A DNA stretch of 63,405 bases from Nostocales cyanobacterium. Lineage in GTDB: Bacteria; Cyanobacteriota; Cyanobacteriia; Cyanobacteriales; Nostocaceae. Under the pieces are notes generated by a model. It was not told the DNA's origin. It did no database searches and saw only the letters and a program-made list of their open reading frames with translations. The stretch lies in contig RDXV01000006.1 in the NCBI GenBank assembly GCA_004292695.1, forward strand, positions 1 through 63,405. Direction: 5' to 3'. Shown piece after piece: positions 1 through 63,405 of this stretch. The position numbers and the translations under genes are program-made. Each line of letters opens with the position of its first letter. The stretch's first letter is position 1.

Positions 1-131
1 GGAGGCAGGGGAGGCAGGGGGAGCAGGGGGAGCAGGGGGAGCAGGGGAGGCAGGGGAAGAAAAGATTTTTACCAAATTAATTCCCCATTCTAAATTCTAA
101 ATTCTAAATTCTAAATTCCCTATTCCCCATT
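1..131. repeat. G-rich composite dispersed repeat at the left end
   Basis: Tandem GGAGGCAGGG and GGAGCAGGGG units are followed by the core GAAAAGATTTTTACCAA, then AATTCTAA-type 7-bp repeats. The whole block is close to the reverse complement of 16430-16553, and the core recurs near 3719. It is non-coding. Its position at the window edge suggests that the contig broke in a repeat. Confidence 0.8.
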
Positions 132-132
132 A

Positions 133-1899
133 TTAATAACTAACTGTTGCTCTTAAACCTTTACTGTTTAAGATTTGTACCATTTGCATGGCGTTAACTT
201 CGTTGCTGAAAACACCTGCTTGCATGACTCTACGCCCCTGTACAACTCTGGGGAAAGCATCAGGAACTAGAGAACGCACTATTTCCCTTTGGGCATCATT
301 GGCAACATTGACAATGACTCGGTAACTTCCACTAGGTCTAACTGCATATTCTCTGGGGAATGAAACGCTTCTGGAATTACCTAATACTACAGGTCTAGCA
401 GTAGGTGGAGTCCTGGGAACAAGGTTACTGGGTTGATTATTTTGCAGTTGAGGAGCAACAAATTCAATTACTCTCGGTTCATTGACTTCTGCTGTTTCTA
501 CCGTCGGTTGGATACGGACATAATTTAATTGTGGTGTGTATTCGGTTTCATTCTCTGGTGGTTGAGAATTGTTTGTGACTACAGGACTTTGTAAGGTAGC
601 CGCTGCTAGTTGTGGTAGTTGATCCGTTTGAGTTATATTCCCAGAATTAGAAATAATTCGCGGTAAGGAATTCAAATTCTGCGGAATGTTGGGAGCAGAA
701 AATACTATTTCTCCATTTGCTGGTGTGGTTTCGGTAGATACCGCCCCAGGTAAAGAATTTCTGGCAATTGCTGTTCCGCTGGTGGTATCAATGTTACCTG
801 CAATTTGATTTTGATTAATTTGATTACCAAAGGCATAAACTACCTGTTTTGCTGCTTTGGCGTTAATATCATAACGACGATTATTGTCAAATTTATTACT
901 ACCCATTTCCTGACTATTACCTAAGTCTGGAGTGGCTTGGGCAATGATAACTAAACCGTCTTCTGTACTATTCTGAATGATATTATTGCGTAAAACTGGG
1001 CTGGTGTTGGCTTGAATTACTACCCCTGATCTGTTAGCGATAATCTGATTACTAGCAATTATGGGGGCGGCGTTGTCAACTATGTTAATTCCAAACCCTG
1101 TACCTTGAATCACATTTTCTTGAATTTGCGGGCGGGAGTCTCCAGCGGTGGTGATACCATTAGCTCCATTACTGTAGATGTAATTTCTGCTAACTGTCGG
1201 TGTACTGTTACCAATGATAAAAATTCCGTCTTGGGTGTTACCAGTAAATGTACTGTCTTGTACTGTTGTGTTGGCAAATTCAATCCATAACCCATAACCA
1301 CGAAAGTTAGTGTTAGTGACTGTGACTCCGCTTAAACTAGAGTTGTTTGCACTAACAATGGCTATATTCTGTCTGCCAAAGCTACGACTGAGGTAGTCAC
1401 CACCACCTAAAATTTTGACATTTTTACCTTTGTCTTGACTATCTCCTTGAATTGCTACACCAGGTTTAAGAATGAGGGGAAATTTTTCACCTGTTTGTTG
1501 GCTATATGTTCCCGGAGCAACCTTGATGATAGTATTTGGTTGTGCGCTTCTCAAGGCTTGGGTAATTGTCTGAAAAGGGGCGTTTTCACTACCATTACCA
1601 GTCTGATCATTGCCAAAACCAGAGTTGACAAATAATAGATTTACCTGAGAAGTTGTTTCTTCACTACTTAATTTCTGTTCTGTGGGAATGGTAATCTGAG
1701 CTATGGCACTGCTAAAATTTGTCTCTAAAAGAGTTATACTGACTATTCCTAACGCTATGCTGGCACTCAAAACTGAGTTAGGCATAAATGCGAATTTAAG
1801 TAGGTAAACACAGGTAAGCTGTTTTGAAAGGGTATCTAATATACGCTGATAAAAAAATTGAAGGGGAAACATGAACTTGATATGACTCCTGAATAACAC
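133..1899 (-). CDS. Exported DUF1565 parallel beta-helix protein
   Basis: A 588-residue protein with a hydrophobic stretch near residues 45-60 and a probable signal-peptidase site at AIA|Q near residue 67, so it is probably exported. Residues about 85-340 contain the DUF1565 pattern (APFQTITQAL, VAPGTYS) followed by repeated short N-rich turns typical of right-handed beta-helices (pectate-lyase-like fold). A Pro/Asn-rich linker leads to a C-terminal segment of about 65 residues with SPOR-like features (AGVFSNEVNAMQMVQILNSKG), suggesting peptidoglycan or cell-wall association. The first Met lies well before the signal segment; Met39 (at 1785) gives a more ordinary signal peptide, so the start is uncertain. 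The last codons (VSY and stop) are made from a TAATAACTAAC repeat. No enzymatic residues can be assigned. Confidence 0.8.
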   Translation of the reverse strand: MLFRSHIKFMFPLQFFYQRILDTLSKQLTCVYLLKFAFMPNSVLSASIALGIVSITLLETNFSSAIAQITIPTEQKLSSEETTSQVNLLFVNSGFGNDQTGNGSENAPFQTITQALRSAQPNTIIKVAPGTYSQQTGEKFPLILKPGVAIQGDSQDKGKNVKILGGGDYLSRSFGRQNIAIVSANNSSLSGVTVTNTNFRGYGLWIEFANTTVQDSTFTGNTQDGIFIIGNSTPTVSRNYIYSNGANGITTAGDSRPQIQENVIQGTGFGINIVDNAAPIIASNQIIANRSGVVIQANTSPVLRNNIIQNSTEDGLVIIAQATPDLGNSQEMGSNKFDNNRRYDINAKAAKQVVYAFGNQINQNQIAGNIDTTSGTAIARNSLPGAVSTETTPANGEIVFSAPNIPQNLNSLPRIISNSGNITQTDQLPQLAAATLQSPVVTNNSQPPENETEYTPQLNYVRIQPTVETAEVNEPRVIEFVAPQLQNNQPSNLVPRTPPTARPVVLGNSRSVSFPREYAVRPSGSYRVIVNVANDAQREIVRSLVPDAFPRVVQGRRVMQAGVFSNEVNAMQMVQILNSKGLRATVSY

Positions 1900-1988
1900 T
1901 CAATAAATATTCAACGCTTAACCAGTCATGCCGATAATATTCTCATAATTTCAGCAATTGGCTATTTTTCATACAGTTTTTTTAGTAA

Positions 1989-2052
1989 ATATTTAATGAT
2001 TTTAATGCTCTTAATGATTTTAATGATTTTAATGGTTTTAATGATTTTAACG
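1989..2052. repeat. TTAATGATTT-type tandem repeat
   Basis: Degenerate direct repeats of TTTTAATGATTTTAATG lie between the divergent beta-helix and thiE genes. The low-complexity AT-rich DNA probably also contains the promoters of one or both genes, but none can be assigned. Confidence 0.7.
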
Positions 2053-2105
2053 GTGTACATATTTTGTCACAGGTTGAAAGTTTCTGTGAAACTAATTGTG
2101 GGGTA

Positions 2106-3179
2106 ATGTTTATGATCAAAGCCCACAACCAAATACAAAGCCAAATACACAGCCCAGCACAACAAGTACAACAAGTGGTTTATCGCATTTTAGACGCTAA
2201 TTTGGATCGCGCCCGTGAGGGTTTGCGAATTATTGAGGAATGGTGTCGTTTTGGCCTCAATGACGCTTCTTTAGCTGAAACTTGTAAGCATTTACGTCAG
2301 GAGGTAAGTAAATGGCACACTCCACAAATTCGAGCAGCACGGGATACACCTGGTGATCCTGGTACTGCTTTGAGTCATCCCCAGGAAGAAGAACGTAGTT
2401 CTATGACTGCTCTGTTACAGGCGAATTTTTGCCGTGTACAGGAGGCTTTACGGGTTTTGGAGGAGTACGGCAAACTCGAAGATGCCAATATGGGGAAGGT
2501 GTTTAAGCAAATGCGCTATCAGGTTTATAGCCTGGAAAGCACTTTGATGGGTTTTCATCGTCATCAGTTGTTGTGGCGATCGCCTTTATATTTAGTTTCT
2601 TCTCCGGTTGATAATCTGTTTGAGGCGGTGGAAGCATCTCTCAAAGGTGGTTTAACTCTGTTACAGTACCGTGAAAAAACTGCTGATGACATTATTCGTA
2701 TAGAACGCGCTAAAAAACTTTGTCAGTTATGTCATGACTACGGTGCTTTGTTTATTATCAACGATAGGGTAGATTTGGCTTTGGCTGTAGATGCTGATGG
2801 TGTACACTTGGGACAACAAGATATGCCTATTGCTGTCGCTCGTCAGTTATTGGGTCCACAAAAGTTAATCGGCCGTTCTACTACCAATTCCCACGAAATG
2901 CAACGGGCAATTTCTGAAGGTGCAGATTATATTGGTGTAGGTCCTGTGTATGAAACTCCTACAAAAGCTGGTAAGGCGGCCGCAGGTTTAGACTATGTAA
3001 AATATGCTGCTAAAAATAGTCCGATCCCTTGGTTTGCTATTGGGGGAATAGATACAAGTAATATTAATGATGTCATAGATGCGGGAGCGCAACGGGTGGC
3101 TGTGGTACGTTCAATTATGCAAGCTGAACAACCTACTTTAGTAACTCAATATTTCATTTCTCAGTTGTATCGAAAGTAG
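2106..3179 (+). CDS. thiE: Thiamine-phosphate synthase with N-terminal ThiD2 domain
   Basis: Joins the pyrimidine (HMP-PP) and thiazole phosphates to make thiamine monophosphate in the cytoplasm. The N-terminal half (to about residue 150) matches the ThiD2-type helical domain found fused to ThiE in cyanobacteria (LDRAREGLRIIEEWCRFG). The C-terminal half is a ThiE TIM barrel with LLQYREK, FIINDRVDLALAVDADGVHLGQ, IGRSTTN and GVGPVYETPTK. An upstream TTG at 2064 would extend it by 14 residues; ATG at 2106 or 2112 is preferred because the extension has no family similarity I recognise. thiS follows after about 250 bp of tandem repeats, consistent with a thiamine gene pair. Confidence 0.92.
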   Translation: MFMIKAHNQIQSQIHSPAQQVQQVVYRILDANLDRAREGLRIIEEWCRFGLNDASLAETCKHLRQEVSKWHTPQIRAARDTPGDPGTALSHPQEEERSSMTALLQANFCRVQEALRVLEEYGKLEDANMGKVFKQMRYQVYSLESTLMGFHRHQLLWRSPLYLVSSPVDNLFEAVEASLKGGLTLLQYREKTADDIIRIERAKKLCQLCHDYGALFIINDRVDLALAVDADGVHLGQQDMPIAVARQLLGPQKLIGRSTTNSHEMQRAISEGADYIGVGPVYETPTKAGKAAAGLDYVKYAAKNSPIPWFAIGGIDTSNINDVIDAGAQRVAVVRSIMQAEQPTLVTQYFISQLYRK

Positions 3180-3182
3180 GTG

Positions 3183-3433
3183 ACAGGTGACAGTTGACAG
3201 TGAACAGTGAACAGTGAACAGTGAACAGTGAACAGTGAACAGTGGACAGTGGACAGTGAAAAGTGAACAGTGGACAGTGGACAGTGAAAAGTGAACAGTG
3301 AACAGTAAACAGTGAACAGTAATAACTGATAACTGATAACTGATAACTGATAACTGATAACTGATAACTGATAACTGATAACTGATAACTGATAACTAAT
3401 AACTAATAACTAATGACTAATAACTAATGACTA
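3183..3433. repeat. Two 7-bp tandem repeat families between thiE and thiS
   Basis: About 3183-3320 is built from GTGAACA units and variants (GTGGACA, GTGAAAA). About 3320-3433 is built from AACTGAT units changing to AACTAAT and GACTAAT. These are the short tandemly repeated repetitive (STRR) sequences common in Nostocales. The last repeat unit runs into the thiS start codon. Confidence 0.9.
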
Positions 3434-3646
3434 ATGACTAATCAAATTAATTTACAAGTGAATGGAGAAACACGCAGTTGTGAATCTCAACTTCTTTTAC
3501 CAGATTTACTGCAACAATTGGGTTTTAATCCTCGGTTGGTGGCTGTAGAATACAATGGGGAAATTTTACATCGTCAATTTTGGACAGAAACAATAATCAA
3601 AGAAGGCGATCGCCTAGAAGTTGTTACTATTGTCGGTGGAGGATAA
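3434..3646 (+). CDS. thiS: Sulfur carrier protein ThiS
   Basis: A 70-residue ubiquitin-fold protein ending in the required Gly-Gly (VVTIVGGG), which becomes the thiocarboxylate sulfur donor for the thiazole ring. The N-terminus MTNQINLQVNG is typical. The start codon lies inside an ATGACTA tandem-repeat tract, so the first codons are repeat-derived and no ordinary Shine-Dalgarno is visible. It lies downstream of thiE on the same strand, but a separate promoter would have to lie in the repeat tract or further up. Confidence 0.9.
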   Translation: MTNQINLQVNGETRSCESQLLLPDLLQQLGFNPRLVAVEYNGEILHRQFWTETIIKEGDRLEVVTIVGGG

Positions 3647-3655
3647 TCAGTTATC

Positions 3656-3790
3656 AGGAGATCAAGGAGTCAGGAGATCAAGGAGTCAGGAGAAGAGGAA
3701 AGAAGGGGGAGATAGGAGAAAAGATTTTTACCAATGCCCAATGCCCAATGCCCAATGCCCAATGACTAACGACTAATGACTAATAACTAA
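3656..3790. repeat. Mixed tandem repeats containing the dispersed core
   Basis: GGAGATCAAGGAGTCA units, then the core GAAAAGATTTTTACCAA shared with 1-131 and 16430-16553, then CCAATGC units (about four) and ACTAATG units. The last ones supply the stop codon of the leftward glycosyltransferase gene. Confidence 0.8.
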
Positions 3791-5063
3791 CAATACAAGA
3801 ATAGGAAGTTTCAGGATTGTATAACCAGCGGTGATAGGTTTTACGTTTGGCTAGTTCTTGTCCTTGACGACCTAATTTTTCTCGTAATTGTTGATCTTGA
3901 CATAACTTTTTAAAGGCTTGTAACACTTCATAACCTGATTCGGGATTGACTAATAAACCGTTTTCTTCATGGTGAACTATATCTAAAATACTTCCTAAGC
4001 GAGAGGCGATGATTGGTTTACCAAAGTATTCTGCTTCTAGATGAAATATTTCTAGGTTTTCTATACTTTGATTTATTTCTTCCTCTAAGGTTAAGATGGC
4101 GAAAATGTCACAAGCTGCATAATAATTAGCTAATTCTTTTTCTGATACATAACCTGCAAAATGTACTCGTTTATCTACTCTCAATCTTTGACATTGAGAT
4201 TTTAATTCTGTTTCAAAATGTCCTTGTCCACAAATTATATAATGAACATCTATCCCCAGTGTTAATAATAACGGGATATTATCTATTACTTGCTCAAAAC
4301 CTTTGTTTGGTAATAATTCACCTACAGAAAGAATGACAATAGCTGTTTCAGAAATGTTGTAACTTTCACGTAACTGAGTACGTAAATCTTGCAAATAATT
4401 GGTACTGCTGGAATGTGTAAATTTATCTGGCCTGACTACTGGGTTAATGATATGGGTAGGAGTATCTAAACGAAAGGTATTTCTTAATTTATCTCGCACA
4501 TAAGAATTTTGACAGACTATTCCTTCTGCTCTTTTCAGGGTAAGTTTAAATAGCGATCGCCAAAATGGAGTTTTAGCAATATCAGTTAAATCCTTACCAT
4601 GGAGGTAGATAAAAAATCGAATTGGTAAGATATAACTGAGTAATAATAAGGCTAAAAAATCATAACCATGACACCATTCTATATAGCGGTAATGGTAGCG
4701 AAAATATAGTTTTATAGCTAGTAAGAAGGAGAAAATAATATTAAATATTTTCAAGGAGGATTTTAAGCAAGTTTTAATTAACCTACTTACTAAATTTCCA
4801 CCTAAGAAGTTTTTCGGAAAGTTATAATTTAAACAGTGATAAACTGGAAATTCTGGGGGTTGTTCAAAGTTTTTATCATTGTTTTTATCATTGCTACAAC
4901 CAGAGGTAATAACAATTATTCTATCTGGATCTTGCAAACAACGATTATAAACATATTCACCAATCACAGAACCTTGTGGTTTAAATATTCGGGACATGAT
5001 AAGGATATCTGGACAATGTGTTTGTTCTGTAATCTGTGTCCCCAGTTGTGTAATATTTTCCAT
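3780..5063 (-). CDS. Glycosyltransferase, family 4 type
   Basis: A 427-residue GT-B fold protein. The N-terminal half has a hydrophobic stretch around residues 110-150 (FSFLLAIKL, LALLLLSYILPIRFFIYLHGKDL). The C-terminal half has the Glycos_transf_1 pattern: ILSVGELLPNKG, HYIICGQG, the VHFAGYVSEKEL segment and a nucleotide-sugar site in IFHLEAEYFGKPIIASRLG. It probably adds a sugar to an extracellular polysaccharide or glycolipid; donor and acceptor are unknown. The C-terminal codons (VSY, stop) come from flanking tandem repeats, as in the gene ending at 133. It stands alone, with convergent thiS and a long upstream gap. Confidence 0.85.
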   Translation of the reverse strand: MENITQLGTQITEQTHCPDILIMSRIFKPQGSVIGEYVYNRCLQDPDRIIVITSGCSNDKNNDKNFEQPPEFPVYHCLNYNFPKNFLGGNLVSRLIKTCLKSSLKIFNIIFSFLLAIKLYFRYHYRYIEWCHGYDFLALLLLSYILPIRFFIYLHGKDLTDIAKTPFWRSLFKLTLKRAEGIVCQNSYVRDKLRNTFRLDTPTHIINPVVRPDKFTHSSSTNYLQDLRTQLRESYNISETAIVILSVGELLPNKGFEQVIDNIPLLLTLGIDVHYIICGQGHFETELKSQCQRLRVDKRVHFAGYVSEKELANYYAACDIFAILTLEEEINQSIENLEIFHLEAEYFGKPIIASRLGSILDIVHHEENGLLVNPESGYEVLQAFKKLCQDQQLREKLGRQGQELAKRKTYHRWLYNPETSYSCIVSY

Positions 5064-6294
5064 AATTCATGTTGATAAATAAACTACTAATTTTTAACCA
5101 ATTGTTAATTTCTTAATTTGTGTGTATGCTACTGTCTGAAAAATTAAATTATCATGACTAAAAAAAATGTATTAATTGATTCTTGTTTAATTCTTGTTTA
5201 ATTCTTGTTGAAACTGACGATATCAAAAATTATTGAATCTCCAAGACAATTTTTGATCAATTCACGATCTACTGATCATATAAATATGTCCTTAGTTGAA
5301 ATGTTGATGTTTATGTTTAAATTAATTGTTGTTTCTGATGTTAATAATTCAGTAGCCTAAGAAAGATATTTGATGATCTTCCAATCCTTCAGCTAATGAT
5401 TTATAAATGGTTTTATTCAATCTTAACTGATTAGATAAATGCTAATAACTAATAGCTAAAGATTTAAGGATAGGTAAACTTGTTATTGATTGATGTTCCT
5501 AACTTGGTAGATATTTGGTTATTTTGATGAAATGAAAGATTTAATTTGTAGTAAGAATTCAGGAATAATTAATCTTGATTCACAGTATTTGATAAATCAG
5601 GAGATTATTAACCAGAGATGTTGAATCTAAAGATTAAAAGTCTCACATTTGACTTTTAAATGCTGAATACTTACGTTATTGATGCCTAGATATTCCCCAA
5701 GCAGGATTTTTAACATCATCAAATAAAGCTATGATCAACTACTGAATTGGCCATGATTGATTCCTGAAATGGTGGTGGATAAATCTACTCAATCTAGCTG
5801 ATATTAATAGAGTATCTGAAAATATGCTAAATTCCATGCCAAAATGCCAGATAATGTTTCTGTTTTGCTACTTTCTTCATGGATTTTCATAGATTTTATA
5901 CCCAAGTAATTATTAACAATTAATCCCTGATTGGTTTAGCCTCCTTTTCAATATGTGCTAAATCTTAATTATAGATCCGGAAAAATAATTCATTGTGATT
6001 ATAAATAATTGACCGGATTTATAACTACTTGTCTGTTACATTTATTGCTTATAATTATGACACACTTACACCAGGGTAATCATTAATAGATTCCTAAGTT
6101 TTGCGAATGCAAGGATGATTCACGGTACGGTTATCAATGGCAGTTATCCTCACTCTGTAAAATTTCCAAAGGAGGTAATCAACGTTAAATTAGATATATG
6201 GGTGGTAACAATGGCGGGTAATTAGTTTTTCGCTTATGGCTATTTTCTTCTAAATAGTCCACACCCTAGAGATAGGAAATAAATCTTAAAAATA
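5064..6294. other. Long AT-rich intergenic region without a recognised gene
   Basis: About 1.2 kb with frequent stops in all frames and no convincing ORF, tRNA or known RNA motif. Near 6171 there is AAAGGAGGTAATCAACG, a strong ribosome-binding-like sequence, but only an eight-codon ORF (ATG at 6197) follows. The last 100 bp should hold the promoter of the DUF1517 gene. An undetected small RNA is possible. Confidence 0.6.
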
Positions 6295-7266
6295 ATGTTG
6301 TTGCGTAGGTTGCTTATGCTAAAAAAAATACAACGAATCTGTAAACCACTGTTAAAAACTGTTTTTGTTTTTGGTTTGGTACTGGTTTTGGCTTTGAGTC
6401 ATGCTGATGGTGCTTTGGCTGCACGTTCTGGTGGTAGAATAGGTGGTGGTTCATTTAGGATGCCTTCTAGCCGTACTTATGCACCACGCACTACACCCCG
6501 CGCAGGTGGTTACTATCCCGGTGGTGGTTTTGGTTTTCCTTTCTTGCTTCCCTTGTGGGGTTTTGGTGGTTTTGGTGGTTTGTTTGGAATTTTCATCTTT
6601 TTGGCGATCGCCAATTTCCTAGTACAAACCTTCCGTAATGTCACCAGTGAAGCAGGGGAGGATGTAGGATACAGCACCAACCCAACGGTATCTGTCACCC
6701 GTTTACAAGTTGGGTTACTCGCGCAAGCTAGAGACTTACAAACTGAACTAAACCGAATTGCTGAAACAGCAGATACCAACACCCCAACCGGAAAAGCGGA
6801 AATTTTACAAGAAGCGAGTTTAGCTTTACTCCGTCACCCTGAATATTGGGTTTACGCTGGTGGTGGTACACAACAAGCTAAATTAAACGCTGCTGAATCT
6901 CAATTTAACCGTTTATCATTAGCAGAACGCAGTAAGTTTAGGGAAGAAACCCTTTCTAATGTTAACAATCAGTTAAAATCTGTTCTATCCCAAGAATTAC
7001 CCGGAAGTGTGGATAACCCTACCCGCTTAATTACCGAAGGTCCAGGGGAATATATTATTGTTACCCTTTTAGCTGCAACCTTGGGTAAATGGGATATACC
7101 CAACATCAATAATACCGAAGATTTGCGTCAAGCATTACGACAAATAGGAAGTCTACCTGGTGAACAACTTCTAGCAATTGAAGTTTTATGGACTCCCCAA
7201 GCTGAAGGAGACACTTTAACCTCTGATGACTTGTTCGCAGAATATCCTGATCTGACCTTGGTTTAA
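6295..7266 (+). CDS. DUF1517 family membrane protein
   Basis: A 323-residue protein with an N-terminal signal or anchor (VFGLVLVLALSHADGALA), a Gly/Arg/Ser-rich segment (RSGGRIGGGSFRMPSS), a Gly-Phe-rich hydrophobic segment around residues 75-115 that should span the membrane (FGGLFGIFIFLAIANFLVQ), and the conserved soluble C-terminal domain containing HPEYWVYAGGG. This order is that of the DUF1517 family, conserved in cyanobacteria and plastids; its biochemical role is not known to me. ATG at 6295 and at 6316 are both possible starts. A hairpin of the REP-like family follows immediately and may end transcription. Confidence 0.85.
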   Translation: MLLRRLLMLKKIQRICKPLLKTVFVFGLVLVLALSHADGALAARSGGRIGGGSFRMPSSRTYAPRTTPRAGGYYPGGGFGFPFLLPLWGFGGFGGLFGIFIFLAIANFLVQTFRNVTSEAGEDVGYSTNPTVSVTRLQVGLLAQARDLQTELNRIAETADTNTPTGKAEILQEASLALLRHPEYWVYAGGGTQQAKLNAAESQFNRLSLAERSKFREETLSNVNNQLKSVLSQELPGSVDNPTRLITEGPGEYIIVTLLAATLGKWDIPNINNTEDLRQALRQIGSLPGEQLLAIEVLWTPQAEGDTLTSDDLFAEYPDLTLV

Positions 7267-7301
7267 CTTAATTTAACTTAATTTAACCTAATTTAACTAA
7301 T

Positions 7302-7334
7302 AGATCCCCGCTTTTTTGTAGAAGTCGGGGATCT
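7302..7334. repeat. REP-like hairpin copy 1 (short variant)
   Basis: AGATCCCCG pairs with CGGGGATCT around a T-rich loop. It has the same arms as the 65-66 bp hairpins at 35-57 kb but lacks the long centre. Its position just after the DUF1517 gene suggests a terminator role. Confidence 0.75.
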
Positions 7335-7365
7335 GTTATTTGTTATATTTGTTATGAAAATCTTT

Positions 7366-8322
7366 TTATGAAAATCTTGCTAATAACTCCTCACGAGATA
7401 ACTGTAAAAGTAAAGGAGTAAATTCTTCTCTACTCATCGTCATCAAAGAATTAATTATTGTTGCTAACTCCGAATCAACTTCACCAAAACGCACTTGTAG
7501 AATACTCTCAATCATCGCACGTCTTTCAGTTTCTATTCCTCGACCAACACCTACTATCTCTCCTTCTTGTCGTCCTTCTTGTCGTCCTTCTTGTCTTTCT
7601 TTTTGTTTAAGTTCTTCTAATTGTTGTTGATATATTTCTGATAATTTCATAATCAACTCCTGATCATCTTGATCTATATCTTGTGCTTGTTTTTGACGTG
7701 CAGATAATACAGCAATGAGGTCATGTACTAATTTTATGATATCCTCAAGAACGGGATTATTATTAGCTAGATTTTCTAATTCTTCGATTGCTTGTCTTTG
7801 TATCTTCCCTCTCCCTAATATCCTCAAAAATAAAGTTTCTGGTGTATTAGGTAGTTGATGAATAACAATGATCGCCGTTTTTAGTCCTGTTCCTAAAAAA
7901 TAAATCCCATTACCCCAGTTTTCTGAGTCTATTGTCGCTTTAAAACTTTCTAGGATATCTGTTGATGCAGTAGGTGTAAAAATCCACAGATAGGGTAATT
8001 CTGTTTCATTAATTCGTGTATTATTGCGTTTAGCTTCCCTTTCTAAATTAGCATGAATATCAAACAATTTACCTATACAACTGCGAATTTCACTTTTATT
8101 AACTGGGTTACGGAATGGCTCAAAAATAGCATAATTTGTCGCCATTCTACCCAATATTCCTAATGTTTCTAAACTGGGTAAAAATTCAGCAGTGGGAATA
8201 AATAAGATATCTACTTGTCTAACTTCAGCGGTAATATCTTTACTGGTTTCTACCTGTCCATAGGGTGTTAACAATTCTGTAAAATACTGTTTGGCAAATT
8301 GATCATGAATAAACCTAGTCAT
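7366..8322 (-). CDS. Rpn/PD-(D/E)XK-like protein with DUF4351-like C-terminus
   Basis: A 318-residue protein of a family abundant in cyanobacteria (Rpn-like or 'putative transposase' relatives). The N-terminal region (FIHDQFAKQYFTELLTPYG, then VRQVDILFIP) resembles the restriction-like PD-(D/E)XK core. Residues about 235-260 hold a charged repeat (RQEGRQEGRQEG), encoded by a short DNA repeat. The C-terminus (RFGEVDSELATIINSL, REELLARF) resembles DUF4351. The family has been linked to DNA cleavage and recombination, but activity here is inference. It is monocistronic, with about 240 bp of AT-rich DNA upstream. Confidence 0.65.
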   Translation of the reverse strand: MTRFIHDQFAKQYFTELLTPYGQVETSKDITAEVRQVDILFIPTAEFLPSLETLGILGRMATNYAIFEPFRNPVNKSEIRSCIGKLFDIHANLEREAKRNNTRINETELPYLWIFTPTASTDILESFKATIDSENWGNGIYFLGTGLKTAIIVIHQLPNTPETLFLRILGRGKIQRQAIEELENLANNNPVLEDIIKLVHDLIAVLSARQKQAQDIDQDDQELIMKLSEIYQQQLEELKQKERQEGRQEGRQEGEIVGVGRGIETERRAMIESILQVRFGEVDSELATIINSLMTMSREEFTPLLLQLSREELLARFS

Positions 8323-8562
8323 TGATTTTAATTTGATTATAAAAAATTTTTTGATAAAAAATTATTAATTAACTTATTATTAACTTATTAAAAATGTAGG
8401 GTGAGAAATTAAAGGTTTTAGCATTGCTAAACTCTTACTTGATGATTGTGGACATACACATTTGATTGATGATTAGAAGATACTTCTTCCTTGTCAATTA
8501 TATCATAATCAATTTATAACCAGTTGTCAAGTACCAAAACCCTAGATTCTGACGATAAAAAT

Positions 8563-10410
8563 TTACCTATCTAAAGAAAACACCACACGAAAACCAGACA
8601 TTCTTAAACCACCTTCTGCTTCATTCCAACTTCTACTAGCACTGCGACAAAGTTCCGCGTTAAAATTCCATGCACCACCGCGTAAAACTCGACGATAAAT
8701 GTCACCTTCATCATCCCAAATACTACCATCATTGGGAGCGCCATAATAATTATTATGCCAAGGATCAGCGCACCATTCCCAAACTAAACCGTGCATATCA
8801 TACAACCCAAAATTATTCGCTACTTTATAACTTCCTACTTTTGTAATTTCCTTTCTAAAACTACTTTTAGGTGGAATAACATAAAAATCACCACCACTAC
8901 AATTAACTAAATCTTCTGTAATTTTTTCCCCAAAATGAAAAGCTGTAGTTGTTCCTGCACGACAAGCATATTCCCATTCTGCTTCTGTTGGTAAACGATA
9001 ATTTCTACCAGTTTTTAATGATAACCTTAAACAAAATTCCACTGCTTCATACCAAGAAACATTTTCTATGGGTAAGCTTGCACCTTTAAATTTAGCCGGA
9101 CTTAATTCTAAATTTTGTGTGACTTTTGGTAACAATGCTACCGCTTTCCATTGTGCTTGGTTAATGGGATATTTCCCCATAAAAAACGGTTGAATATTTA
9201 CCTGATGTTGGGGGTGTTCGTCAGCATTTCCTTCACTTTCTGGTGAACCCATCATAAAATTTCCCCCCGGAATTGATACCATTTCTAAACTTACATATTT
9301 ATTTAATTGTTCTCGAAATAATTGATTACTACCTAAATGATGGTTAACCTGTCTCCCTGCTGTATCTAAAGTGATAATATCAAAATTAAAGGTTTCTAAA
9401 GGTAAATTAGGAACAATTATTTTTGTAGGAGGTTCTATTTTTTCAGTTTGTATTTCAATAACAGGCGAAATTTTGACAGCTACTGGCGCTGATGTTTCTG
9501 CTTTTAAAGCATTTAACACTTCCGTTGCTGTTTGATATCTGTCACTGGGAAAATGTTGCAGTAATTTATCTAATATTTCCTTTAATTGATCACTAATTTT
9601 AATTCCTTTAGCTATTAATCTTTCTTCCCATAACCATTTTGCATTCATGGGATCATAAAGGGGATCTTTTAAACCATAAGTGTCTTGTAAAGGTAAATCT
9701 TGCGTTAATAACCGTACACAAGTTACACCTAAAGCATATAAATCACTTGCATGACAAGCAAAACCTGCCATTTGTTCGGTAGGTGCATATCCTAATGTAT
9801 AAATTGCCGTTGCTTGTCTAGCAATACTTGTATGGGTAACTTGTTTTGCACCCCCAAAGTCAATTAATACAGGTTTTTTATCTGCATAGCGCCTAATAAT
9901 ATTCTCCGGTTTAATATCCCGATGAATGACGTTTTTTTGATGTACAAATTCTAAAACAGGTAATAAGTCTAGCAGTAATTGGCGAATTTCTGCTTCATTA
10001 TAAGCCTGTTCTTGTACTTCTTGCAGTAGGGTTTTACCAATAATAAATTCCTGCACTAAATACAAACTTGAACCTTGTTCAAAGAAGGCTAATAACCGGG
10101 GAATTTGTGGATGATTTTCCCCTAGTTCATATAATCTTACCGCTTCTTCTTTGAAAAATTCTGCCGCTTTAGCACGTTGTCCTGTTCCCTGAACTTGGGG
10201 GAAAAATTGTTTAATGACGCAAGGTGCATCCAGTCTATCTACATCTTCTGCTGCATAAGTTTTGCTAAAACCTCCTTCACCTATTAACCGCAAAACACGG
10301 TAACGGTTTCTGAGAATTTCACCAAATTTATCATGTCCACAAATGACGCAAAATTTACTGTAGTCAGGGTTGAAGGGGTTAGAACAATTGGGATTTTGAC
10401 AAATTTGCAT
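8563..10410 (-). CDS. Ser/Thr protein kinase fused to FGE-sulfatase domain
   Basis: A 615-residue protein. Residues 1-28 form a small zinc-ribbon (CQNPNCSNP then CVICG). Residues about 35-305 are a Hanks-type kinase with GEGGFSKTY, the VIK lysine, catalytic HRDIKPENI and metal-binding DFGGAKQ. Residues about 375-612 are a formylglycine-generating-enzyme/sulfatase-modifying domain (SIPGGNFMMGSPESEGN, VSWYEAVEFCLRLS, RLPTEAEWEYACRAG, VLRGGAWNF). Such fusions are known in cyanobacteria. FGE-type domains also act as sugar or peptide binders, so the domain may sense rather than modify. No transmembrane segment was seen, so it is probably cytoplasmic. Confidence 0.9.
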   Translation of the reverse strand: MQICQNPNCSNPFNPDYSKFCVICGHDKFGEILRNRYRVLRLIGEGGFSKTYAAEDVDRLDAPCVIKQFFPQVQGTGQRAKAAEFFKEEAVRLYELGENHPQIPRLLAFFEQGSSLYLVQEFIIGKTLLQEVQEQAYNEAEIRQLLLDLLPVLEFVHQKNVIHRDIKPENIIRRYADKKPVLIDFGGAKQVTHTSIARQATAIYTLGYAPTEQMAGFACHASDLYALGVTCVRLLTQDLPLQDTYGLKDPLYDPMNAKWLWEERLIAKGIKISDQLKEILDKLLQHFPSDRYQTATEVLNALKAETSAPVAVKISPVIEIQTEKIEPPTKIIVPNLPLETFNFDIITLDTAGRQVNHHLGSNQLFREQLNKYVSLEMVSIPGGNFMMGSPESEGNADEHPQHQVNIQPFFMGKYPINQAQWKAVALLPKVTQNLELSPAKFKGASLPIENVSWYEAVEFCLRLSLKTGRNYRLPTEAEWEYACRAGTTTAFHFGEKITEDLVNCSGGDFYVIPPKSSFRKEITKVGSYKVANNFGLYDMHGLVWEWCADPWHNNYYGAPNDGSIWDDEGDIYRRVLRGGAWNFNAELCRSASRSWNEAEGGLRMSGFRVVFSLDR

Positions 10411-10721
10411 GGCTGAGGAGTAAAGAGCATTTTGTCCAAATTCAGCCCCAATTTTTTATACAGTTATCAGTTATTCAGTTATCAGTTATCAGTGGTGATC
10501 AAAAAAGTGTTATATATGGGCGCACAGATTCACATTATATTAATAATATAAGGTAATTTTAAAGATTTTGTCAAGTGTTTTTTGGTAACTTTTTAATTTT
10601 AGATTTTCTATTTGTTTTTTGAAATGGTTAGTAAATAATGATAATTTTTTATATACTGGTTTTATTGAGTCAGAGACTCTTTGATCACATTCCCAGTCGG
10701 AGACTGGGAACGAGGGATGTT
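10411..10721. other. Intergenic region with STRRs and a strong hairpin
   Basis: About 10460-10490 holds GTTATCA units. The middle is AT-rich without a gene. A perfect inverted repeat at 10690-10710 (TTCCCAGTC, three-base loop, GACTGGGAA) sits just beyond the 3' end of the Rieske gene and is a plausible terminator or dispersed cyanobacterial hairpin. The kinase promoter should lie near 10420-10560. Confidence 0.6.
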
Positions 10722-12068
10722 TTAGTTTTTATCTAGGTTACGTGGGGGGATATTTCTACCTTGGTAAAATTGGGTTTCTAGGTTGTTGAGTTTCCACCAT
10801 CCTAACCCAAATAATAAGGGTATAAATGTCTCAATTATCACGGTTAATAGAGACGGGTTAGAATTCAAGAATGCTAAAATTGGACTAATTGCTAAGGTGG
10901 ATATTGTTATAATTGCACAGCCATTTTTTAGTTTTTGAATATTCGCTAATGCTTGGCGACAACTGGAACATTTTTCAACATGAGAATGATACCTTTCTAA
11001 TAGTGCTTCTCTGGGTAATGCTGGGGGTAAATTTTCACCAGGAAAGGGATCACCATTGTATTTATTGATCCATTCATGGAATGCAGTCACAAAACCATCG
11101 GCTTTGGTAGGTAAATAAAAGGCTTTGTTAATATTAGCACTACCACCTTTAGCGGCTAAATATCTTTCTTGATGATGGAGAAAAATTTGATCATCTTCTA
11201 ATACAGTATTTTGACCGATGTGAGAGTACCAACGAGGTCTAATTTTAATAAAAAATCCGGGAATTTTTGAGGCGAATTTAAAAGGAAATCTGGCAATTAG
11301 CCGACATTCACCTTTACGAATGGGTACAGCATAAACAACTGTTAAAATCCTAGCTTGGGGGGAATTAATATCATGCCACATTAATCCAGGGGCGACAAAT
11401 TTTGTAGATAATTCTCCGGTTTGTCTGGGGTTTAAACCTTGTTTCCAGATACCTTGAAAACCATCTTTTTCTAAGCGAGTAACTTCTAATTCTAGGGGTG
11501 CTGCATTTGCCCTATTTCCCACTGTTTTATGATGGGTAAAGGCGACATGACTAGGATCGAGAATATTTTCTAATAATGTTAAAGCATCATAGGGTAAATC
11601 TCTAAATGTATTCAGAATTATCCAGCCTTCTGGAGATTCTTCTATAGGTTCAACGACGGGAATTTTTGTTTTTACTGCGTTTTCTGGGTTGCCTGGATAA
11701 ACAAATAATAATCCTTGTTTTTCTGTAGTTGGTAATGAGGAAACACAAGCACGGGATGAAGTTTCTGCTTTACCTCCTGGTGGTTGTTGGGGAATTATTT
11801 GACAGTTACCATCTCCCGAAAATGCCCACCCGTGATAAGGACATTCTAACAATCCTTTTTCATTAATTCTACCTTCAGAAAGTCTTGCTAAACGATGAGG
11901 ACATTGATCAATAAATGCTTTCCAAGTTTGGGTTTTTTCATCCCACCAAATTACTATATCTTGATTTAATAAGGTAAATGGTGTGGGTTTGGTTTTATCT
12001 AAGTCCTGTAAATAATGAACGGGATACCAATTTTCTAAAGATTGAAAATTTTCTGTTGTTGTTTGCAT
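10722..12068 (-). CDS. Rieske [2Fe-2S] oxygenase, PaO/Tic55-like
   Basis: A 448-residue non-haem iron oxygenase. The Rieske cluster ligands are visible as CPHR (near residue 52) and CPYHGW (near 77). The mononuclear iron centre should be in the region after residue 160 (ENILDPSHVAFTHH). The C-terminus has the CSSC motif that marks the pheophorbide a oxygenase/Tic55/Cao group, then two hydrophobic segments likely to anchor it in a membrane. Cyanobacterial members may act on chlorophyll derivatives or other ring compounds; the substrate is unknown. Short ATTAGTT tandem repeats lie between this gene and potC upstream. Confidence 0.85.
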   Translation of the reverse strand: MQTTTENFQSLENWYPVHYLQDLDKTKPTPFTLLNQDIVIWWDEKTQTWKAFIDQCPHRLARLSEGRINEKGLLECPYHGWAFSGDGNCQIIPQQPPGGKAETSSRACVSSLPTTEKQGLLFVYPGNPENAVKTKIPVVEPIEESPEGWIILNTFRDLPYDALTLLENILDPSHVAFTHHKTVGNRANAAPLELEVTRLEKDGFQGIWKQGLNPRQTGELSTKFVAPGLMWHDINSPQARILTVVYAVPIRKGECRLIARFPFKFASKIPGFFIKIRPRWYSHIGQNTVLEDDQIFLHHQERYLAAKGGSANINKAFYLPTKADGFVTAFHEWINKYNGDPFPGENLPPALPREALLERYHSHVEKCSSCRQALANIQKLKNGCAIITISTLAISPILAFLNSNPSLLTVIIETFIPLLFGLGWWKLNNLETQFYQGRNIPPRNLDKN

Positions 12069-12183
12069 GGTTATTAGTTATTAGTTATTAGTTATTAGTC
12101 ATTAGTCATTAGTCATTAGTTATTAGTCATTATCCAAACTATTTTCCTCCTGATAACTGATAACTGATAACTGGTAACTGAAA

Positions 12184-13020
12184 TTATGACTGATTTTTCC
12201 CTCCTGATGATCTGAGTAATTCACCGATAATTGCGACTATTCCCGTAATACTAATTAACATTACACTCAGGGCGTTAATATCTGGTTTAACACCGCTTCT
12301 AATGCGGCTAAATATTTCCATTGGTAAGGTATTAGAACCACTACCAGCGGTAAAACTAGCAATGAGAAAATCATCTAAACTCAATACAAAAGCTAGTAAA
12401 CAACCAGATATAATTCCTGGCATTAATTGGGGTAAAACTACTTTCATAAAAGCTTGAATATGATTTGCACCTAAATCTAAAGCTGCTTCTTCTAAATGAG
12501 GATCTAAATTATTAAGACGGGAAGAAACAACTAACGCTATATACGCAAGACAAAAAACTATATGTGCAGCCACAATTGTCCAAATACTCAAAGGAATTGC
12601 AAAAGCAGCTAAACAAACTAAAGTAGAAACAGCGATAGCAATATCAGGAATTAATAATGGTAAATAGGATATTCCTTGATATAACTTTTTTCCAGGAAAA
12701 TTATAACGTGCTAAACCCACAGCCATTAAAGTACCTAAAACAGCAGAAACAGCAACAGCACTGGTGGCAACTAATAAACTGTTTTTCACTGCGGCGAGAA
12801 TACGCTGATCACTAAATAGTTTCTGATACCATTCTAAAGTAAAGCCTTGCCAAGTTGCACTATAAGGTGACTGATTAAAACTATAAAAAGCTAGTACCAA
12901 AATTGGCAAGTACATAAATACAAATACCACAATGGAGAAAATAAACTGCCATGTGATTGGCTTTTTATTACTAGGTTGAGAAATATTCATGTTTATACTT
13001 ATGTTTTCAGTAGATTGCAT
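12184..13020 (-). CDS. potC: Spermidine/putrescine-type ABC transporter permease
   Basis: A 278-residue inner-membrane permease with about six hydrophobic helices. The EAA loop that contacts the ATPase is visible (EEAALDLGANHIQAFMKVVLPQLMPGI, split around residue 190). The family is PotC/binding-protein-dependent permease; the substrate could be a polyamine or a related amine. No potA, potB or potD gene lies next to it in this window, so its partners must be elsewhere. The N-terminus is predicted to start with MQSTENISINMNIS; the inner Met11 is an alternative. Confidence 0.82.
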   Translation of the reverse strand: MQSTENISINMNISQPSNKKPITWQFIFSIVVFVFMYLPILVLAFYSFNQSPYSATWQGFTLEWYQKLFSDQRILAAVKNSLLVATSAVAVSAVLGTLMAVGLARYNFPGKKLYQGISYLPLLIPDIAIAVSTLVCLAAFAIPLSIWTIVAAHIVFCLAYIALVVSSRLNNLDPHLEEAALDLGANHIQAFMKVVLPQLMPGIISGCLLAFVLSLDDFLIASFTAGSGSNTLPMEIFSRIRSGVKPDINALSVMLISITGIVAIIGELLRSSGGKNQS

Positions 13021-14037
13021 CTAAGTAAAGTAAATCAACAGGGGATAATAAATCTATATTCCCAGAGTTTTATAACTCTAAGTCTATAACTGATTATACC
13101 TGAAAATGGTGGATGTTAAATTAATGAATTAATGAGTTGAGTATTAGATTATACGATTATTTAACCAATAGTCAAGTTTTTAATTAGATATTATCTAGAG
13201 GTTGCTGAAAAAGTCTTTTCGTGGACGTAGGGAATAGGGAATAGGGAATAGGGAATAGTTTCAGCTATTCGTCATTCCGCAATTTTGTGATTTCTTCAAC
13301 CCAAAATGCACGCTTTTGGGAGTATCCCCCGCAAATAAATATCTTGCACCTATTTTCTGATTTTTCACCTTCTACTCTTAAATTTATTTGGCTTTTGGCT
13401 TTATATGCCTGACGGCACGCTACGCGAACAGCAAGTCCTATCTAGATTTATAATCTGACTTTGTGTAAGTTGATATTTGGTAACTCTTGGCAATTTACAC
13501 ACGAAAATAGCTGCAAATGTGGTTTTTAGGTAAATGCTTACTTCTAATTTAAACTAATTAAAGTTATCAACAGAAGCATACACCGGTTATTAATCTCCGC
13601 TAATCATTGAGATATTATTGGTAATTAAACTCTCATATTCTATTTTTTACTAGAATTAAATGTTATTTAAGATCATAAACTTAATAATCTTAGGACTTAC
13701 GAAAAATATCTCTCAAACTCTCTTTACTTCGTGTCCTTTGTTCCTTCGTGGTTCATTCTTTCGTGACTCATGCGTAATACCAATTCTGTATGAAGATGCG
13801 CCGAATTATATAGCGAACCGCAAAGGACGCAAAGAACACAAAGAAAGAGATCAAGAAATTTAGCGCAACCTCATAAAGAAATGGTATAAGTTATAAATCT
13901 ATATCCAATTAATTATATAAATTCCCTACTCTAGATAGACAAAAAATATTTAATCTAAAACATAAGATTGTGAGGCTAGGAATGACAGTAAATTAACAGT
14001 AATAAAGACAAAATACTGATTCTTTTCAGGAGGTTAT
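13021..14037. other. 1-kb gene-free interval rich in dispersed repeats
   Basis: No credible gene. It contains the MITE-like element at 13200-13438. At about 13690-13880 there is another repeat, in which CTTCGTGTCCTTTGTTCC is partly complementary to GCAAAGGACGCAAAGAACAC, a foldback type common in cyanobacteria. The last 60 bp carry the glycosyltransferase ribosome-binding site AGGAGG. Confidence 0.6.
13200..13438. mobile_element. MITE-like element flanked by an 8-bp direct repeat
   Basis: A 239-bp element starting GGTTGCTGAAAAAGTC and ending CAGCAAGTCC (imperfect terminal inverted repeats). It is flanked on both sides by TATCTAGA (13192-13199 and 13439-13446), which looks like a target-site duplication. 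A second, inverted copy of the same sequence is at 17334-17558. Neither contains a transposase gene, so movement would need an enzyme in trans. Confidence 0.6.
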
Positions 14038-15111
14038 ATGAGAATTGCCCAGGTTGCTCCACTATGGGAGAGAGTACCACCTCCAGCTTATGGGGGAATT
14101 GAATTAGTGGTTGGTTTACTAACAGATGAATTAGTCAAAAGAGGACATCAAGTAACATTATTTGCCTCCGGTGATTCTATCACATTAGCTAGGTTACTAT
14201 CTGTACATCCCCGTGCATTAAGACTAGATGAAACAGTTAAAGAAGCGAGTATTTATGAGTTACTGAATCTCGCCTTAGTTTATGATCAAGCGGAAAATTT
14301 TGATATCATTCATTCTCATGTCGGACATACCCCTTTAGCATATACCAACTTAGTAAAAACTCCTACAGTTCACACATTACACGGTATTTTTACACCAGAC
14401 AACAGAAAGATTTTTAAATATGCCAAAAAACAACCCTATATAAGTATTTCTCATGCCCAGAGAGAACCCGAATTAGGGTTAAATTATGTCGCCACAGTTT
14501 ATAATGGCATTGATGTTAACAGCTATGAATTTTACCCCCAACCACATAACCCACCTTATTTAGCATTTGTAGGCAGAATATCCCCAGAAAAAGGTACACA
14601 TTTAGCCATTGAAATTGCTAAAAAAGCAGGTTTACCATTAAAAATTGCAGGTAAGGTAGATAAGGTAGATGTAGAATATTTTGAACAGAAAATTAAACCA
14701 CAGATTGATAATCAACAAATTGAATATTTAGGTGAAGCAAATCATGTAGAAAAAAATGCGATTATGGGTGCTGCTTATGCAACTTTATTTCCTATTACTT
14801 GGCGCGAACCTTTCGGTTTAGTCATGGTAGAATCAATGGCAGCAGGTACACCAGTAATTGCCATGAAAATGGGTTCAACACCAGAGGTAATTAATGATAG
14901 TGAAACAGGTTTTTTATGTCATAATACCCAAGAATGTATTCAAGCAATTGACAAGGTAAACAGATTAAATCGTTATGCTTGTCGGCGGTATGTAGAAAGT
15001 AACTTTAGTGTTCAACAAATGACCGATAGTTATGAAGCAGTTTATCGGCAGATTTTGACTAATAAATTATCTCAGGACAACGGACATATTCGCACTAATT
15101 CAGTTTATTAA
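14038..15111 (+). CDS. Glycosyltransferase family 4 protein
   Basis: A 357-residue GT-B enzyme. The N-terminal domain contains PPPAYGGIELVVGLLTDELV and GHQVTLFASGDS. The C-terminal domain shows FVGRISPEKG, KIAGKV, and the donor-binding EPFGLVMVESMAAGTPVIA motif with the conserved E...E spacing. It transfers a nucleotide-activated sugar; the acceptor is unknown, and exopolysaccharide or glycolipid synthesis are the usual roles. A strong ribosome-binding site (AGGAGG) precedes the ATG. It is followed on the same strand by an aminotransferase gene after about 170 bp, so co-transcription is possible but not shown. Confidence 0.9.
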   Translation: MRIAQVAPLWERVPPPAYGGIELVVGLLTDELVKRGHQVTLFASGDSITLARLLSVHPRALRLDETVKEASIYELLNLALVYDQAENFDIIHSHVGHTPLAYTNLVKTPTVHTLHGIFTPDNRKIFKYAKKQPYISISHAQREPELGLNYVATVYNGIDVNSYEFYPQPHNPPYLAFVGRISPEKGTHLAIEIAKKAGLPLKIAGKVDKVDVEYFEQKIKPQIDNQQIEYLGEANHVEKNAIMGAAYATLFPITWREPFGLVMVESMAAGTPVIAMKMGSTPEVINDSETGFLCHNTQECIQAIDKVNRLNRYACRRYVESNFSVQQMTDSYEAVYRQILTNKLSQDNGHIRTNSVY

Positions 15112-15280
15112 ATTCGAGAAAAAATCATAATTTTGGTAATTGGTGATTGATGATAAGTAATTTGTGGTTAAATCAAGAAAACAGAAAAATAAGATTTGTC
15201 CATATTTCTTGCCTTAGCTACACAATTTCACAGAAAATATCTGTAATTAACATTCATCGTCACCTACCATAAATTAAATT

Positions 15281-16429
15281 ATGACATCTACAATTTCCAT
15301 CAATGACAGTCAACGTTTACAACTTTCACCATTAGAAGTTCCCAACCGTTTATTACTCGGTCCTGGTCCTTCCAATGCCCATCCTATGGTATTACAAGCC
15401 ATGAGTACCACACCTTTAGGGCATTTAGATCCGGCATTTTTAGCCCTAATGGATGAAATTCAATCTTTATTACGCTATGTGTGGCAAACAGAAAACCCCC
15501 ACACCATCGCCGTCAGTGGTACGGGTACAGCAGCGATGGAAGCTACCCTAGCTAATACCGTAGAACCCGGTGATGTGGTATTAATTGGTGTAGCTGGTTA
15601 TTTTGGTAATCGTTTGGTGGATATGGCGGGAAGATACGGTGCTGATGTCCGTACTATTACCAAACCCTGGGGACAGGTTTTTTCTGTAGATGAAATTAAG
15701 ACAGCTTTGGAAACCCACAAACCGGCAATTTTAGCCTTAGTTCATGCGGAAACTTCCACCGGCGCACGTCAACCCCTGGAAGATGTGGGGGAACTGTGCC
15801 GCAAACATGGAACTTTATTATTAGTAGATACTGTAACCAGTTTGGGCGGTGTTCCCATCTTTTTGGATGAGTGGGGTGTGGACTTAGCCTATAGTTGCAG
15901 TCAAAAAGGTCTAGGTTGTTCTCCTGGTGCTTCTCCCTTTACCATGAGTTCTAGGGCGATGGAAAAGTTGCAAAAGCGCGAGACTAAGGTTGCCAACTGG
16001 TACTTAGATATGTTGCTGTTAGGAAAATATTGGGGTACTGAGCGCACATATCACCACACAGCACCAATTAATTTATATTATGGTTTGCGGGAAGCGTTGC
16101 GTTTAGTTGCAGAGGAAGGTATAGCCAATTGTTGGCAGCGTCATCAAAAAAATGTTGAGTATCTTTGGGCGAGTTTAGAGGAAATTGGCTTAAAAATGCA
16201 CGTTGCTAAGGAATACCGTTTACCAACTTTAACTACTGTGTGTATTCCTGAAGGTGTGGATGGAAAAGCAGTAGCCAAGCGGTTATTACTGGAACATAAC
16301 ATTGAAGTTGGTGGTGGTTTGGGAGAATTAGCGGGTAAAGTGTGGCGTGTGGGTTTAATGGGTTTTAATAGTCGTCCTGAAAATGTTGATCGGTTAGTGG
16401 ATGCTTTAAAACAAGTTTTGGGTAAATAG
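15281..16429 (+). CDS. Alanine-glyoxylate / serine-pyruvate class aminotransferase
   Basis: A 382-residue class-V PLP enzyme. It has LLGPGPSNAHP at the N-terminus, the SGTGTAAMEA cofactor loop, HAETSTGA, the aspartate of LLVDTVTSLGG, and the PLP lysine in SYSCSQKGLGCSPG. In cyanobacteria this orthologue is often annotated as alanine-glyoxylate aminotransferase or 'soluble hydrogenase 42 kDa subunit'. It would convert photorespiratory glyoxylate to glycine in the cytoplasm. The length is normal for the family. It is followed by the G/C-rich dispersed repeat. Confidence 0.92.
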   Translation: MTSTISINDSQRLQLSPLEVPNRLLLGPGPSNAHPMVLQAMSTTPLGHLDPAFLALMDEIQSLLRYVWQTENPHTIAVSGTGTAAMEATLANTVEPGDVVLIGVAGYFGNRLVDMAGRYGADVRTITKPWGQVFSVDEIKTALETHKPAILALVHAETSTGARQPLEDVGELCRKHGTLLLVDTVTSLGGVPIFLDEWGVDLAYSCSQKGLGCSPGASPFTMSSRAMEKLQKRETKVANWYLDMLLLGKYWGTERTYHHTAPINLYYGLREALRLVAEEGIANCWQRHQKNVEYLWASLEEIGLKMHVAKEYRLPTLTTVCIPEGVDGKAVAKRLLLEHNIEVGGGLGELAGKVWRVGLMGFNSRPENVDRLVDALKQVLGK

Positions 16430-16553
16430 GGAATTTAGAATTTAGAATTTAGAATTTAGAATGGGGGATTAATTGGTAAACATCTTTTCTTCCCCTGCTC
16501 CCCCTGCTTCCCCTGCTCCCCCTGCTCCCCCTGCCTCTCCTGCTCCCCCTCTC
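16430..16553. repeat. Composite dispersed repeat, inverted copy of 1-131
   Basis: AATTTAG tandem units, then a short bridge with GGTAAACATCTTTTCTTCC, then CCCCTGCTCCC units. Read on the opposite strand it matches the repeat at the window's left end almost throughout. It is non-coding and lies just after an aminotransferase stop codon. Confidence 0.85.
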
Positions 16554-16640
16554 GCCCTCTTTCTTGACTTTCCATTACTTGACGATCCCAGTATACTGAA
16601 GAGAGGGTAGTGTTCAAAAATCAAGATTTATACCAAGAAT

Positions 16641-17309
16641 ATGTCTCAACCATTGCCTTCATCAAGTAATTCTCAAAGATCGCCCACAGATGCAGAAAGA
16701 GAAGAACAGTTAATGCAAGATGTGACGCTGTTGCTAGAAAATTTAGTAGAACGGGAAGAAGCAACGGTTAAGTTAATCTTAAATTGTCTCTATGATGCTG
16801 GGGCAACTAATTTAATTAATGAAAAATTTCCCTCTCCTCCTATAAATAAAAGTCTAAGATTTGTTTCTAAGATGTCTAAACCTGTTGTTAAAATGATTGC
16901 TTGGCAGTGGTTTAGGATGAATTGCCCACAATTAATTGCTGATTGGTTACGCACTAAAATTAATTTTCAAACTATAGCAACTCCTCAAGTAGAAACTGCT
17001 AAAATAAAAACTGCCCAAATAGAAACTGCTAAAATAGAAACTGCTAAAATAGAAACTGCCCAAGTAGAAATATTGGTAGAAACTCCCCAGTTAAGTTCTC
17101 ATGCTGTCAAAACATCAGAATATCAGCTTTATGAAGTTAAACAACTTCGTGACCAGATAAAAATGCTCACTGGCGTATTATTCAGTGTCATTATACTTTT
17201 AAGTGGTGGTTTTTTGTGGGCTGGTTATAAGTTAGAGAAATCCCACTTAGAAGTAGTAGAACAATTACAAAATCAGGTCAAAACTTTAGAAGCTAGTGTT
17301 GATAAATAA
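16641..17309 (+). CDS. Hypothetical protein with 5-residue repeats and C-terminal TM
   Basis: A 222-residue protein I do not recognise. The N-terminal part is charged. Residues about 117-143 contain repeated ETAKI/ETAQI pentapeptides encoded by a 15-bp DNA tandem repeat (ATAGAAACTGCTAAA). One transmembrane helix is predicted near residues 178-198 (VLFSVIILLSGGFLWAGY), followed by a short coiled-coil-like tail (VVEQLQNQVKTLEASV). Most of the protein would therefore be on one side of the membrane, anchored at the C-terminal end. Repeat number may vary between strains. Confidence 0.65.
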   Translation: MSQPLPSSSNSQRSPTDAEREEQLMQDVTLLLENLVEREEATVKLILNCLYDAGATNLINEKFPSPPINKSLRFVSKMSKPVVKMIAWQWFRMNCPQLIADWLRTKINFQTIATPQVETAKIKTAQIETAKIETAKIETAQVEILVETPQLSSHAVKTSEYQLYEVKQLRDQIKMLTGVLFSVIILLSGGFLWAGYKLEKSHLEVVEQLQNQVKTLEASVDK

Positions 17310-17333
17310 TTAATAGCTTCTGAAAATGATTAA

Positions 17334-17558
17334 ATAGGGTTTGCAGTTCGCGTAGCGTCATCAGGCATATCAAAGTAAAACCCAGATAAATTCAAGGGTG
17401 GAAGGTGGAAAATCAGAAAACAGGTGCAAGATATTGGCGGGGGATAGTTACTAAAAGCGTGAATTTTGGGTTGAGGAAATCACAAAGTTGCGGAATGACA
17501 GATAGCTGAAACTACTCCCTATTAATAGCCTCCACGAAAAGACTTTCTCAGCAACCCC
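17334..17558. mobile_element. Second, inverted copy of the 13.2-kb MITE-like element
   Basis: The reverse complement matches 13200-13438 over most of its length: TTGCTGAGAAAGTCTTTTCG, the CATTCCGCAA segment, the TATCCCCCGC block and the GCGTAGCG end. No clear target-site duplication is seen here. A related TTTGCAGTTCGCGTAGCG segment occurs at 18362. Confidence 0.65.
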
Positions 17559-17567
17559 TAAAGAAAA

Positions 17568-18098
17568 TTAATGACGATGATTATTCCAGTCAACATCATT
17601 ATTATTACTAATAATTCTGCGCCAGGTAATTCTCCCTTGGGAAGTATTAATTAAAGTTCTTTCGACAACTTCTGGCAATTTTTCCCATGATAAATCTTCA
17701 CATTTTAATAAAGCCTTGAGTTGTTCTAAAGCCATGACAGCAGAATGATCTTCTACAAAGTTAATAGGATCATTTACACGTAGCGGATCTCTTTGTACAG
17801 CCGCAATTCCTTGACGAACAGATGTGGAAATTTGCTGGTGTAATTCTGTTTTTCCGTAGGTTAATTGTCGTTGCCAACCTCTTTTACTGGTTGCATATAA
17901 ACTAGGTAAACGATTTAAAGCATAAGCTACTACTTCTGCAACCTTAATATAGTTAGCAACTTTAGAAGGCAATTTGCTAACTTGTTTTTCTACTTCTTCT
18001 ATGACTAAGCTTTCCATGACATTACAGCAGTTTTTTTGAATTGCTACTCTTTTAGAATCATGGTGAGAAGATTCAGAGGATGAGCGATAATATGACAT
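17568..18098 (-). CDS. ComFB-like late competence development protein
   Basis: A 176-residue cytoplasmic protein with the ComFB pattern: NVMESLVIEEVEKQV near residue 25, then VANYIKVAEVVAYALNRLPSLYATSKRGW. ComFB-type proteins in cyanobacteria are linked to natural competence, type IV pili and, in recent work, binding of cyclic dinucleotides; which applies here is inference. The typical cysteine cluster of Bacillus ComFB is not evident. It is monocistronic, and its 3' end nearly touches the MITE-like copy at 17334-17558. Confidence 0.8.
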   Translation of the reverse strand: MSYYRSSSESSHHDSKRVAIQKNCCNVMESLVIEEVEKQVSKLPSKVANYIKVAEVVAYALNRLPSLYATSKRGWQRQLTYGKTELHQQISTSVRQGIAAVQRDPLRVNDPINFVEDHSAVMALEQLKALLKCEDLSWEKLPEVVERTLINTSQGRITWRRIISNNNDVDWNNHRH

Positions 18099-18681
18099 AA
18101 AAAAGGTTTTGGCAGTGACTTGATTTTTGTGTGAAATCAGGTTATACTTCCTGTAAAGTTATTATTGATTTTTAGTTTTGATACATAATTTTTGAAGAAA
18201 TCTTAATATACACATTTTTAAAATCAAGTGTAAATAGTATTATTACTATTTCTTTGTTGTAATTTTAATTAATCAATTCATAAATTATTTATGTAAATAT
18301 ACAGTAGGAAAAATATAAAGATATAAAAATATAAAGATATAAAAATATAAGGTTACATAGGGTTTGCAGTTCGCGTAGCGTGCCGTTAGGCATAAAATTC
18401 TTGTGTTGAAGTTCTTAATAGGGAATAGGGAATAGTTTTAACTATCTGTCATTCCCGAACTTTTGGATTTATTAGCTCCAAAATGCACAGTTTTTCCTGT
18501 CTAACTTGCAAAAATATTGTACTTTGTTTCCTCTTTTTCAGCCTTAAATCTTTGGAGTTATGTTTTGGAGTTATGTTTTGGAGTTATGTTTTTAATTCAC
18601 AGGTAGCAAGTTATAATAATCACCTTACTACCTGTTAACATACTACATTGTAACTATTTTTACCCTTTTCCCAGAGATATA
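18099..18681. other. Gene-free interval with repeats
   Basis: AT-rich, with ATATAAAGATATAAAA units at about 18316-18352, a fragment of the MITE-like family at about 18358-18470 (TTTGCAGTTCGCGTAGCG, then ATAGGGAATAGGGAATAG), and three copies of TTTTGGAGTTATG at 18551-18592. The promoter of the ComFB gene should lie near 18110-18200. No gene is seen. Confidence 0.6.
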
Positions 18682-19890
18682 TCACAATTTCTGACCTGTA
18701 TAAATTGAGCGCACCTCACCGTTACGACGAATAATTGCTTCACCATTACTAACCTCAACTAAAGTCCAACCTGTAGCGCCAATATTTTCGCCCAGGTTAA
18801 TTCGACGGGTGACACCATCAATTTTAAATAAAGCTGCTGATTTTTGTCCTAACTCCATCAACCCTTCTAGTTTAGCTGTGTAAGCAGGTAAATAAATGTC
18901 CTGAGTTGTACTGGGTGCTGATGTGGGCTGTGGTGCAGGTACGGGTGGAGTGGGTAATTTTGGCGGTGCAATTGTTGGTAATTTGGCAACTGTAGGTGGT
19001 TTGACTGGGGTGGGTTTGGTGGCTGGGGGTTTGGTTACTGGAGGTTTGGTTTGGGTATTTTCATTCACAAATTCAGGGGGAGATATTTGGGTGGAGGAGT
19101 TGGCAACTTCTGGTAGTGACCTGACAGCGGGGGGAGACTGATACACGGGTACATAGATTCTTTCCACTACATTTGTTCCCCGACTGGGAACAGGTGGAGT
19201 GTTATTTGCGGATACTGGAGGTGTTAGTGTTCCTACAGATGGGTTACTAGGTAAAGGTAGGGAACTGGTGAGGTTATTGTTGAGATTATTTAATCTTGAT
19301 GAAGTGTCTGGTTGTGGGTTTTTTGCCTCTTGTTGATCAATGACTGCTAAGGCTTCCAGCATATAGTTAACTAATTCTGCCCGTGGATCTGGTTCTGTTA
19401 CCGCTGTTGGCTGAAGTTGATTTGTCTGGGTATTGATAGTTAAACCTTGGATGATACCTGACTCTGTTAAGTAGGCTGTGCCAATTACTGCCATACTTAC
19501 GGTTGATCCGAGTATGAGCAAGTTGCTAAAGGCACTACTTTGTTTCTGTTTCCTTTTCCTAAGTGCGGTTACAGATGGGCGATTGAATACCAGTGTATTT
19601 GTTGGTTGCTGGTTGGGAATTGGTGCAAGGGTGGTTACTGAACGGTTAATGGTTTGTGGTAGTACCACTTCGTGCATTTTCACCGCTACTGCTTGCTGAT
19701 GTGTATATTCTGTTCTGAAAGTTTTGGCAGGATGTTTGCTACTGGTGTCAAGAATGTTATCAATATCACTAAAGAGATCATCTATCAAGCCTTCTGCGTA
19801 AGCTTCTATAGATACAGTTTCATCAGGTACTAAGTCCTCTATGGCTTCGGAAATAGTTAGATGGGTGGTGGCTTCTGGTATCATAGACAT
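18682..19890 (-). CDS. Pro-rich single-pass membrane protein with GspC/PilP-like tail
   Basis: A 402-residue protein. Residues 1-135 are acidic to neutral and cytoplasmic. One hydrophobic helix lies near residues 142-162 (FSNLLILGSTVSMAVIGTAY), followed by a long Pro/Thr-rich linker (PPVTKPPATKPTPVKPPT). The C-terminal domain of about 70 residues (LFKIDGVTRRINLGENIG, GEAIIRRNGEVRSIYTGQKL) resembles the periplasmic homology-region fold of GspC and PilP proteins. By analogy it may connect an inner-membrane assembly to an outer-membrane secretin or pilus. That is inference from fold-like pattern only. Confidence 0.65.
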   Translation of the reverse strand: MSMIPEATTHLTISEAIEDLVPDETVSIEAYAEGLIDDLFSDIDNILDTSSKHPAKTFRTEYTHQQAVAVKMHEVVLPQTINRSVTTLAPIPNQQPTNTLVFNRPSVTALRKRKQKQSSAFSNLLILGSTVSMAVIGTAYLTESGIIQGLTINTQTNQLQPTAVTEPDPRAELVNYMLEALAVIDQQEAKNPQPDTSSRLNNLNNNLTSSLPLPSNPSVGTLTPPVSANNTPPVPSRGTNVVERIYVPVYQSPPAVRSLPEVANSSTQISPPEFVNENTQTKPPVTKPPATKPTPVKPPTVAKLPTIAPPKLPTPPVPAPQPTSAPSTTQDIYLPAYTAKLEGLMELGQKSAALFKIDGVTRRINLGENIGATGWTLVEVSNGEAIIRRNGEVRSIYTGQKL

Positions 19891-20098
19891 TTTATTTATA
19901 GCTGCTAAGACGGAAATGGAAAATCCATGATGGTGGTGAAATCAGGTCTTTAATTACACTGTCAGTCACTCATTCCCAAGGAAATAAATGACTCAAACAA
20001 TGGTATTAAATTCTACTGTGATTTTGAAGTAATTCAGAATTTAACTTCAAAAATCTATGTAATCTATCTGACTGATCCCCTAGCCTATACTATACCGA

Positions 20099-22039
20099 TC
20101 ATGAAGAAGTTTTTGTATCCGCTAATAGGGAAAACTCTGGCTGATCCTTGTGTTTACGGATTTCTAAATAAATTAGTAGGGCGTTGACATCGGCTGGGTT
20201 AACGCCTCCTATCCTTGCTGCTTGCCCAATTGTTAGGGGTTTTACTTTTCCTAGTTTCTCTCTGGCTTCTTTTGATAATGTATCAATTGCTGCATAATCT
20301 AAATCTGCTGGTAGGGGGCGGTTTGCTTGACGGGCGATTTGTTCAATTTGATTTTGCTGTCTGGCTAGGTATCCAGAGTATTTAATATCAATTTCTGCGC
20401 CTTCTCTTTCCGCTTGGTTGAGGGTGATATTACCTAAGCCGTATTTATCTAAATCAACATAGTGTATGCCTGGACGACGTAACCAGTCAGCGAGGGTGAT
20501 TGAACCTTTGATTGCTTGCTGGGTGTCTTTGGCGATCGCCTTGCCAACATCATCATGTTCTTTAATTCTGGTAGTATGCAGACGTTCTTTTTCCGCTGCG
20601 ATTTGTTCTTGTTTACGAGTAAATAAATCCCAACGTCTATCATCAATTAAACCAATTTCTCGCCCTAACGGTGTCATCCGTTGATCGGCATTATCGGAAC
20701 GTAGCAATAAACGATACTCTGATCTACTCGTAAGCATACGGTAAGGTTCACGTAAATCCTTGGTACACAAATCATCAACCAAAGTCCCGATGTAACTTTG
20801 CTCACGGGGGAAAATAATCATTTCCTGACCCCGGACAAACCGCGCCGCATTTACACCCGCAACTAAACCCTGGGCTGCTGCTTCTTCATAACCGGTTGTA
20901 CCGTTAATTTGTCCCGCACAAAACAACCCTTCAACTTTCTTAGTCATCAATGAGGGATAACACTGGGTTGCGGGTAAATAATCGTACTCTACTGCATAGG
21001 CAGGACGCAACATAAAGCAGTTTTCTAAACCGGGAAGACTCCGCAACATCAGCAATTGCAGATTTTCGGGTAAACCAGTGGAAAAACCTTGAATGTATAA
21101 TTCTGGTATATCCCGTCCTTCTGGTTCAATGAAGATTTGATGACTTTCTTTATCTGCAAAGCGGACTATTTTATCTTCAATACTCGGACAATAACGAGGT
21201 CCTTTGGCATCAACCCAACCACCATAAACAGGGGATAGGTGCAAGTTTTCTTGTATTAATCTGTGAGTTTCTTTAGTGGTTCTTGTCATGTGACAGGGAA
21301 TTTGTTCCCGTTCTACCCACGCTTGGGGGTCAAAACTAAACCAGCGTACTTCCTCATCTCCTGGTTGCAGTTCCATTTTTGAGTAGTCAACAGACCGCTT
21401 ATCTACCCTTGCAGGAGTACCAGTTTTTAATCTGCCGGTTTCAAAACCCAAGCGGTTGAGGGTTTCCGTTAAACCGACGGCCGCAAACTCTCCCGCACGG
21501 CCAGCTTCCATAGACTTGTTACCTACCCAAATTCTCCCACCTAAAAACGTACCAGTGGTTAAAATTACGGCTTTACATTCAAAAGCAACACCAAAATAAG
21601 TTTCTACACCGATAATTTCATCATTTTTTCCTAAGACTAAATCTGTCACCATGCCTTCACGAATTGTCAAATTTTCTTGATTTTCGACAATTCCTTTCAT
21701 GACTGCTGCATATTCGCGCTTATCTGTTTGCGCCCGTAATGCCCAAACTGCTGGACCTCTGGAAGAGTTGAGGATACGTTTTTGTAAATAGGTGCGGTCT
21801 GCCATTTTTCCAATTTCCCCACCTAAAGCGTCTACTTCGTGGGTTAATTGGGACTTAGCGGGTCCACCGACTGCGGGGTTACAAGGTTGCCAAGCGATTT
21901 TATCGAGGTTAAGGGTTAACAGCAGAGTCCGACAACCGAGGCGAGCAGTAGCTAAAGCTGCTTCACAACCGGAGTGACCTGCACCCACTACGATCACATC
22001 ATAAGCGTCTTGGAATTCTACAGTATTTGGCATGATCAT
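20099..22039 (-). CDS. mnmG: tRNA U34 carboxymethylaminomethyl-modifying enzyme MnmG
   Basis: A 646-residue FAD protein. It has the N-terminal dinucleotide-binding [17 protein letters not shown], the family signature [34 protein letters not shown], and the C-terminal helical domain that binds MnmE ([26 protein letters not shown]). With MnmE it installs the cmnm5 group at wobble uridines. The length matches the family. The start is ATG at 22039, or the third codon ATG. Confidence 0.97.
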
Positions 22040-22174
22040 GAGTAATTAAAAATTAAAAATTAAAAGTTAAAAAGGTCGTTACTGTTAGGTATTTTAGCGT
22101 ATATTTTGGTTAATTGTCAGAATCAGGATGTCCAGGATTTCAGGATTTCCAGGATGTTGAATATTTTTGATTGA

Positions 22175-22972
22175 TTACAAAGGATTTCTCTCCATAAAAT
22201 TTTTGATTTTTCTATTCAAGTTTCTTTCGGCTTCACGCTTCATTATTAGTGCTTCATATTTAGCATCTTGAATCAATTTATCATTTTCCTCTTTATGTTT
22301 TGATTGTCTGAAAGCTTTATAACGTGCTTTCTGTTCAGATGCCCTTCTCTGATTTTCAAAAAATGTGACTTCAATATTAAATTTATCTCTACATATAGTT
22401 TCAATTTTTTCTGTCAGAATCGTATATATTGCTATAAACAAGAAAGGTGATAAACACATAACAATTAAAAATATAAGTGCATTGAGTAAAGAAGAAGTAG
22501 CAATAGCAATCTGAAAGGCAATCTGCAAAACTACTATTATCATGACGATGAAAAACAAACAGCCTATCCACCAGTTATCATCAACAACCGTATTTCCTCT
22601 TCTTTTGACTTCTGCTTCTGCATTAATAATAAGTTGATCAGCCCTTTTTTCTATCTCTGGTATTTCTTCTAAATAGCTACCTATTTCAGATACAAAATTA
22701 TTCATAAATGAACGATGGCTTTGTTTAGCTAAATTGAGTTTTACACCTGTACAATCTTGGATTAACCCCAGAAGTTTATATAAATCTTGAGCTTTCCAGG
22801 ATGTGCCACAGTCTAAACAAGCGTTAGCATTTCTATCTTCACCTGTAACAGCACCAACCGCAGCACCAACAACCCCAAACAAAGCATACCCAGCTATAGC
22901 ACGTCCCCAGTTTACATCGGTTTCTTGTTTAATTTGAATGTGGTTAGAACCACAGTTAGGACAGTTAGCCAT
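22175..22972 (-). CDS. Zinc-ribbon membrane protein of unknown function
   Basis: A 265-residue protein starting with a CPNCGSN zinc-ribbon half and a second CLDCGTSW half near residue 53, between which lies a Gly-rich hydrophobic segment (AIAGYALFGVVGAAVGAVTG). Two further hydrophobic helices lie at about 133-155 and 165-185. The C-terminus is strongly charged and probably helical (KARYKAFRQSKHKEENDKL). It is likely membrane-bound with a metal-binding cytoplasmic head. It is divergent from the ATPase/TOPRIM pair, sharing a 210-bp intergenic space. Confidence 0.65.
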   Translation of the reverse strand: MANCPNCGSNHIQIKQETDVNWGRAIAGYALFGVVGAAVGAVTGEDRNANACLDCGTSWKAQDLYKLLGLIQDCTGVKLNLAKQSHRSFMNNFVSEIGSYLEEIPEIEKRADQLIINAEAEVKRRGNTVVDDNWWIGCLFFIVMIIVVLQIAFQIAIATSSLLNALIFLIVMCLSPFLFIAIYTILTEKIETICRDKFNIEVTFFENQRRASEQKARYKAFRQSKHKEENDKLIQDAKYEALIMKREAERNLNRKIKNFMERNPL

Positions 22973-23185
22973 CTTTTATTTCCTTTATACTGCTATACTT
23001 ACAGTATTATGACATTTTTAACCTCTTATGTAAGTGTGTTGTTAAAATTTTGGTACATTCAAGCAATTAACCGTCTGAATCAGGATGTCCGGGATTTAAG
23101 AATTTATAGGATGTAGTTCTGGAATGTTAATATAAAATCAGATAACATTAGATAATATCTTTTATATCTACAACCAACTGAAATC

Positions 23186-24433
23186 ATGAAAATTAATCAA
23201 CTAAGCTACTATGACTCTAATCAAAAATGGCAGTTTGAAAATATCAATTTTTCTGACTTCAATCTTTTAGTAGGTGTTTCCGGTGTTGGTAAATCTAAAA
23301 TCATCAACGCTATAATAAATTTACATAAAATAGCCGAGGGCAATTCTTTAAATGGTGTAAAGTGGGATTTAAAATTTACATTAGACTGTAGTAATTATCG
23401 CTGGCTAGGAGAATTTGAAAATAGTCAAACAATAGATATTTTATCACCTGGTAAAATTGGGTTTAAAATAATTAGTGAATACCTTTATAAAGAAGATGTA
23501 GCAATTATAGAAAGAAATAAAGATGAAATTAAGTTTAATGGTAATTTAATTCCAAAAATTTCACCTCTTCAAAGTGTAATTAGTATTTTATATACAGAAG
23601 AAGCAATATCACCTTTTTATAAGGGTATGTTGCAAATATCTAAACATGATTCAGCAGGTATTATGCAAATATTTAAATATGATTTAGAAGGCGATTTCTT
23701 GGCATCTAAGAATTTGTATAATTCCATCATTACTGGAATTATTAAATTAACTAATCAACAAGTAAATGATAAACGCAACGAAGAAGATTTTAACATTTTG
23801 CTTAACCTTATAGGAACAAATATTATTCCAATTGGTTACAAAATAATTTTCGTTTATGATAAATACCCAAAATTGTTTCAAACCATCAAAGAATCTTTTA
23901 TAAAGATATTTGAACAAGTAGAAGATATCAGAATAGAAGAAAGTAACTATAATTTAATTAATCCAGCAGCTTACAATTTAGTTGATAGCGCAATATTAGA
24001 AAAAGATAATAACCTAAATCTTGAACAAGAAACATTTATCATTAGCATAAAAGAAAAAGGTGTTGATGAATGGATAAAACAAAGTGAGATATCATCAGGA
24101 ATGCTGAAAACATTTATGTTAATTAGTGAAATGTATTTATCTGCTGAAGGAACAGTAATTTTAATTGATGAATTTGAAAACAGCTTAGGTGTTAACTGTA
24201 TTGATATTATCAGCGATTTACTTTTAGAAAATAGAAACTTGCAATTTATCATTACCAGTCACCATCCCTACATCATCAATAATATTGGGATGGAACATTG
24301 GAAAATAATCACCCGTAAAGGTGGGGTAGTAACTGCTAGAGATGCGAAAGATTTAAACTTAGGAAAATCTAGACATCAAGCATTTATGCAATTAATGAAT
24401 CTTGAGGAATATAGAGAAGGAATTACAGCATAA
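23186..24433 (+). CDS. AAA/ABC-type ATPase of an ATPase-TOPRIM pair
   Basis: A 415-residue SMC/OLD-like ATPase. The Walker A is GVSGVGKSKI near residue 30. An ABC-signature-like segment EISSGMLKTF lies near residue 305, Walker B is VILIDEFENS near 327, and the switch histidine is in ITSHHPYIIN near 357. The head-like arrangement without a long coiled coil resembles AAA_15/AAA_21 ATPases of anti-phage systems such as PARIS (AriA) and OLD-type nucleases. The stop overlaps the start of the TOPRIM gene (TAATG), so the two proteins are probably made together. The low GC content resembles accessory DNA. The defence role is inference. Confidence 0.8.
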   Translation: MKINQLSYYDSNQKWQFENINFSDFNLLVGVSGVGKSKIINAIINLHKIAEGNSLNGVKWDLKFTLDCSNYRWLGEFENSQTIDILSPGKIGFKIISEYLYKEDVAIIERNKDEIKFNGNLIPKISPLQSVISILYTEEAISPFYKGMLQISKHDSAGIMQIFKYDLEGDFLASKNLYNSIITGIIKLTNQQVNDKRNEEDFNILLNLIGTNIIPIGYKIIFVYDKYPKLFQTIKESFIKIFEQVEDIRIEESNYNLINPAAYNLVDSAILEKDNNLNLEQETFIISIKEKGVDEWIKQSEISSGMLKTFMLISEMYLSAEGTVILIDEFENSLGVNCIDIISDLLLENRNLQFIITSHHPYIINNIGMEHWKIITRKGGVVTARDAKDLNLGKSRHQAFMQLMNLEEYREGITA

Positions 24434-25116
24434 TGAACCTTTATTTTCTTGTAGAAGGAAAAAGAACAGAAAACAAAGTTTATCCAGCTTGGTTAAAACA
24501 TCTTTTACCAGAACTACAACAAGTTAAAAATTTCGATGAAGTAGATAAGAATAATTTTTATTTGTTCAGTGCTAATGGTTATCCTTCCATAATTTATGAT
24601 CATCTTCCTAATGCTATTGCAGATATTCAAGAGAATGGTAAATATAACTATCTTGTGCTTTGTTTAGATGCTGAAGAAAATACAGTTAGTGAAATTAAAC
24701 AAGAAATTTATGATTTTATAGAAACAGAAAAACCAGAAATGGGAAATGTAGAACTGGTAATTATTATCCAAAATCGTTGTTTAGAAACTTGGTTTTTAGG
24801 AAATCGCAAAATATACACTAGAAACCCACAGGATAAACCCTTATTAGAATACACTCGTTATTACGATGTTTCTAGAGATTGTCCTGAATTGATGGGACAA
24901 TATGAAAATTTTAACACTCATGCTCAATTTCATGAAGCTTATTTAAAAGAACTATTTCGAGCTAAAAATATTAATTATTCTAAAAGAAGTCCTGGAGATG
25001 TAGTTAAGCAATTTTATTTACAACAACTAATAGATAGAGTAACTTATGAAGATACCCACCTTCCTACATTCCAGACTTTTATAGAATTTTGTAGTGTGAT
25101 TAGGTCAAATTTGTAA
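24433..25116 (+). CDS. TOPRIM-like effector partner of the ATPase
   Basis: A 227-residue protein. The N-terminus FLVEGKRTENKVYP has the acidic residue of the first TOPRIM motif. LVLCLDAEENT near residue 77 gives the DxE motif, and QNRCLETWFLGNRK near residue 112 is the conserved RxxETW segment seen in OLD-associated and DUF4276/RloB-like proteins. TOPRIM domains cleave nucleic acid using metals. The start codon overlaps the ATPase stop, indicating translational coupling. Together they resemble two-gene abortive-infection systems. The exact family (DUF4276, DUF4435 or RloB) cannot be fixed by eye. Confidence 0.7.
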   Translation: MNLYFLVEGKRTENKVYPAWLKHLLPELQQVKNFDEVDKNNFYLFSANGYPSIIYDHLPNAIADIQENGKYNYLVLCLDAEENTVSEIKQEIYDFIETEKPEMGNVELVIIIQNRCLETWFLGNRKIYTRNPQDKPLLEYTRYYDVSRDCPELMGQYENFNTHAQFHEAYLKELFRAKNINYSKRSPGDVVKQFYLQQLIDRVTYEDTHLPTFQTFIEFCSVIRSNL

Positions 25117-25220
25117 TATTTAATAAAATCAACCAATAAATCCTGATTTATTTAATATGTGTTGAACATAGTTTTGATATAGAATCAAATCACAATTATC
25201 AAAAAGATGTTTTGTCAACA

Positions 25221-26042
25221 ATGAAAATAAAACCTCAACTTAAAAAACAGATCATTAATATTGCCCTAATTAGTTTTATAGTCTTTATTTTTACAGTATC
25301 CATTAGCATTTATATAAAAAGTCGCCAACCCTCACCTAATTCTATAATTATTAAAAGAGATACCAAGATTTCTGTAAATGAAAACTTTATTCCTAATCAA
25401 GAATTAAATGAGGAACAACGGTTTTTAGATATTATTAATTATCAATTAAAAAATATTCCCGCAAATGACACCTATGAATATATTTTACTCAGAGCTTACG
25501 GAACGATATTTATAAATCAGAACCCAGAAATTAAATTACCACCAAAAGTTATTCTTGACAACGAAGAAGAAACAGTAAAATTTCAGGACAATTTACAGTT
25601 AACCTTGGTAGAAGGTACAGCAGAATGTTACTTACAAAAAGCAGCAGCAGAGGCTTTTAACAAAGCTAGAAGTATCATAGATATACCATTAAAATCTGGA
25701 TATTCTGGTGACTGTACCCGTAGTTATGCAACCACATTAAGATTTTGGCAAAAATACACTAATAGTAGTACCTTAGAACAAGTCAAACAAGGTAAAGAAA
25801 CAAACATTTTAAGTTTAGTTGCACCACCGGGAACTTCTCAACATTTATGGGGTTTAGCACTAGATTTAAGGGTATCAAATCAAGAACAAAGACAAGCATT
25901 AAATGAAAATGGATGGTTTCAAACAGTTGTCAAAGATACACCACATTGGACATATTTGGGATGGGATGAACAGAGTTTAATTAAATTTGGATTGAAGAAC
26001 AAAATAGTACAAGGTATTACCTATTGGGTGACACCAATTTAA
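25221..26042 (+). CDS. D-alanyl-D-alanine carboxypeptidase, M15/VanY type
   Basis: A periplasmic or membrane-anchored peptidase of about 273 residues. One N-terminal hydrophobic helix (IINIALISFIVFIFTVSISI) acts as an uncleaved anchor. The zinc-binding pattern of M15 peptidases is visible: SQHLWGLALDLRV (His and Asp ligands) and DTPHWTYLGWDE (second His). SGYSGDCTRSYATTLRF precedes them. It would trim the terminal D-Ala from peptidoglycan stems. A TTG nine bases upstream could start it, but ATG at 25221 is preferred. Confidence 0.82.
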   Translation: MKIKPQLKKQIINIALISFIVFIFTVSISIYIKSRQPSPNSIIIKRDTKISVNENFIPNQELNEEQRFLDIINYQLKNIPANDTYEYILLRAYGTIFINQNPEIKLPPKVILDNEEETVKFQDNLQLTLVEGTAECYLQKAAAEAFNKARSIIDIPLKSGYSGDCTRSYATTLRFWQKYTNSSTLEQVKQGKETNILSLVAPPGTSQHLWGLALDLRVSNQEQRQALNENGWFQTVVKDTPHWTYLGWDEQSLIKFGLKNKIVQGITYWVTPI

Positions 26043-26084
26043 TAATTTTTAATACTTAAAATAAAAATATAGCAGTAATTTTAA

Positions 26085-26276
26085 CTATACATCTATATAA
26101 TAAAATTCTGCATTTTTAGAGACATCATCAATTTTTTGTAAATAGTCTTGGATCACATATTTAATTTTATCTAACGCTTCTTGTTCAGTATTACCTACAG
26201 TCCAACAACCAGGTAAAGCAGGACACCAAATAGCGTATACCTGATCTATTTTGTTGAGCTTAACTTGATATCGCAT
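26085..26276 (-). CDS. HicB-like antitoxin, orphan
   Basis: A 63-residue protein with the HicB N-terminal fold: MRYQVKLNKID, IWCPALPGCWTVGNTEQEALD, and the helix IKYVIQDYLQKI. HicB proteins neutralise the HicA RNase. No hicA-like ORF is visible beside it, and the C-terminal DNA-binding domain of longer HicB proteins is absent. It could be a solitary relic or work with a toxin elsewhere. Confidence 0.75.
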   Translation of the reverse strand: MRYQVKLNKIDQVYAIWCPALPGCWTVGNTEQEALDKIKYVIQDYLQKIDDVSKNAEFYYIDV

Positions 26277-26520
26277 ATCTCAATTTTTGCTAGTAGATGT
26301 AATTCTATATTATTTTTTAAGATTAAAAGGAATCCCTTGATACTGCAAGAGGTCATACTTTTAATAAATCCATATATAAATTAAATTCAACATTTTGTTA
26401 TATACATCTCAAAAACCTCTTTATCTGTGTTCTCTGTGACTCTGTGGTTAGTTATTCCATAAAATCCTAAAATATTACTACAATAAAATAATTACATACC
26501 TAAAATTGGGAGTTTTTACA

Positions 26521-27096
26521 GTGGGATTATTTGATGATTTTAGTCGTTTTTTAGAAGATCGTTTAGAGGAATTCTTACGTAAAAATCCTCATTTAGAATT
26601 AGAAATGTTACTAGAACAGCTACGGGAGCAAGAGGAGGATACAATGAAATTGATTGCAGATTTGCAAGTACAGGAAAAGCGCTCCCAAGATGATATACTA
26701 GCCACAGCCCAAGAAATACAACGTTGGCATATTCGCATTCAAAAAGCTAAAGATGCGGGGAGATATGACTTAGTTGAACCTGCACAAGCTAGGGAAGATG
26801 CACTTTTAAGGGAAGGTAATCAAAAATGGGGACAAATGCAAGGTTTAAAAGATCGTATTAACCAGTCTCAAGAACTATTAACTAAAATACAACAACGTCG
26901 TCAAGAAGTGCAAGCAAAAGCGACAGAAGCACAAAAAGCAAGGGAAAAATCTCAAACTCAGCAACGTTTACAAACTGATAATTGGAAAAGTTCATCTAGT
27001 AGTTATTACGGTAAATTTGATGAATTAGAAGAACAATTTCGCAGTTTAGAAACCCAGGAAGAACTAGAACAGATGAAGCGAAATATGGGCAAATAA
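26521..27096 (+). CDS. TIGR04376-type conserved cyanobacterial protein
   Basis: A protein of about 191 residues, largely helical and charged, starting GLFDDFSRFLEDRLEEFLRK and continuing with a coiled coil (QLREQEEDTMKLIADLQVQ). This opening is characteristic of a cyanobacterial family annotated TIGR04376. Its function is not known to me. The family N-terminus supports GTG at 26521 as the start rather than an upstream TTG at 26506. A degenerate REP-like hairpin follows the gene. Confidence 0.8.
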   Translation: MGLFDDFSRFLEDRLEEFLRKNPHLELEMLLEQLREQEEDTMKLIADLQVQEKRSQDDILATAQEIQRWHIRIQKAKDAGRYDLVEPAQAREDALLREGNQKWGQMQGLKDRINQSQELLTKIQQRRQEVQAKATEAQKAREKSQTQQRLQTDNWKSSSSSYYGKFDELEEQFRSLETQEELEQMKRNMGK

Positions 27097-27133
27097 TCAT
27101 AAATAGGAAATAAGAAATAGAAAACTAAAATCA

Positions 27134-27169
27134 TAGATCCTTGACTTTCTGTAAGAAGTTGAGGATCTA
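27134..27169. repeat. REP-like hairpin copy 2 (degenerate, short)
   Basis: TAGATCCTTGACTT pairs with AAGTTGAGGATCTA. It lies just after the TIGR04376 gene and may act as its terminator. The core differs from the GATCCCCGACTTCT consensus at two positions. Confidence 0.65.
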
Positions 27170-27280
27170 TTTATTAACTGTTATTTAATTCACAAACTTA
27201 ATTTTAAAGGAATGATAAATTCAATTTATTGACAGATTAACACTTACCCTGCTGATAGCTAATTGGGGCATAATTAAGTA

Positions 27281-27844
27281 ATGGAAAATAGTATATTAGT
27301 AGATATAGTAGCGACGCTACAAAGGTTATTTGTTGGTTACATTCCTGCTGCTGCTTTGGGTGTTTTTATTGGTTTTGTAATTGGTATCAATGGTATAGTT
27401 TATCAATTATTTAGTCGTTTGTTTCAAATTCCTAATAGTATTCCTTCCATTGCTTTTTTACCCATTGCGCTAATTTTATTTAAAGAAAATGAAACTGCGG
27501 CTATTTTTGTAATTTTTATTGGTGTTCTTTGGGAAATAATTGTGGAAACTGCCACAGGTATCAGGAGATTTAAACAACAAGATAATAACTTTAGTGTTGC
27601 TATTTATTCTATTTTTAAAGCGTTAAGGTTAGGGATGTGGATAGCTTGGTTTACGGTAATTGCAACGGAAATGTTAGCTGGTACAAAGGGGTTAGGTTTT
27701 TTGGTTTGGAATGGTTATAAAGCTAATAATTTTCAATATATTATTGATGCGATGTTATATATTGCTATTATTGGTGTTTTTCTAGATCAATTAATAGATT
27801 TAGTAGGCTATATTCTCACTCAAGTAGCAAAAAGTGAGAGATAA
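27281..27844 (+). CDS. ABC transporter permease, SsuC/TauC-like, short
   Basis: A 187-residue membrane protein with four or five hydrophobic helices (AAALGVFIGFVIGI, AFLPIALILF, AIFVIFIGVLWEIIVE). The EAA-loop equivalent is weak (YSIFKALRLGMW). Family members for nitrate, sulfonate or taurine uptake are usually about 250-280 residues, so this one lacks part of the N-terminus or belongs to a short subgroup. No ATPase or binding-protein gene is adjacent. It may be a remnant of a larger operon. Confidence 0.65.
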   Translation: MENSILVDIVATLQRLFVGYIPAAALGVFIGFVIGINGIVYQLFSRLFQIPNSIPSIAFLPIALILFKENETAAIFVIFIGVLWEIIVETATGIRRFKQQDNNFSVAIYSIFKALRLGMWIAWFTVIATEMLAGTKGLGFLVWNGYKANNFQYIIDAMLYIAIIGVFLDQLIDLVGYILTQVAKSER

Positions 27845-27906
27845 CAGTTAACAGTTGAAGAAGGGAACAGGGAAGAATTAAACAACTGTCAACTGTCAAC
27901 TATCAA

Positions 27907-29328
27907 CTATTTTCTAGGAATTGTACTTTTCCATCTTAGGGTTTGTTGGGCAGAACGTCCACCTAAAGAACGTATTGCTGTGACTTCAATTTCTACATTT
28001 GTACCTGAACTTAAAGCGGTGCTTGGTATTTTTAATTTTCCTAAATCTAGGGTAAAGCGGTTATAATTACGAGTTACTAATGAATCTGGTATTTCACCTT
28101 CATAGAAGGTTTGATAACCGAATCCTCCTGAAAAGTTATCCTCACCTCTATATTTGACTTTAAATCTGGTATTAATTAAATCTGATCTACCAGCTAAATC
28201 AACTATTTTTAAGTTCAAATTTTGCCCTGATCCGGTAAATTCTGCTACTGATAATTTTGTGACTTCTTCTTGAGGAATTGCATAATTTACGGTATATGTT
28301 GTTAATTGATTTTGCAGTTGTGCGTTACCATCAACCCAGATATTTTCAGGAAAATTAATAGCAATTTGGCTATCATCATTTAAAGTGAGAGTAACATCTT
28401 GATCAGCAAAGTTATTAATGGGTTGTTTTTCTTGCCAATTTAATTTAAAAGTTCCTTCCAATCGCCGATCAAATTCTCGATATTGATCAGTTATGATAGA
28501 ACCTGGTGCAAGTAAAGCTGTTGCACCTTGACGGATATTCCATTTATTTTTAGAGAGGTTAATTTCTTGGGTTGCTAATTGGGAAATTTTAGTTGTAAGT
28601 GTGGGGTTATCATTTCTCAATGGTTCTTGACTATTAATAATGCTTAAAGTCCCTAAATTTCCGCGTTTTCCATCACTTCCATCTCGTCCATTTCTACCAT
28701 CTCTGCCATCATAACAACGATAAACTTTTTTAGTACATTTATAATCAGGTTTACCACGTGTTCCTGTGCAGGTTTCCTCTTCCCAGCGGGAACGACGACA
28801 GTTGCAACCTCTTGTTCCTTGACCGCTACGGCCACCACGGCCACCTTCTCCACCTGTTGCACGGACAAATATTTTTTGTAAGTCTGCGATGTTGTTGTAG
28901 TAGACGGTGAGAGAACCGCCGTTTCCTCCGTCTCCTCCTTTTCCTCCGTCTCCTCCGTTTCCACCGTCAGCAGCGCGAATATCGGAGCGAGAATTGTCTC
29001 TTTCTCTTCTTCCACATCGAGGACTAAAAGCGTTTTCTCCGTCTTCTCCATCTTCGCCATTTGTGCCGGAGAGGTCAAGGTTTACGGGTGAACCGTTTGC
29101 GGTGATGGTTTGGTTTTGTCCACTGCGTCCGTCTCTTCCTGCACGGCCATCACTACCATCTTGATCATCATATCTGCGGTCTTGATCATTTCGGTTAGCT
29201 ATTTTATAGTTTATTTGGGCTGTGTTTGGTTCGCATATTTCTACAGCATTTGCAGGTAAAGTATTGGCAGTATTTATTAAAAAAAAAGTTACTACTAAAG
29301 GTATTTGTTTGATGATACTTTTTAGCAT
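27907..29328 (-). CDS. Secreted collagen-like Gly-rich protein
   Basis: A 473-residue exported protein with an N-terminal signal (IPLVVTFFLINTANTLPANA). Residues about 55-85 and 120-230 are rich in Gly-X-Y-like triplets with Asp, Arg and Asn (DGRAGRDGRSGQ, GGNGGDGGKGGDGGNGG). They are interrupted by a Cys-rich segment around residue 170 that could form disulfides. The C-terminal half is Gln/Asn/Thr-rich and beta-like. It is probably a surface or sheath protein. The triplet repeats create long open frames on other strands, which are shadows. Confidence 0.75.
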   Translation of the reverse strand: MLKSIIKQIPLVVTFFLINTANTLPANAVEICEPNTAQINYKIANRNDQDRRYDDQDGSDGRAGRDGRSGQNQTITANGSPVNLDLSGTNGEDGEDGENAFSPRCGRRERDNSRSDIRAADGGNGGDGGKGGDGGNGGSLTVYYNNIADLQKIFVRATGGEGGRGGRSGQGTRGCNCRRSRWEEETCTGTRGKPDYKCTKKVYRCYDGRDGRNGRDGSDGKRGNLGTLSIINSQEPLRNDNPTLTTKISQLATQEINLSKNKWNIRQGATALLAPGSIITDQYREFDRRLEGTFKLNWQEKQPINNFADQDVTLTLNDDSQIAINFPENIWVDGNAQLQNQLTTYTVNYAIPQEEVTKLSVAEFTGSGQNLNLKIVDLAGRSDLINTRFKVKYRGEDNFSGGFGYQTFYEGEIPDSLVTRNYNRFTLDLGKLKIPSTALSSGTNVEIEVTAIRSLGGRSAQQTLRWKSTIPRK

Positions 29329-29491
29329 GATTATGTAATATCTATGGCAATGTTTTTATATTGTTAGCGTAAAATTGCTGACGTGATTTTTTCGGGTTTT
29401 GTTCCTGCCTTGATGGTGAAGATAAATCAACTTTAATAAACAATTTATAATTACAATTTCTAATTACCAATTACCAATTACCAATTACCCA

Positions 29492-30886
29492 TTACCAATT
29501 ATCCATTAAAGGAAGATGTTGAATCCAAGGATTCATATTTTCTAATTGTGCTGCTAAACTAATTAAGGTAAATTCGGCGGCGGGTTTACCAATTAATTGT
29601 ACACTGATGGGTAATCCTTTGTTGTCAAATCCTACGGGTATGGCGATCGCAGGTAAACCAGTGGCGTTAGCGATGGGACAAGGTGCAACCCAATGTACAA
29701 TACTTTCAAATATTTCCTCTGGGCTTAAATTTGACCATTGACCAACTCGAATGGGTGAGTGTAGATAAACTGGTAAAACTAGAATATCAAAATGATTAAA
29801 AAAGGCGATTATTTGCCGAGAAAATACTTGCATTTTTCCTAATGCTTGCAAATATTCACCTGCCGTTCCTGTTCTTGATAATAACCAACGGTTTAAGGGT
29901 TGTAGTGCTTCGGGGGGTAGTCCTGATGTGGCTACTGCTGACTGCCAAACTATTTTAAATGGTTCTACTAAATTGCTGATATCGGGACATTTTTCTTCTA
30001 TGTGATGTCCCATTTCTGCTAATAGTTTAACGGTTTTTTCTACGCCAGTTTTACAGTTTTCATCTGCTGATCCAAAGGGTTCTATTTTGGTGCTAAATGC
30101 TATTTTTAAGTTAGATATTTTGGTTTGGGTTGCAGCTAAAAATGATGGTTGTGGTGGTTCTAACCAATAGGGATCACCGGGAAAATAACCAGACATTATA
30201 TCTAACATGGCCGCTGCATCGCTGACGGTTCTGGCTAGGGGTCCATCGGTGGCTATTCCTCCTAGTTTTTCACCGACTGGGGCGCAGGTAATTCTACCTC
30301 TGGCGGGTTTGATACCGACGATACCACAACAGGCCGCAGGTCCACGAACTGAACCACCGCCGTCTGAACCTTGGGCGATCGCACATAAACCGGCTGCAAC
30401 GGAGGATGCTGCACCACCGCTAGAACCACCGGGTGTATATTCTAAGTTCCAAGGGTTTCTAGCTGGGGGAAATCCCGTAGGTTCTGTGTATGGATAAGAA
30501 CCAAGTTCACAGGTGGCTGTTTTCCCTAAGATGGTAAAACCGGCTTGTTTAATTTTCATCACTACTCCTGAGTCGTATTCAGGAATGTTATTGATCAAGG
30601 CTGGGTTGCCGTAGGTACAAGGGATACCGGCAACGGGTGTTAAGTCTTTGATGGAGATGGGAACACCGAAAAATGGCGGTATTTCAGTGGTGGTAGTAAG
30701 AAGTTCGGTTTTGGCTTTTGCATCGGCGATCGCCAAATCTGCTGTCACGGTAAAATAACTACCTAATTGGGGATTAAAACGAGAAATCCGTTCTAAATAG
30801 ACTTCTACCAATTCTAAAGGTGAAATTTCCCGATTTTTAATTAATTTTGCTAATTCTAAGGCTGGTTTAAAAGCTAAGTCAGTCAT
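29492..30886 (-). CDS. Amidase signature family enzyme
   Basis: A 464-residue amidase-signature hydrolase. The catalytic Lys is in GVPISIKDLTPVAG near residue 78. The serine cluster is GGSSGGAASSVAAG near residue 152, with the nucleophile in GSDGGGSVRGPAA near 176. It is the length of GatA or of stand-alone amidases. No gatB or gatC lies nearby, so a stand-alone amidase acting on an unknown amide is the better call. It is upstream of the tandem CAATTAC repeats. Confidence 0.85.
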   Translation of the reverse strand: MTDLAFKPALELAKLIKNREISPLELVEVYLERISRFNPQLGSYFTVTADLAIADAKAKTELLTTTTEIPPFFGVPISIKDLTPVAGIPCTYGNPALINNIPEYDSGVVMKIKQAGFTILGKTATCELGSYPYTEPTGFPPARNPWNLEYTPGGSSGGAASSVAAGLCAIAQGSDGGGSVRGPAACCGIVGIKPARGRITCAPVGEKLGGIATDGPLARTVSDAAAMLDIMSGYFPGDPYWLEPPQPSFLAATQTKISNLKIAFSTKIEPFGSADENCKTGVEKTVKLLAEMGHHIEEKCPDISNLVEPFKIVWQSAVATSGLPPEALQPLNRWLLSRTGTAGEYLQALGKMQVFSRQIIAFFNHFDILVLPVYLHSPIRVGQWSNLSPEEIFESIVHWVAPCPIANATGLPAIAIPVGFDNKGLPISVQLIGKPAAEFTLISLAAQLENMNPWIQHLPLMDNW

Positions 30887-30951
30887 TTTTCAAGAAGTAA
30901 GAAATAGGGAACAGGGAATAAAAGGAAGTATAAAAAACTTCCTCAACTCCT

Positions 30952-31788
30952 TTATACTAAAGACCGATCAGTTAAAATTTCATAACCGTTGTCTGTGACT
31001 AAAACCGTATGTTCAAACTGAGCAGATAGGGCGTTATCCACTGTCACCGCTGTCCATCGATCCGATAAAATACGGGTATTCTTTGAACCTGCATTTAAAA
31101 TGGGTTCAATGGCTAAAGTCATCCCAGCCCTTAATTTGACGTTGGGAATTTCCCTAGTTCTATAGTTAAATACCGCTGGTTCTTCGTGTAAATTTCTACC
31201 TACACCGTGACCTGTAAACTGTTCAACTACACTAAATTTATTCGCTTTCACATGATCTTCAATAGCACCAGCGATATCTGTTAAATGAGCGCCGGCTTTT
31301 ACCTGTTCAATACCTTTAAATAAAGCCTCTTCTGCGACACGAATTAATCTGGCTGCTTCTGGGGTGACTTCGCCGACGGCAATTGTGATACAAGAATCTC
31401 CGTGAAAACCGTTGTAATAAGCCCCGGTATCAACCTTTAACACATCTCCAGCGCGGATAACTTTTTTACGGTTGGGAATACCATGTACAACTTCATTATT
31501 AATACTGGCACAAATTGAACCTGTAAAACCGTGATATCCCTTAAAACTGGGTGTAGCGTCCATTTCCCGGATACGCTTCTCCGCGTGTGCGTCTAAGTCA
31601 GCGGTAGTCATTCCCGGTTCAACTAACTGAGAAATTTCTTTGAGAACTGTAGCCACAATCTTACCTGATTGTCGCATAATCTCGATTTCGCGGGCAGACT
31701 TAATTTCAATACCTCGGCGTTTTCGCGGTGCTGCTGGTTTAGGTTGAACTGGTTGAGCAAGTAAGTTACTGAAAATGTTCATCATCAA
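30952..31788 (-). CDS. map: Type I methionine aminopeptidase
   Basis: A 278-residue metallopeptidase that removes the initiator Met. The metal-binding residues are visible in [22 protein letters not shown] (Asp pair), [16 protein letters not shown] (His) and [12 protein letters not shown] / [11 protein letters not shown] (Glu). An N-terminal extension of about 25 residues ([19 protein letters not shown]) precedes the core. Cyanobacteria carry several map genes, and the extension marks one subgroup. Confidence 0.95.
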
Positions 31789-31938
31789 TTTTAGTAGTTT
31801 GTGCTTTTTTGCGGCTCAGATGTACAGTTGTTGAGTCTATTGAGAAAAATATTCTACATTTACGTTAACGTATTTTGTGCTGTTAGAGAAACATAGATAT
31901 TAGTGTTCTGGCAATTATTCATGTTTGCATAACACGCT

Positions 31939-32655
31939 TTAAATAGTATCTGGATCAACACCTAATTCCCTGAGTTTAGCTGCTAAACGTTCAGATTTTT
32001 GTTTTTCCTGTTGGGCAAATTCTTCAGGGGTGAGAATAATTAAACCATCTTGGGTAAAATAACGTAATTGGTTGTAATGAATACCCAGATATAAATTTAA
32101 TTGTTGACTCCATAACCAACCTTGATTATTTTTTTCTAGGGGTTGATAAATTCCCCCCACCAAAATAAACCCAGTTAACTCTAAGTTACTGGGATCAAAA
32201 CAAAAATATTCAGGAGTACGGAAGGTATTTTGATAAATGTCTTTTTTAAATTCCTGATCAATAACATCCTTTTCACCTGTGAGTAGTTCAATAATAATAT
32301 GTGGATAAATACCATCCTCTTGCCAAACTACCCAACTTTGGCGCGGTTTACGTTCCACATTGCGAACTACAAAAAAATCAGGAGGTGATAATTCTGCGGG
32401 TTTGGGTTGACGGTCGCTGTAGTGAATAGTTAAATTAGCAGCAGCATAAAAATCATTCCTATTACTCCACCATAATTCTAAGCATTGAATTAGTAAAATG
32501 ATTTGTTGTAAATTGGAAACCTTCTCTATTTTTGGCTGTTCATTCTGAACTTGTTTTTCAGGAAAAATTATCTCCCTGGGTAATTCAAAATCTAAAGGTG
32601 TTTCTGTAGGAACAGATTTGTTTTTTTTGTTGTCAAAATCTTCGTATATAGTCAT
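31939..32655 (-). CDS. Uma2 family PD-(D/E)XK protein
   Basis: A 238-residue protein of the large cyanobacterial Uma2 family (DUF820). It contains PDFFVVRNVERKPRQSW, the IIELLTGEKDVIDQE segment with the acidic catalytic-like residue and KKDIYQ, and EYFCFDPSN. The fold is a restriction-endonuclease-like core. Biological roles remain unclear; many copies per genome are usual. The C-terminus ends in a charged segment (QQEKQKSERLAAKLRELG). Confidence 0.85.
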   Translation of the reverse strand: MTIYEDFDNKKNKSVPTETPLDFELPREIIFPEKQVQNEQPKIEKVSNLQQIILLIQCLELWWSNRNDFYAAANLTIHYSDRQPKPAELSPPDFFVVRNVERKPRQSWVVWQEDGIYPHIIIELLTGEKDVIDQEFKKDIYQNTFRTPEYFCFDPSNLELTGFILVGGIYQPLEKNNQGWLWSQQLNLYLGIHYNQLRYFTQDGLIILTPEEFAQQEKQKSERLAAKLRELGVDPDTI

Positions 32656-32734
32656 ATTAACAAAGTGAATGGTAATAAAGACAAGGAAAATAAAGATAAT
32701 TTACAAATGTTATACCCTGAATTTACAATTAAGT

Positions 32735-33541
32735 CTAGGCGTAGTATTGAGCCATAAACTTATCAGTAATAGTCCACAAATGATCATCTAATTTAGTTAA
32801 TACCCATTCCGCTATCTCTTCAGGTACACCACCATAAAAAGGTTCAGCTATTGCACCAGCAATACAGGCAATTGTATCACTATCTCCACCTAAAGAAACA
32901 GCATTGCGAATTGCATCTTCAAAATCTGTTGACTCTAAAAATGCAATAATAGCTTGAGGTACAGAACCAGAACAGGAAAAATCTAATTTATAATTCGGTC
33001 TAATTTGATTTAAGGTTTGCTCTAGGTTGTAGTTAAAAGTTTTCTGTATATAAGTTTTGATGGTGTTTTTATCATAACCTGTACGGGCTAGAAAAATTGC
33101 AGCGGCAGTAGCTTGTGCGCCTTTGATAGCTTCTGGGTGGTTGTGGGTAACTTCAGCACTACGTTTAGCTTCTTCTAGGACAATGTTAAGATTATCAAAA
33201 GCTGAAGCTACGGGGCTAACTCTCATTGCTGCACCATTACCATCACTTGTGTATGGTGTGATTCTACTAGAAGTTGCCCATTCTTTAAAATCTGAATCAT
33301 AACCAATGTGAGAATATTCACTATAATAGGATTTGAATTGTTGAATATACTGAAATTGATCAATATATTTTGTTTTATCAGGAAATTCATCAGCATTGAG
33401 GATAACTTCTGCTACTGCTAAAGTAAGTATTGTATCATCTGTAAAATGACACCTATCGTCAAATAGGGAAAAATCCTTAGTTTTGATATTGTCAAACTCG
33501 TAAATTGAGCCAATCATATCACCTGCGATCGCACCTAACAT
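32735..33541 (-). CDS. ADP-ribosylglycohydrolase family protein
   Basis: A 268-residue DraG-like hydrolase with all metal-binding motifs: MLGAIAGDMIGSIYE at the start, FTDDTILTLAVAE near residue 38, and GGDSDTIACIAGAIAEPFYGG near residue 222. It would remove ADP-ribose from proteins or related substrates. The start overlaps the stop of a possible small upstream ORF (33535-33696). Confidence 0.9.
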   Translation of the reverse strand: MLGAIAGDMIGSIYEFDNIKTKDFSLFDDRCHFTDDTILTLAVAEVILNADEFPDKTKYIDQFQYIQQFKSYYSEYSHIGYDSDFKEWATSSRITPYTSDGNGAAMRVSPVASAFDNLNIVLEEAKRSAEVTHNHPEAIKGAQATAAAIFLARTGYDKNTIKTYIQKTFNYNLEQTLNQIRPNYKLDFSCSGSVPQAIIAFLESTDFEDAIRNAVSLGGDSDTIACIAGAIAEPFYGGVPEEIAEWVLTKLDDHLWTITDKFMAQYYA

Positions 33542-33696
33542 AATTTTTCCACCCTTTTGATATTAAAGTTTTGTTGATGCACTAGAATTAGAATTTTATC
33601 GTTGTCTACATTTTTTACATGATGTTGACTTTGTTTACGTAAAACATTAATTAGCAAAATATTACTTTTTATATCATTGGTTTGTAAATTACTCAT
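33535..33696 (-). CDS. Possible small ORF coupled to the ADP-ribosylglycohydrolase
   Basis: 53 residues from ATG at 33696 (MSNLQTNDIKSNILLIN...). Its stop TAG overlaps the ATG of the next gene, which is the main support. The sequence is charged with no recognised motif, and no clear ribosome-binding site is visible. It could also be an upstream leader ORF. Confidence 0.3.
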   Translation of the reverse strand: MSNLQTNDIKSNILLINVLRKQSQHHVKNVDNDKILILVHQQNFNIKRVEKLC

Positions 33697-34005
33697 GGTT
33701 AATATGATTGGTAATATTTTGACAATATCAAATTGTAGCAGACAATAATACCACATTTTATGTAATTTGTAGCAATTTTGAACTTTATTTAATTATTAAT
33801 CAGTAATAATACTGTTTTGCGAAACCAGTTAATAAATCAGTTTTTATACCTTGTTTACCAATAATCTGCGGTATATGGGTTATCGCAAAGTTTCAGTTGT
33901 ATAGAAAAAATCAATGATTGAATTAATCATATAATTTAATTATTGATTATTGTTTTCTTAGGTAACTTATACCATTTAATGCCCACAGCGTATCTAAATT
34001 AAAAA

Positions 34006-34284
34006 TTAAACAACTACAGAACCAGGAATTTCTATTACCGGTGGTTCTCCCCAAGTTTCAATTTGATTAAATGTATGTTTTGTTAAAGGATAAAATCTAA
34101 TACTATCTTCTTGAGAATTAACTTGTTTTTTGAGTCGTTTTTTTAATTCTTTATATTTATCTTGATTTAATAAACATTCAAACACAGAATATTGTACCCT
34201 TTGTCCATATCCTTCCAATATATCTGAGATTTTCTTACGTCTTTGATCACAGGGAATATCATAAACAATAACGTAAAGTAGCAT
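34006..34284 (-). CDS. cas2: CRISPR-associated endonuclease Cas2 (III-B locus)
   Basis: 92 residues with the Cas2 ferredoxin fold: LYVIVYDIPCDQRRKKISDIL gives the metal-binding Asp, and RVQYSVFECLLNQ is the second conserved strand. With Cas1 it forms the spacer-integration complex. It is 12 bp downstream of cas1 and reads away from the array, so cas1 and cas2 form one operon. It differs clearly from the second Cas2 at 57818. Confidence 0.95.
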   Translation of the reverse strand: MLLYVIVYDIPCDQRRKKISDILEGYGQRVQYSVFECLLNQDKYKELKKRLKKQVNSQEDSIRFYPLTKHTFNQIETWGEPPVIEIPGSVVV

Positions 34285-34296
34285 TGTAGAGTAACA

Positions 34297-35286
34297 TTAA
34301 CGAATAAGATAGGGTTGATAGGTTTTTGTGGGTTGATAAACAAAGTCTTTAAAATTTTTAATTTGCTGAGTAATTAAATCCCATCTTGGTTGTTTTTCTT
34401 CCTCTTGGTTTTGTACTTCTTCTAATCTTTGCAGGAAGTATTTAATATATTTAGTTCTCCCACTACTATTCAAATAACAACCACTATTATAATATTCAAA
34501 ATCTTCATTTATATTCATGACTTTAGTATTTATTAACCACAATACCAAAGAGTCAATTATAGGGGTTCTAAACTCTTCAATTAAGTCAGATGCTAAAGCT
34601 GCGTGACGTTCTGTTCCTTGGTGTAAACAAGCGTAATAGGGATCTAAACCTTGCAGTTCAATTAATGTTAAAATATGATTCCACAGAATTTGATAACCAA
34701 AACTCAACATAGCATTTACAGAGTTTCCCGGAGGACGACGACTACGGGCTAAAAATACAAAATTAGGGTTATTTAAACATTCTCCAAAAGCTGCAAAATA
34801 TTGAGCCGCACCTGCACCTTCTAAACCCATTAATCTTTCTATATTTTCTGATTCTTGGGCTTTTTGAATTAATACTGCTAAACTTTTAATTGCCATTTCT
34901 GTAGTTGTGGATGGGTTGCGTCGTTGTTGACGTTGGAGAAAAGTTCGGCTATTTTTTAGTTTACCTATAACTATGTTTTGAGCAACTATTAATTTATCGG
35001 TTGTGGTTAATAATTGTTGATAGCGTGAGAGTTGACGATAACCTCTTTCTATGGGCATTAATCGTCCATAACAATAGCCCATTCTCGATAAATAAGCAAT
35101 GGGAATATCTCGCCATAAACAGCTACGAATAGCTTGGGTGGTAATTTGTGATTTCCCGAAAATTAATATCTGTTCGATGAGTGGTAGTTGTACTTCCGCT
35201 TGAATATTTTCCCCTTGTTTGACTATTAATGTTTCTGCTTTCAGGGAGATATAGCAACCTTGACGGGATACATAAAGTGTTCGCAT
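34297..35286 (-). CDS. cas1: CRISPR-associated integrase Cas1 (III-B locus)
   Basis: 329 residues. The catalytic Glu is in LMGLEGAGAAQYF near residue 154, the His in YACLHQGTERHAALA near 222, and the Asp in DLIEEFRTPIIDSL near 236. The N-terminal beta domain starts TLYVSRQGCYISLK. All metal ligands look intact, so new spacers could be added to the neighbouring array. It lies between cas2 and the csx18-like gene, with a REP-like hairpin at 35315-35380 just upstream. Confidence 0.95.
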   Translation of the reverse strand: MRTLYVSRQGCYISLKAETLIVKQGENIQAEVQLPLIEQILIFGKSQITTQAIRSCLWRDIPIAYLSRMGYCYGRLMPIERGYRQLSRYQQLLTTTDKLIVAQNIVIGKLKNSRTFLQRQQRRNPSTTTEMAIKSLAVLIQKAQESENIERLMGLEGAGAAQYFAAFGECLNNPNFVFLARSRRPPGNSVNAMLSFGYQILWNHILTLIELQGLDPYYACLHQGTERHAALASDLIEEFRTPIIDSLVLWLINTKVMNINEDFEYYNSGCYLNSSGRTKYIKYFLQRLEEVQNQEEEKQPRWDLITQQIKNFKDFVYQPTKTYQPYLIR

Positions 35287-35314
35287 ATTAGGAGATGGGT
35301 GATAGTTGAGATTC

Positions 35315-35380
35315 AGATCCCCGACTTCTTTTTTAAGACTTTCTATAAGATAATTAATTGATAGTAGAAGTCGGTGATCT
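35315..35380. repeat. REP-like hairpin copy 3
   Basis: A 66-bp element with arms AGATCCCCGACTTCT and AGAAGTCGGTGATCT. It lies between csx18-like and cas1, inside what would be one operon, so it may attenuate or process the transcript. Confidence 0.85.
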
Positions 35381-35444
35381 TGTTTTGAATAGCTATCAAT
35401 AAGTAATTACGAGTTAATTTTTTAAACTATTTGTGTTTGATTTT

Positions 35445-35717
35445 TTAATGATGATTTTTTTGTGAAGAATTGATAATTGTTGATTGATTATTGATGATTT
35501 CTGCTATCATGGTTTTGATTTGTGTAGGTTGTAAAAAACGAACTATACTATCTCCAGCAGCAGCATTTATAAAACTCACTAAGGTAACTAAAAGTGTGTT
35601 GATAATTACGGCTGTTAATCCTAATGGGGCAATTAATAAAATTATTAGTGTAATTGCACCGTTGCAAATAGCAACTCCTAAGTTTCTGACTAATGCTGCA
35701 CGATTGGAAATGTACAT
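35445..35717 (-). CDS. csx18: Small membrane protein, Csx18-like
   Basis: 90 residues, with hydrophobic helices near residues 10-32 (LGVAICNGAITLIILLIAPLG) and 33-50 (LTAVIINTLLVTLVSFI). I recognise the opening MYISNRAALVRNLGVA and the position beside cas1 as typical of the cyanobacterial Csx18 proteins that accompany type III CRISPR loci; the family assignment is from memory. Proposed roles for such proteins include a membrane effector or a membrane anchor for CRISPR signalling. It is divergent from the CRISPR array. Confidence 0.6.
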   Translation of the reverse strand: MYISNRAALVRNLGVAICNGAITLIILLIAPLGLTAVIINTLLVTLVSFINAAAGDSIVRFLQPTQIKTMIAEIINNQSTIINSSQKNHH

Positions 35718-35786
35718 ATTTTTAATGTGTGTTGTTGATGTTTTTTAGGTTAGTTCCTAGAATATGGTTTATGCAAGGGGTTTTAT

Positions 35787-35801
35787 GCGAATGACGAATT
35801 T
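35787..35801 (+). promoter_or_regulatory. Half-site shared with the cas10 promoter region
   Basis: GCGAATGACGAATTT lies in the leader of array 1 and also upstream of csx18. Nearly the same sequence forms both arms of an inverted repeat at 39572-39622 upstream of cas10. It could be a binding site for the WYL-type regulator encoded at 37435-39501. Confidence 0.55.
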
Positions 35802-36002
35802 TTTTGTTACTAACGGTTTTTTGCGGCCGGGTAGGGGAGGAGGTGCAAATGTTGATTCTGTCGTTGACCCGGCCGATCTCTTGCTGGATAAGGGTTTTGA
35901 GGATTTTGTCTGGGAGTTTATGGCGCTGGTTGACTCGGTTTTCAGACCCGGCCGAAAATGGCATCTAGACATTAGGCTGGGTAAGGGTTTAGAATAGGGG
36001 CT
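35800..36002 (+). promoter_or_regulatory. Leader of CRISPR array 1
   Basis: The region is richer in G and C than its flanks and carries three copies of a CCGGCC-type motif (GCGGCCGGGT, GACCCGGCCG, GACCCGGCCG). Array repeats end in GAAAC on this strand, so the leader should be on this side. Open frames on both strands here are not coding. Confidence 0.65.
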
Positions 36003-36550
36003 ACCGCTTCCCTTACGGGAAGTGGAATTAATGGAAACAAGAAGGAGGCTTGGAAATACCAGGACTCATTTCCGTACCGCTTCCCTTACGGGAAGTGGAA
36101 TTAATGGAAACTAAAATTACTGATTTATATCATCAGTATTTTGTAACTAGACCGCTTCCCTTACGGGAAGTGGAATTAATGGAAACGATAAATCCCATAA
36201 TGCGTGGGCAACCTCATGAGCAAACCGCTTCCCTTACGGGAAGTGGAATTAATGGAAACGTTCAAGGTGTACTTTTGCAATAAAGCTTCTTTCAACCGCT
36301 TCCCTTACGGGAAGTGGAATTAATGGAAACAGCATTATAAAACCTTGTTGAGTTACTTGAACTTGACCGCTTCCCTTACGGGAAGTGGAATTAATGGAAA
36401 CCTCGACAATTAATTCAATGGTGCGATCACTCTCGTACCGCTTCCCTTACGGGAAGTGGAATTAATGGAAACCTGACCTATTTTATCTCTGACCTTAGAA
36501 TAAAGCATCTTCATACCGCTTCCCTTACGGGAAGTGGAATTAATGGAAAC
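36003..36550 (+). CRISPR. CRISPR array 1: eight 36-bp repeats, seven spacers
   Basis: The repeat begins ACCGCTTCCCTTACGG and ends AATTAATGGAAAC, with an internal hairpin CTTCCC-TTAC-GGGAAG. Repeats start at 36003, 36076, 36151, 36224, 36295, 36366, 36437 and 36515, and all eight look identical. Spacers are 35-42 bp. The GAAAC end gives the crRNA 5' handle, so transcription is on this strand from the leader at 35.8-36.0 kb. After the last repeat, 39 bp of spacer-like length is followed at once by a REP-like hairpin. The associated genes are the adjacent cas1-cas2 and the III-B operon. No spacer matches another part of the window by eye. Confidence 0.97.
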
Positions 36551-36589
36551 AGAACTATTGAGATAATAATTGCTGTACTTGCTCTCTTC

Positions 36590-36655
36590 AGATCCCCGAC
36601 TTCTATTTTTAATTATCGGTTTGATGAGAAGATTAATGTAAGAAGTCGGGGATCT
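36590..36655. repeat. REP-like hairpin copy 4 (downstream of RAYT)
   Basis: A 66-bp element with arms AGATCCCCGACTTCT and AGAAGTCGGGGATCT and a conserved centre containing AATTATCGGTTTGATG. It abuts both the end of CRISPR array 1 and the 3' end of the RAYT gene. Confidence 0.9.
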
Positions 36656-36657
36656 TT

Positions 36658-37230
36658 TCAATCATCAATTAAGAGTTTTTTAAATTCTATTACTTTTGGT
36701 AAATCATGATCTGTGAGAAATTGTTGATAGATAGATTCATCATTAACTATATGTTTAATATATTCTATTTTAGGTAATTTACCTGGTCTTAGTCCAGCAT
36801 ATTCTAGATAACTAGAAAATTCCCATTCTCCTGGTTGTTCTACAATTCCTGCTTTGACTGGGTTTAAATGAATATATTGACATAAATTAATCAAATACTC
36901 AGTATTAGAAACTAGGATACTTTGAAACCTTCCTTGAAATAATACACCAGAACGATTAAATCTTTTATTTACTGCTTTTGTGTAAGCTAGTGATAAAGAT
37001 TTCATACTATCAGATAGGTTATCATTATTCAGATATACTAAAAAATGGTAATGATTAGGCATTAAACAATAAGCAATCATATCTATACCATTACTAATAA
37101 TATGTTGTTTTATTAAACGGAGAAAATAAATATAATTTTCACGTTCAAAGAAAATACTTTGATGATTATTTCCGCGATTATAAATATGATAGAAATTACC
37201 AATCTGTAATGGTGTCTGTCTTCGAGGCAT
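36658..37230 (-). CDS. REP-associated tyrosine transposase (RAYT)
   Basis: 190 residues from Met at 37230 (MPRRQTPLQIGNFYHIYNRG). It has the Y1/HUH nuclease signature PNHYHFLVYL (His-x-His) and the downstream segment YIHLNPVKAGIV typical of RAYT proteins related to IS200/IS605 TnpA. The longer frame starting at 37296 would read through the REP hairpin and is unlikely. RAYTs nick single-stranded REP hairpins; here copies 4, 5 and 6 of the GATCCCCGACTTCT hairpin flank the gene on both sides, and at least seven more are scattered in the window. No terminal IS ends are seen, so it is a domesticated-type RAYT. Confidence 0.88.
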   Translation of the reverse strand: MPRRQTPLQIGNFYHIYNRGNNHQSIFFERENYIYFLRLIKQHIISNGIDMIAYCLMPNHYHFLVYLNNDNLSDSMKSLSLAYTKAVNKRFNRSGVLFQGRFQSILVSNTEYLINLCQYIHLNPVKAGIVEQPGEWEFSSYLEYAGLRPGKLPKIEYIKHIVNDESIYQQFLTDHDLPKVIEFKKLLIDD

Positions 37231-37269
37231 AATAAAAGTAGTAAGTGGTGATATGATTAATAATACCCC

Positions 37270-37335
37270 AGATCCCCGAATTCTATTTTTAATCATGGTT
37301 TTGATGAGAGGATTGGTTTAAGAAGTCGGGGATCT
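37270..37335. repeat. REP-like hairpin copy 5 (upstream of RAYT)
   Basis: A 66-bp element with arms AGATCCCCGAATTCT and AGAAGTCGGGGATCT (one mismatch) and the same centre as copies 4 and 6. Copies 5 and 6 form a tandem pair like bacterial BIMEs. Confidence 0.9.
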
Positions 37336-37358
37336 TTTTTCCCCTAAAAATAAGTATC

Positions 37359-37423
37359 AGATCCCCGACTTCTATTTTTAATTATCGGTTTTATGGAAAG
37401 TTGATATAAGAAGTCGGGGATCT
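37359..37423. repeat. REP-like hairpin copy 6
   Basis: A 65-bp element with perfect arms AGATCCCCGACTTCT and AGAAGTCGGGGATCT and centre AATTATCGGTTTTATGG. It lies between the RAYT gene and the 3' end of the kinase-WYL gene. Confidence 0.9.
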
Positions 37424-37434
37424 TTTTTCTCATT

Positions 37435-39501
37435 CTAATAAATATTCACAATATCTTCCCCAATGCGTTTAATTTCCTCTACTAATGCTTTAGGTTTTAC
37501 AACTTTTACCCCTGCTTTAAAACCTAGTATCCACCTGAGTAATTCAATATCATTTAAACACCATTTAGGTAGTGTAACTTGAAAGCGATTAGGAAATTGA
37601 TTATCTCCCGTTGGTTTAAGAGAAAAGATAGATTTAGGAAGGTTTGATTTTCTTCCAGTTGTGGGTAATGACATTTTCATTTGTTGTTGAGGAAAGCGTT
37701 TTGTTCCTTCAGCAATAAATTTAAACATTGCATCATTAAACCAAAGTTCAACAGTAATAGAAAGTTGGGAACGTTCTTGATTATTTCCGTCTAAAAATTG
37801 TTTTTGTTCTTGATGATTATATCCTACAAAGATACTACCACAAATTTCTGAAAGTTGTTGTAATCTGTTTAATGCTGTTTCCTGTTCTGTTTGGGAACGA
37901 GTTATTATTTGAGGTTTACCGATAAATAATCTATCTAGTCTTTCAAATCTTAATAAACCTTTGTTTTCTCCACTCATTAATTCATAACCTAAATACCAAG
38001 CGTAATTAGAAAAAACGATTTGTAGAGGAAATGCTAAAAAGAATCCTTCCTCATCTTTGGCAAATTTACCACCACCGGGAAAACGGTTTAATTCTAATAA
38101 TTCTCTGTTATAAATTGCTTCTTCTAATTGTTGAATATTTCTAATTAAAGATTCCTTTGGTAAATACTTTGTATCTATCATACTGCGATTAGCAATTGCT
38201 CGTACCTGATAAATTTCACTTCCTCCTAATTTACTTTTTTCCATCCGCGATGCGAACTTTTCATAAATTTCTAAAGCAATAGGATCATTTAAACTTTTAG
38301 CTTGAGATTCTAGTACCTGAAAAATTTGTTGTAATTCTAAGGCCGATAAAATTCCACTTCCCGCAAAATAACCATCACGCATAGAAAATTCCGGTAAAAT
38401 TTGATAGGGTTTCAGAACTTTTTCAATGTCTTTTCTCACTGAATCTAGACTATGACCATGAATATTTTCATATTTTGGTAATGCTGCAACTAAAGTTTTT
38501 AAACTTCCTTCTCCTGCATATAGTAAAAATGGATGATGAAAAATTAACCGAATAATAGATAATAACCTTTGAAAAGCTGTTAAGTCTGAATAGGGATGGG
38601 TAACTAAAGCACTGGGATAATTACCAATATAATCACCTCCATTAATGGTATTTTGGGGAATTTGGGAAATGTTGTTAACACCAATTAAACTATTATTTTG
38701 TAACCAGATTAAATCTTGAGTAATAGATTTTTGATCTGCGTATATTTTACCATGTAATTGATTGATAAAACCACTAATTTCTTCTACGGAACTTGAAAAT
38801 TCAGGTAAGTAACCAAATATCTGGGTTAATATTTTAGGGTTGTTTGTTTGTAAGTTACCGATTCCTGGATATTTAATAATCACAGAAATTAAATACATCA
38901 ATCTTTCAAAATCCAATAATTTGCTATAAGCATGAAAGGTCATTTGACTATTACGATTACTGCGATTAATAATGGTTCTATCAAGTTGTTTAATGGTATT
39001 TACTATTTGTTGAAAATCAAATTTTGGGGAAGTGAGATCAACTTCTTTAAGCAGTACAAAACCTTCCCCAGCAATGGGAGGAAATTCTAATAAAGATTGG
39101 TACATATTATCAATAATATGTTCAGGAACTTGACGACAGCGTTTTTGATTCCATTGTTTACAAATTTCTAAAGGTGTTGTTAAATACCAACCCATCCATA
39201 ACACGGGAAAATCAACCGCTACATTCAACTTTTCTAATAAATCTAATCTCCATATTCGCTTGGCGTTTGTAGCATCATAAATCACGTTAACGCCATCAGT
39301 AATAGCATTTACTACCGCAGAGATAATATTCGCTTCGATTTCTTCCCATGTACCTTGAATTGCTGCATCACCATATAATTTTTCACGAACTGCATCAGTG
39401 GAAATAATGTGACAGTTGCCTAATTGAGCGAGTTTAGTAGCAAAGGTTGATTTTCCGCTACCGGGTACACCGATGAGGAAATGACAGATGGGGGTAGACA
39501 T
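37435..39501 (-). CDS. AAA_33/zeta-like kinase fused to WYL-type regulator
   Basis: A 688-residue protein. Residues about 5-170 form a P-loop kinase of the polynucleotide-kinase/zeta-toxin type (FLIGVPGSGKSTFATKLA, STDAVREKLYGD, VIYDATNAKRIWR). The middle (about 200-440) has no domain I recognise. The C-terminal part (about 465-688) resembles a WYL plus WCX region (YAWYLGYELMSGENKGLLRFERLDR; NDIELLRWILGFKAGVKVVKP). WYL proteins bind nucleic-acid-derived ligands and often regulate CRISPR loci. It is divergent from cas10 across about 350 bp that contains a strong inverted repeat. The kinase might modify or sense RNA ends or nucleotides; that is inference. Confidence 0.75.
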   Translation of the reverse strand: MSTPICHFLIGVPGSGKSTFATKLAQLGNCHIISTDAVREKLYGDAAIQGTWEEIEANIISAVVNAITDGVNVIYDATNAKRIWRLDLLEKLNVAVDFPVLWMGWYLTTPLEICKQWNQKRCRQVPEHIIDNMYQSLLEFPPIAGEGFVLLKEVDLTSPKFDFQQIVNTIKQLDRTIINRSNRNSQMTFHAYSKLLDFERLMYLISVIIKYPGIGNLQTNNPKILTQIFGYLPEFSSSVEEISGFINQLHGKIYADQKSITQDLIWLQNNSLIGVNNISQIPQNTINGGDYIGNYPSALVTHPYSDLTAFQRLLSIIRLIFHHPFLLYAGEGSLKTLVAALPKYENIHGHSLDSVRKDIEKVLKPYQILPEFSMRDGYFAGSGILSALELQQIFQVLESQAKSLNDPIALEIYEKFASRMEKSKLGGSEIYQVRAIANRSMIDTKYLPKESLIRNIQQLEEAIYNRELLELNRFPGGGKFAKDEEGFFLAFPLQIVFSNYAWYLGYELMSGENKGLLRFERLDRLFIGKPQIITRSQTEQETALNRLQQLSEICGSIFVGYNHQEQKQFLDGNNQERSQLSITVELWFNDAMFKFIAEGTKRFPQQQMKMSLPTTGRKSNLPKSIFSLKPTGDNQFPNRFQVTLPKWCLNDIELLRWILGFKAGVKVVKPKALVEEIKRIGEDIVNIY

Positions 39502-39571
39502 AGTTTTTGATGTTCATAAGTATATGCTGTATTTTTTGCTTGTTATTGGGGTGAAAGTCCAGTGTTTTCAA

Positions 39572-39622
39572 GCGAATGAGGAATTTATCACCCTGTTTAT
39601 CCCAGTAAATTTCGTCATTCGC
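39572..39622. promoter_or_regulatory. Inverted repeat between kinase-WYL gene and cas10
   Basis: GCGAATGAGGAATTT (39572-39586) faces AAATTTCGTCATTCGC (39607-39622), an almost perfect inverted repeat with a 20-bp centre. It lies in the divergent promoter region and is the best operator candidate for the III-B operon. The half-site recurs in the leader of array 1 at 35787. Confidence 0.65.
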
Positions 39623-39850
39623 ATGAGTAGCAGTTTACAACCGAAATTTTACCGCTAAGATAAAAACACAACACCAGCGCGTCAATCGTTACAGATTGCA
39701 AAAAACCGTCAAATTTATTGACACATCTTTAAACATGGTGACAAAACTTGTTTAATTTTATGACTAATTATTGCAAACTCTTTTTTTTCCACACAGTATA
39801 ACTTTTAGCGTGTATGTTAAAAACTAAGCCAAAAAGGAGATACAGAACCA

Positions 39851-41473
39851 GTGAGTAAATTTACTGCTATCACCTTCGCACCCGTGCAAGGGTTTATTGA
39901 AAAATCCCGCAAGTTGCGTGATTTATATGGAGGTTCTTTAATTTTATCTTATTTGAGTCAACAAATTGTTAGTTATGTTCACAAAACAGAAGGGTTAACT
40001 TTAATTTCTCCTGCGCTTCCTAACACGCAAAAAGGAATGCCAAACCGGATTTTAATTAAAGGAGAAATGAGTAAAAAACAAGCAGAAGACATTATACTTT
40101 CTGAATGGAAAGAGATGTTAAAAGTTTGTCGAGTATGGATACAAGAAAACCTCCCAGAATTTGATTATCAATGGGAAAGGGAATGGAGTTTATGGGGTTG
40201 TCATACTTGGGAGATATTTCAAGGATGTGGTGATAGTATTCCTGATGCAATGGAGGATTTAGAAACTAAGAAATTATCCCGTGATTGGACTGCGGTAAAT
40301 TGGATTGGTGAAAGTTCTAGTTTAACTGGTACTGATGGTATTGCTTTTCCTGGTATGGGTGCGAAATCTCGTAATCCTAAAAAGATGGATTATAGTGAGG
40401 ATAAGAGAAACATTGAAAAATTCTATCAGCGATTAGCAGAAATTACTGAAAATAAAGATGAGGAAAATACAGAAGGAACATTTATTGCACTCAATGAAAA
40501 GTTGAGTATTCCTGAATTAGTAAAAAGGTTAATTACTTTACCAGAAATCGCAAATTTAATTAGTCAAGATAAACCTGAAGATCAGAAATTACAAAAAATC
40601 AAAGGTTTTCAAGAAATTGATAGAAAACCAGATCCTGACCAACAAATAAAAGGACAATGGACAGGGTGGTTTATGGGAGATGGTGACAAAGTTGGAGATT
40701 TTTTAAAAGAATTAGCAAAAAAAGATAATCAAGATGAAGCAGTTACAGCACTTGAAAATTTTAGTAACGCGATGCGAAATTGGGGTAAACAATTTGATGA
40801 TAGATTTAATTTAAAGAAAAAATTAGGCCGAGTTGTTTACGCCGGTGGTGATGATTTTTTAGGGATTATTTATAGTAATAATCCTAAAGAACCTATTCCA
40901 GCATTTGAAGCATATCAATGGTTATTGACTTTAAATGATACATGGAAAAAACACGGATATGACAAAGTAACTCTGAGTGTGGGTTTTGTGTGGGTTGCAG
41001 GTAGTGTACCTCAGCGAGATGTTTTACAACATTGTCGAGAAGCGGAAAAGGTAGCGAAATCTTTAGATAGAAATAGAGTTACTATTCGAGTGGTTTTTAA
41101 TAGTGGTCAATATGTCCAGTGGACTTGTCCCTGGGATTATTTGGATGTTTTGATGAAGTATCAAGATAGGGATGGTAAAACATTTACACAATGGAAAGAT
41201 AACGGAAGAAAGAAGGAAGATTTTCCTAACTGGGGTCATGTTTATAGTGATTTGGCTACGTTAAAAGCTCGTCATGCAATAAATTTGAATGTAACAAGAG
41301 ATAATGCTGATGAAATAATAGCATTAGAACTATTTGATATCTACTTTGACCAACAAAAAGAATATCTGGAAAATAATCAAGAAAAACTCGTTGGTAGTGC
41401 AGATAATTTAGAACTCATGAAATGGATTGATAGTTTAATTAATATAGGATGGTATCTATGTTCAAATATCTAA
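39851..41473 (+). CDS. cas10: Type III-B Cas10/Cmr2, HD-less, cyclase motif intact
   Basis: 540 residues from GTG at 39851, preceded by the ribosome-binding site AAGGAGA. The N-terminus (FAPVQGFIEKSRKLRDLYGGS) is already the first palm-like region of Cmr2; no HD nuclease domain precedes it. The palm has WFMGDGDKVGDFL near residue 278 and the cyclase motif in VYAGGDDFLGII near residue 336. It should make cyclic oligoadenylates when the complex binds target RNA but should not cut DNA. It is shorter than most Cas10 proteins because of the missing HD domain. Its 3' end overlaps cmr3, so the operon is translationally coupled. Confidence 0.92.
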   Translation: MSKFTAITFAPVQGFIEKSRKLRDLYGGSLILSYLSQQIVSYVHKTEGLTLISPALPNTQKGMPNRILIKGEMSKKQAEDIILSEWKEMLKVCRVWIQENLPEFDYQWEREWSLWGCHTWEIFQGCGDSIPDAMEDLETKKLSRDWTAVNWIGESSSLTGTDGIAFPGMGAKSRNPKKMDYSEDKRNIEKFYQRLAEITENKDEENTEGTFIALNEKLSIPELVKRLITLPEIANLISQDKPEDQKLQKIKGFQEIDRKPDPDQQIKGQWTGWFMGDGDKVGDFLKELAKKDNQDEAVTALENFSNAMRNWGKQFDDRFNLKKKLGRVVYAGGDDFLGIIYSNNPKEPIPAFEAYQWLLTLNDTWKKHGYDKVTLSVGFVWVAGSVPQRDVLQHCREAEKVAKSLDRNRVTIRVVFNSGQYVQWTCPWDYLDVLMKYQDRDGKTFTQWKDNGRKKEDFPNWGHVYSDLATLKARHAINLNVTRDNADEIIALELFDIYFDQQKEYLENNQEKLVGSADNLELMKWIDSLINIGWYLCSNI

Positions 41474-42462
41474 TTTGTATCAATCCTTTGGGGTTTATGT
41501 ATGGTAGTGCAGGGGCATTTTTATCACCAGAAAATTTAGTTGGACGTTCTGGTGCTAAATTTCCTCCTGAAGCTGCAACTTTATCAGGATTATTCTTTAG
41601 CGTTAACAAAGTTCAGGAACTATGGGAGCAAAAAGATTTAAGTAATGATTTATATGTTGCTGGTCCCTTTTGGGCAAAAAATGACAATCCAGAATATTTT
41701 TATGTACCAATTCCTTGGACGAAAATCATAGCTCAAAATGAATCTAGTGAATGGGAATTGAATAATCAAAAATGGCACTGTGGAAACTCAGAATTAAAAC
41801 CTGATTACCAATGGGAAAGAATCAACTTTTGGGACTATTCAGCAGAACAAATTCGCGGTAACGGTTATGCAGAAAAAGTACCTTGGCACTTTGTTTCTAT
41901 GTTACATCCTCATTTAAAAAATGATGAAAGATGTACTTTAAAAACTGACGATAATACAAAAGGAGGATTATTTCTAGAATATTCTGTACAACTAGATCCA
42001 GAATGTTGTTTAGTTTATCTATCTACCCATGCTTTACCTAATGGTTGGTATAAATTTGGAGGTGAAAATCATGTTGTAGAAATCAATAGTCTCAAGCTAG
42101 AAGATGATAGTCCAATTATAGAGCTTTTACGTCAACCAATAAAAGATAAATTTGCATTAATAACACCGGGAGTCTGGGGTTCAAATCGTATTTCTAAAAG
42201 GTGTCCAGAAAATGCCTTTTCCGCTAACCCTGACAATATCAAAATGTTGACAGATAAACCCGTTCCTTATCGTTTCCGTTCCCAAGGAACATTAGGAAGA
42301 GGACGTTACGCTGTACCTGCGGGGAGTGTTTACGTACTCGATGAACCCATTAATAAATCTTGGTGGGAATGGGACGAGAAATGGTTTCCCGATGAGGGTT
42401 ACAGTCTCAAAAAAGTCGGTTGTGGTTTGTGTTTACCAGTAAAAATTCAAGGAGTTAACTAA
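41458..42462 (+). CDS. cmr3: Type III-B CRISPR protein Cmr3
   Basis: 334 residues. MFKYLICINPLGFMYG is the first RAMP strand, and the glycine-rich loop LGRGRYAVPAGSVY near residue 280 is characteristic of Cmr3. Cmr3 holds the 5' handle of the crRNA next to Cas10. ATG at 41458 lies inside the end of cas10 (stop at 41473), so 16 bases overlap. An in-frame ATG nine bases earlier is less likely. Length is normal. Confidence 0.9.
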   Translation: MFKYLICINPLGFMYGSAGAFLSPENLVGRSGAKFPPEAATLSGLFFSVNKVQELWEQKDLSNDLYVAGPFWAKNDNPEYFYVPIPWTKIIAQNESSEWELNNQKWHCGNSELKPDYQWERINFWDYSAEQIRGNGYAEKVPWHFVSMLHPHLKNDERCTLKTDDNTKGGLFLEYSVQLDPECCLVYLSTHALPNGWYKFGGENHVVEINSLKLEDDSPIIELLRQPIKDKFALITPGVWGSNRISKRCPENAFSANPDNIKMLTDKPVPYRFRSQGTLGRGRYAVPAGSVYVLDEPINKSWWEWDEKWFPDEGYSLKKVGCGLCLPVKIQGVN

Positions 42463-42463
42463 A

Positions 42464-43315
42464 ATGTATAACAAAGCTTATGGAATTATTGAAACTTTAG
42501 CACCTCTCCATGTTGGTGCAACTGCTGGAGAAGAAAGCGGAAATTTAAACCTAATTTTTCGTGATCAATTTACCCAAACTGGTATCATTCCTGGTAGTTC
42601 TATTCGTGGTCGTTTACGTTCAGAAATGCGTAATGATCAAAGTGAAAATGACGCTAATTATTGGTATGGTAACGGTGCTGATGATGAAAAAAATAACGAA
42701 TCTATCGTTAAATTTGAATATGCTTCTATAGTTTGGATTCCTGTTTTTTGTCCTGGACAACCTATAGTATGGGTAACTTGTCACCGGTTATTAAAACGTT
42801 ATCAAAGAATTGCTGGTGATACTATTGTTAAAGTAGATGGACAAGATAAACCTCTCAAAGAAATCAAAATTCCCAATAAATATACAGGTTCAACTAACCT
42901 AAAAACTAAACCAGGGGTAGGAAATACCAGAACCATTTTCTTTAACTTGGGTTTTTTAGAAGTTCAAAGCAGCAAAGACTTATCACCTTGGTTTCCTGAC
43001 GGTGAACAACAACCATCAGTTATTGTTGATGATAGTGATATTGGGATGATTCATGATATGGCATTATATCGCCAAAGTCGTGTCCGTCTCAAATCAGATC
43101 AAAAAGTAGTTGATGGTGGCGGATTTTTCAACACTGAAGCATTACCCGAAGGAACTATTTTAGTATTTCCTATTGCTATCAGAGAGGATAAATCTGAACA
43201 AAATAATAGTAAAAAATGGCAACCTTTCAAAACCGGAGATACCGCAGATATTTATTTAGGTGGTTTAGAATCTATCGGTTTAGGTCATTGTGAATTATCT
43301 TTTAAAGGAGTGTAA
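42464..43315 (+). CDS. cmr4: Type III-B CRISPR backbone protein Cmr4 (Cas7 family)
   Basis: 283 residues. It opens AYGIIETLAPLHVGATAGEES and continues with IPGSSIRGRLRSEMR, the Cas7-type RNA-binding loop, and ends with a glycine-rich YLGGLESIGLGHCEL. Cmr4 forms the helical backbone that cuts target RNA every six bases. A candidate catalytic aspartate is in NLIFRDQFTQTG. It starts two bases after the cmr3 stop. Confidence 0.9.
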   Translation: MYNKAYGIIETLAPLHVGATAGEESGNLNLIFRDQFTQTGIIPGSSIRGRLRSEMRNDQSENDANYWYGNGADDEKNNESIVKFEYASIVWIPVFCPGQPIVWVTCHRLLKRYQRIAGDTIVKVDGQDKPLKEIKIPNKYTGSTNLKTKPGVGNTRTIFFNLGFLEVQSSKDLSPWFPDGEQQPSVIVDDSDIGMIHDMALYRQSRVRLKSDQKVVDGGGFFNTEALPEGTILVFPIAIREDKSEQNNSKKWQPFKTGDTADIYLGGLESIGLGHCELSFKGV

Positions 43316-43318
43316 AAA

Positions 43319-43744
43319 ATGAGTTGGAAATCCTATAATTTAGACCAAAAAGCACAAAAATTAGTCCTCATGTACCGGGATAAAAAAGGTGTAATTGGTC
43401 AATCTCATAAAATGAGAAGTACAGTAGCTTACGGTTTAGAAAGATTTTGGGGGGAACATTTACGACTGTTAGGTAAAAATAACAGTGATGAACAAGAAAA
43501 AGGTAAATATTGGCGGGAAACTTGGAAAACATTTGTAGAAATCATGAAGCAAGCGGGAATTAAATTACCTGAAGATCAAGTAGATGGAAATAATACCCGA
43601 CAAGTACAAGATTATGCAGCCAGATTATGGGAATTAGACATTGAAGATCAACGCATTTGTTTAGCGGTTTTAACTCAATTTTGTGACAGTTTGGTTTGGT
43701 GGACTCAACGTTATAAAAAGACAGGTGATAACGATGGCGAATAG
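43319..43744 (+). CDS. cmr5: Type III-B small subunit Cmr5 (Cas11)
   Basis: 141 residues, all-helical and charged. VAYGLERFWGEHLRLLG and CLAVLTQFCDSLVWWTQRYK are the two visible conserved helices. Cmr5 packs along the crRNA-target duplex. It begins four bases after cmr4 and its end overlaps the next gene by eleven bases. Confidence 0.85.
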   Translation: MSWKSYNLDQKAQKLVLMYRDKKGVIGQSHKMRSTVAYGLERFWGEHLRLLGKNNSDEQEKGKYWRETWKTFVEIMKQAGIKLPEDQVDGNNTRQVQDYAARLWELDIEDQRICLAVLTQFCDSLVWWTQRYKKTGDNDGE

Positions 43745-45353
43745 TAATGAAGTACCTTTAATGTTTCAAGCTCAAATTACTGGAAGGGGACAAATTCAAT
43801 ATATTAGAGAACCTGAACAAGCAGAAAGATGGGTTGATGAATGGTTAGAAGCTACCGCTATCAATGCACCTAATTTTAGTGATCATGTGAGAACTAAAGA
43901 ATATCAAATTAGTTGGCGGTTGTTAACTAATAGCGGTCAAGATGATGATTTTATCCGTCCGGTAATTGCTGCTAATGGGTTTCCTTATTATCCCGGTGCA
44001 AGTATGAAAGGGGCTTTTTTAAGACATTGTAACCCCCAACAAGCTGTTAGATATTGTGGATATCAAAATAACAGTGAAACTCAGCCGGGAATATTACGTT
44101 TTCATGGTGCATTTCCCCAAGATAGTGAATGGAAAGAAGAACCTTTAATTGATGTGGTTCACCCTCAAGAAAATTGGCAAGTTAAAAACAATGGTAGTCA
44201 TTCCGCTTTCTTGCAAATTTCTCTTTATGAACCGACTTTAGTATTCGGTATTTCCAGCACCATTGAATTAGAAGAAAGTGAATGGGAAACTATTTGGAGT
44301 ATTTGGGATAAAGCGATAGAAAGAGGTATTGGTTCTAGGGTAAGTGCGGGTTATGGTCAACCTATAAACCACCCAGAAACTAAGTTATTTTCTGTTACTT
44401 TAAAAGGACAAGGTTTAGCATCAAAATTAATCGGCACAGAAGACATTGCCGAATTTCGCCCCAATATGTTTAAAGCTACTTTACGGGGTCACACTTTGCG
44501 GTTATTCAGTGCTGTGACTGATGAGAAAACAGCAGAAGAATTAACTAAGGAACTGTGGGGAGGTTTTGCAGGTGATAAAGGTGCAATAGTGGGAGATTTG
44601 GGTATTGCTTTTGATGCTGAAAATTTGGTTATGGGTGAGTTTAAATACAATAACAATAAAATGGCTACCTATGACTTAAAAAAAGGCAATTTAACTATTC
44701 TCTGTATGAAAAATCGTTCAGAGGAATATAGAAAACAATTGCTAATTTTAGCTAAAGCAATTTTGAAATTTATCATGTTAATTGGTGGTTTTGGTAAATC
44801 ATCTCGTAGGGTAGATCATAGAATCTTTTTTCCTGAATATTTAGAACCAGGAAATAAACCTATGATTGGTTGTCATTGGGAATTTACCAAAGAATTAAAT
44901 CAATATTATTATCCTGTTGGTAAGATTGAAAATGTGACTAAAATTATTGATAGTATTAACAAAGCTGTCAAGAATTGGCTAGTTTTTAAAGGTAAATCTC
45001 AGAATAATCAAAGAATAAATTGGCGTGAATCTTTTCACCCTGAAAATGTCCAAATTTGGGGACGAATAGCAGAAGATGATGATGATAGTTTAGCTGTGCG
45101 TTGGTTTCATGGTAATTACAAAGGTAGTCAATCAATTAAACGTTCTAATTTGACTGGTGAAATGGGAAAAATTGGTAGAATTTACCACCGGATGTATCCC
45201 CATTATATTAAAAATAGAGAAGGGGAAATGAAGCGAAAAAGACCAGAATACATTGAATTATTAACTATCTTCCCTGATAAAAAAGATCAAACCACCAGAG
45301 AGTTTTTAGCTTTTTTACCTACAAGTGGTTTTCAAAAATTGTGGGGTGTTTAA
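43734..45353 (+). CDS. Cmr6-Cmr1 fusion RAMP protein
   Basis: 540 residues from ATG at 43734 (MANSNEVPLMFQAQ). The first half is Cmr6-like, with YYPGASMKGAFLRHC near residue 85 and IERGIGSRVSAGYG near residue 200. The second half, from about residue 225, is Cmr1-like, with FRPNMFKATLRGHTLRLF followed by a glycine-rich arginine loop IGGFGKSSRRVDHR near residue 353. No separate cmr1 or cmr6 gene exists in the operon, so one polypeptide probably caps the 3' end of the crRNA with both domains. Total length equals two RAMP proteins. The fusion is read in frame without repeats at the join. Confidence 0.78.
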   Translation: MANSNEVPLMFQAQITGRGQIQYIREPEQAERWVDEWLEATAINAPNFSDHVRTKEYQISWRLLTNSGQDDDFIRPVIAANGFPYYPGASMKGAFLRHCNPQQAVRYCGYQNNSETQPGILRFHGAFPQDSEWKEEPLIDVVHPQENWQVKNNGSHSAFLQISLYEPTLVFGISSTIELEESEWETIWSIWDKAIERGIGSRVSAGYGQPINHPETKLFSVTLKGQGLASKLIGTEDIAEFRPNMFKATLRGHTLRLFSAVTDEKTAEELTKELWGGFAGDKGAIVGDLGIAFDAENLVMGEFKYNNNKMATYDLKKGNLTILCMKNRSEEYRKQLLILAKAILKFIMLIGGFGKSSRRVDHRIFFPEYLEPGNKPMIGCHWEFTKELNQYYYPVGKIENVTKIIDSINKAVKNWLVFKGKSQNNQRINWRESFHPENVQIWGRIAEDDDDSLAVRWFHGNYKGSQSIKRSNLTGEMGKIGRIYHRMYPHYIKNREGEMKRKRPEYIELLTIFPDKKDQTTREFLAFLPTSGFQKLWGV

Positions 45354-45359
45354 GGAAAA

Positions 45360-45424
45360 AGATCCCCGACCTCTTTTTAAATCTAGTCAACCAACCGATA
45401 ATTAATCATAGAAGTCGGGGATCT
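45360..45424. repeat. REP-like hairpin copy 7 (inside the III-B operon)
   Basis: A 65-bp element with arms AGATCCCCGACCTCT and AGAAGTCGGGGATCT, in the opposite centre orientation to copies 4-6 (centre reads ACCGATAATTAATCAT). It separates the Cmr6-Cmr1 gene from the CARF-HEPN gene and may partly terminate the operon. Confidence 0.9.
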
Positions 45425-45476
45425 GGAACAACATTTTTATTCAATCTAATTCAATAAATTTTCAGGAGTTTTTAAA

Positions 45477-46892
45477 ATGAGTATTTGGATTGTAACAACC
45501 GGTAATAGTGATGTACAATTAAAGCATAATTATAATGCTACTAAATGGCAAAAATTTTATAGAGAGGTTAGAAGTGAATTATCTAATCATTTGTTTGAAC
45601 CATCTAGATCAAAAAATGCTGCTGCTAATGAACCTTATACTGTTCCTGCAAGAGTGATGGGTATGGTTTATAGTTCTCGATTAAATGACGAAATTGTTTT
45701 TAATGATTTACATTTTCCCTTGTTGGATACTTTTACTGATTTTTTGAAAAAATTAGATAAAAAAGAAAAACCTAATAAAATAATTGTAATTATAACAAAT
45801 CAAGAAAATGCTTTTGATGATGATGATAAGAAACATAATAAATGTCCTTATTGGCAAGATACCTGTAAACTGCAACCCATCTTAGAGAAGTATTTTCAAC
45901 AAAAATTTCCTCATTTTGAAACAGATAAAAATATTCACTATTTAGAATTATCACCTAAATCTAAATCAGAAGGTCTTGATAATTGGAATCAGTGTTTAAT
46001 TTTGGTTAACAAGTTATTTAAAGAAAAAATGCCTAACTTGGAAATCAGAGAATATACCAAAATTTTTGTTAGTCATCAAGCAGGTACTCCGGCTATTTCT
46101 TCCGCCGTTCAATTTACAAGTTTAGCTAATTTTGAGAAGCAAGTAAAATTTTTAGTTAGCAATGAATATGATCAGGGAAATGCAATCTCTATTCCTAGTT
46201 CTAGTTATTTACAAGGTATAAAATTACAAGAAGCTAAGGAATTATTAGATAGATATGATTACTTAGGAGTTGATAAAATATTTACAGAATTTTGGAAAAA
46301 TAACAAAGATAACTTAACAGAACCAGAACAGAAAATTAAAGATTTATTAGCAATAGCGATTCAATGGAATAATGCTAATTTTGATGATTTTGCAAAATCC
46401 AGAATTGCCATAAATGAAGATGCTAAAAAACGCACTCAACAATGGTGGTGGACTGGTTACGAAGCTGCTTATTTAGGGGTGATCAGATTCAGACAAGGTA
46501 ACTATGTGGAAGCATTGTTTCATAGTTTCCGTGCTGTTGAAGGCTTATTAAGATACTTGGATAAAAACAAATATGAACATAAAGGTATCCATGATTTAGT
46601 TGATATCGTTTTACCTAATTGGACATCTAGTGATGATATCAAAATGTTTAAGAATTTTACATCTAAGGAAAGAAATAATTTATTTCATAATTTGCGAGGA
46701 TTAGAAGAACAGGAGGTATTTACAGTATGGAAAACTAAAGATTATAATACATGGCAGAAACGAGTTTTAGGTTGTATTAATTTCATTTCTGATCAAAAAT
46801 TTACTAAGTTACAAGATTCTAGTCTCATGTCATCTGTACATGAAGAACTAACAGAAGCAATCAACAAATACGAATTACAAACATCTAGTTAA
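45477..46892 (+). CDS. CARF-HEPN ribonuclease, Csm6/Csx1-like
   Basis: 471 residues. The N-terminal domain has a Rossmann-like opening (MSIWIVTTGNSDVQL) and a second strand-loop IFVSHQAGTPAISSAVQF near residue 200 that fits the CARF ligand loop. The C-terminal helical domain has TGYEAAYLGVIRFRQGNYVEALF and the HEPN motif Rx4H in SKERNNLFHNLRG near residue 400. Proteins like this are activated by the cyclic oligoadenylates made by Cas10 and then cut RNA indiscriminately. It is preceded by its own AGGAG-type ribosome-binding site and lies directly after the Cmr operon. The exact Csm6/Csx subfamily cannot be set by eye. Confidence 0.78.
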   Translation: MSIWIVTTGNSDVQLKHNYNATKWQKFYREVRSELSNHLFEPSRSKNAAANEPYTVPARVMGMVYSSRLNDEIVFNDLHFPLLDTFTDFLKKLDKKEKPNKIIVIITNQENAFDDDDKKHNKCPYWQDTCKLQPILEKYFQQKFPHFETDKNIHYLELSPKSKSEGLDNWNQCLILVNKLFKEKMPNLEIREYTKIFVSHQAGTPAISSAVQFTSLANFEKQVKFLVSNEYDQGNAISIPSSSYLQGIKLQEAKELLDRYDYLGVDKIFTEFWKNNKDNLTEPEQKIKDLLAIAIQWNNANFDDFAKSRIAINEDAKKRTQQWWWTGYEAAYLGVIRFRQGNYVEALFHSFRAVEGLLRYLDKNKYEHKGIHDLVDIVLPNWTSSDDIKMFKNFTSKERNNLFHNLRGLEEQEVFTVWKTKDYNTWQKRVLGCINFISDQKFTKLQDSSLMSSVHEELTEAINKYELQTSS

Positions 46893-46901
46893 TCACCAAC
46901 C

Positions 46902-46967
46902 AGATCCCCGACTTCTAAATCTAACTATCAATTTACCAACAACATTAAAAACAGAAGTCGGGGATCT
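46902..46967. repeat. REP-like hairpin copy 8
   Basis: A 66-bp element with arms AGATCCCCGACTTCT and AGAAGTCGGGGATCT. It is directly after the CARF-HEPN stop codon, a plausible transcription end. Confidence 0.9.
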
Positions 46968-46986
46968 AAAAATCAAATGTCAAGCT

Positions 46987-47148
46987 AAAGGTTATATAAT
47001 TAATTTAATTTATTTTTGGTTACAAAGTCCAGAATTAGCCATTGCCAGGGTACGCAGACGGGTAGAAAGTGGTGGTCACAATATCCCAGAAAACATTATT
47101 CGTCGGTGCTGTGGCGTTACGTTCAATAAAAGTCAGGGGTGTGAGTAA
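46987..47148 (+). pseudogene. Zeta-toxin-like kinase fragment
   Basis: A 53-codon open frame translates to IYFWLQSPELAIARVRRRVE then SGGHNIPENIIRRCC, which matches the lid-and-strand region of zeta-toxin/COG4185 P-loop kinases. The Walker A part and most of the rest are missing and no start codon is in frame. It is a remnant, possibly of a toxin gene lost beside the CRISPR locus. The remaining 240 bp to the next gene show nothing recognisable. Confidence 0.7.
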
Positions 47149-47392
47149 ACTGTGGTTAACATCTATGGTGTTCATAAATTACACTGATGATCATGAAATT
47201 ACATTAAATATCATATACGTAGGTGTTGCTTAGATCACGATTTCTGTTATTAATTGATCATTTATTGATAACTTACTGATAAAATTAGGTATATCTTAGT
47301 TACTTTATGTAAGTAAAATTTCTATTGCCTGAGTAATAATGTGATATCATAATAATTACAGATCAGTGCATTTCTAATATCAACTTTTCACA
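47149..47392. other. AT-rich upstream region of the CAP-domain gene
   Basis: No gene is seen. It holds the presumed promoter of the CAP-domain protein. Confidence 0.4.
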
Positions 47393-48055
47393 ATGAAAAC
47401 TAACAAAATAGTTAATATTTGGTGGCGATATTCGCTATTATTTATGGTGTTGTGGGCAACTCCTCCTACAATGCACTTTATCAACCAAGCATTACGAGGT
47501 TATCCTTTAGATATTAACTATTTTTGGAGTGAACTTTCTTTCTTCCAAGTTTCTAACTTTGGTTTGTATAATGGTACTGGTGGGAAAGATTGGAAAATAG
47601 GTCAAGCACAAGCTAATATTTGGAATGCGAATAAATTACAACCCGTGACAGAATTAAGAAACTTTGCTGTAAAATTAGTGAATAGAGATAGAACAATTAA
47701 TAATTTACCACCTTTAGAAATAGATAATGTACTTTCACAAGCTGCCCAAGATCATGCAGAAGATATGTTAGAAAAAAGATATTTTAATCATATTTCTCTA
47801 GATGGTAAAAACCCTCAAGATCGCTATATTGCAGTAGGTGGTAAAAGAAATTTAGGTGTAGGTGAAAACATTTTTCAAGGTTCAGGAATAGCTTTAGGTT
47901 TAACCTATGGAGAAGTAGAAAAATTTCAACGAGGTTGGATGTATAGTAATGGACATAGAAAAAATATTCTTTTACCACAATACAAAAAATTTGGTTATGG
48001 CATAGCCACAAGCAGCGATGGTAGGATCTATGCAGTGCAAATGTTTAGTAATTAG
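47393..48055 (+). CDS. CAP (SCP/PR-1-like) domain protein, exported
   Basis: 220 residues with an N-terminal hydrophobic signal or anchor (YSLLFMVLWATPPTMHF). The CAP domain spans about residues 95-220: LVNRDRTINNLPPLEI, AAQDHAEDMLEKRYFNHISLDG (conserved His and Glu), VGENIFQG, and GWMYSNGHRKNILLPQYKKFGYG. Bacterial CAP proteins are extracytoplasmic, and some bind lipids or act in wall processes; the role here is unknown. It is monocistronic. Confidence 0.88.
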   Translation: MKTNKIVNIWWRYSLLFMVLWATPPTMHFINQALRGYPLDINYFWSELSFFQVSNFGLYNGTGGKDWKIGQAQANIWNANKLQPVTELRNFAVKLVNRDRTINNLPPLEIDNVLSQAAQDHAEDMLEKRYFNHISLDGKNPQDRYIAVGGKRNLGVGENIFQGSGIALGLTYGEVEKFQRGWMYSNGHRKNILLPQYKKFGYGIATSSDGRIYAVQMFSN

Positions 48056-48172
48056 TAGTCAGCTATCAGCTAAACACTATTAACATTTTTTCATCTATTC
48101 CCTATTCCCTATTCCCTATTCATAAAGTGAGATATCCTTATAGGTGATAGAGATTTGCACAAAAAAAGTAGA

Positions 48173-49339
48173 ATGAAACTGGCAGCAAGAGTAAGTCAGG
48201 TGACACCCTCGATCACCTTAGCGATCGCAGCTAAAGCTAAGGCCATGAAAACAGAGGGTATTGATGTTTGTAGTTTTAGTGCGGGTGAACCGGATTTTGA
48301 TACTCCAGCACATATCAAAGCAGCCGCAGCTAAAGCTTTGGAAGAAGGAAAGACAAAGTATGGTCCTGCTGCTGGTGAACCCAAATTAAGGGAGGCGATC
48401 GCCAACAAGCTAAAAAGCGATAATGGTCTAGATTATAAAGCAGAGAATGTCTTAGTTACCAATGGCGGTAAGCATTCTCTCTATAATTTGATTGTGGCAT
48501 TAATTGACCCCGGTGACGAGGTAATTATCCCTGCACCTTACTGGTTAAGTTATCCCGAAATGGTAACATTGGCTGGTGGGAAGTCGGTAATAGTCCATAC
48601 AGATGCTTCCACAGGCTACAAAATCACCCCAGAACAGCTAAAAAAGGCAATTACCCCAAAAACTAAGTTATTTGTCCTTAACTCACCTTCCAACCCCACA
48701 GGGATGGTGTATACAAAGGAGGAAATTCAGGCATTAGCGAAGATCATTGTTGATGCAGATATCTTAGTAGTATCTGACGAGATATACGAAAAAATCCTCT
48801 ATGATGGTACTGAACATATCAGTATTGGTTCATTAGGTGCAGATATTTTTGCCCGGACATTAATTAGTAATGGTTTTGCTAAGGGTTACTCGATGACTGG
48901 GTGGCGCTTGGGTTATTTAGCTGGACCATTGGAAATTATCAAAGCCGCTAGTACCATTCAAGGTCATAGTACATCAAACGTGTGTACCTTTGCTCAATAT
49001 GGGGCGATCGCCGCTTTGGAAAGTTCCCAAGACTGTGTAGAGGAAATGCGTCAAGCGTTCGCTAAACGTCGTCAGGTGATGTATGACAGACTTAACGCTA
49101 TTCCAGGTTTAAGTTGTCCTAAACCAGATGGTGCTTTTTACCTGTTCCCAGATATCAGCAAAACCGGTTTGAAGTCTTTGGAATTTTGTAACACTTTATT
49201 GGAAGAATTGCAAGTTGCAGTCATTCCCGGTGTGGCTTTCGGTGCTGATAACAACATCCGCCTTTCCTATGCTACGGATATGGCAACTATAGAAAAGGGG
49301 ATGGATAGGTTAGAGAAGTTTGTGCGATCTCGGATCTGA
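48173..49339 (+). CDS. aspC: PLP-dependent aspartate/prephenate-type aminotransferase
   Basis: 388 residues of the class I aminotransferase fold. It shows [19 protein letters not shown], the cofactor loop [35 protein letters not shown], and the PLP lysine in [20 protein letters not shown]. It transfers amino groups between aspartate or other amino acids and 2-oxo acids. ATG at 48173 is chosen over a TTG at 48155 because [13 protein letters not shown] is the usual cyanobacterial N-terminus. Confidence 0.92.
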
Positions 49340-49670
49340 GGTGACAGGTGACAGGTGACAGGTGACAGAAGGGGTTGAGTAGGGGTTTATCTGTTAGCTT
49401 CCGCACCCGTCAGAGAATAAATTCTCTGTCTCATAGCTCAAGTCCGTTAAAACGGACTAATCAATTTTTCTAGTGTTTAGTCATCTTTAGATGACTTTCG
49501 CTATTAGCAAGGAACTTGAGTTCCTTGTGGGATAGAGGTTTTACGTTAAGTTGACACCAATGAGCTTATGCTTTAACCCTACAGGAGTGAGGAAATAGAG
49601 AGTCAATATTTATCCCCACCTTCCTATCTCCCCTCCTCCCCTCTTAACTGTCACCGTGGCGTAGCACCTG
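49340..49670. other. Intergenic region with GACAGGT repeats and four palindromes
   Basis: GTGACAG units lie at about 49340-49368. They are followed by four perfect palindromes with two-base loops and different sequences: AGAGAAT-AA-ATTCTCT (49412), AGTCCGTT-AA-AACGGACT (49441), AGTCATCT-TT-AGATGACT (49479) and AAGGAACT-TG-AGTTCCTT (49509). No gene is present. Confidence 0.75.
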
Positions 49671-50537
49671 TCAACTGTCACCTAAAATGTCATATTTTTG
49701 ACATTGTTCTATGAGTTTTTGTTTGATCAGCGATCGCACGTTTTCCGGTGAGACTACAATACAATCAGATGAGTATTGCATGATTTCCCGAATAAACCAG
49801 AATGTATTTGATACTCTCCTAATAACGCGCTTTACCTGTTGTTGATCGGTTATCCATTCCACAAGTTTATCTTCTGGTTTGGTTTGATAGGCAAAAGCTA
49901 AACCTTTGTATAGGTGCATTTCTACATCTATTTGATCTAATTGCGATCGCCAATAACCCGTAGTTTCCGTAACTGCTGCTTCGTTAATTCTGTCTAAACG
50001 AAAACACCAATTATGTTGTAATTCTGGCACATCGTAATTATCTGTTGTTTCTTCACACCAACAGTCAAGATATTGACGTTTTTCGTGAGGATTGATTTTG
50101 GCATAACGGACAGTAAAATTAAATACTCGTTCTGCTGCATCTTGATAGGAAAGCTGAAAGGGTTGTTCACGCAAGATATAGTGATCCACTTGTAACCGCC
50201 AAGATGGACGAGAGTTATTTAAAAACCCTTCTATCTCCTTACGTAAAGGTACGGATAATTCACTACGTTCTAGTAGCAAATTGGCGATAATTTCCGCTTG
50301 TTGATTTTGTCCGATGTCGGTTAATGCACCTATACAACGATGTAAGGCACGGATACGGTAATCTTGCCAGTCGTGATTTTTACCAACAATTAATTCCCGT
50401 TTGGCGATCGCTTTGATGAGTTTGGAGATATTGGGATCTTCTCCCCACATCATCCCAAATTCTAGGGCGATCGCTTCTAGTTCCGCTTTGTCGCGTTCTG
50501 ATACCGACAGGGTTATAGACTGACCTTTGCGACTCAT
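49671..50537 (-). CDS. WYL-type regulator of the type I-D locus
   Basis: 288 residues. The N-terminal part (SITLSVSERDKAELEAIALEFG) looks like a ribbon-helix-helix DNA-binding segment. The C-terminal part is WYL-like, with QLSYQDAAERVFNFTVRYAKI near residue 129 and a C-terminal KRVIRRVSNTFWFIREIMQYSSDCIVVSPENV. The gene is divergent from the I-D operon, as is the WYL repressor sll7009 of the Synechocystis type I-D locus. An inverted repeat centred on TGTCCGTA lies directly upstream of its start, suggesting autoregulation. Ligand and targets are not known from sequence. Confidence 0.75.
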   Translation of the reverse strand: MSRKGQSITLSVSERDKAELEAIALEFGMMWGEDPNISKLIKAIAKRELIVGKNHDWQDYRIRALHRCIGALTDIGQNQQAEIIANLLLERSELSVPLRKEIEGFLNNSRPSWRLQVDHYILREQPFQLSYQDAAERVFNFTVRYAKINPHEKRQYLDCWCEETTDNYDVPELQHNWCFRLDRINEAAVTETTGYWRSQLDQIDVEMHLYKGLAFAYQTKPEDKLVEWITDQQQVKRVIRRVSNTFWFIREIMQYSSDCIVVSPENVRSLIKQKLIEQCQKYDILGDS

Positions 50538-50540
50538 TGA

Positions 50541-50629
50541 AAGTGTCCGTATACTTTATACTTGTTTTCTCTTGTCAATTTCTATTTTCGGTGTCATTAT
50601 GGATTTTAACAACGAGTTACGGACATTTT
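50541..50629. promoter_or_regulatory. TGTCCGTA inverted repeat, candidate WYL operator
   Basis: AAGTGTCCGTATACT (50541-50555) and, facing it, AGTTACGGACATTTT (50615-50629). They share the 8-bp core TGTCCGTA plus ACT. They sit in the divergent promoter region, the left arm only three bases upstream of the regulator's start codon. Confidence 0.6.
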
Positions 50630-50690
50630 TTAATTACCTCAATGAATTACCAAAGATAAAAAAGATAAAATAGTAAGAAGGACAAAATAG

Positions 50691-51350
<660 letters not shown>

Positions 51351-51379
51351 AATAAATCTGATATTTGGACGAAACTCAA

Positions 51380-51832
51380 ATGCAAAACAATACTCCCACA
51401 ATTACAGAACTTCATAAGTTATCTTCACAAATTTCTGAAAAAATACCTTACTTAAAAATGTTAGTTCTCTTTGGTTCTAGAGCAGCTGGTAACACCAAAG
51501 CAAATAGTGATTGGGATTTTGCAATTTTATGTGATGAAGAAAAATATAAATTATATGTTGAAGAATATCCATTAGCATCATTCGCAATAACTGGAATCTT
51601 GGGAGAAGTATTTAAAATTAATTCTGATAAAATTGATATTGTCCAACTTAATCATTGTTCCAAATTAATAGCCCATTTTATAGCACGTGATGGACAGGTA
51701 TTATACGAGCAAGAAACAGATGAATTTGACAATTTTCGAGTAAATTATTTAAAAAGTGAATCAGAGTTAAAAAAAATCAGTCAAGAAAACCGCCGAATTA
51801 TCGAAATAGCGTTAACCAAATGGGGAGTATAA
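51380..51832 (+). CDS. MNT-type nucleotidyltransferase (MntA-like antitoxin)
   Basis: About 150 residues from ATG at 51380; a TTG at 51365 would add five. The minimal nucleotidyltransferase motif is clear: VLFGSRAAGNTKANSDWDFA, i.e. GSRAAG followed by D-x-D. MntA proteins adenylylate and silence HEPN-type (HepT) toxins. No HepT-like gene is next to it; the nearest HEPN is the CARF-HEPN protein 4.5 kb away, and a link is speculation. It is 66 bp upstream of cas3 on the same strand. Confidence 0.8.
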   Translation: MQNNTPTITELHKLSSQISEKIPYLKMLVLFGSRAAGNTKANSDWDFAILCDEEKYKLYVEEYPLASFAITGILGEVFKINSDKIDIVQLNHCSKLIAHFIARDGQVLYEQETDEFDNFRVNYLKSESELKKISQENRRIIEIALTKWGV

Positions 51833-51897
51833 GTAATAATAAATAGCGACAATCAATTAACCATAGGTTCAAACAATTAACAAGAGTTATTAAGGGT

Positions 51898-53412
51898 ATG
51901 TCAGAAAATTACACTATTCAACTCAAACCTGTTTATTCGCAAACTGTCCCCACACCTGATGGGGTAAAATTACCAGATGAATTTAATCTTGTTTGGCATC
52001 AAGTTGAAACATTAAAAGCTTTACAAAATCCAGATATTGATGTAGTAATTGATGTTGCAATGACGGGTGATGGCAAAACTTTAGTTGCCTATTTACAATC
52101 TTTGCAAGGAGACACACGTGAAGGATTTTGTTATACAATTGCACTCTATCCAACTAATGAACTGGCGCGTGATCAAGAAACACAAGTTAACAAATATATT
52201 GAACAATTCCAGCCAAATAATGAACCCCGTATTTCAAGGCTAAGTGGAGCAGAATTAGAAATTTATGCTGAAAGTGAAGGAATTAAAAAATGGGAAGCAA
52301 TCGCTACTCGCATTCAGGAATCTGAAATTATCCAAACTAATCCTGATATTTTTCACTATCTTCATCAACACGCCTACCTAACACCTAAAGATAGTCCTAA
52401 CAAATTATGGAGTCCTCTTGATACCAAATTTGATTTATTTATCTTCGATGAATTTCATGTTTTCGCTGCTCCACAAATTGCCAGCGTTATTAATACAATG
52501 CTATTGATGCGTCATACTAATCGGCGTAAAAAGTTCCTATTTCTTTCTGCTACACCGGATGAACAACTAATTGAACTTTTGGAAAAAGCTGGATTTAAAC
52601 CTACAGTTATTGATCCTTGTGTAAAAAATAAATATCAGTTTCCAGATAGTTTAGATCAGATCCAAAAATTACAAGAAGATGGATGGAGACAAGTATCAAG
52701 ACAAATTAATTTGATGTTTATTGAATTAGAACCTACTTACAAAGCTTGTGAAACTTGGCTTTGGGATAACCGCCATATTATTTCAGATCATTTTCAAAAA
52801 TATCCCAATAGTAAAGGTGCAATTATTCTTAACTCTATTGCAGCAGTCAAGCGTCTCACTCCATTATTTAGAGATTTTTTGCAGCCCTTTAAAAGAGTTG
52901 AAGAAAATACAAGTTTAACAGGTAAGACGGATAAAGAAAAATCTCTAAGTGCTGATTTAGTGTTGGGAACAAGCACAATTGATGTAGGTGTTGATTTTAA
53001 AATTAATTTCCTCATATTTGAATCAGCAGATGCCGGAAGCTTTATTCAAAGATTAGGTAGGTTAGGAAGACATGATGGCTATGACAAAGATGGCAATAAA
53101 ATTAGTTTTGATACATTTACTGCTTATGCTTTAACACCTAAGTTTTTAATAGAAAAACTATTCAAGGGAGATAAGCCACCATTAGAATATAACGGCATTT
53201 ATGATCGTCCTTATTTCCATAACCAAATTCGAGATAAATATCGTCAGATTAATAATTTTCGAGCCTATTATCGAAGATGGGCAGGTGTGCAATCAGTTCT
53301 ACTGAGTAGCAGCCAAGGATTAAATCATAAAACAATTAGATCAGAATATGTAGCTAGTCGGGAAGCATTTACAAAAGATTGTCAAAAGGTATTTGAAACT
53401 AATTTAGAGTAA
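51898..53412 (+). CDS. cas3: Type I-D CRISPR helicase Cas3', probably C-terminally truncated
   Basis: 504 residues. Superfamily 2 helicase motifs are present: the Walker A-like DVAMTGDGKTLVAYL near residue 55, LFIFDEFHVF (motif II, DEFH) near 180, FLFLSATPDE (motif III), and the C-terminal helicase motifs GTSTIDVGVDFKINFLIFES and FIQRLGRLGRHDG. There is no HD domain, as expected for I-D where Cas10d supplies it. After the helicase core the protein runs only to ...FTKDCQKVFETNLE. From memory, I-D Cas3' proteins continue for a further 100-200 residues, so it may be truncated at the same break that removed cas10d. Confidence 0.85.
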   Translation: MSENYTIQLKPVYSQTVPTPDGVKLPDEFNLVWHQVETLKALQNPDIDVVIDVAMTGDGKTLVAYLQSLQGDTREGFCYTIALYPTNELARDQETQVNKYIEQFQPNNEPRISRLSGAELEIYAESEGIKKWEAIATRIQESEIIQTNPDIFHYLHQHAYLTPKDSPNKLWSPLDTKFDLFIFDEFHVFAAPQIASVINTMLLMRHTNRRKKFLFLSATPDEQLIELLEKAGFKPTVIDPCVKNKYQFPDSLDQIQKLQEDGWRQVSRQINLMFIELEPTYKACETWLWDNRHIISDHFQKYPNSKGAIILNSIAAVKRLTPLFRDFLQPFKRVEENTSLTGKTDKEKSLSADLVLGTSTIDVGVDFKINFLIFESADAGSFIQRLGRLGRHDGYDKDGNKISFDTFTAYALTPKFLIEKLFKGDKPPLEYNGIYDRPYFHNQIRDKYRQINNFRAYYRRWAGVQSVLLSSSQGLNHKTIRSEYVASREAFTKDCQKVFETNLE

Positions 53413-53441
53413 AAGACAAAAACACCATTAGTCGTCTTTCC

Positions 53442-54314
53442 ATGTTCAAGCGTAAACAGTCCACACCAGAAAGATTAGTAGGACGGGAATTATTACGTAA
53501 ATATGAATTTATGACAGCAGAAGATTGTGAATATAACGTTAAATTTGCAATGGATAATCCTGATTGTATTATTTATGGTTTTGCTATTGGTGATTCTGGT
53601 TCAGAAAAATCCAAAGTTGTGGTAGATACTGCATTTTCTATTACCGCATTTGATGAATCTCATGAAACATTTACTCTCAATGCACCCTATGAAAATGGGA
53701 CAATGGCTGCAAAAGGAGAAAAGAAATCAGATGGTAAGTTAGATGGTGAAATAGGTACAGTGACGGCTAGAATTAACCAACAAGACCACATTAGACCACA
53801 GGTATTTTTTCCTAGCATTGTTACCTTAAAAGACCCCACAGAAGCGAGTTTTTTGTATGTCTTGAATAACATCCTCAGAACTCGTCATTATGGCGCACAA
53901 ACAACCCGCACAGGTAGAGTGAGAAATGAATTAATTGGTGTTGTATTTGCTGATGGAGAAATTACCAGTAACCTGCGTTGGACTCAAGCAATATATGACC
54001 AAATGAAAGCTAATAATACACTCAAATCACCCGATCCTTTAGATGAAGATGATGTAATTGCTGCTGCTAAAACTGCCATTGAAAATTTAATGGCTGATGA
54101 ATTTATTGTGCATACAGACTTTATTGGTGATGATTTTGTACCTTTACTAAATGAAGTTAAAAATCTCACAAATAACGAAGCAGGAATTAAATCGCTCCTA
54201 CAGCAAGCTAATGATGAAGCTAAGGCTTATGCTAAAAAGCATATTAAAGGTAAGTCTGAAGAAGCAAAAGCCGCAAAATCAAAAGCAGGTAAAAAATCTG
54301 TAGCAACGGAGTAA
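53442..54314 (+). CDS. csc2: Type I-D Csc2 (Cas7d), probably missing its N-terminus
   Basis: 290 residues. MFKRKQSTPERLVGRELLRK, CIIYGFAIGDSGSEKSKVVV, ATFS-like DTAFSITAFDESHETFTLN and the RHYGAQTTRTGRVRNELIG segment are typical Csc2 sequence, and the Lys-rich tail (AKSKAGKKS) is common. The N-terminal strand that should begin a Cas7 fold is absent. The frame upstream of the ATG stays open for at least 13 codons (NTISRLS just before), which reads like internal protein sequence. This supports a deletion joint between cas3 and the middle of csc2. It would probably not build a normal crRNA backbone. Confidence 0.85.
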   Translation: MFKRKQSTPERLVGRELLRKYEFMTAEDCEYNVKFAMDNPDCIIYGFAIGDSGSEKSKVVVDTAFSITAFDESHETFTLNAPYENGTMAAKGEKKSDGKLDGEIGTVTARINQQDHIRPQVFFPSIVTLKDPTEASFLYVLNNILRTRHYGAQTTRTGRVRNELIGVVFADGEITSNLRWTQAIYDQMKANNTLKSPDPLDEDDVIAAAKTAIENLMADEFIVHTDFIGDDFVPLLNEVKNLTNNEAGIKSLLQQANDEAKAYAKKHIKGKSEEAKAAKSKAGKKSVATE

Positions 54315-54319
54315 CAAAA

Positions 54320-55027
54320 ATGGTGTTTATTTACCGTTGTCAATTAGAACTACACGACAGCCTCTATTTTGCCACCCGTGAAATTGGCAGACTATACGAA
54401 ACAGAGCCAATAATTCATAATTACGCCCTTTGTTATTCTCTGGGTTTAATTGATAGTGAAATTTATTCAACAACCGTTGCTGAAGAAAATTCCTATCGCT
54501 ATTTCTGCCCCGAACAAGTGCCAAAATATGAGGAACATTTAACCCCTTTAAATCAACAAGGAATCTATGTAACTCCTGCTCGTTCTTTGAATCATGCAGC
54601 TATTCTCAATACATGGAAATATGCCAATAATAACTACCATGTAGAAATGGAGAAAACGCAAAAAAATATTCCCAGTTTTGGACGAGCTAAGGAAATTGCA
54701 CCAGAAAGTCAATTTGAGTTTTTTCTCATCTCTGAAAAATCAATCAAATTACCTAAATGGATTCGTTTAGGAAAATGGATGAGTAAAGCAGAAATTAAGG
54801 CAGATCCATTACCACAAGCGAAAACGAAAACTGATTTATTTACCTGCACTCATCCTTTAAATCCATTGGATGTCATGTTTACTAATCAAGTCATTAGTTA
54901 TGATGTGGTAAATATGCCACCAGTTAGCCTAATTCAAAATGTACAAATGAGGGGGGAATATTACTATTTTGATGATGTCAAAAATGTAAAACTTCCCACA
55001 CAAATGCAGTACCGATTTAAGGCTTAA
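54320..55027 (+). CDS. csc1: Type I-D Csc1 (Cas5d)
   Basis: 235 residues, seemingly complete: FIYRCQLELHDSLYFATREIGRL is the first RAMP strand, TEPIIHNYALCYSLGLI follows, and the C-terminal beta region ends QNVQMRGEYYYFDDVKNVKL. Csc1 caps the crRNA 5' handle in the type I-D complex. It follows csc2 by five bases. A hairpin of CCCCCC-TTAAAAA-GGGGGG (55046-55064) lies after it. Confidence 0.9.
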   Translation: MVFIYRCQLELHDSLYFATREIGRLYETEPIIHNYALCYSLGLIDSEIYSTTVAEENSYRYFCPEQVPKYEEHLTPLNQQGIYVTPARSLNHAAILNTWKYANNNYHVEMEKTQKNIPSFGRAKEIAPESQFEFFLISEKSIKLPKWIRLGKWMSKAEIKADPLPQAKTKTDLFTCTHPLNPLDVMFTNQVISYDVVNMPPVSLIQNVQMRGEYYYFDDVKNVKLPTQMQYRFKA

Positions 55028-55045
55028 AATTTTAGATCCCCCCAA

Positions 55046-55064
55046 CCCCCCTTAAAAAGGGGGG
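55046..55064. repeat. C-run/G-run hairpin after csc1
   Basis: CCCCCCTTAAAAAGGGGGG forms a 6-bp GC stem with a seven-base loop, a dispersed cyanobacterial hairpin. It may act as a partial terminator or RNA-stability element in the operon. Confidence 0.65.
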
Positions 55065-55092
55065 CTTTAAGAAATTCCTAACCATCAAAAAT

Positions 55093-55911
55093 ATGCCCCA
55101 CAGTCTCATCCTCAATATCACCCCCCAAACCCCTATCTACCCCAATTTCCTTACCGGTAGACACTACCACGCCTTATTCCTGAATTTAGTAAGTTCTGTA
55201 GATAGAAAATTAGGCGACTACCTCCACGAATCAAACGCAGATAAAGCCTTTACCCTTTCACCCTTACAAATACAAAACAGAAATAAAACCCAATTTAACA
55301 CCCTACAATATAATCATAAAAACCCCATTCCCGCAGGTTCTCCTTGTTGGTGGCGCATATCTTTATTAGATGATAAATTATTTAGTCAACTTACACCTTT
55401 ATGGTTAAATCTTAATCCCCAACATCCTTGGCATTTAGGATCAGCTAATTTATTTATTACCAGCATTCAAGGTACACCCCAATCTTCTCAACCTTGGGCT
55501 AATGTGTGTACATATCCCTTATTATATCAACAAGCTAGTGAAACAGAAAGAATTATTAATTTCATCTTTTCCACACCTGTAGCTTTTCGCCAAGGTGGTT
55601 TTGATAATGTTTTACCTACAAGAGAATCGGTTTTTAATAGTTTGTTAAATCGCTGGAATAAATATAGCGAAATTGAATTAAATAATATACCCTTAGAATC
55701 AATTTATCCTAGTGCTTTTAATATCAGAACTGAAGTTATTAGCAACTATGAAAATAAATTTATCGGTTGTTTGGGTGAAATTAGTTATCGCATTTTAGGG
55801 AATGTGGAAGCAATAAGAATTAAACAAATTAATGCTTTAGCTGATTTTGCTTTATATACAGGTGTTGGGAGAAAAACAACAATGGGAATGGGTATGATCA
55901 GAAGAAAGTAG
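55093..55911 (+). CDS. cas6: CRISPR pre-crRNA endoribonuclease Cas6
   Basis: 272 residues. It opens PHSLILNITPQTPIYPNFLTGR and has a glycine-rich C-terminal loop in YTGVGRKTTMGMGMIRR, characteristic of Cas6 RAMP proteins. It cleaves each repeat to leave an 8-nt 5' handle. It is the only Cas6 seen in the window and is close to the I-D repeats. Array 1 has no Cas6 of its own, so this enzyme or RNase E must process it if it is expressed. Confidence 0.88.
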   Translation: MPHSLILNITPQTPIYPNFLTGRHYHALFLNLVSSVDRKLGDYLHESNADKAFTLSPLQIQNRNKTQFNTLQYNHKNPIPAGSPCWWRISLLDDKLFSQLTPLWLNLNPQHPWHLGSANLFITSIQGTPQSSQPWANVCTYPLLYQQASETERIINFIFSTPVAFRQGGFDNVLPTRESVFNSLLNRWNKYSEIELNNIPLESIYPSAFNIRTEVISNYENKFIGCLGEISYRILGNVEAIRIKQINALADFALYTGVGRKTTMGMGMIRRK

Positions 55912-55933
55912 GTTGGGTTGACGTAAAGGAAAA

Positions 55934-55998
55934 AGATCCCCGACTTCTTTTTTCATCTTGAAAATAAATTATAAATTAACTTCAGAAGTCGGGGATCT
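55934..55998. repeat. REP-like hairpin copy 9
   Basis: A 65-bp element with arms AGATCCCCGACTTCT and AGAAGTCGGGGATCT, between cas6 and cas4. Confidence 0.9.
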
Positions 55999-56027
55999 GA
56001 ATTAACTAACAAATACACTCATAATCT

Positions 56028-56636
56028 ATGCTATCCTCTATCATCTCTCCAGAAGACTACGTTAACATCGCTTCATTAAATCAATATTCCTACTGTCCCC
56101 ATCGCTGTTGGTTGATTCATTGTGCTGGGGAATTTACAGATAATCAATACACTATTGAAGGCACAAGTTTACATGAACGAGTTCACACAATGAGCGCAGA
56201 AAATCGAGATGAAATTTACCAAATTCGGGCTATTTATCTCAAATCTGATCAATATCAATTAATTGGTAAATCGGATTTAATTGAGTTTGAAAATGGCGAT
56301 TATTACCCAATTGAATATAAACGCGGACGCAAGGGAGAATGGGATAATGATGAATTACAAGTTTGCGCTCAGGCTTTGTGTTTGGAGGAAATGACAGGTA
56401 AAAAAATCAATTCTGGTTATATTTATTATGCCCAAACACATCAACGTCAATTAGTAGAAATTACTGAAGAATTACGAGCAAATACTATTGCCACAATTGA
56501 AGCTGTAAAAATGTTGTTGTTTACAGGTGCAATGCCAAAAGCTGTAAAAACAAAACGCTGTGATGGTTGTAGTTTATTTGCTCGATGTTTACCCCAAGCT
56601 GTTGATAAGGTTGAGCGTTATCAAGAAGCAAATTGA
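56028..56636 (+). CDS. cas4: CRISPR-associated exonuclease Cas4
   Basis: 202 residues. It has the RecB-like core with PIEYKRGRKGEWDNDELQVC (PD-(D/E)XK: E-x-K then Q) and iron-sulfur cysteines, one N-terminal in YSYCPHRCW and three C-terminal in RCDGCSLFARC. Cas4 trims prespacers and chooses the PAM side for Cas1-Cas2. It belongs with the downstream cas1-cas2. It is separated from cas6 and cas1 by REP-like copies 9 and 10. Confidence 0.93.
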   Translation: MLSSIISPEDYVNIASLNQYSYCPHRCWLIHCAGEFTDNQYTIEGTSLHERVHTMSAENRDEIYQIRAIYLKSDQYQLIGKSDLIEFENGDYYPIEYKRGRKGEWDNDELQVCAQALCLEEMTGKKINSGYIYYAQTHQRQLVEITEELRANTIATIEAVKMLLFTGAMPKAVKTKRCDGCSLFARCLPQAVDKVERYQEAN

Positions 56637-56642
56637 AAACCC

Positions 56643-56708
56643 AGATCCCCGACTTCTTTTTTAAATTTTGTCAATAAATAATAAATTAATGACAGAAGTC
56701 GGGGATCT
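56643..56708. repeat. REP-like hairpin copy 10
   Basis: A 66-bp element with arms AGATCCCCGACTTCT and AGAAGTCGGGGATCT, between cas4 and cas1. Confidence 0.9.
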
Positions 56709-56734
56709 TATTCACCTATTTAGAGGATTTTATC

Positions 56735-57736
56735 ATGGGTACTCTTTACATTTCACAAGCTGATTCTTTTATCGGTAAGGTTGATGAAAGAATTAATGTT
56801 AAGTTTGAGAAGAAAATCATTATGGATATACCATTTATTAAGTTAGATGGTGTGGTGGTTTTGGGTCGTTCTACGGTTTCCCCTGCGGTGGTTTCTGAGT
56901 TGATGAATCGTCATATTCCTCTATCTTTTATTGATGAAAGAGGTCATTATTTAGGACAGTTACAACCACAAATGTCTGGTAATATTTTTGTGAGAAAAGC
57001 ACAATGGCAAGCGGCAGGAAATACTCCTCAAGCTGTTCATGTAGTGCAAGGTTTTGTTAGGGGTAAGTTAAAAAATTATCGGCAAATTTTAACCAGACAT
57101 CAACGAAAATATGAGGTTGATTTATCGGCTGATGTGACTCGTTTAGAAAATGTGATTGCAGCGATTGATAAAACTGAAAATATTGATTCTTTACGGGGTT
57201 TAGAAGGTGCTGGTAGTGCGGTTTATTTTGGTTGTTTTAATCGCCTAATTCGTAATTCTAATTTTGAATTTACTAAGCGTGTCCGTCGTCCACCTACTGA
57301 TCCGCTAAATTCTTTGTTGAGTTTTGGTTATTCTTTGTTACGTCATGATATCCAAGCTGCGGTAAATATTGTGGGGTTTGATCCTTTTTTGGGATATCTC
57401 CATTATGATCGTTATAATCGTCCTTCTTTAGCTTTGGATTTAATGGAGGAATTTAGACCTTTAGTAGTTGATACAATGGTTTTATCTATTTTGAATAATC
57501 AATTATTAAAACCAGAGGATTTTATTACTGAACCTTTGAGTAATGCTGTTTCTTTGACTCCTGAAGGGAGAAAGATTTTTCTCACTCATTATGAGAAGAA
57601 AAAACAATCAGATTTTAAACATCCGGTGATGGAAAAAAAGTGTACTTATCGAGAGTCTTTTGAGTTGCAAGCTCGGTTGTTATCTAAGTATTTAATGGGT
57701 ATAACTGAAAAGTATACTCCTTTATTTTTGAAGTAG
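56735..57736 (+). CDS. cas1: CRISPR-associated integrase Cas1 (I-D locus)
   Basis: 333 residues. Catalytic Glu in SLRGLEGAGSAVYFG near residue 159, His in GYLHYDRYNRPSLALDL near 227, and the acidic EEFRPLVVDTM segment. It opens GTLYISQADSFIGKVD. All active-site motifs are intact. It differs strongly from the Cas1 at 34297 and fits the Cas4-Cas1-Cas2 order of type I-D. Confidence 0.95.
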   Translation: MGTLYISQADSFIGKVDERINVKFEKKIIMDIPFIKLDGVVVLGRSTVSPAVVSELMNRHIPLSFIDERGHYLGQLQPQMSGNIFVRKAQWQAAGNTPQAVHVVQGFVRGKLKNYRQILTRHQRKYEVDLSADVTRLENVIAAIDKTENIDSLRGLEGAGSAVYFGCFNRLIRNSNFEFTKRVRRPPTDPLNSLLSFGYSLLRHDIQAAVNIVGFDPFLGYLHYDRYNRPSLALDLMEEFRPLVVDTMVLSILNNQLLKPEDFITEPLSNAVSLTPEGRKIFLTHYEKKKQSDFKHPVMEKKCTYRESFELQARLLSKYLMGITEKYTPLFLK

Positions 57737-57817
57737 TTATTTAGGTAACAGTTTTTAGGGAGATGGGGAGAATAACCAATAACTAATGACTAACGACTAA
57801 TGACTAATGACTAATTT

Positions 57818-58090
57818 ATGAATGTTGTTGTTTCTTACGATATTTCTGAGGATAAACGAAGGACTAAAATTCACAACATCCTCAAGTCTTACGGCCAATG
57901 GGTGCAGTATAGTATTTTTGAGTGTGAGTTGACTGATACTGAGTATGCTAAGTTGCGATCGCGTCTTAATAAACTCATTAATTCTGATACTGATAGCATC
58001 CGTTTTTATTTCCTCTGTGCTTGCTGTCACGGTAAGATAGAAAGAATCGGTGGTCAACAACCCCGCGATCATACTGTTTTCTTCGCTTGA
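57818..58090 (+). CDS. cas2: CRISPR-associated endonuclease Cas2 (I-D locus)
   Basis: 90 residues. NVVVSYDISEDKRRTKIHNIL (metal Asp) and WVQYSIFECELTDTEYAKL are diagnostic, and the Cys-containing C-terminus FYFLCACCHGKIERIGGQQ follows. It starts after a run of ACTAATG tandem repeats, so the start codon is close to repeat DNA. The array-2 leader begins directly after its stop codon. Confidence 0.93.
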   Translation: MNVVVSYDISEDKRRTKIHNILKSYGQWVQYSIFECELTDTEYAKLRSRLNKLINSDTDSIRFYFLCACCHGKIERIGGQQPRDHTVFFA

Positions 58091-58317
58091 TGCGCCAGGG
58101 GGTGGGTGTAAAAAATCGGCTTTCTGGAAAATCTTCTGAACTCTTTTCTACACAAGGCTTTACAGGTTTTTTCCCTACCTAACCCCTGGCGCACCTTACA
58201 CAGTAAGGCTTTCAGCGTTTTTTGCTCTTGACACGATCTCTGAAATGGACTATGATAATGAGGCTGGCGCAACTGAACCTTGAAAACCAAATATACCAAG
58301 GGTTTCAAAATGCCGCT
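58091..58317 (+). promoter_or_regulatory. Leader of CRISPR array 2
   Basis: It has a partial inverted repeat, TGCGCCAGGGG (58091) facing CCCCTGGCGCA (58183), with a third copy CTGGCGCA at 58264. It also has direct repeats AAGGCTTTACAGGTTTTTT and AAGGCTTTCAGCGTTTTTT. The promoter should lie near the array. The terminal degenerate repeat at the far end supports the leader on this side. Confidence 0.7.
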
Positions 58318-59609
58318 GTTGAAATTTCATTTACTCCCTATTAGGGATTGAAACACAATTTAAAAAGCCAACAGATTGAGCAGCATTCTGCAAAGTTGAA
58401 ATTTCATTTACTCCCTATTAGGGATTGAAACGAGACTTCCCTTGCAATAATTCATCAAATATCTGAATCGTTGAAATTTCATTTACTCCCTATTAGGGAT
58501 TGAAACCGGATTTCTTGGAATTGCTCTTTTCTATCAAATAGTTGAAATTTCATTTACTCCCTATTAGGGATTGAAACCGGTTTCTTCTTCTCCTTCTAAA
58601 ACAATTCGTATCGTTGAAATTTCATTTACTCCCTATTAGGGATTGAAACATTTTTGCTATCTCCTGATGATAATTCTCAGGAGAGTTGAAATTTCATTTA
58701 CTCCCTATTAGGGATTGAAACATTTTGCTACTTTTTATGGATTATATTTAGCTAATGTTGAAATTTCATTTACTCCCTATTAGGGATTGAAACGAAATAG
58801 CTGCTGGAAGTGCTTCTACTGCTATTAAGTTGAAATTTCATTTACTCCCTATTAGGGATTGAAACATTTGGGCTTGACTATCACAATTACTATTTGATAA
58901 AAGTTGAAATTTCATTTACTCCCTATTAGGGATTGAAACACCTATAGGGGTCGCCTCCAATTTATCGTGGCTGGGGGGTTGAAATTTCATTTACTCCCTA
59001 TTAGGGATTGAAACTTCAAGTCGGTACTGTTGGATTTGGGGCCCTTACGGTTGAAATTTCATTTACTCCCTATTAGGGATTGAAACTTGCAGTTACAGTC
59101 TTACTGTGTTAGTTTTACTTTGTTGAAATTTCATTTACTCCCTATTAGGGATTGAAACGGTATTGGGTCTGGGGGAGGAAGTACAGGAGTAGGTGTTGGT
59201 GTTGAAATTTCATTTACTCCCTATTAGGGATTGAAACATTTGTCAAGCACTTATGATAGATATCAATTTTATGTAGTTGAAATTTCATTTACTCCCTATT
59301 AGGGATTGAAACCGACTTTAAAGGGCAAAGAAGAAAATTGGTAGAGCTAGTTGAAATTTCATTTACTCCCTATTAGGGATTGAAACGTATTTGGTGCGCG
59401 TACACCTAGCGCAAGCGCGGGTTGAAATTTCATTTACTCCCTATTAGGGATTGAAACGGCTGTGGCAGGGCTGAGGTTTGCGATATTCGTTATCCAGAAA
59501 GTTGAAATTTCATTTACTCCCTATTAGGGATTGAAACAGATGGTGACAGATTCTTGTATCTAAAAACATCATGAGTTGAAATTTCATTTACTCCCTATTA
59601 GGGATTGAA
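58318..59609 (+). CRISPR. CRISPR array 2: 18 repeats of 37 bp, 17 spacers
   Basis: The repeat begins GTTGAAATTTCATTTACTCC and ends CTATTAGGGATTGAAAC, with a small TCCCTA-T-TAGGGA palindrome. Repeat starts are 58318, 58395, 58470, 58541, 58613, 58685, 58757, 58829, 58903, 58978, 59050, 59122, 59201, 59276, 59350, 59421, 59501 and 59575. The first 17 copies are identical; the last ends ...GATTGAAGGG and is degenerate, the usual trailer end. Spacers are 34-43 bp. The GAAAC end matches that of array 1, giving handles ATTGAAAC versus ATGGAAAC. Confidence 0.97.
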
Positions 59610-59668
59610 GGGAAAATATAACCCTTCCCACCTCATTTAAAAATTGCATGAGGTAGGCGATCGCCAAC

Positions 59669-60046
59669 CTAAACTTGCTGCAATTTCTGAGCAAGCTCAA
59701 GTCTAGGTAGGGGTTCTAATGGAGTAACCACAGGGGAATAGTGACAGTAGCAAATAACCACAGATTCAAAACCGCCTGATGGAGATGATGGTTCATATTC
59801 TTCCACCCTTGTTACTTCCCAATCTCCTACCCTACTATGGGTACTCGCACCTGGAAATTGAGGATCAATAAATTTTTCGACCGTGTGAAAATCTCTCAAT
59901 CTGTAACCGGGTTGGGGAATTGGTTTTTGAGAACTGTCATAGTGTTCTGCAAGGATATCTGTACAAGCACCAGTATGAGCTAATAACATTTGCTCCCACT
60001 GTTCCGCGCTTGCGTCATCGGCTTTGAAAATAATATACTTACTCAT
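59669..60046 (-). CDS. Hypothetical protein, last gene of the RHH operon
   Basis: 125 residues from ATG at 60046 (MSKYIIFKADDASAEQWEQM). No domain is recognised. It contains a central Gly/Pro/Arg stretch and ends CYCHYSPVVTPLEPL. The longer frame from 60154 overlaps the preceding gene and is not preferred. The start overlaps the end of the 62-residue gene by eight bases, so the two are probably translated together. It converges on the end of array 2. Confidence 0.65.
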   Translation of the reverse strand: MSKYIIFKADDASAEQWEQMLLAHTGACTDILAEHYDSSQKPIPQPGYRLRDFHTVEKFIDPQFPGASTHSRVGDWEVTRVEEYEPSSPSGGFESVVICYCHYSPVVTPLEPLPRLELAQKLQQV

Positions 60047-60227
60047 CTTTATTACCTTCTTGATAATTAGGGAACTGAGTATCGCCCTCAAAAACACAAT
60101 CAAATTTAAGGATTTTAGATTTTGTAGTCTCCACTCGCAGTAGCTTCCATCCATATCTATCTGCTATTTCGCGGCATTTTTTAGGATGGGTTACTGCGTG
60201 TTTTGAGATATTAACATCATTGATCAT
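60039..60227 (-). CDS. Small hypothetical protein in the RHH operon
   Basis: 62 residues (MINDVNISKHAVTHPKKCRE...). Charged, with no recognised motif. It overlaps the next gene by eight bases and begins 48 bp after the stop of the ribbon-helix-helix gene. The tight packing is the main support for it being real. Confidence 0.55.
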   Translation of the reverse strand: MINDVNISKHAVTHPKKCREIADRYGWKLLRVETTKSKILKFDCVFEGDTQFPNYQEGNKDE

Positions 60228-60275
60228 GTTGACTTTTGGTGATTCGCTTGTTTGTTTTAGGCGATCGCAATTTGC

Positions 60276-60443
60276 TTAACTTGCTTTCTGCTCTTGAGGT
60301 TTGTAACTCTGAACTGCTCTTGTAACCAGTCTTTCGACAAGGTTTGAGAGTGTTCTGTCTTCCGAAGAAGCAATATTTTCTAATTCTTCACGCAGTTCAT
60401 GTGAGCAAGTAAATGTAATCTTTGCTTTCTTTGTTTTACCCAT
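60276..60443 (-). CDS. Ribbon-helix-helix (CopG-like) DNA-binding protein
   Basis: 55 residues, start ATG at 60443: KKAKITFTCSHELREELENI then SEDRTLSNLVERLVTRAV. The short beta-strand followed by two helices with an S-N-L turn matches RHH repressors. It probably controls its own operon and the two genes below. It is short and easily missed by length cut-offs. Confidence 0.75.
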   Translation of the reverse strand: MGKTKKAKITFTCSHELREELENIASSEDRTLSNLVERLVTRAVQSYKPQEQKAS

Positions 60444-60663
60444 AGCTTCAAACAATATAGATAACTTTAGATTACATCCTTACCCCCCCAAGACGGTAAA
60501 ACTGGGAAGAATTTAGAAGTAATAGATAGCTTCCGAAGCTATAGATAACATAGCATAATACCCAGGAAAGTAGCAATCTCACGCATCCCAAAAAGTTTTG
60601 TCACAACTGGAAAATGAAAAAACCCAAACCCCACACCCCAAACCCAGTCTCACCTGTAACCTG

Positions 60664-61956
60664 TCACCTATCACCTAAAAACCCCATTTCTTGTAACCCT
60701 TGCAATAACCGTTTCGCCTCCAGTGGATTATCTTTTTCATGTAAATTAATAGCAAACTCAAAAGCAACCATACTATTTTCCACATCACCAACCTTCAACA
60801 AAACCACCCCCAAATTTTGATATGCTTCCGCATAATCAGGATTTAAAAATATCGCCGCATTATAAGCATCAATCGCCTCTAAATATAACCCCATCGCCTT
60901 ACAAACCATACCCAAATTATAATAACCAGTCACAAAACTATCATCAATTTTTAAAGCAGTTTCATAGGCATTTTTCGCCCCTGGTAAATCTCCCGTTGCT
61001 TTTAACAAATTCCCTAAATTATTATAACCACCCAACTTTAACAACGGATAAATAGGTAATTTCACCGCAGCTTGATAATGAGAAATCGCTAAAGGAAAAT
61101 TCTTTAAATGTGTGTAAGCTATACCCAAATGATAATTTAACTCATATAAAATATCATAATTTTCTTCTGCTCTATCATCACTTAAAGTTTTTTGAATCTT
61201 TATTTTTTTAGCATCCTGTAACCACAAAGCAGGGCTTTTTTCAGAATTTTTTGAACTACCAACCAACAAATTTAAACCATGCTCTAATAAATTAATTCCC
61301 TCATTTATTTTCCCCATTTCTACATACAAAGCACCCAACTTACTACAAACATAAGCATCATCAGGGTGAGCAGCATAAAATTCTTCCATACTTGCTGCTG
61401 CTTTAATATATTTATTCTGTTGATTAATAATAGCCTTTTGATAACCAGCGTGCAAAATAGCCACACTTGGTAAATAACCAACTTGCCAATAATTCTCTTT
61501 ATTTAAAATCTCCTGCACACTATCATCAACTAAAGCATGATAAGGACGATCAAACCTAATATCTGGATGATTACGAAATAACCGAGAAACTAAAGAATAA
61601 GGTGATTGAGTTGCACCCACCTCTTGACGCACAAGGTTAATTAATAAATAATCTTCAATTTCAATAACTTCTCTAATTTGTTTCCCTATTCCCGGTGCAA
61701 GAGTTTCATCAGCATCTAACACCAAAACCCAATCACCAGTAACGTATTTTAAAGATTCGTTTCTCGCTGTACTAAAATTATTACACCAAGGAAAATAATG
61801 TACCTTAGCACCAAAATCTTGGGCAATTTGTGGTGTATTGTCTGTTGAACCTGTATCCAGAACTACAATTTCATCTACAACATTTTTTACACTTTCCAAA
61901 CATTTTGGTAAAGCAACTTCTTCATTTTTAACAATCATGCACAAACTTAGTTTCAT
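60664..61956 (-). CDS. GT2 glycosyltransferase with TPR repeats
   Basis: 430 residues. The N-terminal GT2 domain (residues 1-150) has LCMIVKNEEVALPKCLESV, EIVVLDTGSTDNTPQIAQ and the metal-binding DWVLVLDADETL. The C-terminal half contains several TPR motifs (YYNLGMVCKAMGLYLEAIDAYNAAI, AYQNLGVVLLKVGDVENSM). The combination is common in cyanobacteria, probably for glycosylating protein or lipid; the substrate is unknown. The stop lies near ACCTATC/ACCTGTC-type tandem repeats. Confidence 0.88.
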   Translation of the reverse strand: MKLSLCMIVKNEEVALPKCLESVKNVVDEIVVLDTGSTDNTPQIAQDFGAKVHYFPWCNNFSTARNESLKYVTGDWVLVLDADETLAPGIGKQIREVIEIEDYLLINLVRQEVGATQSPYSLVSRLFRNHPDIRFDRPYHALVDDSVQEILNKENYWQVGYLPSVAILHAGYQKAIINQQNKYIKAAASMEEFYAAHPDDAYVCSKLGALYVEMGKINEGINLLEHGLNLLVGSSKNSEKSPALWLQDAKKIKIQKTLSDDRAEENYDILYELNYHLGIAYTHLKNFPLAISHYQAAVKLPIYPLLKLGGYNNLGNLLKATGDLPGAKNAYETALKIDDSFVTGYYNLGMVCKAMGLYLEAIDAYNAAIFLNPDYAEAYQNLGVVLLKVGDVENSMVAFEFAINLHEKDNPLEAKRLLQGLQEMGFLGDR

Positions 61957-61974
61957 GATGCTAATATTAATTAT

Positions 61975-62018
61975 AAATAGGTAATAGGTAATAGGTAATA
62001 GGTAATAGGTAACAGGTA
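61975..62018. repeat. TAGGTAA tandem repeat
   Basis: About six units of a 7-bp TAGGTAA repeat, an STRR. It lies between the GT2-TPR gene start and the chlI stop codon; both genes are on the minus strand. Confidence 0.8.
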
Positions 62019-62084
62019 ATTGGTTGATAGGGAAATATCAAACGGATTACCCAGTCACCAGTCACCAGTCACCAATCACCCTAT

Positions 62085-63203
62085 CTAACGTACACCAGCT
62101 TTGACACCAGTACCATTTTTCTGGGTAGCATCTTCTGGAAGTTCCACACCAAAAACGCGAGCAAAAGCTTTCTCTACCTTATATCCAGAATCAATAGACT
62201 CTAAAGGATCTTTCCGTAGACGGTGACGCAGACATAAAGTAATTACCCGTCGAATATCATCAATGGTAACTTCTGTGCGTCCTTCAAAAGCAGTTAAAGC
62301 CTTAGCAGCGCGGTTAGTAACAATATCACCACGCAAACCATCCACATCTAACTCTGAACAAACTTCAGAAATTTTCACCCGTAGATCATAGTCAAGATTC
62401 ACCTGGGGTAACAATTCTTGAGCTTTAACAATTTTCTCCTGTAAAGCTTCCTGATCCGCTTTGTGTTGTTCCAAATATCCCGCAGGGTTGCGATCAAAAT
62501 CTCCCCGTTGTTCCACAATTTGCACCCGCAAAGCAGGTTCTTTCACCGTGTGGATTTCCGCGTGCATTCCAAAACGGTCTAATAACTGGGGACGCAATTC
62601 ACCTTCTTCTGGGTTTCCTGAACCCACCAACACAAACCGCGCTGGATGACGGATAGAAATACCTTCCCGTTCTACGGTGTTCCAACCACTAGCAGCAGAG
62701 TCTAAAAGAACATCCACCAAGTGATCATCTAACAGGTTCACCTCATCCACATAGAGAATACCCCTGTTTGCCTTAGCTAAAAGACCAGGTTCAAAAGCCT
62801 TCACACCTTCAGACAAAGCCTTTTCAATGTCAATCGTACCGCAAACCCGGTCTTCAGTTGCACCCAATGGTAAATCTACCATTTGTACCTTTTTATGAGC
62901 TACGGGAATTTCTGCCCCTTGTGCAGCTAACTGACGGACTTCATCGCTCATCAAGTCCGGGTCATTGGGGTCACTATTGAAGGGGTCATTGGCAACTACG
63001 GGTATCTCTGGCAACAAATCAGCCAAAGCACGGATAGTAGTAGATTTGCCGGTGCCGCGATCGCCCATGATCATCACACCACCAATTTTAGGATCAATCA
63101 CATTTAACAGCAGAGCCAGTTTCATTTCTTCCTGGCCGACAATAGCAGTAAATGGAAAAACCGCGCGACGCGCACTTGCTGTAGTTTGAGCAGTTGAAGT
63201 CAC
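62085..63203 (-). CDS. chlI: Magnesium chelatase ATPase subunit ChlI
   Basis: 372 residues of the AAA+ family. [18 protein letters not shown] near the N-terminus, Walker A in [14 protein letters not shown], Walker B in [20 protein letters not shown], sensor-1 [19 protein letters not shown], and the C-terminal lid. ChlI with ChlD and ChlH inserts Mg into protoporphyrin IX for chlorophyll. The family length is normal. It is the strongest taxonomic marker in the window. Confidence 0.97.
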
Positions 63204-63312
63204 TAAATTACCTTAACAATACTTTTGTTATTACAATTCTTTATTTTGCCATATCTAGAGATGGTAGGTCAGTTATCAGTTCAACGCTGACTCATATAAG
63301 TTTTTTAAATCT

Positions 63313-63405
63313 GATTTTCACAAAAAAAGTATACGACTATGTTTATTGAGAATACACTGGGTTCATTCTCAATAAACATAGTCGTATACTTTTTTTGTGA
63401 AAATC
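63313..63405. repeat. Perfect 41-bp inverted repeat at the window end
   Basis: Left arm 63313-63353 begins GATTTTCACAAAAAAAGT; right arm 63365-63405 is its exact reverse complement, with an 11-bp loop. The right arm ends exactly at the last base. A natural hairpin is possible, but a fold-back assembly artefact at a contig end is at least as likely. It lies upstream of chlI. Confidence 0.85.

Follow-up and report, generated by a model that had tools for sequence, protein, structure and literature searches.

In type I-D systems, both the HD nuclease and PAM reading reside in Cas10d, and the displaced strand is seen to be cleaved only when Cas3′ is present, according to the accessible part of PMC9123187; the accessible part of PMC10212523 describes Cas11d as being translated from within cas10d. 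Defective CRISPR-Cas loci are already known as a class (for example, in the excerpt of PMC7242445). Here we describe a type I-D operon from G000, a cyanobacterial draft assembly of 5.39 Mb in 324 contigs whose completeness is estimated at 99.97%. The window, meaning the whole stretch of DNA that we analyzed (63,405 nucleotides), is the entire contig C230 of this genome. We conclude with high confidence that the locus is best explained as a type I-D operon cut by one illegitimate deletion, probably a recent one.

At 51898-58090, the genes follow the type I-D order cas3′, csc2, csc1, cas6, cas4, cas1, and cas2, and a CRISPR array comes next (Table 1). The set comprises a stand-alone Cas3′ helicase belonging to the I-D clade (TIGR03158 is complete, though 227 of 732 residues are gone from the C terminus), the backbone protein Csc2 (Cas7d), which matches its family above the cut-off with its N terminus absent, a Csc1 (Cas5d) matching TIGR03159 over its full length, and Cas6, Cas4, Cas1d, and Cas2 together with the array. 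What we did not find, in the locus or in genome searches, is cas10d (csc3) with its HD nuclease. None of the seven I-D genes contains an internal stop. A first reading made from the sequence only had called cas6, cas4, cas1, and cas2 intact, and each is indeed complete by profile match. The 37-nt I-D repeat has no further occurrence in G000 when up to 3 mismatches are allowed. Two more arrays in this genome have repeats resembling part of it, one of 8 repeats on contig C173 (L114, 7968-8504) and one of 2 repeats on contig C1 (L115, 7704-7811); around the former, no cas genes were recognized by eye among the surrounding ORFs.

Table 1. Coordinates of the I-D remnant, its surroundings, and features of related loci (positions refer to the window unless a locus is named)
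Feature	Position	Strand	Remarks
Second cas1	34297-35286	-	Near second array
Second CRISPR array	36003-36550		8 repeats, different 36-nt sequence
III-B module: cas10/cmr2, cmr3, cmr4, cmr5, cmr6, CARF-HEPN (Csx1-like)	39851-46892	+	PADLOC matches
Possible WYL/WCX-type regulator gene	49671-50537	-	Upstream of operon; weak Pfam WCX match (E 3.5e-4), under curated cut-off
cas3′, 3′-truncated	51898-53412	+	504 aa; helicase core kept, TIGR03158 1-357 of 357
Deletion joint	53407		cas3′ match ends and csc2 match begins relative to G064; ~5.1 kb absent
csc2 (cas7d), 5′-truncated	53442-54314	+	Codons 1-53 gone; first usual start is former M65
csc1 (cas5d), intact	54320-55027	+	TIGR03159 1-225 of 225
cas6, intact	55093-55911	+	Sole TIGR01877 match in G000
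cas4, intact	56028-56636	+	TIGR00372 2-180 of 180
cas1d, intact	56735-57736	+	TIGR04093 2-334 of 334, above cut-off
cas2, intact	57818-58090	+	PF09827 1-73 of 74
I-D CRISPR array	58318-59611	+	17 spacers; 37-nt repeats, 17 of them identical and the last one degenerate
AGATCCCCGACTTCT...AGAAGTCGGGGATCT elements	35314-35383, 36589-36658, 37269-37427, 45352-45432, 46944-46970, 55926-56006, 56636-56716
MNT-like/HepT-like gene sites elsewhere	L111 4894-5807; L014 5504-6396; L015 4097-4513
Divergent I-D module	L109 (G001), L111 (G032), L112 (G027), L110 (G092), L062		Replaces canonical module

The possible regulator gene upstream of the operon shares 86.7% DNA identity with a gene upstream of cas3′ in L107, the locus of the closest intact relative described below. 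Shortly upstream of the operon lies a gene fusing DUF433 to a YhcG-type PDDEXK nuclease (50703-51350), which has no match at the corresponding place in G064. The window also holds an MNT-like nucleotidyltransferase gene (51365-51832) with no HepT gene adjoining; MNT-like nucleotidyltransferase and HepT-like genes stand within or beside several I-D operons, often directly before cas10d. Short elements with the pattern AGATCCCCGACTTCT...AGAAGTCGGGGATCT, resembling small palindromic or mobile elements, are repeated in intergenic positions across the window.

The closest intact relative that we found is on contig C23 of genome G064 (L107). Two blocks of the window match it, 51866-53413 at 90.0% DNA identity and 53407-54248 at 88.0%; they lie about 5.1 kb apart in G064 and meet at base 53407 in the window. 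This base corresponds to positions 4990 and 10082 of L107 as turned, so 5,092 bp are gone relative to G064. When the bases are set side by side, the cas3′ match runs up to 53407 and the csc2 match runs from 53407, with one base shared. The G064 segment holds a long open cas3′ (742 codons from the first start), cas10d (1159 codons), and csc2 (346 codons). Relative to it, the window lacks 227 of 732 residues at the Cas3′ C terminus, the whole of cas10d, and codons 1-53 of the 341 in csc2; essential effector genes have thus been lost compared with homologous intact loci, and the breakpoint is mapped. The earlier suggestion that a single deletion took the Cas3′ C terminus, cas10d, and the Csc2 N terminus fits these data, since both blocks matching G064 meet at 53407, and the alignment supports one clean deletion as accounting for all three losses. 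A DNA query spanning the joint matches 154 of 217 family genomes; among the matches listed, only that of G000 itself runs through the joint.

Aligned with complete I-D loci, both flanking proteins proved truncated. The Cas3′ of Anabaena sp. 90 has 725 aa, and window Cas3′ aligns with its residues 1-498, the match ending at 53409. Window Cas3′ also covers 2-478 of 685 positions of the PADLOC Cas3d profile PDLC02028, and its last residue aligns with residue 505 of the G064 protein. The protein therefore ends shortly past the helicase core, as had been proposed from the sequence. The same reading had remarked on the lack of an HD domain in Cas3′, which is correct as an observation; it does not stand as a sign of damage, because an HD-less Cas3′ is normal in type I-D, and the real loss is the conserved C-terminal part. 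In an alignment of related proteins (without L088, whose translation has two stops), this part has many nearly invariant positions. For folding, we built alignments from 28 and 24 sequences of related loci, also leaving L024 out of that for Cas3′ because of undetermined residues. In the AlphaFold model of a full-length Cas3′ relative (mean pLDDT, 81), the cut falls near the end of helix 482-500 and the start of the next helix, 504-522, ahead of the C-terminal part, and the lost segment is predicted to comprise a helix and a C-terminal domain of mixed alpha/beta type. The full-length model structurally matches helicases, mainly over residues 1-611. A PDB search gave no more than a weak Cas3 match (E 8e-4).

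Window Csc2 aligns from residue 54 of the 347-residue Csc2 of Anabaena sp. 90, beginning at 53409, and it covers 63-304 of 305 positions of the PADLOC Cas7d profile PDLC02046 and 55-297 of 298 positions of Pfam Csc2. Upstream of the ATG at 53442, the frame had been described as remaining open. This holds for 13 codons and no further, back to a TAA at 53400, and these codons include no ATG, GTG, or TTG, so the ATG is the first usual csc2 start and corresponds to former residue 65. The proposed loss of the Csc2 N terminus is thus borne out. The lost start is predicted to include one strand, in a structure model whose mean pLDDT of 46 makes it a hint only.

How unusual this is can be judged from related loci. 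A Csc2 search of named genomes gave 138 relatives, of which 80 were kept, a set thus chosen by Csc2. In all 80, Csc2 begins at residue 3 or before, while full Cas3′ is spanned in 67 and full cas10d in 72, these figures being spans of tblastn matches with reading frames unchecked. Among the eight loci without full cas10d, six run into a contig end (one, L097, has only 647 bases upstream of csc2) and two, L033 (Aphanizomenon flos-aquae FACHB-1287) and L062 (Phormidium sp. FACHB-1136), have a second, divergent I-D effector module and a left-over csc2-csc1 pair; L062 retains short pieces matching cas3′ and cas10d. The window, unlike L033 and L062, has no such second module. Most of the 13 loci without full Cas3′ begin at a contig end, the exceptions being L033, L062, L048, and L095. 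In L095 (Hydrocoleum sp. CS-953, 4006-8628), the cas10d and csc2 matches come in several partly repeated pieces, which suggests partial duplication or assembly trouble.

Across the 217 family genomes, 179 have a Csc2 match and 161 a match to the Cas10d model TIGR03174. We opened four discordant or weakly matching genomes, G001, G032, G092, and G027. All four carry a divergent Cas10d of a type already in PADLOC, and for these genomes we rejected the idea of a widespread class having csc2 without csc3. The divergent I-D module has a Cas10d of ~897 aa, a Csc2 37% identical to that of the window, and a Cas3′ of ~773 aa. In L110/L033 and L062, a canonical csc2-csc1 pair remains beside it, as though a module exchange were under way.

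The existence of this divergent form bears on whether a second cas10d elsewhere in G000 could restore the I-D system. In favor of such a copy, TIGR03174 misses or scarcely detects the divergent I-D Cas10d of the sister genome G001 and others. Between cas3′ and csc2 of the window there is no cas10d, as first noted, and TIGR03174, which matches in 161 family genomes in the same search, has no match in G000. A canonical Cas10d protein query also found nothing in G000 (a search without its own positive control), and a divergent Cas10d query matched G001, G032, and G092, with none in G000 or G064. A second Cas10d would, moreover, leave Csc2 truncated, and G000 has one csc2 match only. After the family-model, canonical-protein, and variant-protein searches, we rejected this reading, to which we give next to no chance. 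A misassembly or chimera at 53407, with the strain's operon in fact complete, is also unlikely, if somewhat less so. G000 is a draft in many contigs, which leaves room for such an error; compared with G064, however, the two sides of the joint have just one base in common, an overlap too small for homology-based joining by an assembler, and neither cas10d nor the missing DNA segment has a match on any other contig of this nearly complete assembly (the segment search again being without its own positive control). The deletion is possibly present in only some copies of the chromosome. As to how it arose, we rejected recombination between direct repeats: the BLAST hits overlap by seven bases because of where the alignments end, and one base is truly shared relative to G064. 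The deletion looks illegitimate because there is no longer direct repeat at its ends, a judgment made against a relative that is about 10% divergent. The spacer searches gave no support to self-targeting as the reason for the loss. Searched against G000, the array matched itself, two other CRISPR-repeat places, and one 23-base stretch at 91%, and the spacers gave one 17-base hit against 116 sequences with their own places in the two arrays left out.

In our reading, the I-D operon lost about 5.1 kb in one illegitimate deletion, probably recent. Loss of cas10d should mean no PAM recognition, no HD nuclease, and no Cas11d small subunit, and with a Csc2 lacking its conserved chain start and a Cas3′ lacking its C-terminal part, the I-D Cascade would be unable to nick or degrade DNA. 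From published I-D biology, we infer that interference is abolished, because Cas10d and Cas11d are gone and Csc2 and Cas3′ are truncated. Spacer capture by Cas4-Cas1-Cas2 and crRNA cutting by Cas6 should remain possible, because these four proteins are complete by profile.

The locus appears to be composite. Its left flank (an aminotransferase gene) and cas6-cas4-cas1-cas2 resemble G001 and G032, and cas3′-csc2-csc1 resemble G064, which belongs to another genus. Judged by these likenesses, the I-D locus is a mosaic, and its effector part was probably exchanged prior to the deletion.

We then considered the age of the deletion. Compared with G064, the cas3′ remnant has a dN/dS of 0.11 and the csc2 remnant one of 0.08. 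With cas3′ and csc2 pooled and L108 as the only outgroup (of 11 tried), the window branch carries amino-acid-changing and silent changes in the ratio 17:66, against 17:54 for the G064 branch (Fisher p 0.70). A Poisson estimate, which assumes that constraint ended with the deletion and uses parsimony with one outgroup of the 11, makes an unconstrained stretch longer than about 3% of the window branch unlikely. The deletion looks young because the cas3′ and csc2 pieces have no stops and, with outgroup L108, no excess of amino acid changes. Undecayed remnants are also expected under continued use, which counts against reading the deletion as inactivating; hence, either the deletion is probably young relative to the G064 split or the remnants are still in use. 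With several outgroups, amino acid changes in csc1 are relatively more numerous on the window branch than on that of G064 (23:27 versus 2:9 with L028; 6:10 versus 2:11 with L108), and cas4, cas1, and cas2 also have more on the window branch with some outgroups. The csc1 excess could be early decay or a product of mosaic history. Because of the mosaic history of these genes, we did not read the excess in csc1, cas4, cas1, and cas2 as decay.

Continued use could take two forms. The truncated Csc2, Csc1, Cas6, and helicase-only Cas3′ might form a new minimal effector without a large subunit, in the manner of type IV. All four frames are open, and the cas3′ and csc2 pieces give no sign of relaxed constraint with outgroup L108. 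Against this, the Csc2 start lost here is kept in all 80 related loci and holds a predicted strand (in the low-confidence model), Cas3′ is cut ahead of its conserved C-terminal part, csc1 has the excess of amino acid changes just described, and among the places listed for the 217 family genomes, the joint occurs in no other genome; we regard a minimal effector as highly improbable. Alternatively, the remnant may serve a neighboring system with guides, though we find this doubtful. A III-B Cmr module lies 5 kb upstream, and in a working hybrid the I-D Cas4-Cas1-Cas2 would write spacers and Cas6 would make crRNAs for Cmr2-Cmr6 and the CARF-HEPN nuclease to use. The one Cas6 of family TIGR01877 in G000, the only family searched, is that of the I-D operon, and the I-D array has 17 identical repeats. 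The final eight bases of the I-D and second-array repeats, both on the + strand, differ at one position. GAAAC ends are common among cyanobacterial repeats, which we counted against a hybrid. There is a precedent in Marinomonas, where III-B uses I-F crRNAs (cited in the accessible part of PMC10212523). The III-B module, however, has its own array and cas1 nearby, and scanning the cores of 5 of the 17 spacers against IMG/VR turned up no exact protospacer. Matches in a phage collection were all weak or of repeat type, the best being to Nostoc phage YongM (E 8e-4).

The event is of an ordinary kind, one inactivated CRISPR locus in one genome, and it leaves the understanding of CRISPR unchanged. 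It provides a natural, mapped, and apparently young type I-D effector knock-out that has kept its adaptation and crRNA-processing genes, with a III-B Cmr module adjoining. With this strain, one could ask if spacer acquisition goes on in the absence of I-D interference and if I-D guides are usable by III-B. Automatic annotation may label the operon type I-D even though interference is most likely impossible. We found no account of this deletion locus in the accessible parts of PMC9123187, PMC10212523, PMC12669027, PMC4428289, and PMC11903412 or in the literature listings searched.

Among known systems, the nearest in arrangement are G064, Anabaena sp. 90 (pANA02), and Dolichospermum sp. UHCC 0315A (pUHCC0315a), which have csc2, csc1, cas6, cas4, cas1, and cas2 in the same order as the window. 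The G064 Cas3′ and Csc2 share 91% identity with the window proteins. All three retain cas10d and a full csc2, whereas the window does not. cas3′ is full in G064 and Anabaena sp. 90; in UHCC 0315A, the stretch fetched has a cas3′ match to residues 287-725 only and no annotated cas3′. At the corresponding site, the sister genome G001 and G032 carry the variant I-D module, with the same aminotransferase-side flank as the window and similar cas6, cas4, cas1, and cas2. Their effector set is unlike that of the window, with an 897-aa Cas10d (PDLC02021), a Csc2 37% identical to the window piece, and a Cas3′ of another clade. In another host group, Bacillus cereus group loci have also been judged defective in CRISPR-Cas, by gene content, in the accessible part of PMC7242445; here, in contrast, it is a type I-D operon that carries the defect, and the deletion has been mapped.
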